DNA from: Rheinheimera sp. 1928-s
GTDB taxonomy: Bacteria > Pseudomonadota > Gammaproteobacteria > Enterobacterales > Alteromonadaceae
Direction: 5' to 3'
Length of the DNA stretch: 64,000 bases
Assembly (NCBI RefSeq): GCF_029269265.1
Contig: NZ_JARIXP010000003.1
Coordinates: forward strand, 498,641-562,640
How positions within the stretch are numbered: position 1 is the stretch's first letter; every line of letters begins with the position of its first letter. The notes under the pieces are model-generated. The model was not told the DNA's origin. It saw only the letters and a program-made list of their open reading frames with translations, and ran no database searches. A program made the translations under genes and the position numbers. This document shows, in pieces, positions 1 to 64,000 of the stretch.

Positions 1-29
1 CTGTTTCAGGTTGCGTTTCAGCCAGACCA

Positions 30-599
30 TTATCCGGGTTCCTTGTGATTTATTTTGTGTATTAAACGCTTTGCCACAGCGATAAAATCCAACGCCATCA
101 TATCCTGCTCCATCAGTACAAACTCATCAGGTCCCAGATAACGGATCCAGCCCGCTCTTTGTTGCTGAAATAAGCTATAGGCCTGCATATCACAATTTTC
201 AAGGTGTTGAATATACAGCTGAACATCAGGCAAGCTGCTGTCTGTGGCCTGTTCAAACTGGCTCATCCATAACTTTAATGCGACAGAAGTTTGTTCCAGA
301 CAATCCAGATACAAAGCAAAGTCAGTGGCAGAGGGCAACTCACCACTTTGCTGCAAAGCCAGCTCCAGCGGTCGTGATAATTCAGGTAAATCTATGGCGC
401 CTAAAGTTGCATAACTGCCCCGCAACTTGTGCAAGGTATGTTCCACAGCTTTATGATTTTGTTGCTGGTATGCCTGGGTAAGTTGCTGTATTTCAACAGG
501 GGTTGAGGCAATTAATTGAGCTACAGCCGGAGACAAATGCAAAAAGGCATCATTAGAAAAGCCGATCAACTGTTCCAGCACACTAAAATTAAACAACAT
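30..599 (-). CDS. Hpt-domain phosphotransfer protein
   Basis: Predicted histidine phosphotransfer protein of 189 residues that would relay phosphate between a sensor kinase and a response regulator in the cytoplasm. Around residues 50-65 it has the Hpt pattern His-x-Leu-His-Lys-Leu-Arg-Gly-Ser followed by a glycine, which matches HxLKG(S/A); the second His region probably holds the phospho-accepting residue. The rest is predicted helical, as expected of a four-helix Hpt bundle, with a C-terminal extension of unknown role. No membrane segment or signal peptide is seen. It is divergent from the REC-PAS-GGDEF-EAL gene, a natural phosphate partner, but that pairing is inferred from position. The ribosome binding site is weak, so the start is uncertain. 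Confidence 0.75.
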   Translation of the reverse strand: MLFNFSVLEQLIGFSNDAFLHLSPAVAQLIASTPVEIQQLTQAYQQQNHKAVEHTLHKLRGSYATLGAIDLPELSRPLELALQQSGELPSATDFALYLDCLEQTSVALKLWMSQFEQATDSSLPDVQLYIQHLENCDMQAYSLFQQQRAGWIRYLGPDEFVLMEQDMMALDFIAVAKRLIHKINHKEPG

Positions 600-732
600 A
601 TTGAGCTACTCTGACGCTTTCTCACAGCATAATGGGCTTTGGCTGAAAAATCCCGCGCTTTGTCCAGTTAATTTTGTCTGGTTAATTTTTCCGTCTACAC
701 TCAAAAGTGGGCATAAAACAGGGAAGTACCAG

Positions 733-2817
733 ATGCAGACCACTCAATCCGACTTGGTAGCAGCAAAAATTTTACTCGTTGATGATCAGGCTTCATCTCT
801 GATGTTGCTGCGCGAACTGCTACAAGGCATGGCGACTTTATACTTTGCAACCGATGGCGCTACAGCTTTGGAGCTGGCGCGTCAGCATCATCCTGAACTG
901 ATCATACTGGATATCGAAATGCCAGGTATGGATGGCATTGCAGTATGCAGAGCTTTAAAAGCAGACCCAGCAACCCGTGATATTGCCATTGTATTTATTA
1001 CCTCCCATATAGATACAGAACACGAGTTATCCTCGTTATCCGAAGGCGGCATCGACTTCTTACGTAAACCTTTGCATGCGGCAACCAGCCGTATTCGCAT
1101 CAAAAATCTGCTGGATTTAAGCCGTTACAGCCGACAAGTTGAAGCAGAAAAAGAATGGCTGCGGGTGACGCTCTGCTCTATAGGTGACGCCGTCATCGCC
1201 ACAGACTTGAATGGAAAAATCAGCTTTATGAACCCCATAGCCGAACGAATGACAGGCTGGTTCGCTAAAGATGCCCTGAGTCGTCCTATAGAAGAAGTGA
1301 TGCAATTACGTGATGCCCATACACTGCAACCACATTGGAACCCGATTTATTTTGCGCTGAAAGAACAGCGTGTGGTGGCCATGGCTCTCAATTGCCAATT
1401 GGTATCACGTACAGGCCAGCTATTTCAGGTCGAAGACTCAGCTGCACCTATTATTGACCAAAATGGTCAGTGCCTCGGCAGCATAGTGGTATTTCATGAC
1501 GTCAGTGAAAGTACGGCGTTGGCGCTGAAAATGAGCCATCTGGCCAATCATGACCCTTTAACCAACTTACCCAACAGAGTGCTTTTATACGACCGTATCG
1601 AACAAGCCATTAAAAGAGCAGAGCAGTTGCATCACAAATCGGCCTTGTTACTGATCGATCTGGACCACTTTAAATACATCAACGACTCAATAGGCCACAA
1701 CCTCGGCGATTTGCTGATCAAACAAGCTTCTGAGCGGTTACTGTCAATTTGTGGTACAGGCACTACGCTGGCCCGTTTAGGCGGAGATGAATTTGTGCTG
1801 GTGTTACCCGAACTTTGGTCTATCGACGAAGTGGGTTTGTTCAGCAGTCAGGTGCATAGCCAGTTCCAGCAGCCTTTTGTATTGGAACACAAAAAGTACC
1901 AGATAGCCGTCAGTATTGGCGTCAGTATTTATCCGGACGATGCCCAAACCATAGAAATGTTTATGCGCCATGCCGATGTCGCCATGTTTAAAGCAAAATC
2001 TGAGGGCCGCAACAGAACCAGCTTTTTCTCTGACGAACTGGAACAGCAAATTATCCATCGCCATCAGTTGGAGTTACTGTTACGCGAAACCTTAGCCAAT
2101 CACCAACTGCAGGTGTATTACCAGCCAAAACTTTGTTTACAAACAGGTAAATTATTAGGGGCCGAAGCTTTAGCCCGTATGCAAAACCATCAGGGCCAGT
2201 GGGTGTCGCCTATTGAATTTATTCCGCTGGCTGAAGAAACGGGTTTGATTGGCGAACTGGGGCAACAAGTGCTGCGTCAAGCCTGTCTGGAGTGTTTGCG
2301 TTGGCAACAACTGGGGTATCAGGTGCCTGTTTCGGTCAATATTGCCGCAGCTCAGTTTGCCGATCCCAGTTTAGTAAAACAAATCAACAGCCTGATGGCT
2401 GAACTGAAGATGCCAGCCTACTTATTAGAACTGGAAGTGACAGAAAGTGCCTTAATGCTGGATGTCAGCAAAACCCAAAGCATGTTATGCCAGCTGAAAG
2501 CGGCCGGTATTTGTATTTCAATAGACGATTTTGGTACCGGTTATTCCAGCTTGTCTTACCTGAAAAAATTTCAGGTCGATGTGCTAAAAATCGACAAATC
2601 TTTTGTGCATGAAATGCTGACCGACAAAGGTGATATGGAAATAGTTAAAGCGGTGATCTCTCTGGCTCAGTCGATGAATTTGCAGCTCATCGCAGAAGGC
2701 ATCGAACTCGAAGCACAAAAAGACAAACTGCTGGAGTTAGGCTGCCAGATGGGCCAGGGTTATCTATTCAGTAAGCCTTTGTCAGCGGAAGATTTTAAAG
2801 CCTATTTGCAACGCTAA
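733..2817 (+). CDS. Response regulator with PAS, GGDEF and EAL domains (cyclic-di-GMP turnover)
   Basis: Predicted 694-residue cytoplasmic signalling enzyme. The order is: receiver (KILLVDDQ start, phospho-Asp in ILDIEMPG, Lys in FLRKPL), PAS (about 135-255), GGDEF (RLGGDEF, intact cyclase motif) and EAL (EAL in GAEALARM, EVTESAL, DDFGTGYSS, and EGIE near the C-terminus). Both catalytic domains look intact, so it could make or degrade c-di-GMP. The RxxD inhibitory site expected just before GGDEF is absent (GTGT there), so product inhibition is probably lost. The open frame extends upstream to a TTG at 601, but the ATG at 733 has an AGGGAAG ribosome binding site seven bases before it and directly precedes the receiver, so it is preferred. 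Confidence 0.88.
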   Translation: MQTTQSDLVAAKILLVDDQASSLMLLRELLQGMATLYFATDGATALELARQHHPELIILDIEMPGMDGIAVCRALKADPATRDIAIVFITSHIDTEHELSSLSEGGIDFLRKPLHAATSRIRIKNLLDLSRYSRQVEAEKEWLRVTLCSIGDAVIATDLNGKISFMNPIAERMTGWFAKDALSRPIEEVMQLRDAHTLQPHWNPIYFALKEQRVVAMALNCQLVSRTGQLFQVEDSAAPIIDQNGQCLGSIVVFHDVSESTALALKMSHLANHDPLTNLPNRVLLYDRIEQAIKRAEQLHHKSALLLIDLDHFKYINDSIGHNLGDLLIKQASERLLSICGTGTTLARLGGDEFVLVLPELWSIDEVGLFSSQVHSQFQQPFVLEHKKYQIAVSIGVSIYPDDAQTIEMFMRHADVAMFKAKSEGRNRTSFFSDELEQQIIHRHQLELLLRETLANHQLQVYYQPKLCLQTGKLLGAEALARMQNHQGQWVSPIEFIPLAEETGLIGELGQQVLRQACLECLRWQQLGYQVPVSVNIAAAQFADPSLVKQINSLMAELKMPAYLLELEVTESALMLDVSKTQSMLCQLKAAGICISIDDFGTGYSSLSYLKKFQVDVLKIDKSFVHEMLTDKGDMEIVKAVISLAQSMNLQLIAEGIELEAQKDKLLELGCQMGQGYLFSKPLSAEDFKAYLQR

Positions 2818-2859
2818 TCTGCGGATTTGCGTTGCAAATAGAGCAATATCAGGCAAGAC

Positions 2860-3294
2860 CTAAGAACTCTGCTTCGCCTGAAAGTAATCTACCAATCGAA
2901 TACCAATCAGCATAAAGACTATAAAAATCAGACCTTCAACAGAACCTGTGCCAGCCAGCACTAAAGCAGGGCCGGGGCATAACCCGACCAAACCCCAGCC
3001 TAAACCAAACAAAGCGCTGCCAACCAATAGAGGGCGGGTAATAGCAGTGGCTTCAGGCCAGCTGAATTTGGTGTTTAACAGGCTCTGTGGCATTTTCTTG
3101 CTCAACCTAAAAGCGATAAAAGCAACAGCTATAGCGCCCAGCATCACCAAAGCTAAAGACGGATCCCAAAGGCCAGTTACATCTAAAAACCCAAGCACTT
3201 TGGCAGGATTCGCCATACCAGCCATTAATAAACCTAAACCAAATAACAAGCCGCAGATAAAAGCGCTTAGGGATAAAATCCAGTGTTTTTGCAT
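2860..3294 (-). CDS. YeeE/YedE family membrane protein (DUF6691-like half)
   Basis: Second half of a two-gene YeeE/YedE transporter, an inner membrane family linked to uptake of sulphur compounds such as thiosulphate. The 144 residues form about four hydrophobic helices. The family signature region is GLGWGLVGLCPGPALV, with the conserved Cys before PGPA. The start at 3294 follows an AAGGGC ribosome binding site just after the stop of the partner gene, ten bases away; a longer frame to 3348 would overlap the partner and is rejected. Substrate is not evident here, as no sulphurtransferase or rhodanese gene is adjacent. Confidence 0.8.
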   Translation of the reverse strand: MQKHWILSLSAFICGLLFGLGLLMAGMANPAKVLGFLDVTGLWDPSLALVMLGAIAVAFIAFRLSKKMPQSLLNTKFSWPEATAITRPLLVGSALFGLGWGLVGLCPGPALVLAGTGSVEGLIFIVFMLIGIRLVDYFQAKQSS

Positions 3295-3304
3295 TGTACA
3301 GCCC

Positions 3305-3730
3305 TTACAGCAAATGACGGACGATAAAAACCGTGGCCACAGCCACACCCATAAACGTCAGAGTGGCCACCAGCGAACGCATAGATAAACGCGCTAAACC
3401 ACAAACCCCATGCCCACTGGTGCAACCCGAACCTAAACGTGCACCTATGCCGACCAATAAACCGGCAGCGGCCAATAAGCCATAGTTGCCCGTGACTTCA
3501 GCCACAGGCAAAGGCGCCAGCATCAGCCATAACCAGGACGACAACAGCAAACCCAGAACAAAAGCCAGCCGCCACTGCCGTTCAGAGCCAGAGGAGGTAA
3601 AAGTTCCGGCGGTAATACCACTGATACCAGCAATACGACCGTTCAATAACCACAACAAAGCACAAGCCAGCCCAATCATCAGCCCGCCAGTTAAAGCCGA
3701 CTCCGGCGTAAAATGAGACCAGTCAATCAT
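3305..3730 (-). CDS. YeeE/YedE family membrane protein (first half)
   Basis: First gene of a two-gene YeeE/YedE sulphur-compound transporter operon. The 141-residue protein has about four membrane helices and the family motif GSGCTSGHGVCGLARLS, whose cysteines are thought to handle the sulphur substrate in this family. The ribosome binding site AGAGGG lies seven bases before the ATG. The 100 bases upstream are very AT-rich with imperfect ATATA-type repeats (about 3795-3835), which could be a promoter and operator for an ArsR-type sulphide sensor, but no such regulator gene is present in the window. Confidence 0.83.
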   Translation of the reverse strand: MIDWSHFTPESALTGGLMIGLACALLWLLNGRIAGISGITAGTFTSSGSERQWRLAFVLGLLLSSWLWLMLAPLPVAEVTGNYGLLAAAGLLVGIGARLGSGCTSGHGVCGLARLSMRSLVATLTFMGVAVATVFIVRHLL

Positions 3731-3892
3731 AAGTGCCCTCTTGCTAATAGTGCTGAAGTTATAGACCTGCTGATTTTACAACCAACAAACTAAATTATGG
3801 ATATAAGCATATACCATTTAGATATATTAGTGAACACTAAAAAACAGGAGTGAATAACAGCAAAAAGTCAGAGACAAGGAGCTTTTCTCTGC

Positions 3893-3922
3893 AAATAAAA
3901 AAGCCTGGAGAAATCCAGGCTT
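3893..3922 (-). terminator. Rho-independent terminator after glmS
   Basis: A perfect stem AAGCCTGGA / TCCAGGCTT with a GAAA-type loop at 3901-3922. On the minus strand it is followed by TTTTATTT. It lies 27 bases after the glmS stop codon. Confidence 0.85.
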
Positions 3923-3948
3923 TACAAAAAAACTTTTAAATCAATATC

Positions 3949-5778
3949 TTATTCGACAGTAACGCTTTTTGCCAGGTTACGTGGCTGGTCTACGTCTGTG
4001 CCTTTGATAATGGCAACGTAGTAGCTTAATAACTGCAGCGGGATGGTGTAGATAATTGGAGCAATCAGCGGATGCACGTGTGGCACGCTGATCACACGCT
4101 GCGTAGCGTCTGATTTAAAGTGAGCATCTACGTCGGCGAATACGTACAGGATGCCGCCACGGGCACGCACTTCTTCCACGTTCGACTGCAGCTTTTCCAG
4201 CAATTCGTTGTTTGGCGCAACCACAATAATTGGCATATCGGCGTCAATCAGCGCTAAGGGGCCGTGTTTCAGCTCGCCTGCAGCATAAGCTTCAGCGTGA
4301 ATGTAAGAAATTTCTTTGAGCTTCAGCGCGCCTTCCATAGCGATAGGATACTGATCGCCACGGCCTAAGAATAATGAGTTGTGTTTGTCGGCAAACTCTG
4401 TCGCCAAAGCTTCAATTTTTGGCGCCAGGGTTAAGGTTTCTTCCAGTTTGGCTGGCAGAGTTTTTAATGCCTGCACCATATCCAGTTGCTGCTCTGTTGT
4501 TAAACCATTGTATTTACCAATAGCCAGCGTCAGCATCGACAAACCAACCAGCTGAGTGGTGAAGGCTTTAGTAGACGCCACACCAATTTCAGCACCAGCA
4601 CGGGTCATAAAGGCCAGATCTGATTCACGCACCAGCGAAGAACCCGCTACGTTACAAATGGTTAAGCTGCCGATATAACCCGCTTCTTTGGCTAAACGTA
4701 AGGCCGCTAAAGTATCTGCAGTTTCACCAGACTGGGAAATGCTGACCAGCAAGCTGCCTGGCTGGACAAAAGATTTGCGGTAACGGAATTCAGATGCAAT
4801 TTCGACGTTACAGGAAATACCACCTAAAGATTCCAGCCAGTAACGAGCGACCATACCTGAGTGGTACGAAGTACCGCAGGCAACGATTTGCACGTGACGT
4901 ACTTTTTTGAACAGTTCAGCTGCGCCGTTACCAAAAGTTTCGTCCAGCACTGAGTCAGAACCTAAACGGCCTTCTAAAGTGTTGCTGATGGCATGTGGCT
5001 GTTCGTAGATTTCTTTTAACATAAAGTGACGGTACTGACCTTTGTCACCAGCATCGTAACTGGCGGTGGATTCAGTAATAGTGCGCTCTGTTTGTTTGCC
5101 GTTTTTGTCATACACGGTCACGCTGGTACGGGTAATTTCGGCCACGTCGCCTTCTTCTAAGAACATAAAACGACGGGTGACTGGTAACAGAGCTAACTGG
5201 TCAGAAGCGATAAAGTTTTCGCCAATACCAAAGCCTATCACCAGCGGGCTGCCTGAACGAGCCACTACTAAATGACTTGGGTCGTTTTGGTCCATCAGTA
5301 CAGTGCCGTAAGCGCCGTTAAATTGTTTTACCGCAGTTTGTACTGCAGCTAACAAAGAACCAGCAGTTTTCATTTCTTCAGCTACTAAATGCGCAATAAC
5401 TTCAGTGTCAGTGTCTGAGTTAAACACATAACCTTTGGCTTTTAACATTTCACGCAGCGGGCCATGGTTTTCGATAATACCGTTGTGCACCACAGAAATA
5501 TTGCCGGATACGTGTGGGTGAGCGTTACGCTCTGAAGGTTCGCCATGTGTAGCCCAACGAGTGTGCGCAATACCAGTGCCACCAACAACAGGGGTTAATT
5601 TTACGGCGTCAGACAGTTCTTTTACTTTACCTAAACGGCGGATACGTTGTAATTCGCCTGTTGGGCTAATGATCGCCACACCGGCAGAGTCATAACCACG
5701 GTATTCCAGACGGCGTAAGCCTTCCACCAGAATCTCTACTACGTCACGTTGTGCTACAGCACCTACTATTCCACACAT
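3949..5778 (-). CDS. glmS: Glutamine-fructose-6-phosphate aminotransferase (isomerising)
   Basis: Makes glucosamine-6-phosphate from fructose-6-phosphate and glutamine, the first step to UDP-GlcNAc for peptidoglycan and lipopolysaccharide. The 609-residue length matches the family. The N-terminus [10 protein letters not shown] supplies the Cys2 nucleophile of the glutaminase domain; the second half carries two SIS isomerase domains ([11 protein letters not shown] near residue 350) and ends in [11 protein letters not shown], the conserved tail. It is six bases downstream of a DeoR-type regulator gene and probably co-transcribed with it. GTGGAG serves as ribosome binding site. No glmS ribozyme is visible, as expected for this group. 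Confidence 0.98.
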
Positions 5779-5784
5779 AAAGTC

Positions 5785-6564
5785 TTACTCCACTGATCCA
5801 AGGGGGGCGCAAATCACCTTTACGCCTTGTTGTTCTATTTGTTGTTTTGCGCTGGCGGGTAACTTGTCGTCTGTTACCAGTATTCTGATGGACGACCAGG
5901 GCAATTCTAAGTTGTGGATTTTCCGGCCTATTTTGTCGGACTCCACCATCACCACCACTTCACGCGCCACTTCGGCCATCACCCGGCTTAAGCTGGTCAG
6001 CTCATTAAAAGTAGTAGTACCACGCTGCAGATCAATGCCATCGGCACCAATAAACAGCTGGTCAAAATCGTATGCACGTAAAATCTGTTCCGCCAGCTGG
6101 CCCTGAAAAGCCTCAGACTGCGGGTCCCAGCTGCCACCTGTCATCAGCAGCGTAGGCTCGTTTTCCAGTTCACGTAAAGCATTAGCTATAGACAAGGAAT
6201 TGGTCATCACCACTAAACCTTGTTTATGCGACAGTTCTGGTAATAAAGCTGCTGTGGTGCTGCCGCTGTCTAGAATAATGCGGTTGTGATCACGAATAAG
6301 CTCTGCAGCGGCTTTGGCCAGAATTTTCTTTCGTTCTGAAACTTGTTCGACTGCGGCTTCCTGAATGAGTTCATGCGGCACTTGCACTGCACCACCATAA
6401 CGACGCAATAACAGACCTATGTCTTCCAGCGCAGACAAGTCTTTACGAATAGTCACTTCAGAGGTTTCAAAATGATGGGCTAACTGATCCACACTCACTT
6501 CGCCCTGCTGATTAAGCAGCTCAAGAATAGCGCGGCGACGCTGTTGGGTGTTTCGTTTGTTCAT
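5785..6564 (-). CDS. DeoR-family transcriptional regulator, probable glmS regulator (GlmR type)
   Basis: A 259-residue DeoR-family repressor. Residues 1-60 form the winged helix-turn-helix (RRAILELLNQQGEVSVDQLA, then SEVTIRKDLSALE). The rest is the sugar-phosphate-binding DeoR domain, with IILDSGSTTAALLPEL and LFIGADGIDLQRGTTTFNE. Position directly before glmS, together with the operator upstream, suggests control of amino-sugar synthesis in response to a sugar phosphate; similar DeoR genes precede glmS in related marine gammaproteobacteria. The frame extends to 6624, but the Met at 6564 is the natural family start and leaves the operator upstream of the gene. Confidence 0.87.
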   Translation of the reverse strand: MNKRNTQQRRRAILELLNQQGEVSVDQLAHHFETSEVTIRKDLSALEDIGLLLRRYGGAVQVPHELIQEAAVEQVSERKKILAKAAAELIRDHNRIILDSGSTTAALLPELSHKQGLVVMTNSLSIANALRELENEPTLLMTGGSWDPQSEAFQGQLAEQILRAYDFDQLFIGADGIDLQRGTTTFNELTSLSRVMAEVAREVVVMVESDKIGRKIHNLELPWSSIRILVTDDKLPASAKQQIEQQGVKVICAPLGSVE

Positions 6565-6575
6565 TTGCCAGCCAC

Positions 6576-6618
6576 TTAAGTTTCGTTTCGAAAGGCATTT
6601 TACAGAAACGAAACTTAA
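6576..6618. promoter_or_regulatory. Inverted-repeat operator of the DeoR/glmS operon
   Basis: TTAAGTTTCGTTTC (6576-6589) and its exact reverse complement GAAACGAAACTTAA (6605-6618) form a perfect 14-bp inverted repeat with a 15-bp spacer. A third TTTCGTT copy lies at 6551-6557 inside the start of the gene. TTTCGTTT-type half sites are typical of DeoR-family operators. Autoregulation is inferred from position. Confidence 0.75.
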
Positions 6619-6699
6619 AGGCAAGAGTGAACCTTAAATTCAGCTATTGTGGGTTAGATTTTTGGTGAAGGGGGTATCGGGGCATATTAAATAAAAAAT

Positions 6700-6774
6700 G
6701 TAGGGCCGGGTCTTGTACCCGCCCGTTTGTTGATACCGCGGTAAGCATGGAAGGACGGGGCAAGCCCACGCCCC
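6700..6774. repeat. REP-like GC-rich hairpin element
   Basis: A GC-rich stretch in an otherwise AT-rich spacer with two short hairpins, GGGTcttgtACCC near 6709-6720 and GGGGcaagCCC near 6758-6766. It resembles repetitive extragenic palindromes, but only one copy is clear in the window, so its repeat status is unproven. Confidence 0.3.
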
Positions 6775-6786
6775 AGCAATAACCAT

Positions 6787-7542
6787 CTAGTGCTGATGTG
6801 AAGCTTCAGGCCCTATCAGCAACAGCATCAACAACACACCAAGGCCCATCATCAGGGCATGTAACCAAAGCGGTTGTTCGACGTTTTTGCGCAGCAGTGG
6901 CATTAAGTCGGCACTGGCCAGATAAATAAAAGCACCAGCAGTAATAGCCAGCAGAATATTCAGGTTAGGTGTTAACCAATGGCTGATAGCTAACGTAGCC
7001 ACTGCACCTAAAACACAAGCGCTTGCCGATAACAGGTTATACAGCAGGGCTTTTTTACGGCTGAATCCTGCGTGCAGCAATACGGCGACATCTGCAATTT
7101 CCTGGGGAATTTCGTGGATCAGGATAGCGACTGTAGTAGTCACGCCCAATAAAGGGTCGACCAGAAAACTGCCAGCTATTAACACTCCATCAATAAAGTT
7201 ATGAATGCCATCGGCCACCAGATTCACTTTGCCATAGCTGGCTGTGCTTATCGCCTGATCCGGTAGTTGCGGATGACCATGTTGCAGCGCTCGTTCCAGA
7301 AAATAAAAACCTAATAAACCTGCTAACACCCAGCCAAAGAGTTCGCGCGGTGAGTCCTGATGATGCAAGGCATCAGGCAATAAATGCAAAAAGGCATTTG
7401 CCAATAATACACCCACAGCCAAGCTTAAAATAAGCGGCAGAAATCGTTGTAGCTTAGTTTGCGGCAACAAAAATAAGATAGCCCCGGACAGGGATACCAG
7501 CATCACCAAAAAGGCAGCCAGCAGGATAAACAAAGTTAACAT
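6787..7542 (-). CDS. ZIP family divalent metal transporter
   Basis: Inner membrane protein of 251 residues with about eight hydrophobic segments. It has the ZIP family helix IV and V motifs: HNFIDGVLIAG (His, Asn and Asp of the transport site) and HEIPQEIADVAVLLHAG (HEIPxE). An early segment has ANAFLHLLPDALHH. It is predicted to import zinc or another divalent metal. The first in-frame codon is a TTG; the ATG two codons later has an AGGA site six bases upstream and is preferred. It stands alone. A Zur-like site was looked for, but only a weak half-site (GTTATAATGTC, near 7620-7632 in reverse) was found. Confidence 0.88.
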   Translation of the reverse strand: MLTLFILLAAFLVMLVSLSGAILFLLPQTKLQRFLPLILSLAVGVLLANAFLHLLPDALHHQDSPRELFGWVLAGLLGFYFLERALQHGHPQLPDQAISTASYGKVNLVADGIHNFIDGVLIAGSFLVDPLLGVTTTVAILIHEIPQEIADVAVLLHAGFSRKKALLYNLLSASACVLGAVATLAISHWLTPNLNILLAITAGAFIYLASADLMPLLRKNVEQPLWLHALMMGLGVLLMLLLIGPEASHQH

Positions 7543-7894
7543 ATACAATCCTGTCCTATGGGGAATAACAGCGGATAAAGATGATAAGGTTCAGGCAGCA
7601 AGAGCCACGCTAAAAACCTGTGACATTATAACGTTTTTTCCTCGATATAATCTTTGTTTTTTAAAGAAAAAATCGTCAGGAACGATTTTTAACCATGCGA
7701 AGCATTGGCCCGAAGGGTGAGCGCCAGGGATGGTCGCGACATACCGTCCTTCCCTGGACATAAAAAAACCACCTGTCTTCCCAGCAGGTGGTTGAGCATT
7801 CTCTCAAAAGACCAGGGTAAAGCAGAAAGCGGGGTAATATAGGGGCGCGGTTTATCCGCGCCCGCCGGAGGTTGAACCCAATCTCCGTCAAGAT
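7543..7894. other. Intergenic region between the ZIP transporter and the TonB receptor gene
   Basis: About 350 bases without a supported gene. It holds the TonB-receptor terminator (7762-7793), a GC-rich perfect hairpin GGGCGCGG / CCGCGCCC near 7843-7863, an imperfect hairpin around CCAGGGA...TCCCTGG (7721-7757) and AT-rich sequence that should contain the ZIP gene promoter. A 71-codon frame at 7676-7891 runs through the terminator and is not believed. Confidence 0.5.
7762..7793 (-). terminator. Rho-independent terminator after the TonB receptor gene
   Basis: Perfect 9-bp stem AACCACCTG / CAGGTGGTT with a 9-base loop. On the minus strand it ends in a run of seven T. It lies about 100 bases after the receptor stop codon. 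Confidence 0.85.
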
Positions 7895-10225
7895 TTAGAA
7901 ACTGTAACTCACACTCAACTTGGCATAACGGCCAGGTTCGCTGTAACGCTGAATACCGTCTGCGCTGATATTGTTACGACTGCTGGCGGCATAACGAATA
8001 CGCTCCCAGCGGTAGTATTCTTTATCCAGCAGGTTATACACGCCGACATTCAGTAACCAATTGTCGCCAAACTCCATATTGCTGACTAAATCCACCACAC
8101 TAGCGCTTTTTGGCAGGTAGGTGACTAATTGAGTTTGAGTGCCGTCTTCTTCAGTTTCATACGCATCTTTGGCTTTTACTTCTGAGCTGTAACTTAAGTT
8201 AGCGGCCAAACTCCACCAGTCAGTAGCGCGGTAGCTGACACCTGCAACCAGTTTGTCCGGGCTTATAGTAATCAGCGGGTCGCCATTTTCTTTTTCACCT
8301 TCATGATGGCTATAAGAGAATTGCGCACTCCAGCTTTGATTAAAGCGCCAGGCACCTTGTAACTCGACGCCTGTGACATCGACATCACCGACATTCTCGT
8401 TGATGGTATAAGGGTTACCCTGAGTGACAGTACAGCCGAAGCTGGTGCAGCTTTCATACACAGTGCCCGGGTTTTGTACTTTGGTGACATTTTCAATCAT
8501 GTCGCGGTAGTTATCTTTAAACACCGCCACTTTGATTCTGCTGTTTTCACCTTGCCACTGATAAGCCAGTTCCAGGTTAGTACTGTATTCAGCTTCTAAA
8601 TTTGGGTTTGATAAAGAACCATACAAACCTGTCACCACTGTACCAGTGGCTTGTTCAGTGCGGCTGACTGATGAGGTCTGGAAATACATTTCTTCTGTAC
8701 TTGGTGCACGGAAGCCACGGCCTAACTGCAGCTCGACACTTTGTTGTTCTGTCAGCTGATAGTTACCCACTAATTGACCTGTCACTGCGCTGAAGCTACT
8801 GTCCTGCACTGAACCTGTCACATCAGTAAAGCCATCATTTAACTGGGGTTTGTACGACACATGATCGTAACGCAGGCCACTGGTTAAGCTAAAAGCACTG
8901 TTGTTAAATTTAATGCTGTCGCGTACGTAAAGATGCCATAAGTCAGCGTCCGTCTCTGGCACAAAATCCGGATCAATGTCCTGCCTGGCAATTTCCATGG
9001 TCTGACCGACATAGCTGGTATCAATGGCAGAGAAATCAACCGATTTTTGCTCCAAAGCTCCGCCGTATACCAGTTGATGGCTGCTGCCCTGAGTTTGCAG
9101 TTCTTTATCCAAAGCAAAAGCCCATTTCAGCAAGTCTTGCTGGTAATCGCGGTCTTCACTGCGGTAACAAGGGCCAGTGGTACATAAACGAGCGGCACTG
9201 GCTGGAGCCAACATCAGAGTGAAAGCGTCGTTGTTGGTTTTCTGGAAATCCAGGCTGGTAGAGAAGGCATCAAACAACGGATGACCTGCTAACCAATTGT
9301 ATTTCAGACCAATACGGCTGCGTTCCTGCTGGTCGTCACTGGTACGGGTCAGGTAACTGCGGCTTAACCAGGATAAGTTGTTGGTGTCGATATCGGTTTT
9401 AAATAACTCAGCGGTCAGGCCAATATCCTGAGTCTCTGTCAGTTGGTACTTTAATTTGGTCAGTATATTGTGGCTGCTGTTGTCCTGCGGATCAGCGACA
9501 GGCCGGCCTGAACCTGTAATGGCCTGACGTTCGGCTGAGTCGGCATAGTTTTCCATTTCGTGGCCTTCGCGCTTGGTCAGTACAGCCAAAGCTTCCAGCT
9601 TACCGCTACGGTTTGCCACTGTCACAGTGCCTTGAGTTTCATCATTAGCACCGCTGTAAGCCGCTTTTAACCGGACAAAAGTATCGTCACCTTCCGGTTC
9701 TAAATAGTCTGCTGCATCTTTAGTGACAAAAAGTACGGCCCCCCCTAAAGAACCACTGCCTGCAGCTATGGCGTCAGCACCTTTAACGATTTCAATTTGT
9801 TTCACCGCATCAGGATCAATACCACCACGGCCGGCCGCAAAGAAATCATAAAAGGCATAAGTTGGCGGGTTTAAGGTTTCACCTACAGATAAACCGTCGA
9901 CCGTAATAGCCACCTGATTCCCCTCCAGGCCACGGATGTTGAAGCCGGCAGAACCAAAGCGGCCCTGATCAGTTAAGCTAACGCCCGGGATATAACGCAC
10001 CATATCTTCTAAACGCTGCACTTGCTGTTGTTCCAGCTGTTTGGCTTTGATCACAATACTATTGGCTGTGGTCGATTTTTTATCTTCAAGCGCAGTAGCA
10101 GTGACAGTCACAGCATCCAGTTGCGACAAATCTTTTGTGGCCTCTTCAGCTGCAACTTCTGCCAACAGGGAGGTGGAAAATAAGCTGCTGATAGCAACAG
10201 CAATTAACGTTTTAGAACAGGGCAT
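7895..10225 (-). CDS. TonB-dependent outer membrane receptor, haem/haemoglobin type
   Basis: Outer membrane receptor of 776 residues with a signal peptide (about 1-22). A plug domain follows (DMVRYIPGVSLTD, GFNIRGLEGNQVAITVDG, KQIEIVKGADA) and then a 22-strand type barrel ending in a terminal Phe (KLSVSYSF). The FRAP (GRGFRAPSTEEMYF) and NPNL (LSNPNLEAEYS) boxes, hallmarks of haem receptors, are both present, so haem or a haem protein is the likely ligand. The start has an AAGGAGAG ribosome binding site. A palindromic Fur box lies about 70 bases upstream, so iron repression is expected. No tonB-exbBD or haem ABC genes are nearby. Confidence 0.9.
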   Translation of the reverse strand: MPCSKTLIAVAISSLFSTSLLAEVAAEEATKDLSQLDAVTVTATALEDKKSTTANSIVIKAKQLEQQQVQRLEDMVRYIPGVSLTDQGRFGSAGFNIRGLEGNQVAITVDGLSVGETLNPPTYAFYDFFAAGRGGIDPDAVKQIEIVKGADAIAAGSGSLGGAVLFVTKDAADYLEPEGDDTFVRLKAAYSGANDETQGTVTVANRSGKLEALAVLTKREGHEMENYADSAERQAITGSGRPVADPQDNSSHNILTKLKYQLTETQDIGLTAELFKTDIDTNNLSWLSRSYLTRTSDDQQERSRIGLKYNWLAGHPLFDAFSTSLDFQKTNNDAFTLMLAPASAARLCTTGPCYRSEDRDYQQDLLKWAFALDKELQTQGSSHQLVYGGALEQKSVDFSAIDTSYVGQTMEIARQDIDPDFVPETDADLWHLYVRDSIKFNNSAFSLTSGLRYDHVSYKPQLNDGFTDVTGSVQDSSFSAVTGQLVGNYQLTEQQSVELQLGRGFRAPSTEEMYFQTSSVSRTEQATGTVVTGLYGSLSNPNLEAEYSTNLELAYQWQGENSRIKVAVFKDNYRDMIENVTKVQNPGTVYESCTSFGCTVTQGNPYTINENVGDVDVTGVELQGAWRFNQSWSAQFSYSHHEGEKENGDPLITISPDKLVAGVSYRATDWWSLAANLSYSSEVKAKDAYETEEDGTQTQLVTYLPKSASVVDLVSNMEFGDNWLLNVGVYNLLDKEYYRWERIRYAASSRNNISADGIQRYSEPGRYAKLSVSYSF

Positions 10226-10286
10226 GACGCTCTCCTTGACGAGCTAAAGACTTGTGGTAAGTCCACAGGATGGCGTTATCCTAGAT

Positions 10287-10307
10287 CAAATGAGAATTAT
10301 TCTCAAC
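10287..10307. promoter_or_regulatory. Fur box upstream of the TonB receptor gene
   Basis: TGAGAATTATTCTCA (10291-10305) is a perfect 15-bp palindrome within AAATGAGAATTATTCTCAA. It closely matches the Fur core of GATAAT-type repeats. Confidence 0.85.
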
Positions 10308-10360
10308 AATAAAATTCAACTTATTTTTATATATTTCAATGGCTTACATTTTGAAAGCGC

Positions 10361-10389
10361 AAAAAACTCCCTATCCAGAGAATAGGGAG
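10361..10389 (-). terminator. Rho-independent terminator of the DUF4198/EF-hand/DUF2271 operon
   Basis: Perfect 8-bp stem CTCCCTAT / ATAGGGAG with a 7-base loop. Six T follow on the minus strand. It lies about 50 bases after the DUF2271 gene stop. Confidence 0.83.
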
Positions 10390-10437
10390 AACAACAGGAG
10401 TTGGCAGGCAACTCAACAGGAATTTGATGCTAAAAAC

Positions 10438-11766
10438 TTAACCGTCTTTGCTCTGAAGCTGCAGACGCACCAGCCCCAATTCAGCTTCACCTTGCTGCTG
10501 CACTGGCTTCAGATCGGCTTGCCAATTCAGTGGCAGAGTTAAATGTTCATGGCCACCATGTTCACGCGCCACTTCCAGATGCAACTGGTACTGCCCCCAT
10601 GGCACCACAGCACCTTGTTGATCACGACCATCCCACTGCAGCTGATAAATACCGGGTTTTTGGGTTGCTCCGGCAATCTGATCAATTTGCTCCGGATTTT
10701 TTCGGCCCAACCGACGCCACCAGTGATTCAACTCCTGATACCAGCGGCTTTGCTGGCCGACCAGACTGATTTGGCGCACAGGTCTTTTCTGCTGATCGGT
10801 CAGCCATACCGAAACATAAGGTCTTTTGTAATTACCATCGCTGAATTTGGGTAACTGATAACTGATCTGTAGCCTCTGCTGCTGACTTTGGCTTTTATCC
10901 GCCAGATAGCCATACCAGGAGTTGGATGCATACCAGTTGGCCGAATCTGTTTTGATTAAAGCTGCAGCCTGCTGCTGATCGGTAAGCTGCTGGCCCTGCT
11001 TCAGATCCAGCACTGCCAGACTTTGCGCCAGTAAATAGGCTGTGACTGCATCTTTAGCCAACACAGTGGCTGTCGGGCCGTATTCAACAGGCCAGCCTTC
11101 TGCCGGGTTCAGCAGCGGGCTAAAAGTCCGGTACGATACTTTGTACCCCAGCTGAGCATTGGCAGTTTCAGTCTGAGCTAAAGCCACAGAACTCAGCTGC
11201 AGTTGCTGTAATAACGGCTGTTCAGTGCCCAGACTCAACTTTGTGCTAGCCGCATCAGACCACAACAAGCGGCTGACACCAGATTGTAAATCCATCTGCT
11301 TTAACCTTGGGAACCAGCTTTTTAACAGAACAGCGGTATCGTCCAGCAAGCGGGCATTGGCTAACCCGTCCAACTGCCATACCAGCGTACTGTAATTTGC
11401 TTCTGATACCACAACTTGTTCTATAGCTCTGGTTTGACGGCGCAACTCTACTCTATCCGGTAACACTTGGTTTTCAACAGCTTGTTGCCATTGCTGCGCT
11501 ATAGCACCTAAACGGCAGCTGTAACTTTGCTGACTTAGTGCACGCCATTTTTCACAGAGCTGAATCAGCTGATACTGTTTTGGTTTAGAAGCGGCTAACC
11601 AGTGCTTAAACTGGGGTTGCCTGGCCTGCCAATCCTTTTGGCTGACACCTTCCAGTTGCAGTTTCAGCTGCTGCCCTGCAATAACCTGCTGATAGCTGAC
11701 AGAGTCAGCCAGCACCAGTGCAGGACTTAGTGATAACAGCGTCAATGACCAGGCAAAAGCTTTCAT
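10438..11766 (-). CDS. Exported protein with degenerate ApbE-like domain fused to DUF2271
   Basis: Predicted periplasmic protein of 442 residues with a signal peptide (about 1-20, ending VLA). The C-terminal third (about 310-430) is a good DUF2271 match: YVSVWLTDQQKRPVRQ, then W..LGRK, IAGATQKPGIYQLQWDG and WGQYQLHLEVAREHGG. Residues about 30-290 follow the layout of FAD:protein FMN transferase (ApbE). The stretch SPLLNPAEGWPVEYGP plus TAYLLAQSLAVL aligns with the ApbE region that reads H(I/L)hDPxTG and aDAhsTALfV, but the His and the metal-binding Asp are missing. It is probably not catalytic. It is the third gene of a Fur-controlled operon and overlaps the EF-hand gene by one base. The exact role is unknown. 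Confidence 0.72.
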   Translation of the reverse strand: MKAFAWSLTLLSLSPALVLADSVSYQQVIAGQQLKLQLEGVSQKDWQARQPQFKHWLAASKPKQYQLIQLCEKWRALSQQSYSCRLGAIAQQWQQAVENQVLPDRVELRRQTRAIEQVVVSEANYSTLVWQLDGLANARLLDDTAVLLKSWFPRLKQMDLQSGVSRLLWSDAASTKLSLGTEQPLLQQLQLSSVALAQTETANAQLGYKVSYRTFSPLLNPAEGWPVEYGPTATVLAKDAVTAYLLAQSLAVLDLKQGQQLTDQQQAAALIKTDSANWYASNSWYGYLADKSQSQQQRLQISYQLPKFSDGNYKRPYVSVWLTDQQKRPVRQISLVGQQSRWYQELNHWWRRLGRKNPEQIDQIAGATQKPGIYQLQWDGRDQQGAVVPWGQYQLHLEVAREHGGHEHLTLPLNWQADLKPVQQQGEAELGLVRLQLQSKDG

Positions 11767-12674
11767 TACTCAGCGGTACCTCTGGTTTGTTCGTTATTAA
11801 CAACAGGCAGAGCTTCAGCCATAGTCACTTGCTGGTTTAAATCTGTATCCCAGCGTTTGAACATACGCTCACCTGAGGCATTAAACTCAGCGCTACTCAC
11901 TTGCTGATTGTTGTCTTTATCCAAAGCTTTAAAGCGCACTGCAGCCTGCTTTAACTGGGCGGCACGGGTTTTGGCGATTTGACGGTCCAGACGATCAACA
12001 AACTCGTTCAGGTATTCATCGCTACTCAGCTCGCCATTTTTATCCAGATCAGTACGGGCAAAAGCGGCATCACGTTGCTCTTGGTACTCAACCTTATCGA
12101 CCTTGCCGTCGCCATTCTGGTCATACATATCCAACATACCTGCCACACTGTGGGTGGTTGGCATCACTAAAGCCGGACGGGCACGTACTGTTTGTTTGGC
12201 ATCGGGTTTACGTTCGCGCTCTGGCAGCGGATCGGCTTTGCTGATTACGCCATCTTTATTGCTGTCGATATAAGTAAAAGCTCTGTCACCAGAGGCCTGG
12301 TATTCATCTTTACCTATGCTTTTACTTTTGTTTTTATCCAAAGCTTCAATCCGCACCAGCGTTTGTTTAATCTGGCCAGTGCGTTCTGCGTCCAGCTTTT
12401 TATCCAGACGTCCTGCATATTCATTAACGTACTCGTCAACCGACACCTGGCCATCTTTGTTCTCGTCCATAGCGCTGTAACGCTGCTGGCGTACCTGCTC
12501 AAACTCGATTTGGCTGACAGTGCCGTCTTTATTCAGATCATAGTCCTGAATAAAACTGGCTTTGCCTTGTGCTGTTGGCTGATGTGCTGGTTTTTTTGGC
12601 GCTTTTTCATCGGCCGCTAAATAACAGCTGGTGATGGCTAAAAATAAACTAAGGGCTGTGCTTCTGCGTTGCAT
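11766..12674 (-). CDS. Exported EF-hand protein with eight calcium-binding-like loops
   Basis: About 302 residues with an N-terminal signal peptide or lipoprotein-like signal (TSCYLAA). It is followed by two similar halves, each with four EF-hand loops. The loops begin DYDLNKDGTVSQIE, AMDENKDGQVSVDE, ALDKNKSKSIGKDE, YIDSNKDGVISK, and in the second half MYDQNGDGKVDKVE, RTDLDKNGELSSDE, ALDKDNNQQVSSAE and RWDTDLNQQVTMAE. Several have canonical DxDxDG spacing; others have lost a ligand. It would bind calcium or another divalent ion in the periplasm. The second Met has AGGAG at the right distance and is taken as start. It sits between a DUF4198 and a DUF2271 gene in a Fur-box operon. Confidence 0.82.
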   Translation of the reverse strand: MQRRSTALSLFLAITSCYLAADEKAPKKPAHQPTAQGKASFIQDYDLNKDGTVSQIEFEQVRQQRYSAMDENKDGQVSVDEYVNEYAGRLDKKLDAERTGQIKQTLVRIEALDKNKSKSIGKDEYQASGDRAFTYIDSNKDGVISKADPLPERERKPDAKQTVRARPALVMPTTHSVAGMLDMYDQNGDGKVDKVEYQEQRDAAFARTDLDKNGELSSDEYLNEFVDRLDRQIAKTRAAQLKQAAVRFKALDKDNNQQVSSAEFNASGERMFKRWDTDLNQQVTMAEALPVVNNEQTRGTAE

Positions 12675-12686
12675 CATAAACTCCTG

Positions 12687-13475
12687 TTATTCGGTGACTT
12701 CAACTACAGCGCTATAGCTGTAACTGTAGGTGGGGGCTTTGGCACCAGCTGGTGCATCGGTACGAAAACGAGTCAGCAATAAATAAGTGCCGGTTTTATC
12801 CAGCTCAAAATTCAGCTGACCTTGTTTATCCGTCGTGAGTTCTTTTGATACTTTGGTTTCGGCTTCAGCAGAATTGGCTGAATACACCTGCACTTTTTGC
12901 TCAGCCAAAGCTTTGCCGTTATAAAGCACAGTGGCTTTGATTGGGCTTTGGATATACAAGTCGTTTGGATGGCTTTGGAACACCAATTCCAGACCCTGAT
13001 TGGTTGGCTTTAATACGGTTTGGCTTGGCGCACCTTTACTAACATAAGTTTCTGCCAGAGTGACAGACTGAAAATGCGCCAATAACTTAGCACCAGCAGG
13101 AATTTGTTCTTTTGGATCTCTGCTGTTATGGGTTTTACCATCCTGCTGCCAGCTGCGAAATACAGCGCCATAACGCTGTCCCGTGCTGAATTTGTAAGTA
13201 CCGTCCTGCTCCAGCTGATGAGCCACTGCAGTGCGGGTTTTGCCTACAAAAAGCTCTTTTGGTTCAACAGCTTTGCCGTCTGGTTGCAGTACTTTAAATT
13301 CGCTTTGATCAAAACGTACTTCTGGCACAAAAAACTTCTCAGCAAAAGCAGCGTCCAGCGTGACCCAGCCACCTAAAGGTTCAAAGCTGGCTGGCGCCAG
13401 ATAAGGAGTGTGAGCAGTAGCAGTAAAAGCCAACAACAAAGAGGCAGAACAAAGCAGGGGTTTTAATTTAAACAT
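12687..13475 (-). CDS. DUF4198 periplasmic protein
   Basis: A 262-residue exported protein with a clear signal peptide (1-21). The mature form begins AHTPYLAPASFEPLGG, the typical DUF4198 N-terminus (AHxxYLxP). A C-terminal immunoglobulin-like region follows (KATVLYNGKALAEQKVQVYS...). DUF4198 proteins are often found with metal or TonB uptake genes. The reading as an accessory of iron or other metal acquisition rests on the two Fur-like boxes just upstream and the TonB receptor nearby. First gene of a three-gene operon; nine bases separate it from the EF-hand gene. GGAGCG is the ribosome binding site. Confidence 0.8.
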   Translation of the reverse strand: MFKLKPLLCSASLLLAFTATAHTPYLAPASFEPLGGWVTLDAAFAEKFFVPEVRFDQSEFKVLQPDGKAVEPKELFVGKTRTAVAHQLEQDGTYKFSTGQRYGAVFRSWQQDGKTHNSRDPKEQIPAGAKLLAHFQSVTLAETYVSKGAPSQTVLKPTNQGLELVFQSHPNDLYIQSPIKATVLYNGKALAEQKVQVYSANSAEAETKVSKELTTDKQGQLNFELDKTGTYLLLTRFRTDAPAGAKAPTYSYSYSAVVEVTE

Positions 13476-13489
13476 AAAGCGCTCCAGTT

Positions 13490-13549
13490 AATGAGAATAG
13501 ATCTCATTTAAATAATGGGCGCCACTTTAGATCAAATGAGAATCATTTG
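13490..13549. promoter_or_regulatory. Two Fur-like boxes before the DUF4198 operon
   Basis: Proximal box AATGAGAATAGATCTCATT (13490-13508) and distal box CAAATGAGAATCATTTG (13533-13549, a perfect 7-bp inverted repeat). Both match the Fur palindrome type seen before the TonB receptor. The proximal box ends 15 bases from the start codon, so bound Fur would cover the transcript start. Confidence 0.78.
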
Positions 13550-13584
13550 CAACTAGATCATTTCATCTTTACATTGAACAGGCT

Positions 13585-13609
13585 AAAAGGCCCTTCAATT
13601 GAGGGCCTT
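13585..13609 (-). terminator. Terminator-like hairpin after the DUF1439 lipoprotein gene
   Basis: Perfect 8-bp stem AAGGCCCT / AGGGCCTT with a 7-base loop. The T-tract on the minus strand is short (four T), so termination may be moderate. Confidence 0.6.
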
Positions 13610-13625
13610 GCTGGTAATACAGTGG

Positions 13626-14195
13626 TTACTGAGCAGAGTAGTTAGGTTTTAATAGCAACTCGCCGGGTTGCAGCACTAAAGTTAACGGCATGCCACATAA
13701 GACTTTTTCCGTTACTTTGTTGCAATCGAGCTTATAGACAGGCTGACGGTTCAGCACTTGCGTCAGGATGGTTTTCGCCTCGCTGCTCAAAGGTGCCAAT
13801 TTGAGTTGAGAGCTGCCACTGCCTACACTGGAATCTAGAATGGTTAAGTTTTTCAGGTAAATTGCATTTCTTTCATCGTCAAAATAGGGCAAAGCCGACA
13901 AGTGTAAATTCAGATCTGTATGTAATGGTTTGAACAACGCATCCACTTCAGCCCCCAACGCCAGCTTGAGTTCTATCTGCTGTTTATTGTCCGGAGCCAG
14001 TTGAAGCTCCAACTGACGTACCGTTAGTGTCAGTGGCAGGCCCAGCATTTTACCTTTGCCTTGCTGTTGCTCTAATTGGCTCAACAATAAGCGCTGCAAT
14101 TCCTGCTGCTTCAGGCTAAACATATCCAGATGATTCAGTTGAGTGCAAGAAGCTAACAGCAGCAGTGAAAGCGCCAAAAGTGTTTGTTTATTCAA
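13626..14195 (-). CDS. DUF1439 (YceB-like) lipoprotein
   Basis: A 189-residue predicted lipoprotein of the YceB/DUF1439 family. The signal sequence LLALSLLLLAS is followed by the lipobox Cys at residue 16, so it should be anchored in the outer (or inner) membrane. The rest is beta-rich, with alternating polar and nonpolar residues (LTLTVRQLELQLAPDNKQQIEL), like the lipid-binding TULIP fold suggested for this family. The start codon must be TTG at 14195, because the next in-frame ATG lies after the lipobox. It stands alone. Confidence 0.78.
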   Translation of the reverse strand: MNKQTLLALSLLLLASCTQLNHLDMFSLKQQELQRLLLSQLEQQQGKGKMLGLPLTLTVRQLELQLAPDNKQQIELKLALGAEVDALFKPLHTDLNLHLSALPYFDDERNAIYLKNLTILDSSVGSGSSQLKLAPLSSEAKTILTQVLNRQPVYKLDCNKVTEKVLCGMPLTLVLQPGELLLKPNYSAQ

Positions 14196-14340
14196 TGTGA
14201 TGTTGTCCGTTTAATGCTGATTTGGCGCGAACTTTAGCAAAAACTGCTGAACCTCTGCTGATTTTTTTCGTATAGCTTCCAACTATTTCACCACAAGATA
14301 CGACTCAGTATTAGAACATCAGGGAGATAAAGGATAAATC

Positions 14341-14526
14341 ATGAATACACCAGAGCAAATTCAGTTACCAGGCATTCGCCAATTACTAAGCACTTTTGTT
14401 GTGCTGGTGCTGTTCCTACTGGCTTTTGATTCAGCATTGCAGTGGTTAAGTTTTAGTTTGCACCAGCAGTCATTAATAGCGCCAGAATTATTGTTTCCTA
14501 TGAGCTGGTTATCAGTTTTGTTTTAA
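14341..14526 (+). CDS. Small predicted membrane protein, unknown
   Basis: A 61-residue frame with an AAGGA ribosome binding site six bases before the ATG. One hydrophobic segment, about residues 18-34 (TFVVLVLFLLAFDSALQWL), and a second short hydrophobic tail suggest an inner membrane protein. No family is recognised. It is followed 72 bases later by another orphan membrane gene on the same strand. It may be real because of the good initiation signals, but it is short. Confidence 0.45.
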   Translation: MNTPEQIQLPGIRQLLSTFVVLVLFLLAFDSALQWLSFSLHQQSLIAPELLFPMSWLSVLF

Positions 14527-14598
14527 CTTTTAATCAACAAGTGTCTTGACCTGCTTTTACTGCCTTTTTATTATCTTGTTAGCAAAAATCAGGGAAAT

Positions 14599-15039
14599 GT
14601 GAGAGAAGGAATGACTTTTAAAGAAATGATGGCAGATAAAAAGATAAAGCGCCGAGCCTGTATTTGTTGGAGCCTGAGCCTTTTGCCAGTACTTTTAACT
14701 ATTTTTACGAGCCTCCCCTGGCATTCAGCGGTGCTGTATTCAACCTGGCTTCTATTTGCTCCCTTTCTTTATAAAGTTAAAGTTCAATACCCTGATCATT
14801 TCGAAGAACCGCTCAGTCAATTGCGGCTGGAAGGAAAAATGCTTCACGTGAAACAACATCAGCTTGAAATTGCTGATGTTAGCAAAGTTGCTATTGATAA
14901 AATGAATGACCACACCGCCTTCATTGATTTCCCTTACAATATGTACGGCAAACTAAAATTCAGTTTTCCGTTGGAACAACTGCCCTCAGTAAAAACATTT
15001 TTCCGGCAACATTGTCCTCATATTCAAATTGTCAGCTAA
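14599..15039 (+). CDS. Hypothetical membrane protein with C-terminal cytosolic domain
   Basis: A 146-residue protein, not recognised. Two hydrophobic segments (about 24-42 and 46-62) are followed by a soluble beta-rich domain of about 75 residues (LRLEGKMLHVKQHQLEIADV, then GKLKFSFPLEQLPSVKTFF), which could resemble a small PH-like or YcxB-like domain; that is only a shape-based guess. The start could be GTG at 14599, three bases after AGGGA, or ATG at 14611. Base use is AT-richer than flanking genes. A parS-like 16-mer lies inside it at 14840. Confidence 0.55.
   Translation: MREGMTFKEMMADKKIKRRACICWSLSLLPVLLTIFTSLPWHSAVLYSTWLLFAPFLYKVKVQYPDHFEEPLSQLRLEGKMLHVKQHQLEIADVSKVAIDKMNDHTAFIDFPYNMYGKLKFSFPLEQLPSVKTFFRQHCPHIQIVS
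14840..14855. other. parS-like site (15 of 16 matches)
   Basis: TGCTTCACGTGAAACA differs from the parS consensus TGTTTCACGTGAAACA at one position. It lies within a hypothetical gene and may bind ParB, but a chance match cannot be excluded. Confidence 0.45.
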
Positions 15040-15061
15040 AAAGTCAAAAATACTAAAAGCA

Positions 15062-15087
15062 AAAACCCGCCAACAAGGACGGGTTTT
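15062..15087. terminator. Bidirectional terminator between the hypothetical gene and glmU
   Basis: AAAACCCG and CGGGTTTT form an 8-bp stem with a 10-base loop. It is flanked by A and T runs on both sides, so it can end both the plus-strand hypothetical gene and the minus-strand glmU. Confidence 0.75.
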
Positions 15088-15106
15088 GTTTATGATCTGC
15101 CGATCA

Positions 15107-16471
15107 TTATTTCTTAATCTTCACCGGTCTTTTCCAGCCGCTGATATGACGCTGCTTAGAACGCGCTACTACCAGTTCATCTGCAGCTACACTGGCTGTA
15201 ACCACAGAACCAGCACCCACAGTAGAGTTTTGGCCTAAAGTCACGGGAGCCACCAGAGAACTGTTGGAGCCAACAAAAACACCGTCTTCAATAGTAGTGA
15301 CAAACTTATTAGCACCATCGTAGTTACAGGTAATGGTACCGGCACCTACATTCACTTTGCTGCCAATCACTGCATCACCTAAATAGGTTAAATGGTTGGC
15401 TTTAGAGCCCACTCCTAAAGTGGTTTTTTTCAGCTCAACAAAGTTACCGACATGGCTGTCGTCAGCCAGCACTGAATCAGGGCGAATACGGGCATAAGGG
15501 CCGACAGAACAGCCAATTCCAATAGTAGATTTTTCAATCATGCTGTTGGCTTTCACTTCAGTGTTGTCGCCTATCACTGCATCTTTTATCACACAGTTAG
15601 GGCCAATAATAACGCCATTGCCCAGCACCACTTTGCCTTCAAAAATCGCGTTGATGTCGATCATCACATCGTTGCCAACAGTGACTTCACCCCGTATATC
15701 AATACGGGCCGGATCACGTAGGTTAGCACCGTTTAACATCAGCTCTTCTGCTTTACGCGCCTGATAGGCCCGTTCTAACTGTGCCAATTGCACACGGTTA
15801 TTTGCTCCTTCAGTTTCAATGGCAGTGGCAGGATGAGCCGTTGTAATGTCCACGCCTTCTTTATGAGCCATAGCGATAATATCGGTCAGGTAAAATTCGC
15901 CCTGCGCATTATTGTTCTGTAACTGGCTTAACCACTTTTTCAGTTGTTTGCCAGGTACAGCCATAATACCGCTGTTTACTTCAGTAATTTTCAGCTGTTC
16001 GGCGCTGGCATCTTTTTGTTCAACAATACCCACCACTTTACCGTTTTCACGCACCATACGACCATACCCCATAGGGTTGGCCAGATGCACAGTCAGCACA
16101 GCTAAACCATCGGCAGATTTCGCTGCCAGCAGTTGCTCTAAAGTTTCTTTGCGGGTTAAAGGCACATCACCGTACAGCACCAGTACAGTGTCATTGTCGG
16201 CGATATGAGGCACTGCCTGCTGCACAGCGTGGCCAGTACCTAATTGTTCGGCTTGTAATACCCAGTGTAAATCCTGTTCACCCAAAGCAGATTTCAGCTG
16301 GTCTGCGCCATAGCCGTACACCAGATTAATAGACTCTGCGCCTAATGAACGGGCCGTGTCGATCACATGCTGCACCATAGAGCGTTCCGCCACTTTATGC
16401 AGTACTTTAGGTAAAGCAGATTTCATCCGCGTGCCTTTACCGGCCGCCAGGATCACAACGTTTAAAGCCAT
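15107..16471 (-). CDS. glmU: Bifunctional GlcNAc-1-P uridyltransferase / GlcN-1-P acetyltransferase
   Basis: Cytoplasmic enzyme that acetylates glucosamine-1-phosphate and couples it to UTP, giving UDP-GlcNAc. The N-terminal pyrophosphorylase half has [11 protein letters not shown] near the start and LYGDVPL. The C-terminal half is a left-handed beta-helix of hexapeptide repeats with the acetyltransferase region [19 protein letters not shown] and ending [11 protein letters not shown]. The 454 residues match the family. The frame opens four codons earlier, but the Met at 16471 directly precedes [10 protein letters not shown] and is preferred. It is separated from glmS by about 9 kb and from atpC by about 21 kb of accessory genes. 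Confidence 0.97.
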
Positions 16472-16860
16472 AAAAGAGTCCATGTAATTTCGATGCGGTT
16501 ATTCTAATAGATAATGCAGCAGATTACAGGAGCAGGGTGAAATTTTGCTGAACAGTGTTTAACTGAAGACTCTCTATCTAAAAAATATCAGGCTATGCAA
16601 TAAGCTAAGATTCGCAATGACCCAGACAGTCAGCCAAATCCCACCAACGATCAGAGTATTTTTGTATTCTTGTACTGACTTATTACACCAGATCACAACA
16701 TTGCTCATAGCTACCAACTTATATCCTATTGTCAGCACTGCAGGCTTTTCACCCTATCGATTCCCCCAGTCACATAGATTGGCTATGCTCGTGGGGGGAT
16801 TTTTGTTTGCCACCAGGTGAAGCTCCAATGACTATAACTATCGAGTTTGAAAAACCAGGC
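16472..16860. other. Long intergenic region upstream of glmU
   Basis: About 390 bases with no convincing protein gene. It contains the glmU promoter region and, in its right half, a hairpin with a T-run on the plus strand that may end a small RNA (see separate entry). A 67-codon frame starting near 16617 overlaps the hairpin and has no clear ribosome binding site, so it is not called. Confidence 0.5.
16720..16805 (+). ncRNA. Candidate small RNA ending in an intrinsic terminator
   Basis: TCCCCC (16762-16767) pairs with GGGGGA (16794-16799). An inner CATAG / CTATG stem lies at 16773-16777 and 16783-16787, and TTTTT follows. No plus-strand gene precedes this terminator, so a short RNA is the simplest explanation. 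A weak promoter (TTGCTC near 16692 and TATCCT near 16712) would give an RNA of about 80-90 nucleotides. The 5' end is a guess. Confidence 0.35.
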
Positions 16861-17748
16861 TTACAGACTTAGTTGCTCCAGCTTGTAGCCAGCCTGCTGT
16901 AACAACGCCAGTACACTATGCTCCCCAGCTAAATGCCCACCACCAACCAACACCAGCTCTTTGTTGTTATTGCCAAACATCTTCTCAATTTGCGGCAACC
17001 AGTTCTGATTACGTTTAACATACAACGCCTGATACAACTTAGGGTCCATCTGCCGGGCTGGTTCAACAGCAAGCTTATTCAACTCAACCATGTCCCCCAC
17101 GCGCCAGGCATCGATCATTGCAGAAAAATACTGTTTAAAGTCACTAACCTGTTCCAGGTTCATTTTCATAAAGGCGTCTTCGTAACCTTCCCCCATATTA
17201 GCCAACAAATTAATCTGGCTTTCTGCCGTTTCCAGATAGAGCTGTGATTTACCATCACTCTGTGCCAGCTTATCAAAATGGCTATCGACCCCTTCTCCAT
17301 CCATCTGAGCTTTCATAATTTCCAGCGCCAGCATCTGAATCATAATAAAGCCGGGTTTATAACCATCCAACTGTTGCAGTTGCACACCGTAAGGGGCGAA
17401 ATAGTCGCTTACCTGCTTGTACACTTCAGGTGACAACACCTTAGACAAGCTGCGGTTGTCGTTGTACGACATGGCTTTTAGCATTGCAGCTTGCAATTCA
17501 GTATCTGTAGCAGCAGGTATTTTTGCTTCCAGCACCAGAGTATCCGTATCGGCATAAGCCTTACCAAATTCGCCAGGCAAAGGGAAAGCCGATTCAGGTA
17601 ACAGGTGCACAGTGCCACCTATATACAAATAATCGTCACCTTTACTCACTTTCCAGACGGAGGTTTCAGCCACAGCAGAGGCAGAAGCCAAGGCTGTGGT
17701 CAGTAATAAAGCTGCAAAGCTTGCTTTAAATAGCGTTGTTAATTTCAT
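16861..17748 (-). CDS. TraB/GumN family exported protein
   Basis: A 295-residue exported protein of the TraB/GumN family (related to Tiki-type metalloproteases). It has a signal peptide (1-28, ending AVAE). Near the N-terminus of the mature protein is YLYIGGTVHLLP, containing the conserved GxxH. Near the C-terminus is LVLVGGGHLAGEHSVLALLQ, containing the second conserved Gly-His motif. These His residues are predicted metal ligands. The frame starts ten codons earlier; the Met at 17748 has a CAGGA site and begins the signal peptide. Role in the cell is unknown. Confidence 0.85.
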   Translation of the reverse strand: MKLTTLFKASFAALLLTTALASASAVAETSVWKVSKGDDYLYIGGTVHLLPESAFPLPGEFGKAYADTDTLVLEAKIPAATDTELQAAMLKAMSYNDNRSLSKVLSPEVYKQVSDYFAPYGVQLQQLDGYKPGFIMIQMLALEIMKAQMDGEGVDSHFDKLAQSDGKSQLYLETAESQINLLANMGEGYEDAFMKMNLEQVSDFKQYFSAMIDAWRVGDMVELNKLAVEPARQMDPKLYQALYVKRNQNWLPQIEKMFGNNNKELVLVGGGHLAGEHSVLALLQQAGYKLEQLSL

Positions 17749-17814
17749 TGTGATAGTCCTGATGTTGTAGTTGTACATTTAGCTTTTATAGGCTGATAGT
17801 CACGCCTTTCATCA

Positions 17815-18069
17815 TTAGCGCAGTGAATCTTTGATCAGCTCGACTGAATGGTTCAGGGCCGTATTCACCTGATGTTTAATATTAAGGCTTAATTGCTGTC
17901 TCAACTCTTGCATCAGCACATCGGTCACAGGTTTGGTAGTTACAACAACTTCCGTTTTTGGCTGAACCACTTCCGACTTTGGTTTAGCTTCTTCTGACAG
18001 TGCTGCGGTGCTGGTGAATAAAGTGGCAACAATAAGGATACGAACGCTTGCTTGTTTCAGTGTTTTCAT
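17815..18069 (-). CDS. Small exported protein, unknown
   Basis: An 84-residue protein with a signal peptide (about 1-24), a Lys/Pro/Val-rich low-complexity stretch (KPKSEVVQPKTEVVVTTKP) and a C-terminal amphipathic helix (LRQQLSLNIKHQVNTALNH). The ribosome binding site AGAAGGA is good. It is 66 bases upstream of the TraB/GumN gene on the same strand, so the two may be one operon. No family is recognised. Confidence 0.6.
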   Translation of the reverse strand: MKTLKQASVRILIVATLFTSTAALSEEAKPKSEVVQPKTEVVVTTKPVTDVLMQELRQQLSLNIKHQVNTALNHSVELIKDSLR

Positions 18070-18270
18070 TTTGACATTCCTTCTATTGGTTCAGTAAGTC
18101 TTGTTCAGTAAATTGCATTTAGTGTGTTGGCAACAACGGATTCACTGCTTGTCCGCCTGGTTGTTGAGCTCAATCTAGCCAACGAGTGAGGAAAAGTCGC
18201 TTATCAGAACCTAAGCAATTTATTGGTAAGGAAAATAAAAATAAACCATTGTTTTTAATGGGAATAACCA

Positions 18271-18305
18271 AACCTTATGAAAACCTTATGGCGAAAAAAT
18301 AAGGT
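18271..18305. promoter_or_regulatory. Repeat cluster before the first CadC-like gene
   Basis: AACCTTATG occurs at 18271-18279 and 18282-18290, exactly 11 bp apart, about one helical turn. An inverted copy ATAAGGT lies at 18299-18305. Such spaced direct repeats suit binding of an OmpR/CadC-type winged-helix protein. Autoregulation is inferred. Confidence 0.5.
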
Positions 18306-18392
18306 ATATTCAGACCAGTTTTATTTCACTTGAATCGATAGCGACATCTGTTAAAGTTACAACTGGTTAAAAAATGGAAGAATAATTAACAG

Positions 18393-20546
18393 ATGGATAA
18401 GATGCAGCTGGGACCATGGACTTTTACACCAGGCGATTACAGCATTCGTGATAAGGCTCAACGGATAGAGCTGGAACCTCTGTTGTCAAAGCTACTGCAT
18501 TATTTTATTGAACATCCCGGCAAAATAATTTCCCGCCAACAGCTTGTTGACGCTATATGGCAACAAAGTTATGTGGATGACAACGCGATAAATCGTGCTA
18601 TGTCAGAACTTCGTAAAGCCTTGCAGCATCCTGATGTGCCCCAGTCGCTTATAAAAACCCATCATCGTAAAGGTTATAGTTTACAACTGCCTCATCAGCC
18701 CGATGCGCCGATTGAGCCATCTGCTGACGAAAAACCAAAGACCAGTGCCGGCTCCACTCAGTACAAACGTAGCATCCCCCTTTGGTTAGTTGCACTAGCA
18801 ACCCTGCTGCTTGTAGGCACAGCAGCTGTTTATTATTTTTCGAGCCAAAAGCCCGCTTCCCTCAGTAAAAATTCAAAGCTGGATGACAAACCCCAGGTTC
18901 TGCAGATGGATATTGTCACGAGGCAAAAAATAACCTGGTTTAAAGGCATTGAATCAAGACCTTTATTGTCCGCGGATAAGCAACTATTGGCTTATAGTCA
19001 CTCACAGCCAGACGGCACTGTGCGTGCCATTGTACGCAAACTGGGTATGGGCACAGGCAGCGCACTGCAGGAAGTGGTGATTGAAGGCAATAATAGTTTG
19101 TACAGCATTCAAACCTGGCAACCATTGAGCCGTAATCTGTTGGTTCAGGCGATAAGTAAAGATGGTCAACGCTGTGAATACCAGAATTATGATTTCAGCA
19201 AGTATCCTCAGTATCAGGTCAAAACATTAACCTCTTGTGCAGGCTTGAACTTTGGTACAGCACAACAAAGTGCAGATGGACAATGGCTGTATTACAGCAA
19301 AGGCAGTGGCGGCTTATATTCCAGCAACGCGCTGCTGGCAGAAAATCTGACCACTGGTGCGGTACAAACTTTATTAGCAGCACCTTCCGCAGGCCTTGGC
19401 GTCACTATGCTGGCGTTGTCTGCTGATGGCAGTAAACTTGCGTATATACTGATGCCTGAATCGAACAAGCCTGATATCTATATATATGATCCAAGCAGCA
19501 GGGAACATACCAGACTAGCCAGTCTGCCTTTTCCACTGATCCTGCTTGGGTTAGATTGGAGCAACGATCAGTCCAGTCTGATTTTGCCCGGTGGTGATGG
19601 CATATTGCAGCTAAAGGTGGCAGATAAAACAAAGAGCCTGTTGAAGTTTCCTGAAGGCGTTATCGTAGGCGAGTTAACTCTGCTTGCTGAAGATCAGGCC
19701 TATATCTCCAGCTTCACTGCAGGCAGCGCCTCGCAAAATGCGATGCAACTTATTAAAATTGAACAGCCTTTCAACGCGGCGAAGCGGAAAATCACCGTGC
19801 TCAGTGATACCGAGGGTAGCACGGCAGATTTGGCGGTATCCCCTATAGATAGCAGCAGCTATGCTTTTTCTGCCAATTGGACAGGCAGTTGGCAGCTATG
19901 GATGAACAACAAGGGGCAAAATGTTCAATTGACTGAACTTACGCCTGATGACAAACGGCTTAGCGGTATCAATTGGTCAGGTGATGGTCGCTATATAGCC
20001 TTTAATAAACAGGGCAATTTGCATTTATACGATACGCAGCGCCAGCAATTGATCAACAAACTGGAAAGTAATGATGTTGGTCAGGCGGTTTGGCTACCGG
20101 ATAATAGCGGTTTGGTGCTAACCCGGCTGCAAGGCAATAGCCAGAATCTATGGCAACTGGATTTAGTCAGCAACGAGTTAACTCAATTGACGTTTTCAGC
20201 CGGAACTTTTGCACAGTTCGATGCCCAAGGCCAATTGCACTATCACCGTGATGGCAAGCTGTTACGTTATGTTGATGGCGGTAAAAATGACATCGAACTC
20301 AAGACCAACGCAGACACTAACTTTATGGCGCTTTGGTTGTTGCAGGGTCAGAAGCAATACCGTTTTGGTATGCTAGGGCATCTGGAACTGCATGATATAG
20401 TCACAGGCGAAACACAAAGCAGCCAACTGCCTTATCAGTTATTGGCAATACACCCTGATCCACATAATCCAGACCAGCTTTACGCCACAGTCTTTGTCAC
20501 GCCAGAGCTGGCGCTGGAATTTATTCAGTGGAAACCCAAGCGCTGA
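18393..20546 (+). CDS. CadC/ToxR-like membrane-anchored regulator with TolB-type propeller
   Basis: A 717-residue inner membrane regulator. Residues about 5-100 are an OmpR/CadC winged helix (IELEPLLSKLLHYFIEHPGK, SRQQLVDAIWQQSYVDDNAI, ending TLIKTHHRKGYSL-like). One membrane helix follows at about 128-150 (PLWLVALATLLLVGTAAVYYF). The large periplasmic C-terminal part has TolB/WD40-like blades (DGQWLYYSKG, ALSADGSKLAYI, NWSGDGRYIAFN). The same design occurs in a second gene of the island at 29120-31261. It converges on the MacB-like operon. The signal sensed is unknown. The AACCTTATG repeats upstream suggest self-control. Confidence 0.83.
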   Translation: MDKMQLGPWTFTPGDYSIRDKAQRIELEPLLSKLLHYFIEHPGKIISRQQLVDAIWQQSYVDDNAINRAMSELRKALQHPDVPQSLIKTHHRKGYSLQLPHQPDAPIEPSADEKPKTSAGSTQYKRSIPLWLVALATLLLVGTAAVYYFSSQKPASLSKNSKLDDKPQVLQMDIVTRQKITWFKGIESRPLLSADKQLLAYSHSQPDGTVRAIVRKLGMGTGSALQEVVIEGNNSLYSIQTWQPLSRNLLVQAISKDGQRCEYQNYDFSKYPQYQVKTLTSCAGLNFGTAQQSADGQWLYYSKGSGGLYSSNALLAENLTTGAVQTLLAAPSAGLGVTMLALSADGSKLAYILMPESNKPDIYIYDPSSREHTRLASLPFPLILLGLDWSNDQSSLILPGGDGILQLKVADKTKSLLKFPEGVIVGELTLLAEDQAYISSFTAGSASQNAMQLIKIEQPFNAAKRKITVLSDTEGSTADLAVSPIDSSSYAFSANWTGSWQLWMNNKGQNVQLTELTPDDKRLSGINWSGDGRYIAFNKQGNLHLYDTQRQQLINKLESNDVGQAVWLPDNSGLVLTRLQGNSQNLWQLDLVSNELTQLTFSAGTFAQFDAQGQLHYHRDGKLLRYVDGGKNDIELKTNADTNFMALWLLQGQKQYRFGMLGHLELHDIVTGETQSSQLPYQLLAIHPDPHNPDQLYATVFVTPELALEFIQWKPKR

Positions 20547-20679
20547 TACTTATCTTTCTTAAAGGGCTGTAGCTATTGCATGCAGCCACACATCCTGGGC
20601 TTTTTAGTGTCTAATTGTGATTGTTGTGTCGTTTAACGATACCTGGTGACAAGCCAGTAGAAAAGCCTAGCATAGGGTA

Positions 20680-23088
20680 TTACTCATTACGCAAAGCTTT
20701 GATCGGATCACCCAACAACACCCTTCGCAATGGCACAAAGCTACACAGCAGGGTGGCAAAGGCCAGCAGCAGCAAAACCGCAAAAACCAGCCGCCAGTCA
20801 GCTTGATACATTAGCTCAGGCTGAATCCGGCTTATTCCTGTTACAAAATAAAAGCAAGAAAACCCCAGTAGCAGCGCCGCCGCCAGCGGTTGGACTAGCT
20901 TTAGCAAGTTATCACGTAGCAACTGATTGATACTGGCCCCCATCGCCATCTCTACACCCAACTGATAGCGACGTGCCTGCACCAGATAGCTAACAATACC
21001 TGCCACTCCAGCCAGCACAGTGAGTAAACTCATCAGGGCCAAGATGGCCGATAACGCAGCAGCCAAGCGGTGGGCCAGTGAAAAATGGGCAAATGCGGCC
21101 TTTAACGTGGTCAACTCCTGCAAATCCAGCCTTGGGTCTTGCTGTCGCAACAGCTCCAGCACGGCGGTATCAGTCAGTACGGCTCCCGGGCTTAGCTTCA
21201 GCAAATAACTGTATTCACGACGGCCATTGTTTTCAACCGGGTAAAACACTTCATCAACTTCAAAATCGGGGGCTCCAGGAAAGTTAGTATTAGCCACCAC
21301 GCCTATAATTTGCCGCTGTATGCTGTTGTCACTCAAAGCTATGCTTTGCCCCAAAGCGGGTTTTCCGTTCAATCGGGCGATGCGATCAGCCAAGCGCTGG
21401 TTTACGATCACAGGATGATGCTCCAGCCCGACCTGCTCAGCGCTAAAGTCCTGCCCCGAAAGCTCTAATCCATACAATTGAAAGTATCCTGGCAACACTC
21501 CAATTTGTCGTGCTGCAGAGATCACCTCTCCTTGTGTATTACTGATCCTGTCCTGATTGCGTACCCTTGGTACCCTTGGTTCAGAAACAGGCGTCACCTG
21601 TTGCACTTGTGGTAAGGCGGCCAGACTTTGCAATAATGCTCGATGGTAATTTTGTTGCTGCTCACTATTGTCTACATCTGCATAATTCACCGTCAAAGAC
21701 CAAAGGTCTGTGGAATTCAATCCGGTTGGACGACTAGCTTCAGACCAGGCAGCTGCAAATACGTGTACAGTTGCCAGCAATACCAACAGAGATAACAACA
21801 ACTGCACACCAATTAAACTGTGAGCTGTTCCCTGACGCAGCTGTTTCCCAGCGCCTTTACCACTGCTTTGCAAACTAGCCATTAGCTGCCTCTCCCGCAC
21901 TCCGCTGAGCTCAATCCAGCTAAACAGCAACGCAATACCCAGCAACACTAGGATGGTGAGAAATAACATAAAACCATCTATCCGCAGTACGCTAAGCCGC
22001 GGTAGTTGCTCTGCAGCAACCTCGGTAATCACACCAAAGCTCAACGATGTCAGTAACAGTGAAACTATGCCTGCGCCGGCTAACAAAGTCGCATTATGGC
22101 GAAACACCTGATAAAACATTTGTTTTTTACTAGCACCAAAGGCATAGCAGACTGCCAGTGGCTGCAACCGCTTTACTGCTCTAGCCAATTGCATACTACA
22201 TAAATTGACCAAAGCAATCAGGGTGAGTAGTGATACACCGGCCAACAGCATCAATACCAGACGACCAGAATCGCCCTGAATTTGCTGACGTAACGGCACT
22301 GCCTTGCCGCTATAATCAAACATATGCTGTAAATCCGGATGACGTTCGGCCGACGCCTGCTTCATTAGTTTCGAGACTTCAGTAGTGGCTTGTTGCTGGT
22401 TCACACCGGTTTTTAAGCGGCCCAAAGCGGAAAAGTTTGCGTTGTAGCCGTCAATGCCACGAATATTAACTGTCTCATCCATATCCAAAGGTAGCCAGAT
22501 CGCTTGATGAGCTTCATGAAAGCCAGGTAATTCCAACTCCTGCTTAAGTACCCCGATTACCGTAAATTGACGCTGATTGAGCTGAATACTCTGTCCGACA
22601 ATATCACTGCGGCCTTGATAATACTGTTGCCATACCGCCTGACTTAGTATCGCCGAGGGTTGCTTATTCCCCACCTGTTCCTGCTCATTAAATAGCCTGC
22701 CTACTAATGGTTCAACCCCCATAACTTCAAAAATATTATGGGCCCCCAAAAGCACCTGAACCTCGGGCCGCTGCGGTAAATCTACCAGTTGGTACTCTGT
22801 TTGAAGGCCAAAATATACGGCCATCTGTTCCAGCAACTGACTTTTTTGCTGCAAATCAAACAATCCCTGAATATGAGTTTGTTGATGCAAGGCTCCCTGA
22901 TAATTCAACTCGCCACCTATATAATAAAGTTCAGTATCTTTTTTATAAGGTAGAGACGCAAAGAAGGTGATGTTAACCAGACTCAACACACTAAACAGTA
23001 AAGTTAGAGTGAACACCAGGCTCAGTACCACAGTGATATAGTATTGCCGGGCATGGTAGATAGTACGCCAGATCATTTGCCAATTCAT
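20680..23088 (-). CDS. MacB/FtsX-type ABC permease (large, two-domain)
   Basis: An 802-residue inner membrane ABC permease of the MacB_PCD-FtsX type, duplicated. It has an N-terminal helix, a periplasmic domain (about 45-270), three helices with the FtsX region (LMLLAGVSLLTLIALVNLCS), a central helix pair, a second periplasmic domain (about 440-640) and a C-terminal FtsX domain ending LRRVLLGDPIKALRNE. It overlaps the ATPase gene by four bases and depends on it for ATP. With the MacA-like adaptor gene it would form a tripartite pump for peptides or lipophilic compounds. In this island, self-resistance or export of the peptide product is the likely role. Confidence 0.87.
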   Translation of the reverse strand: MNWQMIWRTIYHARQYYITVVLSLVFTLTLLFSVLSLVNITFFASLPYKKDTELYYIGGELNYQGALHQQTHIQGLFDLQQKSQLLEQMAVYFGLQTEYQLVDLPQRPEVQVLLGAHNIFEVMGVEPLVGRLFNEQEQVGNKQPSAILSQAVWQQYYQGRSDIVGQSIQLNQRQFTVIGVLKQELELPGFHEAHQAIWLPLDMDETVNIRGIDGYNANFSALGRLKTGVNQQQATTEVSKLMKQASAERHPDLQHMFDYSGKAVPLRQQIQGDSGRLVLMLLAGVSLLTLIALVNLCSMQLARAVKRLQPLAVCYAFGASKKQMFYQVFRHNATLLAGAGIVSLLLTSLSFGVITEVAAEQLPRLSVLRIDGFMLFLTILVLLGIALLFSWIELSGVRERQLMASLQSSGKGAGKQLRQGTAHSLIGVQLLLSLLVLLATVHVFAAAWSEASRPTGLNSTDLWSLTVNYADVDNSEQQQNYHRALLQSLAALPQVQQVTPVSEPRVPRVRNQDRISNTQGEVISAARQIGVLPGYFQLYGLELSGQDFSAEQVGLEHHPVIVNQRLADRIARLNGKPALGQSIALSDNSIQRQIIGVVANTNFPGAPDFEVDEVFYPVENNGRREYSYLLKLSPGAVLTDTAVLELLRQQDPRLDLQELTTLKAAFAHFSLAHRLAAALSAILALMSLLTVLAGVAGIVSYLVQARRYQLGVEMAMGASINQLLRDNLLKLVQPLAAALLLGFSCFYFVTGISRIQPELMYQADWRLVFAVLLLLAFATLLCSFVPLRRVLLGDPIKALRNE

Positions 23089-23786
23089 GCAACCTGCTCC
23101 AGCTGTTCTGCCGAAACTACCTGGCCATCCAGTAAATGAATTTGCCGATGTGCCATAGTGGCATAACGCGGGTCATGCGTGACCAGACAAATGGTGGTTC
23201 CCTGAGCATGCAATTCGGCCAGCAAAGCCATCACCGCATCGCCATTTTTTGAATCAAGGTTACCGGTTGGCTCGTCGACCAGCATAATACCCGAATCAGC
23301 GGCAAGAGCCCGAGCTATGGACACCCGCTGCTGTTGTCCGCCTGACAATTGATTGGGGAAAAGAGCAGCTTTATCGGATAAGCCAACTTTTTCCAGACAC
23401 TGTAGCGCCCTTGCCTGACGCTGTTTGAGGCTATCCCCTCGATATTTGAGCGGCAAGGCGACATTATCCAGCACAGTGTATTCGTCTATCAGGTTAAAAG
23501 CCTGGAATACAAAACCAATGCGGCGACTACGCATCTGTGCCCGCTGCTCGGCGTTCATATCAGAGACCAGTAAGCCGTCGATATAGTATTCACCGCTATC
23601 GGCGGTATCAAGTAAACCTAAAATATTCAATAAGGTCGATTTGCCGCAACCAGACGGACCACAAATAGCGACATATTCGCCTTCATGCACACTAAAACTA
23701 ACACCGTTAAGCACTGTTTGCTGCTGCTGACCAGATTGAAAGCTTTTTTTAAGGTGTTTGACTTTAAGTACATCGGTTTTCATCAT
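23085..23786 (-). CDS. ABC transporter ATPase (MacB/LolD type)
   Basis: A 233-residue ATP-binding subunit. Walker A is [11 protein letters not shown], the signature [15 protein letters not shown], and Walker [14 protein letters not shown], followed by the H-loop VTHD. The sequence type is that of ATPases driving FtsX-like permeases (LolD, MacB, FtsE). The gene lies between the adaptor (eight bases upstream) and the permease (four-base overlap), so the three are one operon with the C39 exporter genes above them. Confidence 0.93.
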
Positions 23787-23794
23787 TTCAATCC

Positions 23795-25024
23795 TTATTG
23801 AGTCAATTTTAGTTGCGCAACAGAGTTTTCAATCTGAAGGTCACTGACAATAATACGGTCACCGGGCGCCAAGCCCGATATCACTTCGATTTGCTGACCA
23901 GAGGCCTTGCCAAACTGCACAGGCACCTTAGTTGCAACTTGAAAAGTATCTACCTTAAATAACTCTATTTCCGCATCCTCAGCCACTCCAACTGGCCGGT
24001 CGACAAAGTTTACCTGCCCACGGCTTTGTCCACGGATCCGGGCATCCACCATCTGCATAGGGCGGATATCCGCACTTAAATTTTCCGGTAATAGAATATC
24101 TACCTGAACTGCACCATCTACGACCACCGGATCAATCCGCAATACCTGCCCGGTCACAATGCCATGCCGGGTATCCACTTCGGCACCAGCTCCTGGCTGT
24201 AATAAACGTACTTGCATTTGTGGTACTTTCACTTCCGCGATAAGCGGCGATAAGCTGCCAACCAGTGCCAGTTCTTCACCAATATTTACACTCTGTCCCA
24301 AACTGACAGGTAAGCGTTGTAACACGCCAGCAAGCCCTGCTCGCACCACAAGCAGCTGCTGTTGGTAAGTGGCATTACTAAACTCAGCTTCAGCTTGTTG
24401 AATTTCTTCTTGCAGGATCAGCAAATGTTCCTGATGCACTTCTTGCAAGGTATCAAACTTTTGTTGCTCTAATTGGTAACGTTCTTTCAGTTGCTCAGCT
24501 TTGGCTCTACTGCGTCTGGCATCCATTGCCGAAATAATACCTGCGTCAGCCAGCGGCGCTTCAGCCTCGACTTGTAGCCCAGCAAGTTCAGCTTCAGATT
24601 TAAATTCGGACAAACGTGAACGCTGATCCAATAGTTCGCGTTGCTGTTCCAATGACAGTTTACGACCGTTGGTTTTTTTATTGTGAACATTGGCCATAGC
24701 CTGTTGCACAGCTATTTCCAGTGTCGGGTTTTTTAACGTCAGAATAATGCTATCAGGCTCAACGACCGCACCAGGGCGCAACTTGATTTCATCCACCGTC
24801 GCTGCGCTGCTGGCAGTGATCATACGTTGGTTCTGCGACTGCAAAATGCCATAGCCAGTAACCCTTTGGGTAAAGTCGCCGCTTTGTACTGTAGCAATGC
24901 TGACAGACGACAAACTCATGTATTGCATGCCTCCAGCAAAACCAATACTCCAACCGCTGATTAAAAGCAGTACCGATATCAGCCCAATGGCACTATAAAC
25001 CAGTGTGCTCAGATTTTTTTTCAT
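23795..25024 (-). CDS. Periplasmic adaptor, MacA/RND-like (HlyD family)
   Basis: A 409-residue adaptor anchored by one N-terminal helix (about 10-30). A lipoyl-like domain half follows (SAATVDEIKLRPGAVV), then a long coiled coil (about 100-220, rich in Glu, Gln and Leu), the returning lipoyl half (VVRAGLAGVLQRLPVSLGQSV) and beta-barrel and membrane-proximal domains (SGLAPGDRIIVSD). It would link the inner membrane permease to an outer membrane channel; no TolC gene is in the window. It starts 14 bases after the C39 exporter gene. Confidence 0.87.
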   Translation of the reverse strand: MKKNLSTLVYSAIGLISVLLLISGWSIGFAGGMQYMSLSSVSIATVQSGDFTQRVTGYGILQSQNQRMITASSAATVDEIKLRPGAVVEPDSIILTLKNPTLEIAVQQAMANVHNKKTNGRKLSLEQQRELLDQRSRLSEFKSEAELAGLQVEAEAPLADAGIISAMDARRSRAKAEQLKERYQLEQQKFDTLQEVHQEHLLILQEEIQQAEAEFSNATYQQQLLVVRAGLAGVLQRLPVSLGQSVNIGEELALVGSLSPLIAEVKVPQMQVRLLQPGAGAEVDTRHGIVTGQVLRIDPVVVDGAVQVDILLPENLSADIRPMQMVDARIRGQSRGQVNFVDRPVGVAEDAEIELFKVDTFQVATKVPVQFGKASGQQIEVISGLAPGDRIIVSDLQIENSVAQLKLTQ

Positions 25025-25038
25025 AATTCATCCTATCT

Positions 25039-27144
25039 TCATGCTCTTGCCATAGTGGCAATCAACTCGGTTAAATCAATAACCCGATCTGCCGCCGCAA
25101 TAGTCTCTTTGCGGTGCGCAACACTGATACGCGTCATGTTTTTTTGTTTCAGGTACTGATTTACACGTTGTTCGCTCACGCTATCCAGATGGCTAGTAGC
25201 TTCATCCAAGAATAAAATTCTGGGTTGGGTATAAAATGCACGAGCCAACAGGATGCGCTGTTTTTGCCCGCCAGATAGCGCACTTCCCAGATCCCCCACC
25301 TGAGTATGTAAGCCCATGGGCATAGCCTGTATTTCATCCCAGATTGCAGCACCTTTAAGAGCTTCTTTCACTAACTCAAGATTGGGGGAAGGCTCAAAAA
25401 AAGTGATGTTTTCCAGTAAAGAACCGTTGAGCAGTTGGTCATTTTGCATCACTGTTGCACAGCATTGGCGAAATTGGCGGAACCCTAATGATTTAACTGG
25501 CATGCCATCCAGCAACAAGTCGCCTTGCTGTGGCTGTATTAATCCAGTCATGATTTTTAACAGTGTGGATTTACCTAAACCTGAGCGCCCAATTATCGCA
25601 ACGGACTCACCAGCCTCCACCCTAAAACTGAGCGCCTGATACAGCCAGGGGGTACTGTCGCTGTAACGAAAATGCAGATTTCGCACTTCCAGAGCACCAA
25701 TTATCTGTTCTGATTTCAGCGCTACTCTGACTTGATCCTGTTCCGGCACCTGCATAACGATATCGGACATACGACGCAAATAGGTGCCCGCAATCCGAAA
25801 ACGGAAGATGTTATCAACTAAAGACTGGGCACTATCAGCAAATTGCTGGCGGTAGGCCAAATAGGCCAGAAACATACCCAGGCTAAGCGCTCCTTCAATA
25901 ATAAAAGAGGCGCTAATCATCACAATAATCAAATATTCAATTCGGCCAAGTGCGTTCTGGGTAACATCACTGGCAATGGTGACTTTCTCTCGTTGGATAC
26001 TGGAATTTAGTGTATCGGCATAAAGGTTCATCCAACTTGATAGACGGTTATTTTCTTTCGCAAAGCTTTTTATCGGCATAATGGCCCGAATAGTTTCAAT
26101 AAAATGGCTATTTTCCTTGGCGTGTTTACTAAGCTGCTGCTCCAGGTGCTCATTTTCTTTGTTGGTCAGGAAAAATCTAATCAAATACAGTGCAACCAGA
26201 AAGCCAACCGAAACCAGTGCGAGAGTCTTGTTGTAGTAAAACATGATGGTCAGAGTTGTGATGCTCAATAGTCCATCGACTATAGCCGTAATAAAGCCTC
26301 TGCTAATCATGCGCTGAACTTCATTAAATGCTTCGAATCTGGACTTGATATCCCCTACATGGCGACTTTCAAAAAAACTGAGCGGCAAATGCAAAAGATG
26401 GCGTTGAATATTGGCTTTGACCTGAAAGCTCAGGTTCTTATCCAAATACATTATGGCGGCCGAACGAATAACCTGGGCCAACACAGACAACATCAACACC
26501 AATGAAAAACCGATAAAAACCGACCAGAGCATACTGGTTTGGCCTGAGTTAATCCCTTTATCTATAACAACCCGAATGTAATAGGGAGATATCAGTAATA
26601 ACCCCTGCAACAACAGCGCAATGACCAGAATTTTTCCGAGCGATGCCCACAAGCCATCCACTTTACCTATAAAGTGGCGCAGCGGTATACGAATCCGTTC
26701 ATCTTTGCGCGCAAAATCACTCGATGGGACCAGTTCAATGACTATACCAGTGAAGGATTCAGAGACCTGATTCCAATCCAGATTTAAGCGTCCTTTTGCC
26801 GGATCATGAATAGTGATCCCTTTGCTGCTCACTTTCGCAAGCGTGACAAAGTGATTAAAGTTCCAGTGCAGAATTGCCGGCTTTTTGACTTTTGCCAGTT
26901 GCCCGAGATCAAGTTTCAGTACTCGTGCAGACAGGCCTAATTCATCGGCAATATTAACGATTTGTTTTACCGTAACCCCATGTAAACCAGCTGGGTATTT
27001 CTGCCGCATAGCGAGCATATTCGTTTTAAATCCATGGTAGCAAGCCACCATGGCAATACAGGTAATTCCACACTCAGCCACTTCACTTTGCAGATAAACT
27101 GGCAGTTGCTGGCTTCTGAATTGAATATAATCAGAAATAAGCAT
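25039..27144 (-). CDS. Peptidase-containing ABC exporter (C39 type, bacteriocin exporter)
   Basis: A 701-residue inner membrane exporter that would cut peptides after a double glycine and export the core. An N-terminal C39 peptidase domain (about 10-140) has a complete triad: Cys25 in EVAECGITC, His98 in FNHFVTLAKV and Asp114 in TIHDPAKG, with Gln19 as the oxyanion residue. Six membrane helices follow (about 165-450), then an ATPase with Walker A GRSGLGKST, signature LSGGQKQR and Walker B ILFLDEATSHLD. The length matches CvaB-type exporters. The neighbouring genes encode two leader peptides that end in Gly-Gly, its natural substrates. Two bases separate it from the adaptor gene. Confidence 0.95.
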   Translation of the reverse strand: MLISDYIQFRSQQLPVYLQSEVAECGITCIAMVACYHGFKTNMLAMRQKYPAGLHGVTVKQIVNIADELGLSARVLKLDLGQLAKVKKPAILHWNFNHFVTLAKVSSKGITIHDPAKGRLNLDWNQVSESFTGIVIELVPSSDFARKDERIRIPLRHFIGKVDGLWASLGKILVIALLLQGLLLISPYYIRVVIDKGINSGQTSMLWSVFIGFSLVLMLSVLAQVIRSAAIMYLDKNLSFQVKANIQRHLLHLPLSFFESRHVGDIKSRFEAFNEVQRMISRGFITAIVDGLLSITTLTIMFYYNKTLALVSVGFLVALYLIRFFLTNKENEHLEQQLSKHAKENSHFIETIRAIMPIKSFAKENNRLSSWMNLYADTLNSSIQREKVTIASDVTQNALGRIEYLIIVMISASFIIEGALSLGMFLAYLAYRQQFADSAQSLVDNIFRFRIAGTYLRRMSDIVMQVPEQDQVRVALKSEQIIGALEVRNLHFRYSDSTPWLYQALSFRVEAGESVAIIGRSGLGKSTLLKIMTGLIQPQQGDLLLDGMPVKSLGFRQFRQCCATVMQNDQLLNGSLLENITFFEPSPNLELVKEALKGAAIWDEIQAMPMGLHTQVGDLGSALSGGQKQRILLARAFYTQPRILFLDEATSHLDSVSEQRVNQYLKQKNMTRISVAHRKETIAAADRVIDLTELIATMARA

Positions 27145-27146
27145 AA

Positions 27147-27851
27147 CTAGCCCTCCTTGATCAGTGCAAAGAAGTTATTACGCTTCACATTGAGCTCAAG
27201 CCGAACGTCTGCGGATGGATGAAGCACGCTAGGCTCATAAGGTAGCTGAAGCTGTATCCCCACATTAATTCTGCCTTGCTGAAAAGGTCCGATAACAGAG
27301 TGAACTTTTCCCCTGGCCCACAGTGACCCGGCCCGCAGATTTACAACTTGCCCGGGTTGTATCTGATTAGGCTTAGTTCCTGTTAACGAGAAAAAAAACA
27401 AATGATCGTCATTAATTCGCAATACTTTGGCAATGGTTTGAAAAGCCAGGGCAGTAGAGCCTGAGTTCACCATCGCAAAGTAGGTACCAGACTCACTACT
27501 TTTTAACAAATCAACTTGCTCAAGCTGGCTTTTAGAATCGAAAGAGCGTACTTGCACTATCACTTGTTCACGATTTATGCGACTGCCATCCATATTCAAA
27601 TGACGTTCCACAACCACAGGTACAGGAGAAACAATAGGAAAATAGTTTGATTCATGAGCTTCCAAGTTTAACTGCTCACGACTGACAAAGGGAAAGACCA
27701 AAGCGAAAAAAATCAGCAGACCAAAAGCAATAAACATAATGACTATCGACTTATCCAGCATATGTGACTGCTGAATAACAGATTTGCCAAACTCTTGCGT
27801 TTGGTACTGATGGCGCAATGCCTCTTTACGAAATAATTTCAGATAAGACAT
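27147..27851 (-). CDS. Very short HlyD-like adaptor for the C39 exporter
   Basis: A 234-residue membrane fusion protein-like subunit. The cytoplasmic N-terminus (LFRKEALRHQYQTQEFGKS) and single helix (about 35-55) match adaptors of C39 exporters (CvaA type). A short periplasmic beta domain follows (SPVPVVVERHLNMDG; PNQIQPGQVVNLRAGSLWARGKV). The long coiled-coil hairpin of normal adaptors (about 400 residues) is missing. The second of two adjacent ATG codons is used because AGAAGG lies six bases before it. The stop of a 47-codon frame overlaps this start (TATGATG). It may not reach an outer membrane channel alone, which could be why a full-length adaptor is also in the operon. Confidence 0.75.
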   Translation of the reverse strand: MSYLKLFRKEALRHQYQTQEFGKSVIQQSHMLDKSIVIMFIAFGLLIFFALVFPFVSREQLNLEAHESNYFPIVSPVPVVVERHLNMDGSRINREQVIVQVRSFDSKSQLEQVDLLKSSESGTYFAMVNSGSTALAFQTIAKVLRINDDHLFFFSLTGTKPNQIQPGQVVNLRAGSLWARGKVHSVIGPFQQGRINVGIQLQLPYEPSVLHPSADVRLELNVKRNNFFALIKEG

Positions 27852-27994
27852 CATAAGCCTTCTAATGCATTCAATACCGCCACGTTTGGGCCAATCATTG
27901 ACATCATCAGCCATTCGGTGACCCACTCAGACATTACAACTGTCTGAGTGCGCAAAGCATTTATGTTGTGACTAAAATTTTGCAGGTTCATCAT
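27851..27994 (-). CDS. Possible 47-residue protein overlapping precursor 1 and the adaptor
   Basis: A frame in a different register begins with two ATG codons inside the last codons of precursor 1 and ends with TGA overlapping the adaptor ATG, so translation could be coupled on both sides. It encodes a hydrophobic C-terminal half (VVMSEWVTEWLMMSMIGPNV). No strong ribosome binding site is seen, and a 10-bp hairpin lies inside it. It may be a coupling peptide, a small membrane protein or chance. Confidence 0.3.
   Translation of the reverse strand: MMNLQNFSHNINALRTQTVVMSEWVTEWLMMSMIGPNVAVLNALEGL
27924..27950 (-). promoter_or_regulatory. Perfect 10-bp hairpin between precursor 1 and exporter genes
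   Basis: CACTCAGACA (27924-27933) and TGTCTGAGTG (27941-27950) form a perfect stem with a 7-base loop, 22 bases after the precursor stop. No T-run follows, so it is more likely an mRNA-protecting or partial attenuation structure than a full terminator. It would allow more precursor than exporter. Confidence 0.6.
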
Positions 27995-28133
27995 TCAGTT
28001 CAATGTAAACATCGTCCGGATTCAGCAACCCCCCCACAATCTTATCCAGCTCATCCAAAGCAGTGACTTCAATGAAGCCTTCTGCTGTGACGGTTGCGGC
28101 TAGAGGCTCGTCCAAAGCTATATAATTTTTCAT
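27972..28133 (-). CDS. Double-glycine leader peptide 1 (candidate RiPP/bacteriocin precursor)
   Basis: A 53-residue peptide. The leader of 35 residues ends FIEVTALDELDKIVGG, matching the C39 consensus at -8 Glu, -7 Leu, -4 Ile and -2/-1 Gly-Gly. The predicted core has 18 residues, LLNPDDVYIELNDEPAKF, acidic with no Cys. The ribosome binding site GAGGTG is six bases before ATG. The sequence AGGTGCAGCATG at its start recurs exactly at the start of the radical SAM gene. It lies just upstream of the adaptor and C39 exporter genes. It could be an unmodified microcin-like peptide, a radical SAM substrate or a signal; no family is recognised. Confidence 0.75.
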   Translation of the reverse strand: MKNYIALDEPLAATVTAEGFIEVTALDELDKIVGGLLNPDDVYIELNDEPAKF

Positions 28134-28241
28134 GCTGCACCTCGTATACAAGTTTTGCCAGTCAGACTATGGATGCGAACCACTAGATATCACCATCACT
28201 GCGCTGTTCTTTTTTTATCACCAAAAAATAACCATGAAAAA

Positions 28242-28874
28242 TCATATAGTATTCATGTAGTTATGAATGAGTTGTTGCCTGTTTGCGCTACCTGTTTTTT
28301 GCATACTGTTAGTCAGATGAAAATTCACAGTCCGCTCTGTAATACTGAGAATCCGGCTGATTTCCCATGAGGTTTTGCCATGAGCAGCCCAGTGAATACA
28401 TTCAAGCTCACGAGGAGTCAGACGTACTTCAACGTCAGATTCTTTTTCATTTAAACGTCGATAAGTGTCGTAAACGTAAGTGGCTACAATTTGCCAAAAC
28501 CAACCCAGTTTCTCGGCAAACTTTGGCTCAACGTTTTGACTGGTAAACCCCAGAATCAGACATGCATGATCTGGACGGGAAGTGACAATAGGGATCAGCA
28601 GGCTGGCTTGTGGCAACGTTACTTTGGTCAATTTCTTTGAGCCGGACCAGGATGGTTTATAACAATGCAGGCATACCTGTTTAAGTGCTGGTAAGGTAAG
28701 CTTTTGTTTGAGTCCATCTGGCAATGATCCTATATAGGCGGTGCTGTCTCGATGAACAATAAAGCAACACCAGTCTATATGAGGCAGTTCTGAGAATTGA
28801 ATCAAATAACGTTCTAACTGGATCAGTGTTTCTACCTGATCCAGTTCAGCCAAAGTTTGCTCAAAGAAACTCAT
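28242..28874 (-). CDS. LuxR-type regulator without a LuxI partner
   Basis: A 210-residue regulator. Residues about 150-205 are a LuxR helix-turn-helix (LTPRELECIHWAAHGKTSWEI, TERTVNFHLTNSMQKTGS). The N-terminal 140 residues resemble a LuxR ligand-binding domain in length, but the Trp/Tyr/Asp acyl-homoserine lactone residues are not clear. No luxI is in the window. The frame extends to 28892, but the ATG at 28874 has GGGAGG six bases upstream and is preferred. It starts 17 bases after the stop of a 42-codon secreted peptide gene, so they form one operon. It probably controls the island. Confidence 0.83.
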   Translation of the reverse strand: MSFFEQTLAELDQVETLIQLERYLIQFSELPHIDWCCFIVHRDSTAYIGSLPDGLKQKLTLPALKQVCLHCYKPSWSGSKKLTKVTLPQASLLIPIVTSRPDHACLILGFTSQNVEPKFAEKLGWFWQIVATYVYDTYRRLNEKESDVEVRLTPRELECIHWAAHGKTSWEISRILSITERTVNFHLTNSMQKTGSANRQQLIHNYMNTI

Positions 28875-28891
28875 AGCGCCTCCCTGAACCA

Positions 28892-29020
28892 TTAATCAAT
28901 TTCACAGCTACTGGTCAATTTACACCAGGACAATGGCGAAACAGTTTCACTCTCAGACTTACTCTCAGCCATCAATGCTGAAGGAAATATGAGTACGAGC
29001 GCAATGATAATAACTTTCAT
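28892..29020 (-). CDS. 42-residue secreted peptide with two cysteines
   Basis: The peptide MKVIIIALVLIFPSALMA is a typical signal sequence with cleavage after ALMA. The mature part, about 24 residues, ends SPLSWCKLTSSCEID with a C-x5-C pair that could form a disulphide loop in the periplasm. AAGGGG lies six bases before the ATG. A possible promoter is TTCAAA and TACTAT about 30-55 bases upstream. It precedes and is probably co-transcribed with the luxR-type gene. It may be a secreted signal, a second product or an immunity peptide. No family is recognised. Confidence 0.65.
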   Translation of the reverse strand: MKVIIIALVLIFPSALMAESKSESETVSPLSWCKLTSSCEID

Positions 29021-29119
29021 GAAATTCCCCTTTAATAGTAGTTAAGTCAGGGAAATTTTGAATGGGAAACCGTGCGGGTGAAATAACGAGAATCTAATTT
29101 TACTGTGGTTAATTTATCA

Positions 29120-31261
29120 CTACTTTATAAGGTAACCGGATAAATCAATGCCACTAAGACTTGTCATTCGTGTCCCTCTACTACTGTAAAGCACACGACT
29201 CCCATTTTGATTAATCGCAAAACGAGGTCGCATTTTTTCGTAAGGAAAACTGGCTTGACGAAACTCGCCACTGACAAAATCCAGTTGATTTAACCACGTA
29301 GATACAAAATCAAAATCGCTCCAAATCAAGGACTGATTTTTGACATACCAGCGACTAATAAATTCGGTATTAATGCTATATCCGAGAGCATGAACCTGAC
29401 GAAACCCGGTGTCTAACTGATGTAACGCACCGTTTTCAGTCACAGCAATAAAGCCATGGCTGTATTCTCTGGCAGACCTATAGCCTATCGCGAGTCTTTT
29501 GCTACGCTGACTAGCACGGTCAAATTGATGCAATTCCCAATCTCCCACGATCAATTGGCCAAAATAGACACTTTGACCATCCGATGAAAACGCAGCCTGG
29601 CTGTCCAGAAGACTTTTCGATGAAGATACGATCTCCACAGAACTTTTGGATACATTCACCACTAGCAGTTGCTCTCCCACATGTAATAACAAGATCCCCT
29701 GTTCAGGATGAATATCCAGTAACTCGAGCTTCTTATGGGTGCTAAAAAGAGTTTCTTTATTACCACTGCTTTGATCATACTTCACCAGCATACGTTTATT
29801 CTGATCACTGACAACTGCATAATAGATATGGTCATGTTCAGCATAACTCATCATGAGCGTCCCACTGACGGCGTTAACAATCCGTCCTTCGGACAATTCA
29901 GGGGTAAGAATCAGCTCACGAAATACTGGCTCAACAGCATCTGAATTACGCAGTAAATACAGTCTGTTATCTGAATTGGCAATTGAGAAATCCGTAATCA
30001 GATCTTCGCCCTGCTCCAACAAAATCTGTTCACTGCCCGACGATAAGCTAACGACACTAAGTTGCTGTTCATCCAGTTTCATCAACGAATTACCGTTCAG
30101 CCATTCCAATCGACCAACACGGGCCTGTGTGGCTTTTGAATACACTGTACGCTGCGATCTTACCTCTTGAATTTCCAGCCAATATTCCTGACCACTGCGC
30201 AAAATAGCACTTGCTAGCCACTGACCATCCGGGGAATGTACTGAATGATAAATGTGATCCAGAGCGCTGCTGCGAGCTTGCACCCGTTCTAAAGTATTTG
30301 ACTGACTTTGCCAGCGGTATAGCATGGCTGTTCCTTGCTCTGCGTCCATTGCATTAATAAACCACTCTCCCTGTTGTTGACCAGGGCTTACCCGGAAAAT
30401 CATGAAAAAGTTGACAAGAGGCTGTTCGCTTACAACGCGCTTATTCTCATCGAGCACTAAAAGATAGACCGAAGAGTTGCCCACCACTTCATCGACAACA
30501 AAAAGTGAGTTGTCATTATTAAACTCCAGCATTGATGGTTGCTGTGCACTGGTAGACAAAAGGTGAATATCTTTGGTTTTGCGGTTTTTCAGATAAATTT
30601 GCCAAGGTTCACTCTGGTTTAAACGACCAATAAAAGCAAGGTATCGCCCATCCGGAGAGACTGTCAGCCCCTTTTTCTCGCCAGATATGGTCGTAATCAC
30701 CTGACTGGGTAGATGCCAAAGCTCAGAAATATCAGATTCAGGTTTTCCTCTTGGAGAAACAAACAATAAGAGAAGGATCAAAACACCAAAAACAACAAAG
30801 CAAGCTATAGTGAGGATTTTGGCGGGCTGAAAAGCAATAGGCTCGAGCTGTTCCGGCCTTGCGGTATAACCACCTGACACTTCAGCCATCCCCTCTATCA
30901 TAGTAGTAGCGATCAACTTCGGATGTTCTGGGCTGACAAAATCCGTATATTCACTGATATAGCAAACCAACTTATAGCCACGTTTTGACAGTGATTTAAT
31001 GTATTTGGGGTCAGCGACATTCGTATCGTCAAATAGGTTTCTGAGTTTTTTGATCGTTCCTCTGACAGCAGTATCACTGACTACACGACCAGACCAGACA
31101 TGTTCATGTAATTCCTGCAGGCTGATGTAACGATCCCGATGCAAATACAAGTAAGCAAGCAGCTCCAATACCTGAGGTTCGGCTTCTAACTCTTTTTCGC
31201 CAGAAAACAAAAAGTTGCTACTGGTATCGAAAATAAACTCACCAAGAATAACCTTAGACAT
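29120..31261 (-). CDS. Second CadC-like membrane-anchored regulator with TolB-type propeller
   Basis: A 713-residue inner membrane regulator. Residues about 5-105 are a winged helix of OmpR/CadC type (LEAEPQVLELLAYLYLHRDR, DTAVRGTIKKLRNLFDD, KYIKSLSKRGYKLV). One membrane helix lies at about 150-172 (TIACFVVFGVLILLLLFVS). The periplasmic part has TolB-like repeats (VSPDGRYLAFIGR, HSPDGQWLASAI, FSSDGQSVYFGQ). It is a distant paralogue of the gene at 18393-20546. It lies between the secreted peptide and S9 hydrolase genes, so it may sense the peptide or envelope stress and control the island. Confidence 0.83.
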   Translation of the reverse strand: MSKVILGEFIFDTSSNFLFSGEKELEAEPQVLELLAYLYLHRDRYISLQELHEHVWSGRVVSDTAVRGTIKKLRNLFDDTNVADPKYIKSLSKRGYKLVCYISEYTDFVSPEHPKLIATTMIEGMAEVSGGYTARPEQLEPIAFQPAKILTIACFVVFGVLILLLLFVSPRGKPESDISELWHLPSQVITTISGEKKGLTVSPDGRYLAFIGRLNQSEPWQIYLKNRKTKDIHLLSTSAQQPSMLEFNNDNSLFVVDEVVGNSSVYLLVLDENKRVVSEQPLVNFFMIFRVSPGQQQGEWFINAMDAEQGTAMLYRWQSQSNTLERVQARSSALDHIYHSVHSPDGQWLASAILRSGQEYWLEIQEVRSQRTVYSKATQARVGRLEWLNGNSLMKLDEQQLSVVSLSSGSEQILLEQGEDLITDFSIANSDNRLYLLRNSDAVEPVFRELILTPELSEGRIVNAVSGTLMMSYAEHDHIYYAVVSDQNKRMLVKYDQSSGNKETLFSTHKKLELLDIHPEQGILLLHVGEQLLVVNVSKSSVEIVSSSKSLLDSQAAFSSDGQSVYFGQLIVGDWELHQFDRASQRSKRLAIGYRSAREYSHGFIAVTENGALHQLDTGFRQVHALGYSINTEFISRWYVKNQSLIWSDFDFVSTWLNQLDFVSGEFRQASFPYEKMRPRFAINQNGSRVLYSSRGTRMTSLSGIDLSGYLIK

Positions 31262-31301
31262 ACACCCAAAATAGCCACAAAAAACCTAATGGCATTATTG
31301 T

Positions 31302-31317
31302 CTGTAAAAACTTACAG
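31302..31317. promoter_or_regulatory. Palindrome before the second CadC-like gene
   Basis: CTGTAAAAACTTACAG has 6-bp inverted ends (CTGTAA / TTACAG) around AAAC. It lies 41 bases before the start codon, and a related TGTAAAAGTTT lies near 31350. It could be an operator for autoregulation. Confidence 0.35.
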
Positions 31318-31469
31318 GGCAAGGGAATTATCCGTAGTAGGTAAAATTGTAAAAGTTTAGTTTATATTCAGAGTTTTACGTCGTTTAGGGCGGTCTGCTA
31401 CATAGCTTAGAAAACGGCGGTGAAACAGAGTAAGGCAAAGGAGTTGCCTGTTTTCTAGCTGATTGCTGG

Positions 31470-33893
31470 TTAGTTAGCTTGTGCACACTGCCGTAACCAA
31501 GCCGACTGAGCTACAAGCATTTGTTGGATGGTTTCTTTATAACGGTAGGCATGCCGTTCTTTATTCAGTAATAACAACTTGGCAGGCACGTGATGCGCTT
31601 GTAATGCCTGAAACATCATTTCAGATTGTAATGGAGCTGTACCAGGGTTTTCATCAGCCAAACCGTGGATCAGCAATACAGGGGTTTTTATCTTATCCGC
31701 ATGGAAAAATGGGGATAGTTGCTGATACAAATCAGGTACCTGCCACAAGGTTCGTTTTTCTCCCTGAAAACCCAAAGGCGTCAGCGATCGATTGTAAGCA
31801 CCACTTCGTGCTATTGCACAGCGAAAATTAGTACGTTCTGTCAGCAAGCTTAAAACACTAAAAGCACCATAAGAGTGTCCCATCAATACCAGCCGGGTAG
31901 TATCAATACGGCCAGTCTGTTCCAGGGTTTTAATCAAAGACGACATGTTCAGTTGCTGCTGCTGCATAAAAGTATCATTTGGTTCTTGCCCGTCCTGGCG
32001 GACTATAGGGATCTGACTTGCATCCACAACCGCATAGCCATCTAGTAGTGCAATCTGAGGTCCTTGCGGATCAAGAAGCTGAAATCCAAAGTGTTGTGAT
32101 GGTTTTGCTTGTTGCTGATGACTATGATACTCACGAGGGTATAGCCAAATCACTGCGGGTAACAACTCATCATTCTGCTTTTTCGGCAGATACAGCTGAC
32201 TGTACAACTGCACACCGTCACCACGTTTAAATTCCAGTAATACAGGCTTTGGCGCTGAAACCAAATCATCGGAATGCCAATCATATAAAGGTTTTTCGTC
32301 GTCGTTGTTATGGTGTATTTGCAAAGATGGAGCTCTCTCAGGCGTCTCGGCAACAAGCATCAGCCATTCTTTCTCGCCCGTTATTCTGAGATAAACGGGT
32401 GTTCTTTGTTGATCAGTGCTGTCGTTTTTAAAAGCAACGCTCTGTTCAGACGCCTTTATGCCTTGCCTGACCACATAAACCCCATCCCCCCAGCGATGCT
32501 GGCCCTCAGCTTGAAAATACACCTCCTGCCGCTGATTACTGATGAGTTCAATTCTTCCATCCGGTAACAACTGGGTAAGCAGATCGCCGGGGAATTCAGC
32601 AAGATTGGTGTAATCGTATTGAGTCAATAGACTTTCTTTCTGCTCTGCTGTGTTAAGTTGCAGGCTCCAGTACCTAAGTTGCTTTTGACCTGCATGAAAA
32701 TCGCTATACACAAGCCGACCTTCCTTTGTCAGATAGAATTGATGTAAACGCCAGTTTGTTTTAAAAAGTTCTGTTGCTCCTTTTGTAAATGGAGCTTCAA
32801 AAGACATCACGGCATCACGATATCTTGCATCAACTTTATTCCCCTGCGGTTCAACGCTCTCCACCCAAATCACTGTAGCAGGTTGATCCGGCCGCCACTG
32901 CACAAGACGAGCGCCTTCGGCGGCAGCATCTGGCTCCCTTGCCCGCTGTCGATCCGTCAGCAGCTTTGGCAAGACTGCTTTTACCTCTCCGGTTAAAATG
33001 TCGACAACCTGATACTCTCGAGCCAACCGATTGATGCGGATCCCAGGTTGTACTTCATCCGCAAGATGCTGAACCAGTAGATACCGCCCATTCGGGGAAA
33101 CACTGATGGCCTCCAATAAAAGCTTTGACGTCAAGGAGCGTACTTCCCCATTTTTATGCAGCAGAACAGCTTGTTGACTCAGCAACGCTTTAAAGTTCTG
33201 TCGGGCTAACTCCGTATCAAGTGTATTTCGATAGATCCGCGTCTGAACTGACTGACTCTCCGAACTTTGCAGCGTAGCAGCTGGCGGTTTTGCTGCATTG
33301 ATAGAAAGCATGCGGCTGTGCCGAAGAATGATGCTCTGGCTATCAGGCATCCATACGATGGAAGGAGAATCTAATTGTCCTGATACCCCAATATCCGACC
33401 AAGGCTCAAGCTTTTGCTGAGATATATCAAAGCGCCAGATATCCAGCACTTTGTCACTCACGCCAATTAAAGCAAAGCTTTCAGAGTCGGGGGCCCAACG
33501 CACATCACGAACTGTCTGCTCTGGCAGTGACAAGTCTTTGCTATGACCGGTACTGATATGAATTAATTGTACTGTGTTGATTAGAGTGTTGCTGGCTTCC
33601 AAGGGTCGATCCAGGTAAAACTCTCGGCCTAAGAACTCTATTCGCTCCGAATTACTTTCGTCGTTAATGGATGGGTACTTGTTACCATTTGCCAGAACAA
33701 GCCACTGTCGATCCGGCGATAACCGCATCAAATCTGGTCCGACACTTTTCATCAGGCGCTGGTAATCAAATAGCAACTGATCTGATGTCTGGCCGGCCTC
33801 TTCTTGCGCTGTTAGAGGCAAGACACTGAGGGCTATACATACAAACAAAATATGGCAGGTAATCATCTGCACATCGGGCCATCTAAGTGGCAT
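31470..33893 (-). CDS. Secreted S9 family (prolyl oligopeptidase-like) hydrolase
   Basis: An 807-residue protein with a signal peptide (about 10-29, ending LTA), a beta-propeller-like region (about 50-520) with repeated DGR motifs (LSPDRQWLVLANG, VSPNGRYLLVQH), and a C-terminal alpha/beta hydrolase. The catalytic Ser is in GHSYGAF (about 674), Asp in GLADENPG (about 747) and His in KERHAYRYKE (about 781). The layout fits the S9C/S9D peptidases. In lasso-peptide clusters an S9 enzyme opens the product; here it may cut, recycle or inactivate the peptide. GGAGG is six bases before the ATG. It is downstream of precursor 2, with a 370-base gap. Confidence 0.88.
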   Translation of the reverse strand: MPLRWPDVQMITCHILFVCIALSVLPLTAQEEAGQTSDQLLFDYQRLMKSVGPDLMRLSPDRQWLVLANGNKYPSINDESNSERIEFLGREFYLDRPLEASNTLINTVQLIHISTGHSKDLSLPEQTVRDVRWAPDSESFALIGVSDKVLDIWRFDISQQKLEPWSDIGVSGQLDSPSIVWMPDSQSIILRHSRMLSINAAKPPAATLQSSESQSVQTRIYRNTLDTELARQNFKALLSQQAVLLHKNGEVRSLTSKLLLEAISVSPNGRYLLVQHLADEVQPGIRINRLAREYQVVDILTGEVKAVLPKLLTDRQRAREPDAAAEGARLVQWRPDQPATVIWVESVEPQGNKVDARYRDAVMSFEAPFTKGATELFKTNWRLHQFYLTKEGRLVYSDFHAGQKQLRYWSLQLNTAEQKESLLTQYDYTNLAEFPGDLLTQLLPDGRIELISNQRQEVYFQAEGQHRWGDGVYVVRQGIKASEQSVAFKNDSTDQQRTPVYLRITGEKEWLMLVAETPERAPSLQIHHNNDDEKPLYDWHSDDLVSAPKPVLLEFKRGDGVQLYSQLYLPKKQNDELLPAVIWLYPREYHSHQQQAKPSQHFGFQLLDPQGPQIALLDGYAVVDASQIPIVRQDGQEPNDTFMQQQQLNMSSLIKTLEQTGRIDTTRLVLMGHSYGAFSVLSLLTERTNFRCAIARSGAYNRSLTPLGFQGEKRTLWQVPDLYQQLSPFFHADKIKTPVLLIHGLADENPGTAPLQSEMMFQALQAHHVPAKLLLLNKERHAYRYKETIQQMLVAQSAWLRQCAQAN

Positions 33894-34263
33894 TTATGCC
33901 TCCAATAACACAGGTCGTTATCTCCAGCTCTAAAGTAGTTCAATGGATACCTGTTCTGGTTATCAGGCCAAACCTCAGCTTGAGCCCCTAGTTTCTTTAA
34001 GTGTTAATGATGCAAAGGACCCATATATTTATCATTGAACGAGGCAGGGCTGCTCGCGCCCTGCCTTTTAACCTGAACCCAGCATAATTAACTCGCTTAA
34101 AAACGAACTATGTTCTGACCGAATACACAAATGTCTTAGGACCAGCTGGTGCTTTGTCTAGCCACAGCGAGCTATAGCCAGACAAAACAACACAGAGAGG
34201 TAAAAAAAGATGCAAATTCAGTGACGCAGCCTATTCCGAATTCAGATTTTCCAGCAAAATGCC
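33894..34263. other. Intergenic region between precursor 2 and the S9 gene
   Basis: About 370 bases without a supported gene. It holds the S9 ribosome binding site, a strong hairpin at 34042-34069 and, on the minus strand, a T7 run at 34200-34210 after precursor 2 with no clear stem before it. TATGTTCTGACC at 34109-34120 resembles the repeats at 36268-36295 before the radical SAM gene. Confidence 0.5.
34042..34069 (+). terminator. Terminator-like hairpin, plus strand
   Basis: AGGCAGGGC (34042-34050) and GCCCTGCCT (34058-34066) form a perfect 9-bp GC-rich stem with a 7-base loop. TTTT follows on the plus strand only. No plus-strand gene ends here, so it may end antisense transcription or act as an mRNA stability element for the S9 transcript. 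Confidence 0.45.
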
Positions 34264-34434
34264 TTACTCAATCTGCTGGTTTTCTTTATAGCTGCCACAA
34301 GCGAAACCGATACATTCTGAATCGTCAGCCTGCTCTGGATTCGTACCACCTGATATTTCATCCAGCAACTCAGGTGAAACCTCATCTGGAGTAGCAGAAG
34401 CTTTCTTTTTAGTCAGATCTTTAAATTCAGTCAT
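34264..34434 (-). CDS. Double-glycine leader peptide 2 (candidate radical SAM-modified RiPP precursor)
   Basis: A 56-residue peptide. The leader of 30 residues ends PDEVSPELLDEISGG, matching the C39 consensus at -12 Val, -11 Ser, -7 Leu, -4 Ile and -2/-1 Gly-Gly. The predicted core of 26 residues begins TNPEQADDSE and contains CIGFACGSYKENQQIE, with two Cys spaced C-x4-C, plus Ser, Tyr and Asn. It is 176 bases downstream of the radical SAM gene on the same strand, so Cys-linked thioether formation or another radical change on the core is likely but unproven. The ATG at 34446 has no ribosome binding site; GAGGTT supports the ATG at 34434. Confidence 0.82.
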   Translation of the reverse strand: MTEFKDLTKKKASATPDEVSPELLDEISGGTNPEQADDSECIGFACGSYKENQQIE

Positions 34435-34610
34435 ATTTAACCTCATAAATAAATTGATACTTGGTTTTTTATTAAACCAGTTGGACCACGTTCCGCAGAA
34501 ACTCTGCGACTTGTCTTTACAACAAGATGTTTAACAACGACTCAGAAAACTATCTGCGTGTTTAACTGAGCCAGATTTTGTTATAGGATTGTTTGTGTCA
34601 TGCAAAAACA
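34435..34610 (-). promoter_or_regulatory. Structured leader between the radical SAM gene and precursor 2
   Basis: This 176-base spacer can fold into CGCAGA / TCTGCG (6 bp, 3-base loop, near 34512-34526) and TGGTTT / AAACCA (near 34461-34478). Such structures may raise precursor mRNA stability or hold its own promoter. No good promoter was identified. Confidence 0.4.
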
Positions 34611-36194
34611 TTACGAAACAACCAGCATATCTTCTCTGGTTTTTATATATGCTTCTGCCACACTGGCTCTGAATCTTTTCCCGTATCCATCACAATAGTT
34701 AGAATGCAAAGTACCGGTCTTTTCTGACGCATAAACGGCACAACCGCCGCCACAATGCAGAGCATAACGACATTGTGAGCAAACAGAATTTGATACAACA
34801 CTTCTTGAGCGCCAATTTTTTTCCTGCTCATTGAAAAACATTAACCCGGCATATTTATCAACAGTACCAATTCGAATGTTTTTATCTCCTGTTTTTTCCC
34901 AACAGGCATAAATGTCCGCAAGTGCATCAAAAAGATACATTCTGTCATGTGCTGCGCAGTAATTAGTCTTAATACCTGAGGATGCTTTCTCTGGATTCTT
35001 AAATATACCTATGGCTTGATTTCTCATTTTGTCGCCATCAACTGAAAACAATGCGGTCTGCGGATGCTGGACGCGCATCGTCTCCATTTCTTTATTTAGC
35101 TTTAATGTAGTCATACATTGCTCTTTATCAGTATTGTCATTAAGAGCATGTATGGGTGCCAGATAAGCACCAAAATTGGCTTTTTCATGCCATTTTTTAG
35201 AATGAATGAAAGAAGATAATTCAGGTAAATCATTAATGTTTCCGTAGTCAACATTGACACGAACATTAATAAAAACCCCTTTTGACAAGGCTAAATCAAT
35301 ATTACTGGCAATTTTAGCGAAACTTCCTGAACCATCCGGATAGATCCGCCTTTTATCATGCTCTTCAGGTTTACCATCTAAAGTAATCTGAATTTCGCTG
35401 ATGCCATCCTTACCTAGCAAATCATGGTAAAACTCAAGTTCAGTGCCGTTGCTTGTTGCTGAAAAGCTGGCCGAACTCAGTGTTTTCGCTTTATCCATAA
35501 TGTAACTAATGATGTCACGGTTCGCTTTTAAAAGCGGCTCACCACCAAAGAACGAGATATGCCTGTGCTGTCTTTCTTCCGATAATTCAAAACCATGTTT
35601 TTCTTCAATCAGCGGCATACTGGCAAAGATACGATCCACTGTTTCCTTATCCATCAACTTCAAGAATTTTTTAAAGCTCGGTTCTTTTCTCATGTGATCC
35701 TGAAAGCAATATGGGCAGCGCAGATTGCAATCATAGGTGGGCATAAAAAGGTAACGAGGCATATTCATAGATGATTTACGCCGCTTTACCTCAACATAAC
35801 GTTTAAAGAAGGCCAACTCCTCATCGCTTGTTCTTTTTGTTAAAAAACCATAGTGCACAAGCTGCTGAAAGGTTTCGTCTGTCGGTTTTTCTGGCTCGCC
35901 CTGGAACTCAAAATCATCTTGCCACTCTCCGTACAACGGGCGAGGCGGGCGCTTAAGTTCAAGTTTCCTTAGGTATGCAGCCACCTTTTTAGATACCAAT
36001 ATTCTATGCCCCAGATAACCATGAACAAGAATCATAGCCTCATCGTTATCCGGCAAGTCGACATAAATAGTGTATTGGCTTGTTCGATGAGCACTCAATG
36101 ATGGACCATATGAAGGCTGTTCCTTTAAAACTGCACCATCAGCCGGCAGATCGTTTTGGTCAGATAATCTAAAAATCTGAATGACATTTTCCAT
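34611..36194 (-). CDS. Radical SAM/SPASM peptide maturase
   Basis: A 527-residue enzyme. The AdoMet cluster motif is CNLRCPYC (Cys156, Cys160, Cys163). FFGGEPLL follows, then a C-terminal SPASM region with clustered Cys (NYCAAHDR, IYACWEKT, SVCSQCRYALHCGGGCAVYA, SNYCDGYG) able to hold two extra iron-sulphur clusters. Residues about 35-125 (YTIYVDLPDNDEAMILVHGY to LVHYGFLTKRTSDEE) look like the N-terminal substrate-recognition part of peptide maturases. It would modify the core of the adjacent precursor 2. The start has GTAGGTGCAGC upstream, also found before precursor 1. The region is AT-richer than core genes, consistent with transfer. The precise chemistry cannot be told from sequence. Confidence 0.9.
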   Translation of the reverse strand: MENVIQIFRLSDQNDLPADGAVLKEQPSYGPSLSAHRTSQYTIYVDLPDNDEAMILVHGYLGHRILVSKKVAAYLRKLELKRPPRPLYGEWQDDFEFQGEPEKPTDETFQQLVHYGFLTKRTSDEELAFFKRYVEVKRRKSSMNMPRYLFMPTYDCNLRCPYCFQDHMRKEPSFKKFLKLMDKETVDRIFASMPLIEEKHGFELSEERQHRHISFFGGEPLLKANRDIISYIMDKAKTLSSASFSATSNGTELEFYHDLLGKDGISEIQITLDGKPEEHDKRRIYPDGSGSFAKIASNIDLALSKGVFINVRVNVDYGNINDLPELSSFIHSKKWHEKANFGAYLAPIHALNDNTDKEQCMTTLKLNKEMETMRVQHPQTALFSVDGDKMRNQAIGIFKNPEKASSGIKTNYCAAHDRMYLFDALADIYACWEKTGDKNIRIGTVDKYAGLMFFNEQEKNWRSRSVVSNSVCSQCRYALHCGGGCAVYASEKTGTLHSNYCDGYGKRFRASVAEAYIKTREDMLVVS

Positions 36195-36617
36195 GCTGCA
36201 CCTACTTGAACTATTTTCTAATACAAGACGGATAGAGTGTTTTGTTTATTAAACAAGTCACTCCGTCCTGACCTTTGCTATATTCTGACCTTTGCCATTT
36301 ACCTAAAAAAACAACACACAGATTTCACATAATCGGCACAAAGTTCCATTAACCACAAGATTTATAGTTTTTCGGTTGATCGTCAACCTGCAAAATATGA
36401 CAGGTAATCGGCTTAGTACCTCCAGGCTCCATTGACTGCGTCCGCTTTCAATACTATCGAGTCGACAATTAGAAAAGTGATGGAGATAGGCTAGGCACTG
36501 TGGATTTAAGCTGCAGCTTTAAAGGATTGGCTTACCTGCTACTTTCTACAGGTTTTGACTTTGGAAAATTTGGTTAGACTGATATTTATGTCTAAATACC
36601 AACAATCCGGAGTCGCC
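36195..36617. promoter_or_regulatory. Divergent promoter region between the radical SAM and glycosyltransferase genes
   Basis: About 420 AT-rich bases with no supported gene. The 11-mer CTGACCTTTGC occurs at 36268-36278 and 36285-36295, 17 bases apart, on the side of the radical SAM gene. This is a candidate operator for one of the island regulators. Confidence 0.5.
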
Positions 36618-37814
36618 ATGAGAATTCTTATTTGTACTTTTGACAGTTTTGGCTTTCTTTACCCGATGATAGGACTGGCCAATAGTTTCAAACGACTCGG
36701 ATATGACATCCATTTTATTGGCAGTAAAAGCATCAAAGAGATTGTTCTTGGACAAGGAATCCGATGGATAGAGCATGATAAAGAAAATAAAGATGCATTT
36801 TTAATTAAACGCTTTGGTGATCTTGAGGATATTTCAAACCAGATCAAGTATGTTGAATATGCAGTTTCAAATTTTAGCTATGATTTAGTTGTAACCTCTC
36901 CTTTATCTTTTGGCACAATTCTGGCGGCTGAAAGATATGGCCTGCGTGTTGTTACTCTTGGTTTTTTTTCATATTTATGGGTCAACGATGTAAATATATT
37001 TAGTCTTCCTAAAAAGATTCATGACCACTGTAAGTGGCGTACGACAGATATGTTTAATACTTATATGAAATCAAGGGCTAGTCTTGGCTTTCAAAAAGTA
37101 AACCATGATTTATCTCGTATTCCGTTTACAGGTGATTTGATGCTTCAGAGAAGCGTTCCTGGTCTAATGAGCAAAATAGGGGGTATACCTGAAAAAACTG
37201 TTGCCTTTGGTTCTTGTATATGGGAACCAGAAGCAGTGAGTGATACGGAAGAAATGTTAGAAAATTGGCTTAACCTTCCTAAGAATAGAGATCGAAAAGT
37301 ATTGTATGTAAATCAAGGACGAACTTTCTATATGAAAGGATTCTGGAGTTTGATCAAGTCAATATTTGGCGCTTCCGACTACTTAGTGATAGCTGATGTG
37401 AACAGGATGGATGGCTTTGTTGGTGAAGTACCAGACAACTTTTTTCTGGCTAACCATATACCCATCAGAGCGGTAGTTTCTCATGCAAGTTTATTTATCT
37501 CAGCTGGGCATACAACGTCAGTCCTTGCCGCACTTGAAAATGCCATTCCCATGCTTTTATTTCCTAGTGGAGGAGAAACAGTAGATAACTCGTTTTATTG
37601 TGAAAAAATTGGAGTGGCTACTGTCTTTAATGAAGACTCTTACAATGAGCAGCAAATCTCTGAGACAGTAGATCGCATTATAAAGGAACAAAAATTCAGC
37701 GATGCCTGTAGACAAATGAGTAATGAATTTGGTCTCTACAAAGGGGATTCTTATCGCTCTGGATTAATAAAATCAGCAGCATTGCGGCTGTCTGGTAATT
37801 TATATGCTCCTTAA
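36618..37814 (+). CDS. UDP-glycosyltransferase-like protein (GT1/MGT type)
   Basis: A 398-residue predicted cytoplasmic glycosyltransferase. Its N-terminal half starts MRILICTFDSFGFLYPMIGL, a typical GT-B first strand. Its C-terminal half has the donor-binding pattern SHASLFISAGHTTSVLAALE, IPMLLFPSGGETVDNSFYCE and KIGVATVF, a variant of the GT1 HGG...P..xEQ..NA motif with SAG in place of HGG. Earlier in-frame ATGs lack ribosome binding sites; CGGAG supports 36618. It could add a sugar to the peptide product or to an unrelated metabolite. It is AT-rich compared with its neighbours and divergent from the radical SAM gene. Confidence 0.8.
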   Translation: MRILICTFDSFGFLYPMIGLANSFKRLGYDIHFIGSKSIKEIVLGQGIRWIEHDKENKDAFLIKRFGDLEDISNQIKYVEYAVSNFSYDLVVTSPLSFGTILAAERYGLRVVTLGFFSYLWVNDVNIFSLPKKIHDHCKWRTTDMFNTYMKSRASLGFQKVNHDLSRIPFTGDLMLQRSVPGLMSKIGGIPEKTVAFGSCIWEPEAVSDTEEMLENWLNLPKNRDRKVLYVNQGRTFYMKGFWSLIKSIFGASDYLVIADVNRMDGFVGEVPDNFFLANHIPIRAVVSHASLFISAGHTTSVLAALENAIPMLLFPSGGETVDNSFYCEKIGVATVFNEDSYNEQQISETVDRIIKEQKFSDACRQMSNEFGLYKGDSYRSGLIKSAALRLSGNLYAP

Positions 37815-37942
37815 CCCTAGACGTAACGGAGAGCTTTATTTTTACAGCGAGTTTTAGAGTCAACCCGCAGGTACTGTGAGGTGACAATTTCAATAGTAAG
37901 TTATGTGCAGATGGCTTCGGCCTTTAGTTAATTTCACCACAT

Positions 37943-37970
37943 AAAAAAGCCACCCGCAGGTGGCTTTTTT
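37943..37970. terminator. Bidirectional terminator after atpC and the glycosyltransferase gene
   Basis: AAAAAAGCCACC and GGTGGCTTTTTT form a 12-bp stem with a CGCA loop, with six A/T at the base on either side. It ends the atp operon from the right and can also end plus-strand transcription from the island. Confidence 0.9.
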
Positions 37971-37986
37971 CTATGCAGTAATCCGC

Positions 37987-38403
37987 TTATTTTTTGCGAA
38001 GTTTCTGAATTAAACGTAACTGGGCAATAGCTTCAGCCAGTTGAGCTGCCGCTTCTGCGTAGTTGAAGTCAGCGCCTGCGTGTTGCATCGCTTCTTCCGC
38101 ACGTTTCTGAGAGGCTAATGCAGCCTGCTCGTCCAGATCTTCAGCCCGTACCGCAATGTCGGCAAGCACTGTGATGCTGTGAGGCTGAACTTCCAGCACA
38201 CCACCAGCAACATAAATCAGATGCTCTTCGCCAAACTGTTTGACGATACGAACCATACCAGGCTTGATTCCAGTAAGAAGCGGAATGTGACCAGGTAAAA
38301 TACCTAACTCACCTTCACTGCCTGTTACCTGAATGGATTCCACCAGACCAGAAAAAATCCGCTCTTCGGCGCTTACCACATCCAGTTGTACTGTCATTGC
38401 CAT
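37987..38403 (-). CDS. atpC: ATP synthase F1 epsilon subunit
   Basis: Inhibitory rotor subunit of F1 ATP synthase. The 138 residues have the beta-sandwich start ([20 protein letters not shown]), the conserved [19 protein letters not shown] and the C-terminal two-helix hairpin ([18 protein letters not shown]). It is the last gene of the atp operon, followed by a strong bidirectional terminator. AGGAGAG is the ribosome binding site. Confidence 0.97.
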
Positions 38404-38428
38404 ATCGCTCTCCTAAAGCTGTAGTTGA

Positions 38429-40706
<2,278 letters not shown>

Positions 40707-40733
40707 GACTTAATCTCCGAAAGTTTCAACGAC

Positions 40734-40755
40734 CGGGTGCGGTTGCCCGCACCCG
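40734..40755 (-). promoter_or_regulatory. GC-rich hairpin in the atpA-atpG spacer
   Basis: CGGGTGCG / CGCACCCG form a perfect 8-bp stem with a 6-base loop, and no T-run follows. It is probably an mRNA processing or stability element that adjusts alpha to gamma ratios. Confidence 0.5.
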
Positions 40756-40761
40756 ATATGT

Positions 40762-42303
40762 TTACCAAGTCTGAGTTGCTTTAAACTTCTCAATAGCGCC
40801 TTTTAATGTCGCTTCGATTTGGTCGTTGTAGTTACCGGTTTTGTTCAGATCAGCCATAAACGCTGCGTGCTCTGAGTGCATGTAAGCAATTAAAGCGGCT
40901 TCAAAATCAAGGATTTTGGCAACTTCGATGTCTTTCATGTAGCCTTTTTCGATAGCGAAAATAGACACACCCATGTCAGCCACGCCCATTGGCGCGTATT
41001 GTAACTGTTTCATCAGTTCAGTAACTTTCTGGCCGTGGTCTAACTGCGCACGAGTCGCGTCATCCAGGTCAGAAGCGAACTGAGCGAATGCCGCCAGTTC
41101 AGAGTACTGAGCTAAGGCTAAACGGATACCGCCACCCAGCTTTTTGATGATTTTTGTTTGAGCAGCACCACCAACACGGGATACCGAGATACCAGCGTTC
41201 ACAGCTGGACGGATACCGGCGTTGAATAAACCAGATTCTAAGAAGATCTGACCGTCAGTGATCGAAATTACGTTGGTTGGAACGAACGCAGAAACGTCGC
41301 CAGCCTGAGTTTCGATAATTGGCAGTGCAGTTAATGAACCCGTTTTGCCTTTCACTTCACCGTTAGTTAAGCGCTCAACATAATGCTCGTTGACACGAGA
41401 TGCACGCTCTAACAGACGGCTGTGGAGATAGAATACGTCACCTGGGTAAGCTTCGCGGCCTGGTGGACGACGTAACAACAGAGAGATTTGACGGTAAGCA
41501 ACAGCTTGTTTAGACAAGTCATCGTATACGATCAGTGCATCTTCACCGCGGTCACGGAAGTATTCACCCATAGTACAACCAGAGTATGGCGCCAGGAACT
41601 GCAGTGCAGCGGCTTCAGAAGCTGAAGCAACCACAACGATAGTGTGGGCCAGAGCGTTATGCTCTTCCAGTTTACGTACTACGTTAGCGATAGTAGAAGC
41701 TTTCTGGCCTATAGCGACATAGATACATTTCACGCCAGAAGATTTCTGGTTGATGATGGCATCAATAGCTAAAGCCGTTTTACCTGTCTGACGGTCACCG
41801 ATTAACAATTCACGCTGACCACGACCGATTGGGATCATGGAGTCAACTGACTTGTAACCAGTTTGCAGAGGTTGGTCTACTGAACGACGATCGATAACGC
41901 CAGGAGCGATTTTTTCTACTGGTGCAAAACCAGCAGCATCGATTGGGCCTTTACCGTCGATTGGCTCACCTAAAGTGTTAACCACACGGCCTAATAAGCC
42001 TGGGCCAACTGGTACTTCAAGGATACGGCCAGTAGATTTAACTTTTGTACCTTCACGCAGGTCCGCATATGGACCCATAACTACAGCACCTACTGAGTCG
42101 CGCTCAAGGTTTAATGCGATAGCGTAACGGTTGCCTGGAAGCTCAATCATCTCACCCTGCATACAATCAGCAAGGCCATTGATACGAATAATACCGTCTG
42201 TAACAGCGACGATAGTACCTTCGTTGCGAGCTTCACTGACAACCTCAAACTGCTCAATACGTTTTTTGATCAGTTCAGAAATTTCAGTGGAATTCAGTTG
42301 CAT
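40762..42303 (-). CDS. atpA: ATP synthase F1 alpha subunit
   Basis: Non-catalytic nucleotide-binding subunit, 513 residues, the usual length. Walker A is GDRQTGKTA, and the family signature [17 protein letters not shown] is present. The N-terminus [19 protein letters not shown] contacts the delta subunit. It is 14 bases downstream of atpH. Confidence 0.98.
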
Positions 42304-42317
42304 GCTCTAATCCCCAA

Positions 42318-42851
42318 TTATGACTGCAGTGCAGTAGCTAAACGATGTAATTTGCCACGAACCGAGCCATCAATAACCATATCACCGGATTTGATAACCA
42401 TACCGCCAACGACGGCCGGATCTACACTGCAGTTCAATTTTACTTTACGTGCTAAACGTTGCGATAAAGCTTCAACCAGTTTGGCTTGCTGAGCTGCGTC
42501 TAATCCGGTCGCGGAAACCACATCTACAGTGGCTTCTTTTTCATATTCAGCTTTTAACTGAATAAAGGCGTCGAAGACTTCAGGCAAAGCTAACAAACGG
42601 TGGTTTTCAGCCATGATCCGGATCAGGTTTTGGCCCGAACTATTCAGCTGTTCTGCGCATACTTTGATAAAAAAGTCAGCTTGCTTTTCTGAAGAACCTA
42701 AAGCGTGTAACCGTGAAGCTACTTCAGTGGTTTTTGCAACTTCAGCTGCGAAAAACAACATGGTAGCCCACGAATCCAATGCTTTTTGTTCTACAGCAAC
42801 GTCAAAGGCTGCTTTAGCATAAGGACGAGCAACGATAGTCAGTTTAGACAT
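42318..42851 (-). CDS. atpH: ATP synthase F1 delta subunit
   Basis: Peripheral stalk subunit that ties b to alpha. The 177 residues have the N-terminal helical bundle (LTIVARPYAKAAFDVAVEQKA) and the C-terminal signature KLNCSVDPAVVGGMVIKSGD. It is 12 bases downstream of atpF. Confidence 0.96.
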   Translation of the reverse strand: MSKLTIVARPYAKAAFDVAVEQKALDSWATMLFFAAEVAKTTEVASRLHALGSSEKQADFFIKVCAEQLNSSGQNLIRIMAENHRLLALPEVFDAFIQLKAEYEKEATVDVVSATGLDAAQQAKLVEALSQRLARKVKLNCSVDPAVVGGMVIKSGDMVIDGSVRGKLHRLATALQS

Positions 42852-42863
42852 GGCTCACCCTCA

Positions 42864-43334
42864 TTAAAGTTCTGCGACCAGTTTTTCCAGGATGTCGCTG
42901 TGTGCAGCTGCATCAATAGAACGCTGAAGAATTTTTTCGGCGCCAGCTACAGCTAATACTGCAACCTGCTTGCGTAATTCTTCTCTGGCTTTAATACGTT
43001 CAGCGTCGATTTCGGCTTTAGCCTGAGCAAGAATTTTCTCGCGCTCTGACTGAGCTTTCACAGAAGCTTCATCAATAATTTGTTGTTCACGCTTTTTAGC
43101 TTGATCAATTAGTGCAGAAGCCTGTGTTTTGGCTTCAGCTAATTGCTGCTTAACCTTGTCCTGAACCAGACGTAAGTCTTGCTCAGCGCGGTCAGAGGCT
43201 GCTAAACCGTCAGCAATTTTTTGCTGACGAGCTTCTATAGCACCAATCAATGGTGGCCATACAAACTTCATGCAGAACAGCACGAACACTGCGAAGGCTA
43301 TTAATTCTCCGAGTAGAGTGGCATTAAGATCCAT
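42864..43334 (-). CDS. atpF: ATP synthase F0 subunit b
   Basis: Peripheral stalk dimer subunit. One N-terminal membrane helix ([20 protein letters not shown]) is followed by a long charged coiled coil ([19 protein letters not shown]...). The 156 residues match E. coli b. It is 51 bases downstream of atpE. Confidence 0.97.
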
Positions 43335-43385
43335 GACCCCTCCTCCTATTAAAGTTGTTGTTCATTAAAAAACGTGTGTTTTGAA

Positions 43386-44539
<1,154 letters not shown>

Positions 44540-44935
44540 TTAATGTTTAAAAAAGAAACCTGTACAAAAGTGCAGCATCACTACGATCACGTAGGTCAAC
44601 AAAAAAGGGGCGGCTTCAATGGCCGAACCGCTTAAAACAGCTGCAAATAATAAAATACTGATCATCGTTTTCAGGGATACGGCCTTTTGCATCATCTGCC
44701 TGGCCAATTCTTGATTTTGTGATGCATCCACTTTAAACGATAAAAAAACAAATACTACATTAGCAATAACAGCAATAAGTCCGCCTTTTAAGGCTGACTT
44801 CGCTTCGAGCTCGCCAAAATAAAAGAAACAAGCGGCGATCAAAAACGTCAGAGCCAGCTGAAAAACAACAAATTTATAGGCTTGCTTCTTATTCTGTTCG
44901 TGTGAAGCCATTGTAATTTGTTCAGTCTGAACCAT
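44540..44935 (-). CDS. atpI: ATP synthase assembly protein I
   Basis: Small inner membrane protein with four helices (VVFQLALTFLIAACFFYFG; GGLIAVIANVVFVFLSF; TMISILLFAAVLSG; FLLTYVIVVMLHFCTGF), a chaperone of c-ring assembly and first gene of the atp operon. Starts at 44965, 44935 or 44911 are possible, none with a strong ribosome binding site; 44935 is a compromise. Confidence 0.85.
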   Translation of the reverse strand: MVQTEQITMASHEQNKKQAYKFVVFQLALTFLIAACFFYFGELEAKSALKGGLIAVIANVVFVFLSFKVDASQNQELARQMMQKAVSLKTMISILLFAAVLSGSAIEAAPFLLTYVIVVMLHFCTGFFFKH

Positions 44936-45043
44936 CTGTAAACCACGGTTAAAATGCCGTCGCAAGTATACTTATCTGCCTTTTTTTTGCAAGAAAAAGC
45001 GGGCTTAGCCTAACTTTTGTCTGAGATAGTGAAAAATTACAGC

Positions 45044-45937
45044 TTAGGATTCAGAATCCTCTGACTGTAATTTGCTCAGTATGCCTTCCAGCTCATCTAA
45101 GCTGCTGTATGAAATCACCAGATTGCCTTTGCCTTTTTTGTTGTAATTAATCTCAACAGGGGCGGCAAAACGTTCACTTAAGCGTTGCTCCAGAGAACTG
45201 ACATCCGGATCTTTTACTTTAGGAGTAACTTCAGGGGCAGGTTCAAGCAGTCGGCGCACCAGATTTTCAGTATCACGCACTGTCATCTGCTTTGCAGCAA
45301 CCAAACGGCCTGCATCAGATTGCGCCAGGCCATCCAGTGCTAATAAAGCACGGGCATGACCCATTTCGATATCACCATGTTCCAGTAATAACTTCACATC
45401 GTCATTCAACTGATTCAGGCGTAATAAATTAGTCACACTAGCGCGTGATTTGCCAACAGCATCGGCCACTTGCTGATGTGTCAGTTCAAATTCTGACAAT
45501 AAACGCTGCAACGCTATGGCTTCTTCCATTGCATTCAGATCTTCGCGCTGAATGTTTTCAATCAGGGCAATAGCAACAGCGGCTTCGTCTGGTACGTCTT
45601 TGATAATACAAGGAATAACATCTAATTGAGCCAACTGGCTTGCACGCCAGCGCCGTTCACCAGCGATGATTTCATAGGATTCTTCACCCACCTGACGAAC
45701 CACTATCGGCTGAATAATACCTTGAGAGCGAATAGAACTGGCTAAGTCTTCCAGCGCATCCTGCGACATATCTTTACGCGGCTGGTATTTACCCGGCTTA
45801 AGCCATTCAATCGGCAGTTTTTGCAATTCGCTTTGCTGCGCTGAAGAAAAGTTGGCGTCATTCTGTTGATCAGACACAGGTTTAGTAGTGAGTAAAGCGT
45901 CTAAGCCCCGGCCTAAGCCACGTTTTTTTACCGACAT
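45044..45937 (-). CDS. parB: Chromosome partitioning protein ParB
   Basis: CTP-dependent DNA clamp that loads at parS. The 297 residues have the N-terminal RGLGRGLDALL motif that activates ParA, the CTP-binding GERRWRASQLA within the ParB/Srx domain, a helix-turn-helix (THQQVADAVGKSRASVTNLL) and a C-terminal dimer domain. It is 37 bases downstream of parA. Two parS-like sites lie in recF and one near 14840. Confidence 0.97.
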   Translation of the reverse strand: MSVKKRGLGRGLDALLTTKPVSDQQNDANFSSAQQSELQKLPIEWLKPGKYQPRKDMSQDALEDLASSIRSQGIIQPIVVRQVGEESYEIIAGERRWRASQLAQLDVIPCIIKDVPDEAAVAIALIENIQREDLNAMEEAIALQRLLSEFELTHQQVADAVGKSRASVTNLLRLNQLNDDVKLLLEHGDIEMGHARALLALDGLAQSDAGRLVAAKQMTVRDTENLVRRLLEPAPEVTPKVKDPDVSSLEQRLSERFAAPVEINYNKKGKGNLVISYSSLDELEGILSKLQSEDSES

Positions 45938-45974
45938 CTTCAGTTGTATTCCTTGTCTATTAGGCGCTTTTCAA

Positions 45975-46769
45975 TTAGGCGGAAATGGAGGTTTTTACCG
46001 TTTTTTTATCGGCGCGGCGTAAAATTTCGCCAGCCAAGGCCAGATAGGCTTTAGCCCCTGTTGAACCTTTGTCGTAATACATCACCGGAGTACCAAAACT
46101 TGGTGCTTCCGCCAGTCGCACGTTACGTGGGATCACGGCGCGGTAGACTTTATCGCCAAAATGTTGCTTCAGCTGTTCAGACACATCATTGGCCAGACGG
46201 TTCCGCGGGTCGTACATGGTACGCAAAATACCTTCGATTTTCAGATCGGCATTGACCACAGACGTCAGCTGATTGATGGTGTCCATCAGGGCGGTTAGGC
46301 CTTCCAGCGCATAGTATTCACATTGCATAGGCACCAGCACAGAATCGGCGGCGGCCATGGCATTCACCGTCAGCATGTTCAGTGCTGGCGGGCAATCAAT
46401 AAAAATAAAATCGTACTGTTGGCGGGCATCTTTTAGCGCATTACGTAAACGCAATTCGCGGGCAAACACATTCAGTAAACGCACTTCGGCCGCTGTCACA
46501 TCAGAATTTGCTGCAATCAGATGGTAACCGCCAGCCGTTTCTTTCACCACTACTTCGGCAAAAGGTTTTTCTTCCACCAACAACTCATAAGCACTGGCAT
46601 GCACGGCGTACTTGTCGACGCCGCTGCCCATAGTGGCGTTGCCTTGTGGGTCTAAATCAATCAGCAGCACCTTGCGTTTGGTTGCGGCCATAGAGGCAGC
46701 CAGATTGACCGCTGTGGTTGTTTTGCCCACACCACCTTTCTGGTTTGCAATAGCTATGACTTTTCCCAC
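45975..46769 (-). CDS. parA: Chromosome partitioning ATPase ParA
   Basis: Deviant Walker ATPase of the Soj/ParA family, 264 residues. The deviant Walker A is KGGVGKTTTAVNLA and the Walker B region is DFIFIDCPPALNML. No N-terminal helix-turn-helix is present, so it is the chromosomal type. It works with ParB to separate origins. Confidence 0.97.
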   Translation of the reverse strand: MGKVIAIANQKGGVGKTTTAVNLAASMAATKRKVLLIDLDPQGNATMGSGVDKYAVHASAYELLVEEKPFAEVVVKETAGGYHLIAANSDVTAAEVRLLNVFARELRLRNALKDARQQYDFIFIDCPPALNMLTVNAMAAADSVLVPMQCEYYALEGLTALMDTINQLTSVVNADLKIEGILRTMYDPRNRLANDVSEQLKQHFGDKVYRAVIPRNVRLAEAPSFGTPVMYYDKGSTGAKAYLALAGEILRRADKKTVKTSISA

Positions 46770-46796
46770 AAGGACCCCAATAAATTTTTGATTAAG

Positions 46797-47414
46797 TTAG
46801 ATTTTCTCCAACACTACCAGATAACGTTCGGCGTTCAGTGTTGGCACCTGTAACGGATGACTGCCGACAACTTTAACAAAATTCGGCAAAGCTGCAATTT
46901 CTTCTTGAGCTAAAGCGCCTTTCATGGCTAAAAACTGGCCATCGGCCGCTGGCAAATGCTGACACCAGTTCACCATATCAGTCATTGAAGCAAAAGCCCG
47001 GCTCAGCACCGCATCATACCCTGTTTCAGGTTGATGATCTTCCACCCGACTCTGAATAGCTTCAAAGTTCTGTAGTTTCAGCTGCAATTTGACGTGATTT
47101 AAAAAACGAATACGTTTGCCAAGGCTATCCAGCAGGTAAAATTGCTTGTCAGGCAAAGCGATCGCCAGTGGGATACCAGGTAAACCAGGGCCTGTGCCAA
47201 CGTCGATAATACGTTGTCCAGTGACAAAAGGCGCCACAGCCAGGCTGTCCATAATGTGTTTCACCAGCATTTCTTCCGGATCACGCACTGAGGTCAGGTT
47301 ATAAGCACTGTTCCATTTATCCAGCAGCTGGACATAAGCCACAAGCTGTTGCAGTTGGTGTTCAGATAAAACCAAGCTGGTCTGTGCGACCAGCTTTTTT
47401 AATTTTTCCAGCAT
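46797..47414 (-). CDS. rsmG: 16S rRNA (guanine-527-N7)-methyltransferase
   Basis: Uses AdoMet to methylate G527 of 16S rRNA. The 205 residues have [20 protein letters not shown] as the cofactor motif and VLSRAFASM downstream. It sits between mnmG (14 bases) and parA (27 bases), the common order by oriC. Confidence 0.96.
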
Positions 47415-47428
47415 GATGATCCCAATGC

Positions 47429-49318
47429 TTAAGCAGATTTGCGCAGTAAACCCTGTTTTTTCAGGTAGACCAGCAATAACGAAATAGCGGCAGGCGTAAT
47501 ACCGGAAATACGCGAAGCCTGACCCATGGTTTCAGGTTGCACCTGATTCAGTTTCAGTATCACTTCGTTGGATAAACCTTTCACCGCTTTGTAATCAAAG
47601 CCTGCAGGCAAACGAGTGTTTTCGTTACGCTCTTGTCTGGAGATCTCATCCTGCTGACGATTGATATAACCTTCGTACTTGATTTGAATTTCAACTTGTT
47701 CGGCAGCTGCAGGATCAGCTAATCCTGGGCCTACCAGATCAATTTTCATCAGATCCTGATAATTCACTTCAGGACGACGGATCAATTCTTCTAAGCTGGC
47801 TTCTTTGCTCAACGGTGTTTTCACCAACAGGTTCACTTCAGCTAAAGCCGCATGTTGTGGGTGGATCCACTGCTGTTTTAAACGCTGACGTTCCAATTCA
47901 ATTTGTTCAATTTTCAGGTTAAACGCAGCCCAACGATCGTCGTCGACCAAACCTAACTCACGGCCTTTGGCAGTCAAACGAATATCGGCATTGTCTTCGC
48001 GTAACATCAGACGGTATTCAGCACGGCTGGTGAACATGCGGTACGGCTCTTTCGTACCCATAGTGGTCAAGTCGTCAATCAGAACTCCGACATAGGCCTG
48101 ATCACGGCTTGGAGTCCAGGATTCTTTGTCCTGAGCAGACAGCGCAGCGTTCATACCGGCCATCAAGCCCTGAGCACCTGCTTCTTCGTAGCCTGTGGTG
48201 CCGTTGATTTGGCCTGCAAAAAACAAGCCTTTGATAAACTTGGTTTCCAATGAAGTTTTTAAATCCCGTGGATCAAAAAAGTCATATTCAATGGCATAAC
48301 CAGGTCGGGTAATATGGGCATTTTCCAGACCTTTGATGGAACGAACCAGGTTTAACTGCACGTCAAAAGGCAAGCTGGTAGATATCCCGTTTGGATACAA
48401 CTCGTGTGTGGTTAAACCTTCAGGTTCAATAAAGATCTGGTGTTTATCTTTGTCAGCAAAACGGGTGATCTTGTCTTCAATCGAAGGGCAATAGCGTGGG
48501 CCTATGCCTTCAATCACACCAGTGTACATAGGCGATCGGTCTAAACCATTACGAATAATATCGTGGGTTTGTTCGTTGGTGTAAGTGATATGACAAGGGA
48601 TCTGCGTCGGTTGATCCTTGTGGGATCCCATAAACGAAAATACCGGAGTAGGGTTATCACCAGGCTGAGCCTGCATCACTGAGAAATCAACGGTTCTGGC
48701 ATCGATACGAGGTGGAGTACCGGTTTTTAAACGGCCGACACGGAAAGGCAATTCACGTAAACGTCGTGCCAGAGCTATGGATGGCGGATCGCCAGCACGG
48801 CCACCGCTGTAATTCTGTAAACCAATATGGATCTGGCCACCGAGGAAAGTACCTACTGTCAGCACCACTGATTTAGCTTTAAATTTCAAACCCATTTGGG
48901 TCACTACACCACAGACCTGATCGTTTTCTACGATCAAATCATCACAGGCTTGCTGAAAGATCTTCAGGTTTGGCTGGTTTTCAAGTACTAAACGCACAGC
49001 TGCGCGATAGAGCTGACGGTCAGCCTGAGCGCGGGTTGCACGTACAGCAGGGCCTTTAGAACTGTTTAAAGTTCTGAATTGGATCCCAGCACGATCCGTG
49101 GCTTTCGCCATAACGCCACCAAGGGCATCAATTTCTTTTACCAGATGGCCTTTACCAATGCCACCAATGGCTGGATTACAGGACATCTGACCTAAAGTCT
49201 CAACGTTGTGAGTCAGCAATAAAGTTTGCATTCCCATGCGGGCCGCAGCAAGCGCAGCCTCTGTGCCGGCGTGACCACCACCAACAACGATGACATCAAA
49301 TGTTTCCTGATAAAGCAT
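47429..49318 (-). CDS. mnmG: tRNA uridine 5-carboxymethylaminomethyl modification enzyme
   Basis: FAD enzyme that with MnmE modifies the wobble uridine of tRNAs. The 629 residues have the FAD motif [21 protein letters not shown], the MnmG signature [11 protein letters not shown] and a C-terminal helical domain ([20 protein letters not shown]). The gene borders oriC and transcribes away from it. Confidence 0.98.
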
Positions 49319-49329
49319 ATAGGCCTCGA

Positions 49330-49775
49330 ACTCAAAACCAGTTCTGTAAAAAGGGCGCGTATTGTAACTGGATCTGAGGCTTTGGGAAACGATTAAAACT
49401 CGATCACGATCCTCAAAGGATCACTAATAATATATAAGGATCTTTAAAGAGATCTTTTTATTATGTTTACTACTATACAGAGCCTTTTCTGTGGGTAACC
49501 CTTGATCTGTTTTGAAGATCAATCAGTTAAGAAGGATCGGATCCTGTGATCAACACAAGATCCTGGGTCGAACAAGCGGTGTTTAACTAGCACTTTTATA
49601 CACAGGGCATAAAACCTGATTTGTTACACAGAGGATAACTTCAGCTTTTACATAAGTTATAACTATACTTATACACATTAAACTTAAAAATCAGTTAAAA
49701 CTGTGGATAACAATGTGTAACTGGATCATAAGTATGATCCTCTCTATATAGAAGTGGATCATGATCGGGTTATAA
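49330..49775. other. oriC: Chromosomal replication origin, oriC-like region
   Basis: AT-rich 530-base spacer between mnmG and mioC, the classic position. DnaA-box-like 9-mers: TTATACACA at 49596-49604 and 49669-49677, TGTGGATAA (reverse of TTATCCACA) at 49702-49710, and near matches TGTGGGTAA at 49490-49498 and TGTTACACA at 49622-49630. More than a dozen GATC sites lie at 49402-49766, so Dam and SeqA control is likely. AT-rich stretches that could unwind lie near 49423-49475 and 49640-49700. Confidence 0.88.
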
Positions 49776-49780
49776 AGAGA

Positions 49781-49805
49781 AAAGGCCCTTTGTTTATGGG
49801 CCTTT
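49781..49805 (-). terminator. Terminator after mioC
   Basis: AAAGGCCC / GGGCCTTT, 8-bp stem with a 9-base loop, followed by TTTTCTCTTT on the minus strand. It would keep mioC transcription from running into oriC. Confidence 0.78.
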
Positions 49806-49851
49806 GAGTAAAGAGTTGTAAAAGATCCTATTCTGTATAACTAAAGACAGT

Positions 49852-50289
49852 TTAAGGCAGGCTTTTGATAAATTGAGGCAGCCAGACTAAAGCTTGATCT
49901 TCAGGCAGTTCAGCCGTTAAAACATCGATATCTAATCCTGGTAACAATAATCTGCCGCCTAAAGAGCCAAAAAGGTCAGAGATTTTTTTACCAGCCAGAC
50001 AAAAAGTATCGTAACTGGAATCACCTAAAGTGATCACTGCGTAGGAAACTGTGGTAAGATCTGTTCGATCTTGTGCTAATTGATCCACAAAAGGTTGGAT
50101 ATTATCGGGCAGATCCCCTGCGCCATACGTCGAAGTGACGACTAACCAGATACTATTTCTGGTTATCAGTGTTAAATCAGGGGTGAGATGAAGTTTTACT
50201 TCATAACCCGCTTTTTCCAAAGTTTCAGCTACTTGTTCTGCTGCATATTCCGCAGCGCCCATTTGGCTGCCCACAAGGATCTCAATCAT
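49852..50289 (-). CDS. mioC: Flavodoxin-like protein MioC
   Basis: Small flavodoxin of 145 residues. The FMN-binding loops are GSQMGAAEYAAEQ, STYGAGDLPDN and LGDSSYDTFC. In E. coli it aids biotin synthase and its transcription towards oriC affects initiation; here too it points to oriC, but a terminator lies between them. Confidence 0.9.
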   Translation of the reverse strand: MIEILVGSQMGAAEYAAEQVAETLEKAGYEVKLHLTPDLTLITRNSIWLVVTSTYGAGDLPDNIQPFVDQLAQDRTDLTTVSYAVITLGDSSYDTFCLAGKKISDLFGSLGGRLLLPGLDIDVLTAELPEDQALVWLPQFIKSLP

Positions 50290-50454
50290 ACTGCATCCTA
50301 TTGTCAGTGAAATGATTGGCTATACTACTGGAATTAAAACGTGCAAAGCGAATGCTTCTTGCACCTTTTTGGGTATTTTTACTGCAAAGCAGGCTCAGTA
50401 AATCTACGATAGCACAAACCGTTCGCCTGCGTGTTATTGAGGTTTATACAATAT

Positions 50455-52290
50455 ATGTCCGAGTCCATGTCTTTTTCCCAGCTAGCGCTGCCGGAACCTA
50501 TTCTTCGTGCAGTTTTAGAACTTGGTTATGAACATCCGTCTCCAATTCAGGAAGCGGCTATTCCTAAGTTACTAGCTGGTGAAGACTTGCTAGGCCAAGC
50601 CCAAACAGGCACAGGTAAAACAGCTGCATTTGCACTGCCTTTATTAGCCCGTTTAGATCCGGCCCAAAATGATCCACAAATTTTAGTGTTGGCTCCTACT
50701 CGCGAACTGGCTATCCAGGTTGCAGAAGCGTTCCAGGCTTATGCCCGTTATATGCCAGCTTTCCATGTACTGCCTTTATACGGCGGTCAAAACTACACCA
50801 CTCAGTTAAAAGCACTGAAACGTGGTTCTCAAGTTATTGTTGGTACGCCAGGTCGTATCATGGACCACTTAGATCGTGGCACTTTAGTGCTCGATAAACT
50901 GCGTGCCATAGTATTGGACGAAGCCGACGAAATGTTGCGTATGGGTTTTATCGATGATGTGCAAACTATCATGGATGCAACTCCGCCAGGCCGTCAGGTA
51001 GCCATGTTCTCCGCTACTATGCCAAACCAGATCCGCGCTATTGCTCAGAAGCATTTGAAAAATGCTCATGAAGTGAAAATCGAATCAAAAACCTCCACAG
51101 TTGAACGTATTCAACAGCGTTACGTGATGCTGGACAATAATCAGAAGCTGGACGCGTTGACCCGTATTCTGGAAGGCGAAGAATATGATGCAAGCATCAT
51201 TTTCGTTCGTACCAAAAGTGCAACTGAAGAAATTGCTGAAAAACTGGGTGCCCGTGGTTATGCAGTTGCCTGCTTAAACGGTGATATGAACCAGGCTCAC
51301 CGCGAACTGACTATCCGTCGCTTAAAATCGGATCAGTTGGACGTGATTGTAGCAACAGATGTTGCTGCCCGTGGTTTGGACGTAGAACGTATCAGTCTGG
51401 TTATTAACTATGACATTCCATACGATAGCGAAGCTTATGTACACCGTATAGGTCGTACTGGCCGTGCTGGTCGTGATGGTAAAGCTATCCTCTTTGTATC
51501 ACCACGTGAGCGTCGTTTATTACGTACTATCGAACATGCAACCCGTCAGCCGATTGAAAAAATGTCGCTGCCAACAGGTCAGGTGATTGAACAGCGTCGT
51601 ATCGAGTCTTTCCGTGCTCAGTTAGCTCAGACCATTGAAGCGAAAAACTTAAGCTTCTTCCAGGATCTGGTGAACGACTGGCGTGAAAAGTTAGAAACTA
51701 CTGATACTGATATGGCCGCTGCCTTATTGTATCTGGCGCAGAAAGATTCTCCGTTAAACGTAGCGAACCAGTTCCCGGAAATCCGCGAGCCACATAGCCG
51801 TGACCGTGATGATCGTGCTCCATCTTCAGGCCGTGACAAATTTTCCCGCGGTGACAGACCAGAGCGTTCAGGTGACCGTCCTGAGCGTGGCGGTGATCGT
51901 CCACCACGTCAACGTCGTGAGTTAAAAGGTGATTACACCAATTATCGCATTGAAGTGGGTAAAGAACATGGCGTACGCGCTGGTGACATCGTTGGCGCTA
52001 TAGCCAACGAAGCCAACATCGACAGCCAGTTCATCGGTAACATCAAACTGTTTGATCATTTCAGTACTGTAGAATTACCAGCCAATATCCCGGCTGAAAC
52101 TATGCAGCACCTGAAAAAAGTCTATGTGCGTAAGCAAAAACTGAACATCAGCGTGGATACCGGCTCAACAGCTGGTGGTTCAACTTCTGGTTCAGCGCCA
52201 AGCTCAGCACCACGTCGTGAACGTACGGAAACAGGTTCAGGCCCGCGTCCAGGTGCAGCTCCACGTGCACCACGTAAGCCAAGAGATTAA
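50455..52290 (+). CDS. deaD: DEAD-box RNA helicase (DeaD/CsdA type)
   Basis: ATP-dependent RNA helicase for ribosome assembly and cold growth, 611 residues. Motifs in order: AQTGTGKT, PTRELA, DEAD (LDEADEML), SAT, VATDVAARGLD and HRIGRTGRAGR. The C-terminal DbpA-type RNA-binding domain (TNYRIEVGKEHGVRAGDIVG) and an Arg/Gly/Asp-rich linker (RDRDDRAPSSGRDKFSRGDR) follow, then a Gly/Ser/Pro tail. The start at 50455 follows GAGG; the Met at 50467 is also possible. Confidence 0.95.
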   Translation: MSESMSFSQLALPEPILRAVLELGYEHPSPIQEAAIPKLLAGEDLLGQAQTGTGKTAAFALPLLARLDPAQNDPQILVLAPTRELAIQVAEAFQAYARYMPAFHVLPLYGGQNYTTQLKALKRGSQVIVGTPGRIMDHLDRGTLVLDKLRAIVLDEADEMLRMGFIDDVQTIMDATPPGRQVAMFSATMPNQIRAIAQKHLKNAHEVKIESKTSTVERIQQRYVMLDNNQKLDALTRILEGEEYDASIIFVRTKSATEEIAEKLGARGYAVACLNGDMNQAHRELTIRRLKSDQLDVIVATDVAARGLDVERISLVINYDIPYDSEAYVHRIGRTGRAGRDGKAILFVSPRERRLLRTIEHATRQPIEKMSLPTGQVIEQRRIESFRAQLAQTIEAKNLSFFQDLVNDWREKLETTDTDMAAALLYLAQKDSPLNVANQFPEIREPHSRDRDDRAPSSGRDKFSRGDRPERSGDRPERGGDRPPRQRRELKGDYTNYRIEVGKEHGVRAGDIVGAIANEANIDSQFIGNIKLFDHFSTVELPANIPAETMQHLKKVYVRKQKLNISVDTGSTAGGSTSGSAPSSAPRRERTETGSGPRPGAAPRAPRKPRD

Positions 52291-52304
52291 TCTCTGACTT
52301 GTAA

Positions 52305-52331
52305 AAAGACCGGCGAAAGCCGGTTTTTTTA
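52305..52331 (+). terminator. Terminator after deaD
   Basis: ACCGGC / GCCGGT stem with a GAAA tetraloop, followed by seven T, 18 bases after the stop codon. Confidence 0.9.
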
Positions 52332-52400
52332 CAATTATAAACCTATAAAAACTTCTCCAGCGCCCATATTTAGCTTCAATAGCCAACTCTGGAGCCAGTT

Positions 52401-52823
52401 ATGATTATTGCCTGTCCTCATTGTTCAACCTTAAACCGGGTTCAGCCGGAAAAGTTTGCCGATCAGCCTAAATGTGGTCAGTGCAAAGACGCGCTTTTTG
52501 CCGGAAAGCCCATAGAGCTAACCCAGCAGAATTTTGTCAATCAGATCCAAAAGTCAGAATTACCTGTGGTGGTGGATTTTTGGGCCAGCTGGTGTGGGCC
52601 TTGTCTGAATTTTGCGCCGGTATTTAATCAGGCTGCAGCAGAATTAGAGCCGCAATTTCGGTTTGCCAAAGTAAATACAGAGCAGCAGCAACAGCTGGCA
52701 GCACAGTTTCAAATTCGCTCCATTCCAACCTTGATGCTGTTTAAAGCAGGCAAGCTGGTTGCGCAACAATCAGGCGCTATGCCAAAACAAATGTTTTATC
52801 AGTGGTTACAGCAACATAGCTAA
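52401..52823 (+). CDS. trxC: Thioredoxin 2 (zinc-binding)
   Basis: Disulphide reductase of 140 residues. The N-terminal zinc finger has two CxxC pairs (CPHC at residues 5-8 and CGQC about 25-28), and the active site is WCGPC. The cis-Pro is in RSIPTLMLF. It is typically induced by oxidative stress in relatives. It stands alone behind its own ribosome binding site, GGAG. Confidence 0.95.
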   Translation: MIIACPHCSTLNRVQPEKFADQPKCGQCKDALFAGKPIELTQQNFVNQIQKSELPVVVDFWASWCGPCLNFAPVFNQAAAELEPQFRFAKVNTEQQQQLAAQFQIRSIPTLMLFKAGKLVAQQSGAMPKQMFYQWLQQHS

Positions 52824-52945
52824 ACATAGTATGGCTGCAGAGTTATAACCTGAGTTGGTCGCAAAAGTCTGGATTTGCCTGGCTGCAAAGTTCAGACTGA
52901 TGCTCTATTTCCCGCTTTGTATTGAGCCAAATCTAAGGAAACACC

Positions 52946-53437
52946 ATGACATCTAGTGTATTTCAGCTGACCAGCCCGGACATCAGCGAAGGCCATTTTA
53001 TGGCAAAGACCTTTGAATTTAATGGTTTTGGTTGTGACGGCCCGAATTTATCGCCAGCGTTAAACTGGCAGAATGCGCCAGCTGGCACACAGAGTTTTGC
53101 TATTACGGTTTTTGATCCGGATGCACCTACAGGTTCAGGTTTCTGGCACTGGCTGGTTCTGGATATTCCGGCCAGTGTGACTTCGTTGACTCAGGGCGCT
53201 GGCAATGGTCAGTTACCAACAGGCTGCCGCTGTTTTAACAATGATTATGGCATTAAAGAATTTGGTGGTGCTTGCCCACCTGAAGGCCATGGCATGCATC
53301 GTTATCAGTTTACCGTTTGGGCTTTACCTGAAACCACTTTAGCTGTGCCTGATGGTGCCAGCGCTGCTGTGGTAGGTTTTATGTTGAATGCAACTGCTAT
53401 TGGTAAAGCCACTTTAACCGCTACTTATGCGCGCTAA
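52946..53437 (+). CDS. PEBP (YbhB/YbcL) family protein
   Basis: A 163-residue phosphatidylethanolamine-binding-like protein. The family motif is ITVFDPDAPTGSGFWHWLVLDIP, with the second motif GGACPPEGHGMHRYQFTVWAL. No signal peptide, so cytoplasmic. Function in bacteria is unclear. AAGGAAA is the ribosome binding site. Confidence 0.92.
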   Translation: MTSSVFQLTSPDISEGHFMAKTFEFNGFGCDGPNLSPALNWQNAPAGTQSFAITVFDPDAPTGSGFWHWLVLDIPASVTSLTQGAGNGQLPTGCRCFNNDYGIKEFGGACPPEGHGMHRYQFTVWALPETTLAVPDGASAAVVGFMLNATAIGKATLTATYAR

Positions 53438-53452
53438 ATAACGATTGTATCT

Positions 53453-53477
53453 AAGGCCTGCAGAAGCTGGCCTTTTT
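53453..53477 (+). terminator. Terminator after the PEBP gene
   Basis: AAGGCC / GGCCTT stem with a 10-base loop, ending in five T, 15 bases after the stop codon. Confidence 0.7.
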
Positions 53478-53494
53478 AGTTGAAGCGGGAAGTT

Positions 53495-54289
53495 ATGGAT
53501 CTTTGGGTACTGATGTTATTTATTCTGGCGGGTGTAGCTGGTGGCTTATTGCTTGGCTTAATAGGCGTCGGCATGGCTTTGGTAACAGTGCCTTTTTTAA
53601 CTTTTATGTTGCCATCTTTAGGTTTTAGCGCAGAAGTTTCCCCTGTCATAGCTCTTGGCAGTTCGATGCTGATTGCCGCTATAGGTTCTGTTTCTTCACT
53701 GCGGGTGCATCAGCAAAAGGGCACTATTAACTGGGAGTTGATCCGGTTGATGTTACCAGCCAGTCTGTTTGGCGTTGTTGCAGGTTCCTTGCTGGTCACC
53801 CGCTTGCCGGCCTTGTGGCTGCAGTGCATTTTTGCTGCTTTTTTGTTGTATGTGGCTTTTTCAATGCTTAAACCTGCTTCTCCAAAAGCGACACAACCGC
53901 AACAGCCACCTTCAAATCAACTATTGCGCTGGTTTCCTGCAGTAGTTGGAGCCACAGGTAGTTTTATCGGTGCTGGTGGTGGTGTCTTGATGGTGCCATT
54001 TTTAGGCCGTTTTATGGCGATGCCCAAAGCTGTGGCCAGTTCAGTGGCTGTCGGTTTTCCTGTGACAGTATTTGGCGCTATTTCTTATATGCTGCAAACA
54101 GCTCCAGTCAATCATCCGGATCTGATAGGCGCAGTGTATTGGCCAGCTGTACTGGGAATGAGTATAGGTTCTGTGGTGGCCGCTCCGCTTGGTGTGCAGC
54201 TTGCGACCAAAGTGCCAGCTGCCTTGTTGAAAAAATTATTTGCCTGCGTATTACTCTTGATAGCGCTGAAGATGCTGCTGTCTTTTTAA
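53495..54289 (+). CDS. TauE/SafE family (TSUP) transporter
   Basis: A 264-residue inner membrane protein with about eight helices. The family repeats are GGLLLGLIGVGMALVTVPFL and VGATGSFIGAGGGVLMVPFL, one per half. It is predicted to export sulphite, sulphoacetate or similar organic anions. It is 26 bases upstream of the MFS gene and probably in one operon. The ATG at 53495 is preferred over an in-frame TTG at 53480. Confidence 0.88.
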   Translation: MDLWVLMLFILAGVAGGLLLGLIGVGMALVTVPFLTFMLPSLGFSAEVSPVIALGSSMLIAAIGSVSSLRVHQQKGTINWELIRLMLPASLFGVVAGSLLVTRLPALWLQCIFAAFLLYVAFSMLKPASPKATQPQQPPSNQLLRWFPAVVGATGSFIGAGGGVLMVPFLGRFMAMPKAVASSVAVGFPVTVFGAISYMLQTAPVNHPDLIGAVYWPAVLGMSIGSVVAAPLGVQLATKVPAALLKKLFACVLLLIALKMLLSF

Positions 54290-54315
54290 AAATTTCTGGC
54301 TAAGGAAGCCTGTGT

Positions 54316-55503
54316 ATGTCTGATCCTGGAGCGCGCCGCATTCTGTTGGCTGGTTTTTTTAGTCAGTTGTTGTGTTTGGGCATAGCACGTTTTGCCTACA
54401 CTCCGCTTATTCCTTTAATGTCCGATTCAGGTCTTACTGAAGCTTTGGCTGGTTATTTAGCTGCGGTGAACTATCTGGGGTATTTTGCCGGTGCTTTGCT
54501 GGCAGTGCGACTGAAAAACTGGCAATGGAAGTTTTATGCTTACCGTACAGGTTTGGTTTTCGCTGTGATCAGTACACTAGCCACTGCTTATAGTTCAGAT
54601 CCGGTATTTTGGGGCTTGTGGCGCTTTCTGGCGGGTTTAAGTTCGGCTGCTTCGATGTTATTGGCCTCAGGTCTTATTTTGCAGCAGCTGGCTGCACGTG
54701 GCGCTAAAGCTGAACTGGGTTTGCATTTTGCAGGCTTAGGATTGGGCATAGCTTTAGTGGCTTTATTAGTAGAGCTGTTTAGCGCTGTCACTTTGAGTTG
54801 GGATCAACAATGGCTGGCTTTAGGCGTGCTTGGATTGGTGCTGATAGTTCCGGCATGGCGCTGGTTGCCACCACCACAGCTGCCGTTGTCCAGTAACAAC
54901 ACAGATGCAACACCTTTAGCCTTGCCCCGTAGTTTCCTTTGGCCCTTATTTTTGATGTATTTCTGCGCCGGCTATGGCTATGTGGTCACTATCACTTTTA
55001 TTGTCGCTATGGCGAGTCAGAATGCAGAACTGACAGGTTTTGGTAACTGGGCATTTTTCGCTTTAGGTCTAGGTGCTGCACCAGCAGCGCTAATCTGGGA
55101 TCGGGTCGCGCGACTATCAGGTTATTTAGTTAGTTTACGTTGGGCTTTACTGCTAAACGCCTTGGCTATTGTGTTGCCTGTGCTTTGGAGTCAGAGCCTG
55201 GTGTTATTCTTCAGTGCCTTTTTATTTGGCATCAGCTTTGTCGGTTGTGTCAGCTTAATGCTAACGATGGCAGGGCGCTTATTACCAGCAAAACCAGCTC
55301 AACTGATGGGCAAGATGACGCTTTGTTATGGCACTGCACAGGTGCTGGCTCCTGCAATCAGCGGTTATTTAGCCAAACAAAGCGGCAGTTTTGATTCAGG
55401 CTTACTACTGGCCAGTGTGATTACCTTATGTGGGGCGGGAGTACTGACGCTGCTTATCCGCCGCACAGCCAGTGATCATCTGGCCATGCGGGGTGGCAGC
55501 TAG
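54316..55503 (+). CDS. YbfB/YjiJ-type MFS transporter
   Basis: A 395-residue inner membrane protein with twelve predicted helices. The N-terminal signature, a small helix followed by GIARFAYTPLIPLM, marks the YbfB/YjiJ subfamily. The substrate is unknown. It follows the TauE/SafE gene and converges on mnmE with an 8-base gap that holds no visible terminator. Confidence 0.87.
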   Translation: MSDPGARRILLAGFFSQLLCLGIARFAYTPLIPLMSDSGLTEALAGYLAAVNYLGYFAGALLAVRLKNWQWKFYAYRTGLVFAVISTLATAYSSDPVFWGLWRFLAGLSSAASMLLASGLILQQLAARGAKAELGLHFAGLGLGIALVALLVELFSAVTLSWDQQWLALGVLGLVLIVPAWRWLPPPQLPLSSNNTDATPLALPRSFLWPLFLMYFCAGYGYVVTITFIVAMASQNAELTGFGNWAFFALGLGAAPAALIWDRVARLSGYLVSLRWALLLNALAIVLPVLWSQSLVLFFSAFLFGISFVGCVSLMLTMAGRLLPAKPAQLMGKMTLCYGTAQVLAPAISGYLAKQSGSFDSGLLLASVITLCGAGVLTLLIRRTASDHLAMRGGS

Positions 55504-55510
55504 AATTGAG

Positions 55511-56875
55511 TTACTTACCTATACAGAACGAGCTGAAAATCCTGCCCAATAAATCATCCGAACTAAATTCGCCGGTGATTTCATTCAGGTGTTGCTGAGT
55601 CAGGCGTAGTTCTTCTGCTAACAGCTCGCCCGCTAGGTGGTTATGCAACTGAGCATCACCTATGGCTAAATGCTCTGCAGCGCGTTCCAGCGCGTCTAAA
55701 TGACGGCGGCGGGCGATAAAGCTGCCTTCGGTATTGGCGTCAAAGCCCATGCAGGCTTTTAAGTGATCACGTAGCTGTTCTATACCGGAATTGGTTTTGG
55801 CCGAGATATGAAAGACCGGATAGTCTCCGTCCTGGCTGGCACCCGTCGTTTCGCCTGTTAAGTCGGCTTTATTGCGAATCACTGTTAAGCCCAGGTCTTT
55901 AGGTAAACGTGACATAAAGTCTGGCCAGATCTCGGCTGGGCTGGTGGCGTTCGTAGTAGTGCCGTCGACCATAAAAAGTACGCGGTCTGCTTGTTCTATT
56001 TCCTGCCAGGCGCGTTCTATGCCTATTTGTTCCACTTTGTCTGTCGCTTCACGTAAACCAGCAGTGTCGATGATATGCAAAGGCATACCGTCGATATGAA
56101 TATGCTCACGCAGTACATCACGGGTGGTACCTGCTATTTCTGTCACTATGGCGGCTTCACGACCTGCTAAAGCGTTTAATAAGCTGGATTTGCCCGCATT
56201 AGGCCGGCCAGCAATCACCACGCGCATACCTTCACGTAATATGCTGCCTTGTGTGGCTTGTTTCTGGATTCCTGCCAGATCAGAAATAATGTCGGCTAAG
56301 TCACCTGCTACTTTGCCGTCAGATAAAAAGTCGATTTCTTCATCCGGAAAGTCGATAGCGGCTTCGACGTAAATTCGAAGGTAAATCACTTTTTCGACCA
56401 GGTCGTGAATTTTGCGCGAGAACTCACCCTGCAACGAATGCATCGCTGAACGGGCTGCTTGTTCGGAGCTTGCGTCAATTAAGTCGGCTATGGCTTCGGC
56501 TTGGGTTAAATCTAATTTATCGTTTAAAAATGCCCGTTCGGAAAACTCGCCCGGGCGGGCTATCCGCACATCTTTCATTTCCAGCACACGGCGTAGCAGC
56601 ATGTCCAAAAGCACTGGACCACCGTGACCTTGCAGTTCCAGCACATCTTCACCGGTAAAGGAGTTAGGGCCAGGGAAATACAAGGCTATGCCCTGATCCA
56701 GAGTTTGTTTTTGAGCATCTAAAAACGGCAGGTATTCAGCAGTACGAGGTTTAGGTACTTTGCCCAGAATGGCAGAAGCCACTGCAGATACGGCAGGGCC
56801 TGATACCCTGATTATTCCTACACCGGCACGACCTGTGGCTGTGGCCTGAGCTGCAATAGTGTCTGTGCTGTACAT
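55511..56875 (-). CDS. mnmE: tRNA modification GTPase MnmE
   Basis: GTPase partner of MnmG. The 454 residues have an N-terminal formyl-THF-binding domain ([20 protein letters not shown]), helices, an inserted G domain ([26 protein letters not shown]) and the C-terminal catalytic motif CIGK at the very end. It is downstream of yidC. Confidence 0.98.
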
Positions 56876-56916
56876 AAAACCTCGTCTTAAGAAACCAAAT
56901 GTTCAAATGTAGAAAA

Positions 56917-56942
56917 ACAAAAAGGCCTGAGAACAGGCCTTT
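56917..56942 (-). terminator. Terminator after yidC
   Basis: AAAGGCCTG / CAGGCCTTT, 9-bp stem with a 4-base loop, followed by a T-rich tract on the minus strand. It separates yidC from mnmE, so mnmE needs its own promoter or read-through. Confidence 0.82.
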
Positions 56943-56961
56943 AAAGTGTAGCTCAGGAGCA

Positions 56962-58596
56962 TCAGGCCTTAGTGTATAAGCCTTTCTTCTCCATACCACG
57001 GTAGATATACAGCATCTGGGCTAAAGAAATCAGGTTGCTGACTAACCAGTACAGTACCAGACCACTAGGGAACCACAGGAAGAATACTGAGAATACCACT
57101 GGCATCCACAGCATAATTTTTTGCTGCATAGGATCTGTGACTGTCATAGGCGTCAGTTTTTGCATCACAAACATACTGATACCAAACAGCACTGGTAATA
57201 CGTAGTATGGGTCTTGGGTGGATAAATCCTGGATCCATAACATAAACGGAGCCTGACGTAATTCCACACTCTCAACGAACACCCAGTACAGCGCCAGGAA
57301 GATCGGCATTTGCACCAGCATAGGCAAGCAGCCACCCATAGGGTTTACTTTTTCTTTGCGGTACAGTTCCATCATGGCAGGGCCCATTTTTGAGCGGTCG
57401 TCTTTATAACGGGCTTGCAGTTCGTCAATTTTTGGCTTCAGATTACGCATCTTGGCCATAGATTCGTACTGCACTTTGGTCAGCGGGTACATCGCACCTT
57501 TCACCAGCAGGGTGATCATAATAATGGCGACCCCCCAGTTGCTGACAAAACTTTGAATAAAGGTCAGTAACCAGAATAATGGCTGAGAGATAAAAAATAA
57601 GAAGCCGTAGTCCACTGTCAGATCCAGGCCATCCGCAATAGCTGCTAAGTTATCCTGATTTTTGGGGCCAGCATAAAAAGTAGAAGCTATAGTCAGGTTT
57701 TCGCCTGCAGCAATAGTTAATTCAGGGCCTTTGACGCCAACTACACCATTGCCATTATTCACTAAGCTGTATAACTGGTTGTCTGCAGTTTTTTCCGGAA
57801 CCCAGGCTGCAACAAAATAGTGCTCCAGCATAGCCACCCAACCACCTTTAGTGGATTTAGCCAGGTTGGTTTCCTGCATATCTTCAAAATCGTATTTTTC
57901 ATAACGTTTTTCAGAAGTAGAGAACGCCGCACCACGGTAAATAGGCATCATCATATTGCTGCCTTCGCCGTTATCAATGGTTTGCACCAGATGTTGATAA
58001 GGCTGAACCAGCTTAGTGCCTGTTGTGGTATTTTTCAGCAGATATTCTACCCGGACATCATATTTGCCAGCGGTAAAGGTGTAGCGTTTTTCAATCTCTA
58101 AGCCGTTGTGGCTAAAGGTTAAAGGCACTACCACTTGCTGTTCGCCATTGGCAAGCGTGTAACTGGTTTGGGCCACGCTGTAGACAGGACGACCGCTGTT
58201 GCGTTTGTCATCCGGGCCATCGGCCAATAAGCCTGACTGAGCCACATACTCAAAACCATTGAGCTTACGCATCAGCTGATAAGGCTGGTCGCTGTCTTTG
58301 GTTAAAGTAAAAGCAGGCAAGGTTAAGTCAACAATATCGCCACCTCTGGTGTCGATTTGCACTTTTAATACATCAGTGCTGACAGTGATCACTTGCTGAG
58401 CTGCAACAGCGGCTGCAGGTTGAGCTGAGGTGCCTGAACTGCTTAATTGCAAATCCGCTGAACCAGCAGAACTGGTTGTGCTTTGTTCAGTAACAGGAGT
58501 TACTGGTTTAGGCGCGTGATCGGTTTGCCATGCTTGCCATAACAATAAGCTAACGAAGGCGAGGGCTATCACTAATAAACTGCGTTGAGAATCCAT
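56962..58596 (-). CDS. yidC: Membrane protein insertase YidC
   Basis: Inserts and folds inner membrane proteins, including F0 subunits. The 544 residues have an N-terminal anchor (SLLVIALAFVSLLLWQAWQ), a large periplasmic beta domain (about 60-340) and the conserved five-helix core (ending AQMLYIYRGMEKKGLYTKA). The conserved Arg region is TKVQYESMAKMRNLKPKI. It is three bases downstream of yidD. Confidence 0.98.
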   Translation of the reverse strand: MDSQRSLLVIALAFVSLLLWQAWQTDHAPKPVTPVTEQSTTSSAGSADLQLSSSGTSAQPAAAVAAQQVITVSTDVLKVQIDTRGGDIVDLTLPAFTLTKDSDQPYQLMRKLNGFEYVAQSGLLADGPDDKRNSGRPVYSVAQTSYTLANGEQQVVVPLTFSHNGLEIEKRYTFTAGKYDVRVEYLLKNTTTGTKLVQPYQHLVQTIDNGEGSNMMMPIYRGAAFSTSEKRYEKYDFEDMQETNLAKSTKGGWVAMLEHYFVAAWVPEKTADNQLYSLVNNGNGVVGVKGPELTIAAGENLTIASTFYAGPKNQDNLAAIADGLDLTVDYGFLFFISQPLFWLLTFIQSFVSNWGVAIIMITLLVKGAMYPLTKVQYESMAKMRNLKPKIDELQARYKDDRSKMGPAMMELYRKEKVNPMGGCLPMLVQMPIFLALYWVFVESVELRQAPFMLWIQDLSTQDPYYVLPVLFGISMFVMQKLTPMTVTDPMQQKIMLWMPVVFSVFFLWFPSGLVLYWLVSNLISLAQMLYIYRGMEKKGLYTKA

Positions 58597-58599
58597 CTG

Positions 58600-58863
58600 T
58601 TAGTTAGTCTCTTTCTGCTTTTGTGGAACCGGGTCTTCACCACCGGGATGTAGGGGGTGACATTTTAATAAACGTTTTGTAGTTAACCAACCACCTTTTA
58701 CGGCACCAAAGCGTTCTATGGCTTCAATAGCGTAATGAGAACAGGTGGGATAAAACCGGCAACTGGGTCCAAATAACGGACTGATCAACTTCTGATAACC
58801 ACGTACAGTGGAAATTAGCAGTCTTGCACCAGTGTTTTGTATTGGCGAGCTATTTTGCCCCAT
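58600..58863 (-). CDS. yidD: Membrane insertion efficiency factor YidD
   Basis: A 87-residue protein with the conserved Cys region [31 protein letters not shown] and CHPLHPGG. It aids YidC-dependent insertion. It overlaps the end of rnpA by 49 bases; a later start is possible, as the region before the conserved part is variable. Confidence 0.93.
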
Positions 58864-59186
58864 AACTTATCCAGTTGCTTGTGCAATTCTTCATTGGGCG
58901 TGTTGCTGATATCACCTTTTACCATCAAAACTAAATCAACAGGCGGTAGTTCATGTTGGTGTAGCCGAAAGCTATCCCGTGAACATCGTTTGATGCGGTT
59001 TCGATGCGTGGCTAATTTAACACGTTTTTTGGCAATAGTCAGACCAAGTCTTGGATGAGTAGACTGAGTAGGTTTACACAATATGGTAAAGAGAGGAGAA
59101 GAAACCCTGAAAGGATTTTGGAAGACATTGTCGAATTCGCGGGGAGTTAACAGACGTAACTCCCTGCTGAATGTATAGCTGACCAC
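58815..59186 (-). CDS. rnpA: Ribonuclease P protein component
   Basis: Protein subunit of RNase P, which matures tRNA 5' ends. The 123 residues have [17 protein letters not shown] and the RNA-binding signature [20 protein letters not shown]. The start codon is GTG. It is 19 bases downstream of rpmH. Confidence 0.96.
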
Positions 59187-59205
59187 GCAGCGCTTACGAA
59201 TCTGA

Positions 59206-59783
<578 letters not shown>

Positions 59784-61148
59784 ATGGTGTATCAGTCCGT
59801 TTGGAAAAATTGCCTCGAAGCGCTCCAGGCCGAGCTACCAGCTCGTGATTTTGGAACCTGGATCCGTCCATTACAAGCTGACAGCTCGCATGACGCACTG
59901 ACTTTGTATGCGCCTAACCGCTTTGTGTTGGATTGGGTGCGTGACAAATACCTGAACCGGATCAATGAACTGATCCAGGGCTACTGTGGCGATCATGCGC
60001 CACGTTTACGCTTTGATGTAGGTTCAACCCAAAAGCCTTTAGCCGCCCCTGTGAATCAATTGCCACGCATTGCACCAGCTGCAGCTCCGGTGGCTGCTAT
60101 GCCTGAGCCAGCACCTAAAACTATAGTGAACAGCAACGTCAATGCGAAACACAACTTCGATAACTTTGTAGAAGGTAAATCGAACCAGTTAGCGCGCGCT
60201 GCTGCCAAGCAAGTGGCCGATAATCCGGGCACTGCGTATAACCCGCTGTTTTTATATGGCGGTACAGGCTTAGGTAAAACTCACTTATTGCATGCGGTAG
60301 GTAACGGCATTCTGGCGAAAAACCCAAATGCTAAAGTCATCTATATGCACTCAGAACGTTTTGTGCAGGATATGGTAAAAGCCTTACAAAACAATGCGAT
60401 AGAAGAGTTTAAACGCTATTACCGTTCTGTGGACGCGCTGCTTATCGATGATATTCAGTTCTTCGCGAAAAAAGACCGTTCCCAGGAAGAGTTTTTCCAT
60501 ACCTTTAATGCTTTGCTTGAAGGTAACCAGCAGATCATTTTAACTAGCGATCGTTATCCAAAAGAAATCGACGGCGTGGAAGAGCGCTTAAAAAGTCGTT
60601 TCGGTTGGGGTTTAACTATCGCCATCGAACCACCAGAGCTGGAAACCCGGGTCGCGATCCTGATGCGTAAAGCGCAGGAGATCAATATTCGTCTGCCGGA
60701 AGAAGTCGCATTTTTTGTCGCTAAACGTCTTCGCTCTAATGTGCGTGAATTAGAAGGGGCGTTAAACCGTATTTCTGCCAATGCTAACTTTACTGGCCGT
60801 CCTATTACCATCGACTTTGTGCGCGAAGCATTACGCGATATGCTGGCGTTACAAGACAAGTTGGTGACGATTGAAAATATTCAGAAAACTGTGGCCGAGT
60901 ATTACAAAATACGGGTGGCGGATTTATTGTCTAAACGTCGCAGTCGTTCAGTCGCCCGTCCTCGTCAAATGGCGATGGCGTTGGCGAAAGAACTAACCAA
61001 CCACAGCTTACCGGAAATCGGTGATGCTTTTGGTGGCCGTGACCACACCACAGTTTTGCATGCGTGTCGTAAAATCGAATCGTTAAAAGAAGAGACGCAT
61101 GAAATTAAAGAAGATTTTCAAAACTTAATTCGAACATTGTCTTCATAA
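59784..61148 (+). CDS. dnaA: Chromosomal replication initiator protein DnaA
   Basis: AAA+ protein that binds and opens oriC. The 454 residues have a DnaB-binding N-terminal domain ([20 protein letters not shown]), Pro/Ala linker, Walker [14 protein letters not shown], Walker [13 protein letters not shown] and the C-terminal box-binding signature [19 protein letters not shown] is the ribosome binding site. Confidence 0.99.
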
Positions 61149-61160
61149 TAGGGAATGGTG

Positions 61161-62270
61161 ATGCAATTTACTATTGAACGCGACGCTCTGCTCAAACCCT
61201 TACAAATGGTGTCAGGTGCTATTGAACGGCGCCATACTTTACCTATTTTGTCGAATGTATTGATTGAAGCGCGCGAAGACGGTCAGCTCATTCTGACCGG
61301 TACCGATTTAGAAATCGAACTGGTGGCCATGTCACCTATCCAGCAACTGATCAGCCCTGGCCGTATTACTGTGCCGGCGAAAAAGATTCTGGATATTTGC
61401 CGCAGCTTGCCCGATACCTCTTTATTAAGCGTTACAGTGCAAGGTGATAACTGTGTGGTCAGCACAGGCAAAAGTAAATTTACTTTGTCGACCTTAAGCG
61501 CCAACGATTATCCAAATTTAGAAAGCTGGCAAGGTGAGGTCGACTTACAGTTGCCACGTAATCAGTTGCGTCATTTGTTAGACGACACGGCATTTTCTAT
61601 GGCAAACCAGGATGTGCGTTATTACCTGAACGGTTTGTTATTTGAAGTAGATAACGGCACTTTACGCTCTGTCGCAACAGACGGTCACCGTCTGGCCATG
61701 AGTTCTATCGAACTGGCAGCTACGGCCGGTCATCAAAAACAAATCATTATTCCGCGCAAAGGTGTGCTGGAAGTAATGCGTTTATTAATAGCCGATGATC
61801 AGCTGGTGACTTTAAGTTTAGGTCAAAACCATATTCGTTTAACCGACACTCAGTTCAGCTTCAGCTGTAAATTGATTGACGGCCGTTTCCCTGATTATCG
61901 CCGTGTATTGCCACGCAACAGCACTAAGCTGGTGACAGCACACCGTGATGTCTTAAAGGATTCCTGTGTTCGCGCTTCTATTTTATCGAACGAAAAATAC
62001 CGTGGTGTGCGTTTTACTTTGAGTTCAGGCGAGCTGCAAATTGTGGCGAATAACCCTGAGCACGAACAAGCGGAAGAAAGCATCGAAGTGGAATACCAGG
62101 GCGATACGCTGGAAATTGGTTTTAACGTGGGCTACTTGCTCGACGTACTGAATACTTTATCAACCGACCTGGTAGTGCTGCATTTAAGTGACGGTAACTC
62201 CAGTGCGCTGATTGAAGGTGTCGCAGCTAAGTCAGGCGCCATGTACGTTGTGATGCCAATGCGTTTATAG
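61161..62270 (+). CDS. dnaN: DNA polymerase III beta sliding clamp
   Basis: Ring clamp of 369 residues that tethers polymerase III. The N-terminus is MQFTIERDALLKPLQMVSG and the C-terminus YVVMPMRL, the typical ending. The start at 61161 has AGGGA at the proper distance; a Met two codons earlier is too close. It is 12 bases after dnaA. Confidence 0.99.
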   Translation: MQFTIERDALLKPLQMVSGAIERRHTLPILSNVLIEAREDGQLILTGTDLEIELVAMSPIQQLISPGRITVPAKKILDICRSLPDTSLLSVTVQGDNCVVSTGKSKFTLSTLSANDYPNLESWQGEVDLQLPRNQLRHLLDDTAFSMANQDVRYYLNGLLFEVDNGTLRSVATDGHRLAMSSIELAATAGHQKQIIIPRKGVLEVMRLLIADDQLVTLSLGQNHIRLTDTQFSFSCKLIDGRFPDYRRVLPRNSTKLVTAHRDVLKDSCVRASILSNEKYRGVRFTLSSGELQIVANNPEHEQAEESIEVEYQGDTLEIGFNVGYLLDVLNTLSTDLVVLHLSDGNSSALIEGVAAKSGAMYVVMPMRL

Positions 62271-62273
62271 TGA

Positions 62274-63374
62274 ATGGCATTAAATACGCTTAGAATTCAG
62301 CAGTTTCGCAACATTGCCGAAGCTCAATTAGAGTTTCGTTCCGGGATAAACCTGATTTATGGCGAAAATGGCAGCGGCAAAACAAGTTTGCTCGAGGCCA
62401 TTTATTATTTGGCGCATGGCCGTTCTTTTCGCAGCAGCAGACCAGAAAAACTGATCCGCTATGAACAACCGGCATTTTTACTGAATGCCAAAGTTGAAAT
62501 GGCGCAGCAGATATTAAATCTCGGCTTGCAGCGCGAACGCGAAGGCGAGCTGCGGATGCGGTTAAACGGGGAAGACCTGAACCGTGTCTCTGAACTGGCG
62601 CAATTGCTGCCGGTTCAATTAATTACCCCAGAGAGCTTTAAGCTTTTATTGGGTGGCCCAAAAGAAAGGCGACAGTTTTTCGATATGGGATTGTTTCACG
62701 TGGAACACTGTTTCTATTCCTTGTGGAGCAAATTGCAGCGTGTACTGAAACATCGCAATGCGTTGTTAAAAACACAAAAGCGCTATAACGATGAGTATGC
62801 CTACTGGGACCAAAATTTGGCCAGTTTGGCATTTGAATTACAGGCGTTACGCCAGCGTTATATTTCGGCTTTAGATGCGGCGGTGCAGCCTTTGTTGACA
62901 GACGCGCCCTGGGCTTCGGGTTTAACCATGCAGTTGTATTCAGGCTGGCCCGAGCGTATCGAAACCCCGGAGCAATTGCAGCAATTATTGCAGCAAAATT
63001 TTCTGCAGGATTTGCGCTTAGGACATTGTCAGTTTGGCCCACAAAAGGCGGATTTAAAGCTGAAAGTAGCGGGCCAGGCGGTAGAAGAAGTGTTGTCGCG
63101 TGGACAACTTAAAGTATTACTCTTTGCGCTGAAAGTTGCGCAAAGTAACGTGATTTATAACTACGGTCATAAAAAGCCAGTGTTATTAATTGATGATTTG
63201 GCCTCGGAATTAGACGATAATTCCAAGCGTCATATATTTAGTTTTTTAAACACCATTAACTCGCAGGTTTTTATTTCAGCGATTAATACTGATCAGGTTC
63301 TGCCAGCAATACCGGATGTGAATCCAGCATTGTTTCACGTGGAACACGGACAGATAACAATACGGACAGAATGA
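62274..63374 (+). CDS. recF: DNA repair and gap-binding ATPase RecF
   Basis: SMC-like ATPase of the RecFOR pathway, 366 residues. Walker A is [13 protein letters not shown], the signature [14 protein letters not shown] and Walker [14 protein letters not shown]. The residues LFHVEH occur twice (about 142 and 355), and both are encoded by parS-like DNA. It starts three bases after dnaN. Confidence 0.98.
62692..62707. other. parS-like site 1 in recF
   Basis: TGTTTCACGTGGAACA; 15 of 16 match the parS consensus TGTTTCACGTGAAACA, and the changed base leaves the half-site in a form (GTGGAACA) known in natural parS sites. Confidence 0.8.
63331..63346. other. parS-like site 2 in recF
   Basis: TGTTTCACGTGGAACA, identical to site 1 and 639 bases from it, near the 3' end of recF. 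Confidence 0.8.
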
Positions 63375-63376
63375 AG

Positions 63377-64000
63377 ATGGCCGAAGAACATATTTACGAC
63401 TCGTCGAGTATCAAAGTATTAAAAGGCCTGGATGCCGTACGTAAAAGACCCGGTATGTATATCGGTGATACGGACGACGGCTCAGGCTTACACCACATGG
63501 TATTCGAAGTCGTCGACAACTCCATCGATGAAGCCTTAGCTGGCCACTGTACTGATGTATGGGTCACTATCCATACCGACAACTCAGTATCAGTACGCGA
63601 CAACGGTCGTGGTATTCCTACAGATATGCACGAAGAGGGCGTATCTGCAGCTGAAGTCATCATGACGGTATTACACGCCGGTGGTAAATTCGATGATAAC
63701 TCCTACAAAGTATCAGGTGGTTTGCACGGTGTAGGTGTCTCTGTAGTAAACGCTTTATCTGACAAGTTAGAGCTGACCATTCGCCGTAAGCAAAAAGTGC
63801 ATTCGCAAATCTACCGTTTAGGTGTGCCGGACGCGCCTTTAGCTGTAGTAGGTGAAACTGAAGGCACTGGTACTTCTATTCGTTTCTGGCCAAGCCCAAC
63901 TATTTTCAGCGATATCAATTACCACTACGATATTCTGGCCAAACGTTTACGCGAATTGTCATTCCTGAACTCTGGTGTCAGCATTATTCTGACCGACGAA
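63377..64000 (+). CDS. gyrB: DNA gyrase subunit B (partial, cut by window edge)
   Basis: ATPase subunit of gyrase; only the first 208 residues are in the window. The N-terminus [20 protein letters not shown] and PGMYIG, the GHKL ATP motifs [12 protein letters not shown] and DNGRGIP, and [14 protein letters not shown] are present. The start may be at 63371 (overlapping the recF stop) or 63377. It continues beyond 64000. Confidence 0.97.

What the first reader, a model, noticed from the sequence alone, without database searches (positions are those of the whole stretch)
25039..37814. Candidate undescribed radical SAM peptide (RiPP) system with two double-glycine precursors
Two short genes (27972-28133 and 34264-34434) encode peptides with C39-type Gly-Gly leaders (IVGG and ISGG). 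In the same island are a C39 exporter with an intact Cys25-His98-Asp114 triad, a radical SAM/SPASM enzyme, a GT1-like glycosyltransferase, a secreted S9 hydrolase and dedicated regulators. Each part is a known family. The combination of one C39 exporter with two leader peptides of unlike cores, a radical SAM enzyme, a glycosyltransferase and an S9 hydrolase matches no cluster I recognise.
Basis: partly seen in the sequence, partly recalled or inferred. Interest (0 to 1): 0.88.

Follow-up and report, generated by a model that had tools for sequence, protein, structure and literature searches.

The report
Modified-peptide gene island in Rheinheimera
A gene island in an environmental bacterium appears to make, cut in two steps and export a pair of small enzyme-modified peptides; relatives carry the same export and cutting machinery around a different modifying enzyme, which makes it a good test case for how such peptide factories are rebuilt.

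Summary
The system is larger: it also has a short HlyD-like adaptor, a MacAB/DarBC-like pump (20680-25024) and a small signal-peptide-bearing gene with a Cys pair (28892-29020). A same-genus genome lacks the block of about 20538-37928, so this is a discrete 17.4-kb island beside atpC. The chassis recurs in 16 loci of six Alteromonadales genera. In 11 of the 15 complete loci a different, about 341-aa radical SAM enzyme holds the modifying position; the window's enzyme, precursor 2 and glycosyltransferase look like a derived, replaced cassette. The S9 protein is S9D glutamyl-endopeptidase-like. After Gly-Gly, precursor 2 begins x-[NSD]-P-E and an acidic stretch in 15 of 15 loci, so I infer two-step leader removal as in cytolysin and lichenicidin (C39 cut, then cut after Glu). 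Chemistry, product and activity are not shown. Eight library searches listed no description. Verdict: a real, conserved RiPP-type operon; a new variant of a known kind.

The parts
20538..37928 (.). Whole island, absent as a block from a same-genus genome (G015, L161)
   Evidence: L161 aligns to window 16302-20537 and 37929-38600, with about 80 unaligned bases between; intervals
20680..23088 (-). ADOP/MacB-type permease, 802 aa; proposed self-resistance or second export pump
   Evidence: TIGR03434 411 bits (cut-off 622), DarB 25.7 (cut-off 700); present in 16 of 16 loci
23085..23786 (-). ABC ATPase of the pump, 233 aa
   Evidence: Label read from sequence (Walker A, LSGGQQQR), not scanned with a family library; 16 of 16 loci, 72-100% identity
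23795..25024 (-). MacA/DarC-like periplasmic adaptor, 409 aa
   Evidence: RND_mfp 89.0 bits (cut-off 94.9), DarC 56.3 (cut-off 450); 16 of 16 loci
25039..27144 (-). C39 peptidase-ABC exporter, 701 aa
27147..27854 (-). Short (about 235 aa) membrane protein, HlyD-like adaptor by size, position and one N-terminal hydrophobic segment; the label is inferred
   Evidence: No NCBIfam family, and no Pfam or PHROGs family beyond weak hits (E 0.018 and 0.92); 16 of 16 loci
27972..28133 (-). Precursor 1, GG leader, 18-residue tail
   Evidence: GAGGTG before ATG
28242..28892 (-). LuxR-type (GerE) regulator
   Evidence: PF00196 65.9 bits; 15 of 16 loci, the 16th contig being cut
28892..29020 (-). Small gene, 42 aa, signal-peptide-like start (by eye) and C-x5-C tail
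   Evidence: a like ORF in 15 of 15 CadC-LuxR intervals (13, 2)
29120..31261 (-). CadC-like membrane regulator with beta-propeller repeats, 713 aa
   Evidence: PF00486 45.7, PF07676 26.3 bits
31470..33866 (-). S9D glutamyl-endopeptidase-like protease, 798 aa, signal-like start
34264..34434 (-). Precursor 2, GG leader, 26-residue tail with Cys pair
34611..36194 (-). Radical SAM/SPASM maturase (type A), 527 aa
36618..37814 (+). GT1-like glycosyltransferase, 398 aa, divergent; role uncertain

Best explanation
A two-peptide RiPP operon on a portable chassis. Shown here: the genes, their conservation, the island edges, two alternative radical SAM genes on one chassis, and the S9D character of the protease. 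Inferred: (1) the N-terminal part of the pre2 leader, which differs between type A and type B systems, brings pre2 to its own radical SAM enzyme, which alters the Cys-containing C-terminal part (a Cys-based crosslink is my guess); (2) the shared GG-proximal part of both leaders is read by the common C39 exporter, which cuts after Gly-Gly and passes both peptides through the HlyD-like adaptor and an outer-membrane channel; (3) outside the cytoplasm the dedicated S9D peptidase cuts after Glu and removes the acidic x-[NS]-P-E... propeptide, in the window giving cuts at TNPE|QADDSE|CIGFACGSYKE|NQQIE; (4) the MacAB/DarBC-like pump protects the producer; (5) the CadC-like propeller protein, the small Cys-pair peptide and the LuxR protein switch the operon on. 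The product is most likely an antibacterial peptide pair aimed at close kin. Confidence by step: real RiPP-type operon 0.93; step 2 0.8; cassette replacement 0.85; step 3 0.55; antibacterial use 0.5; glycosylation of the peptide 0.35.
For: Chassis in 16 loci of six genera, 15 of them complete for these genes, with a drop in exporter identity from 67% to 42% in the ranked list. The type A exporters lie among type B exporters (clades at 98/100 and 100/99; type A itself 84/86). Order is rSAM then pre2 in 4 of 4 type A and pre2 then rSAM in 11 of 11 type B loci. Type A pre2 has a different leader N-terminus but the same L-x-E-I-[SA]-G-G-x-N-P-E joint as the GS13 and Alishewanella type B pre2. GC of rSAM, pre2 and GT is 0.403, 0.415 and 0.373, below every other island gene except the 129-base small gene (0.388). 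S9D: CGEP is the best solved match (2.6e-62 for the window, 2.8e-92 for a Pseudoalteromonas homologue); GHSYGAF, W-x-Y-P hinge loop, Asp and His in 15 of 15 rows, the window included; the hinge loop is proposed to shape the Glu pocket of CGEP (PMC12871690, abstract, passages and section 9). In Pseudoalteromonas the 9 of 108 genomes with rSAM at 67% or more are the same 9 with S9D at 50% or more. P-E at +3/+4 after GG in 14 of 14 distinct pre2 tails against a shuffle mean of 0.13; 76 of 98 residues acidic at +4..+10 against 26.9. Precedent: CylA removes GDVQAE and LicP removes NDVNPE after the C39 cut (PMC10885120, passages).
Against: No product, transcript or activity is known. P0005 fits no curated maturase family (the 25 listed of 57 NCBIfam hits are below cut-off except the SPASM domain). 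Close relatives were found only in 4 of 22 genus genomes; 369 class genomes gave none beyond the window's own, 398 phylum genomes one more at 28%. The pre1 tail has no Cys in 6 of 7 Rheinheimera/Alishewanella/Alkalimonas loci, so one enzyme making Cys crosslinks on both is unlikely. The Shewanella pre2 acidic block ends in Asp and its pre1 lacks the Pro. The small Cys-pair gene has dN/dS 1.06 in one of six pairs. S9D may instead degrade the product as immunity, and 87 of 108 Pseudoalteromonas have only another S9D of 25-36%. A leader-binding (RRE) domain of P0005 was not shown: Pfam found none in residues 1-150 and no structure could be predicted.
Confidence: 0.6

Rival explanations
1. The modified peptide is a signal, not a toxin: the island makes a secreted pheromone sensed by the CadC-like propeller protein and/or LuxR, and the pump and S9D tune its level.
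For: CadC-like, LuxR and the small Cys-pair gene sit inside the operon in 15 of 15 complete loci. The same trio sits with an unrelated GG-peptide cluster in G014.
Against: Tails of pre2 vary strongly between species, as expected of weapons, and the MacAB/DarBC-like pump suggests self-protection (inference). The trio beside several GG ORFs in G014 also fits control of bacteriocins.
Confidence: 0.25
2. S9D is the immunity or clearance factor: it destroys stray mature peptide in the periplasm instead of activating it.
For: Its best NCBIfam match is lasso peptide isopeptidase (50.6 bits, far below the cut-off 400). The product contains Glu (window SYKE|N).
Against: The Glu-rich block sits just after the C39 cut in 15 of 15 pre2, and the tails from the first Cys on hold 0-3 acidic residues; two-step activation has close precedents.
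Confidence: 0.3
3. The Cys-bearing product binds a metal (a peptide metallophore), and the pump and CadC-like sensor serve metal handling.
For: Cys-containing short tails.
Against: No receptor or metal transporter gene was recognised in the island; two type B tails, Shewanella and P. rhizosphaerae, have one Cys only.
Confidence: 0.07
4. The GT, radical SAM and pre2 genes are unrelated passengers of the island, and only pre1 is exported.
For: GT is divergent and was not found in the type B stretches; cassette GC is low.
Against: pre2 is kept in 15 of 15 complete loci next to a radical SAM gene of either type, with purifying selection in Rheinheimera.
Confidence: 0.05

Closest known systems
Lichenicidin and cytolysin (two-component class II lanthipeptides with LicT/LicP, CylB/CylA)
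   Same: Two precursors, one C39 exporter that cuts after GG/GS, a secreted serine protease that then removes a short piece ending in Glu (NDVNPE, GDVQAE) (PMC10885120, passages)
   Different: Radical SAM instead of a lanthionine synthetase; S9D instead of a subtilisin-type protease (the S8 class of CylA/LicP is recalled); Gram-negative export with adaptors; S9D role not tested
Thuricin CD (two-component sactipeptide)
   Same: Two precursor peptides plus radical SAM chemistry (PMC12093266, abstract and outline)
   Different: Two cooperating radical SAM enzymes there, one here; Gram-positive host (recalled); crosslink unknown here
Darobactin and dynobactin systems (daropeptide-like)
   Same: Radical SAM RiPP of Gram-negatives with MacB-like pump (recalled); DarC/DarB are among the named matches of the pump and DynA among those of the maturase
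   Different: All those matches far below cut-off; tails lack the recalled W/K/S core pattern; C39 exporter and GG leader here
CteB/SCIFF and PapB ranthipeptide maturases
   Same: Best solved match of P0005 is 5wgg, over residues 130-296 only (E 5e-14; that 5wgg is CteB is recalled); PapB family 122 bits
   Different: Below the PapB cut-off of 340; no Cx3D/E pattern (recalled) in the pre2 tail
Arabidopsis CGEP (S9D glutamyl endopeptidase)
   Same: Long sequence match, motif, triad and hinge loop (PMC12871690)
   Different: Signal-bearing bacterial protein encoded beside precursors; substrate specificity not assayed

Membership tests
RiPP biosynthetic operon | Short precursor with leader and variable tail beside a maturase | tested here: met
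RiPP biosynthetic operon | Post-translational modification of the tail | not testable with these tools
   needs mass spectrometry
C39 (PCAT) double-glycine export | Cys-His-Asp triad in the exporter and GG before the tail in the substrates | tested here: met
   triad invariant in 7 of 7 aligned; GG in 16 of 16 pre1 and 15 of 15 pre2
Radical SAM/SPASM enzyme | CxxxCxxC and SPASM Cys set | tested here: met
   C156-x3-C160-x2-C163; SPASM model above cut-off; further Cys 413, 431, 472, 475, 481, 485, 501
Named maturase families (TIGR04463, CefB, PapB, DynA) | Score above the curated cut-off | tested here: not met
   91-125 bits against cut-offs of 340-600
Radical SAM RiPP maturase with RRE | N-terminal leader-binding domain | tested here: inconclusive
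   No Pfam hit in residues 1-150; structure prediction unavailable
Sactipeptide/ranthipeptide | Cys thioether crosslink | not testable with these tools
   Cys pair present in pre2
S9D glutamyl endopeptidase | GHSYGAF motif, Ser-Asp-His order, W-x-Y-P hinge loop | tested here: met
   15 of 15 rows, marks taken from PMC12871690
S9D glutamyl endopeptidase | Cleavage after Glu | not testable with these tools
   assay needed
Two-component bacteriocin | Two peptides needed for activity | not testable with these tools
   two precursors present; activity unknown
Glycosylated RiPP (glycocin-like) | Sugar on the peptide | not testable with these tools
   GT1-like gene in 4 of 22 genus genomes only

The most novel reading that the evidence does not exclude
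A family of two-peptide RiPPs of Alteromonadales in which a fixed chassis (C39 exporter, S9D Glu-specific activator, pump, regulator trio) accepts exchangeable radical SAM cassettes through a split leader: the outer half matches the enzyme, the inner half plus GG-x-N-P-E matches exporter and activator. The small exported Cys-pair peptide is the sensor ligand or partner of the CadC-like propeller regulator and recurs with other peptide clusters.
Probability: 0.35. Interest if true: 0.75.

Novelty: new variant of a known kind. Interest (0 to 1): 0.57.

Why it matters
If true, a bacterial S9D glutamyl endopeptidase would have a proposed natural substrate (I saw none in the listings), and two-step leader removal of the cytolysin/lichenicidin kind would extend to a Gram-negative radical SAM pathway. 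The natural swap of maturase on one chassis, with change in the outer half of the leader, gives a ready experiment on modular RiPP engineering. Two distantly related radical SAM types acting on related precursors can be compared directly.

Tried and rejected
Other C39 exporters of the genus (about 42% identity) were checked as possible family members and set aside: the five read (L041-L045, of the 24 such matches listed at 39-43%) lie in another conserved locus with different neighbours. The G057 hit of P0005 (33%) lies in a different ABC cluster (L039) and was set aside. Direct repeats at the island ends were looked for and none beyond 9 bp found. An S9 reading as prolyl peptidase (the Pro at +3 of pre2) was considered and dropped for S9D. 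A lasso isopeptidase reading of S9 was dropped: 50.6 bits against a cut-off of 400. The extra 372-aa protein of Pseudoalteromonas gave no family above cut-off. The pre1 profile search of 394 order genomes found only the window genome and G473; I did not check which known carriers were in that sample. The plasmid searches gave only distant rows: 3 records at 26-30% for the radical SAM enzyme, 17 records under 60% for S9. The genome-contig scan used two exact peptide patterns and kept the best 80 of 202, so 14 named loci is a lower bound. Rows dropped before counts: one pre2 tail identical to another was counted once; the Alkalimonas contig (8.9 kb) ends before CadC/LuxR/pre2/rSAM/S9 and is left out of the 15 complete loci. 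In one search the small-peptide ORFs of L063 and L078 were found with a filter that asks for the Cys pair; the other 13 were listed by position alone, among other ORFs, and I picked the one with a signal-like start.
Full report
OBSERVATION. Family scans confirm C39-ABC exporter, radical SAM with SPASM, GT1-like protein, Peptidase_S9, CadC-type and LuxR-type regulators. C25, H98 and D114 of the exporter are invariant in 7 of 7 aligned exporters. Both precursor genes have purine-rich stretches before ATG. Their orthologues in five Rheinheimera genomes look to be under purifying selection: finite dN/dS 0.08-0.26 for pre1 (8 of 10 pairs) and 0.02-0.25 for pre2 (7 of 10 pairs), from few changes. 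The small Cys-pair gene gives 0 to 1.06 over six pairs.

GENUS. Its genus is taken as Rheinheimera because its exporter is 100% identical over the best segment to that of R. soli BD-d46, and the R. soli, A13L and YQF-1 contigs have the lengths of those of G001, G010 and G002.

EXTENT. Genome G015 (L161) of the same genus aligns to window 16302-20537 and to 37929-38600 with about 80 unaligned bases between. Named matches of the pump include DarC and DarB, well below cut-off. In 18 of 22 genus genomes with glmU and atpD on one contig, the interval between them is 22.0, 22.0, 22.1 and 23.0 kb in the four carriers of this island and 0.57-13.1 kb in the other 14 (my subtraction of the coordinates). 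It is a variable site: G014 carries another GG-peptide cluster there.

DISTRIBUTION. The radical SAM gene is in 4 of 22 genus genomes, the window's included, at 97-100% (6 of 60 relatives matched, the other two at 33-36%). Searches of 369 class genomes (E 1e-30) and 398 phylum genomes (E 1e-20) gave none and one more (28%) beyond the window's own. A genome-contig scan with the exporter alignment kept 79 loci; 14 have 67% identity or more, then the list drops to 42% (two exact peptide patterns, so a lower bound). With the window and G590 this makes 16 loci in Rheinheimera, Alishewanella, Alkalimonas, Shewanella, Colwellia and Pseudoalteromonas. Fifteen have exporter, short adaptor, pump trio, S9, CadC-like, LuxR, pre1, pre2 and a radical SAM gene. 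The Alkalimonas contig is cut.

SWAP OF THE MATURASE. Four loci (type A, the window's) have the 527-aa SPASM enzyme plus GT. Eleven (type B) have an enzyme of about 341 aa with 24-32% local identity to it. Type B keeps CxxxCxxC but, judged by its Cys positions, not the full SPASM set; the SPASM model was not among the 25 hits listed of 70 for the two type B enzymes scanned. Order is rSAM then pre2 in 4 of 4 type A loci and pre2 then rSAM in 11 of 11 type B loci. The exporter tree places the type A rows inside clades with type B rows (100/99 and 98/100; type A itself 84/86), so replacement in the Rheinheimera line is the simplest reading. GC of rSAM, pre2 and GT is 0.403, 0.415 and 0.373 against 0.425-0.486 for the other genes of the island, the 129-base small gene (0.388) excepted. 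The outer half of the pre2 leader differs between types, while the inner part (LLDEISGGTNPE in the window, FLEEISGGSNPE in GS13) is shared.

THE S9 PROTEIN. The best solved match is Arabidopsis chloroplast glutamyl endopeptidase, query residues 196-794, E 2.6e-62; the Pseudoalteromonas homologue of L079 matches over 754 residues at 2.8e-92. PMC12871690 (abstract, passages and section 9) gives S9D marks: GGHSYGAFMT, triad S781-D855-H889, and hinge-loop residues W689, Y691, P692 proposed to shape a Glu pocket. All 15 rows, the window's included, keep GHSYGAF, W-x-Y-P, Asp and His. N-termini look like signal sequences by eye; no predictor was run. In the genus, P0007 relatives above 60% identity are in the 5 genomes with the cluster and no other of 22; a sixth genome has another S9D, 44% over part. 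In Pseudoalteromonas, 10 of 108 genomes have a type B-like enzyme, nine at 67% or more and one at 42%. Those nine are the nine with an S9D at 50% or more; 87 further genomes have only a paralogue of 36% or less and 12 none at this threshold.

TWO-STEP CUTTING (inference). After GG, pre2 has P-E at +3/+4 in 14 of 14 distinct tails (shuffle mean 0.13) and acidic residues in 76 of 98 places at +4..+10 (shuffle mean 26.9); none of 10,000 shuffles reached either value. By eye the acidic block ends in Glu in 14 of 15 tails and in Asp in the Shewanella one. In lichenicidin and cytolysin the C39 exporter cuts first and a secreted serine protease then removes NDVNPE or GDVQAE (PMC10885120, passages). 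I infer the same logic here with S9D as second protease. The rival, S9D as immunity factor, stays open.

SMALL PEPTIDE AND REGULATORS. Between the CadC-like gene and LuxR each of the 15 complete loci has a short ORF with a signal-like start and a C-x4-6-C tail (13, 2, the latter with a filter for the Cys pair). The same trio stands beside the unrelated GG-peptide cluster of G014 and in reduced loci of G470 and G503. It was not found beside the exporters of six other genus stretches examined (L162-L167). A control module for some GG-peptide islands is a fair reading; a ligand or partner role of the small peptide is a guess.

LITERATURE. Eight searches of the open library listed no paper whose title or abstract start describes this operon; two searches listed 8 of 148 and 10 of 768. 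Opened: PMC12871690 (abstract, passages, one section), PMC10885120 (passages), PMC12093266 (abstract, outline) and PMC10456417 (passages: a BAGEL4 sactipeptide area without core in one Pseudoalteromonas). PMC9259500, the one paper with Rheinheimera, radical SAM and RiPP, was seen as a listing only. Absence from this library is not absence from print.

VERDICT. Real, conserved and, in what I could search, undescribed; most parts belong to known families, and the combination and the cassette swap are the new features. Chemistry, product and activity remain to be shown.

Noticed in passing
L159 (G014:C8:109900-125800), 1908-13445: At the same atpC-glmU site another GG-peptide cluster: C39 exporter (42%), several short GG ORFs, own CadC-like/Cys-pair peptide/LuxR trio, no match to either radical SAM type.
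   Followed up: partly
window 16483-37987 and the like interval in 18 genus genomes: The glmU-atpD interval is a variable insertion site, 0.57 to 23 kb.
   Followed up: yes
L040 4600-5241: The Rheinheimera GS13 type B cluster has a DsbA-like gene between pre2 and the radical SAM gene; its pre2 tail has four Cys.
   Followed up: no
L075, L076, L078, L079, L081, L062: Six of seven Pseudoalteromonas loci carry an extra 360-376 aa protein with no family above cut-off between pre1 and pre2; in L078 it is split over two frames.
   Followed up: no
L065, L066: G470 and G503 have pre1, short adaptor, CadC-like, Cys-pair peptide and LuxR without a matching radical SAM or C39 gene in the stretch: a reduced or different system.
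   Followed up: no
L067 7275-10544: G654 has a CadC-like gene and a short adaptor near a glmS-like gene but no precursor or exporter match, perhaps a remnant.
   Followed up: no
L075, L076, L078, L079, L062, L063: In these Pseudoalteromonas loci the cluster lies near a glmS-like gene, and in Alishewanella (L061) next to a glmU-like gene: the atp-glmU-glmS region recurs as its site (gene names recalled from the protein starts).
   Followed up: no
L041-L045: A second C39 exporter locus with much the same neighbours in five genus genomes.
   Followed up: no
window 18393-20546: A second CadC/propeller-type regulator gene sits just outside the island and is kept in G015 without the island.
   Followed up: no
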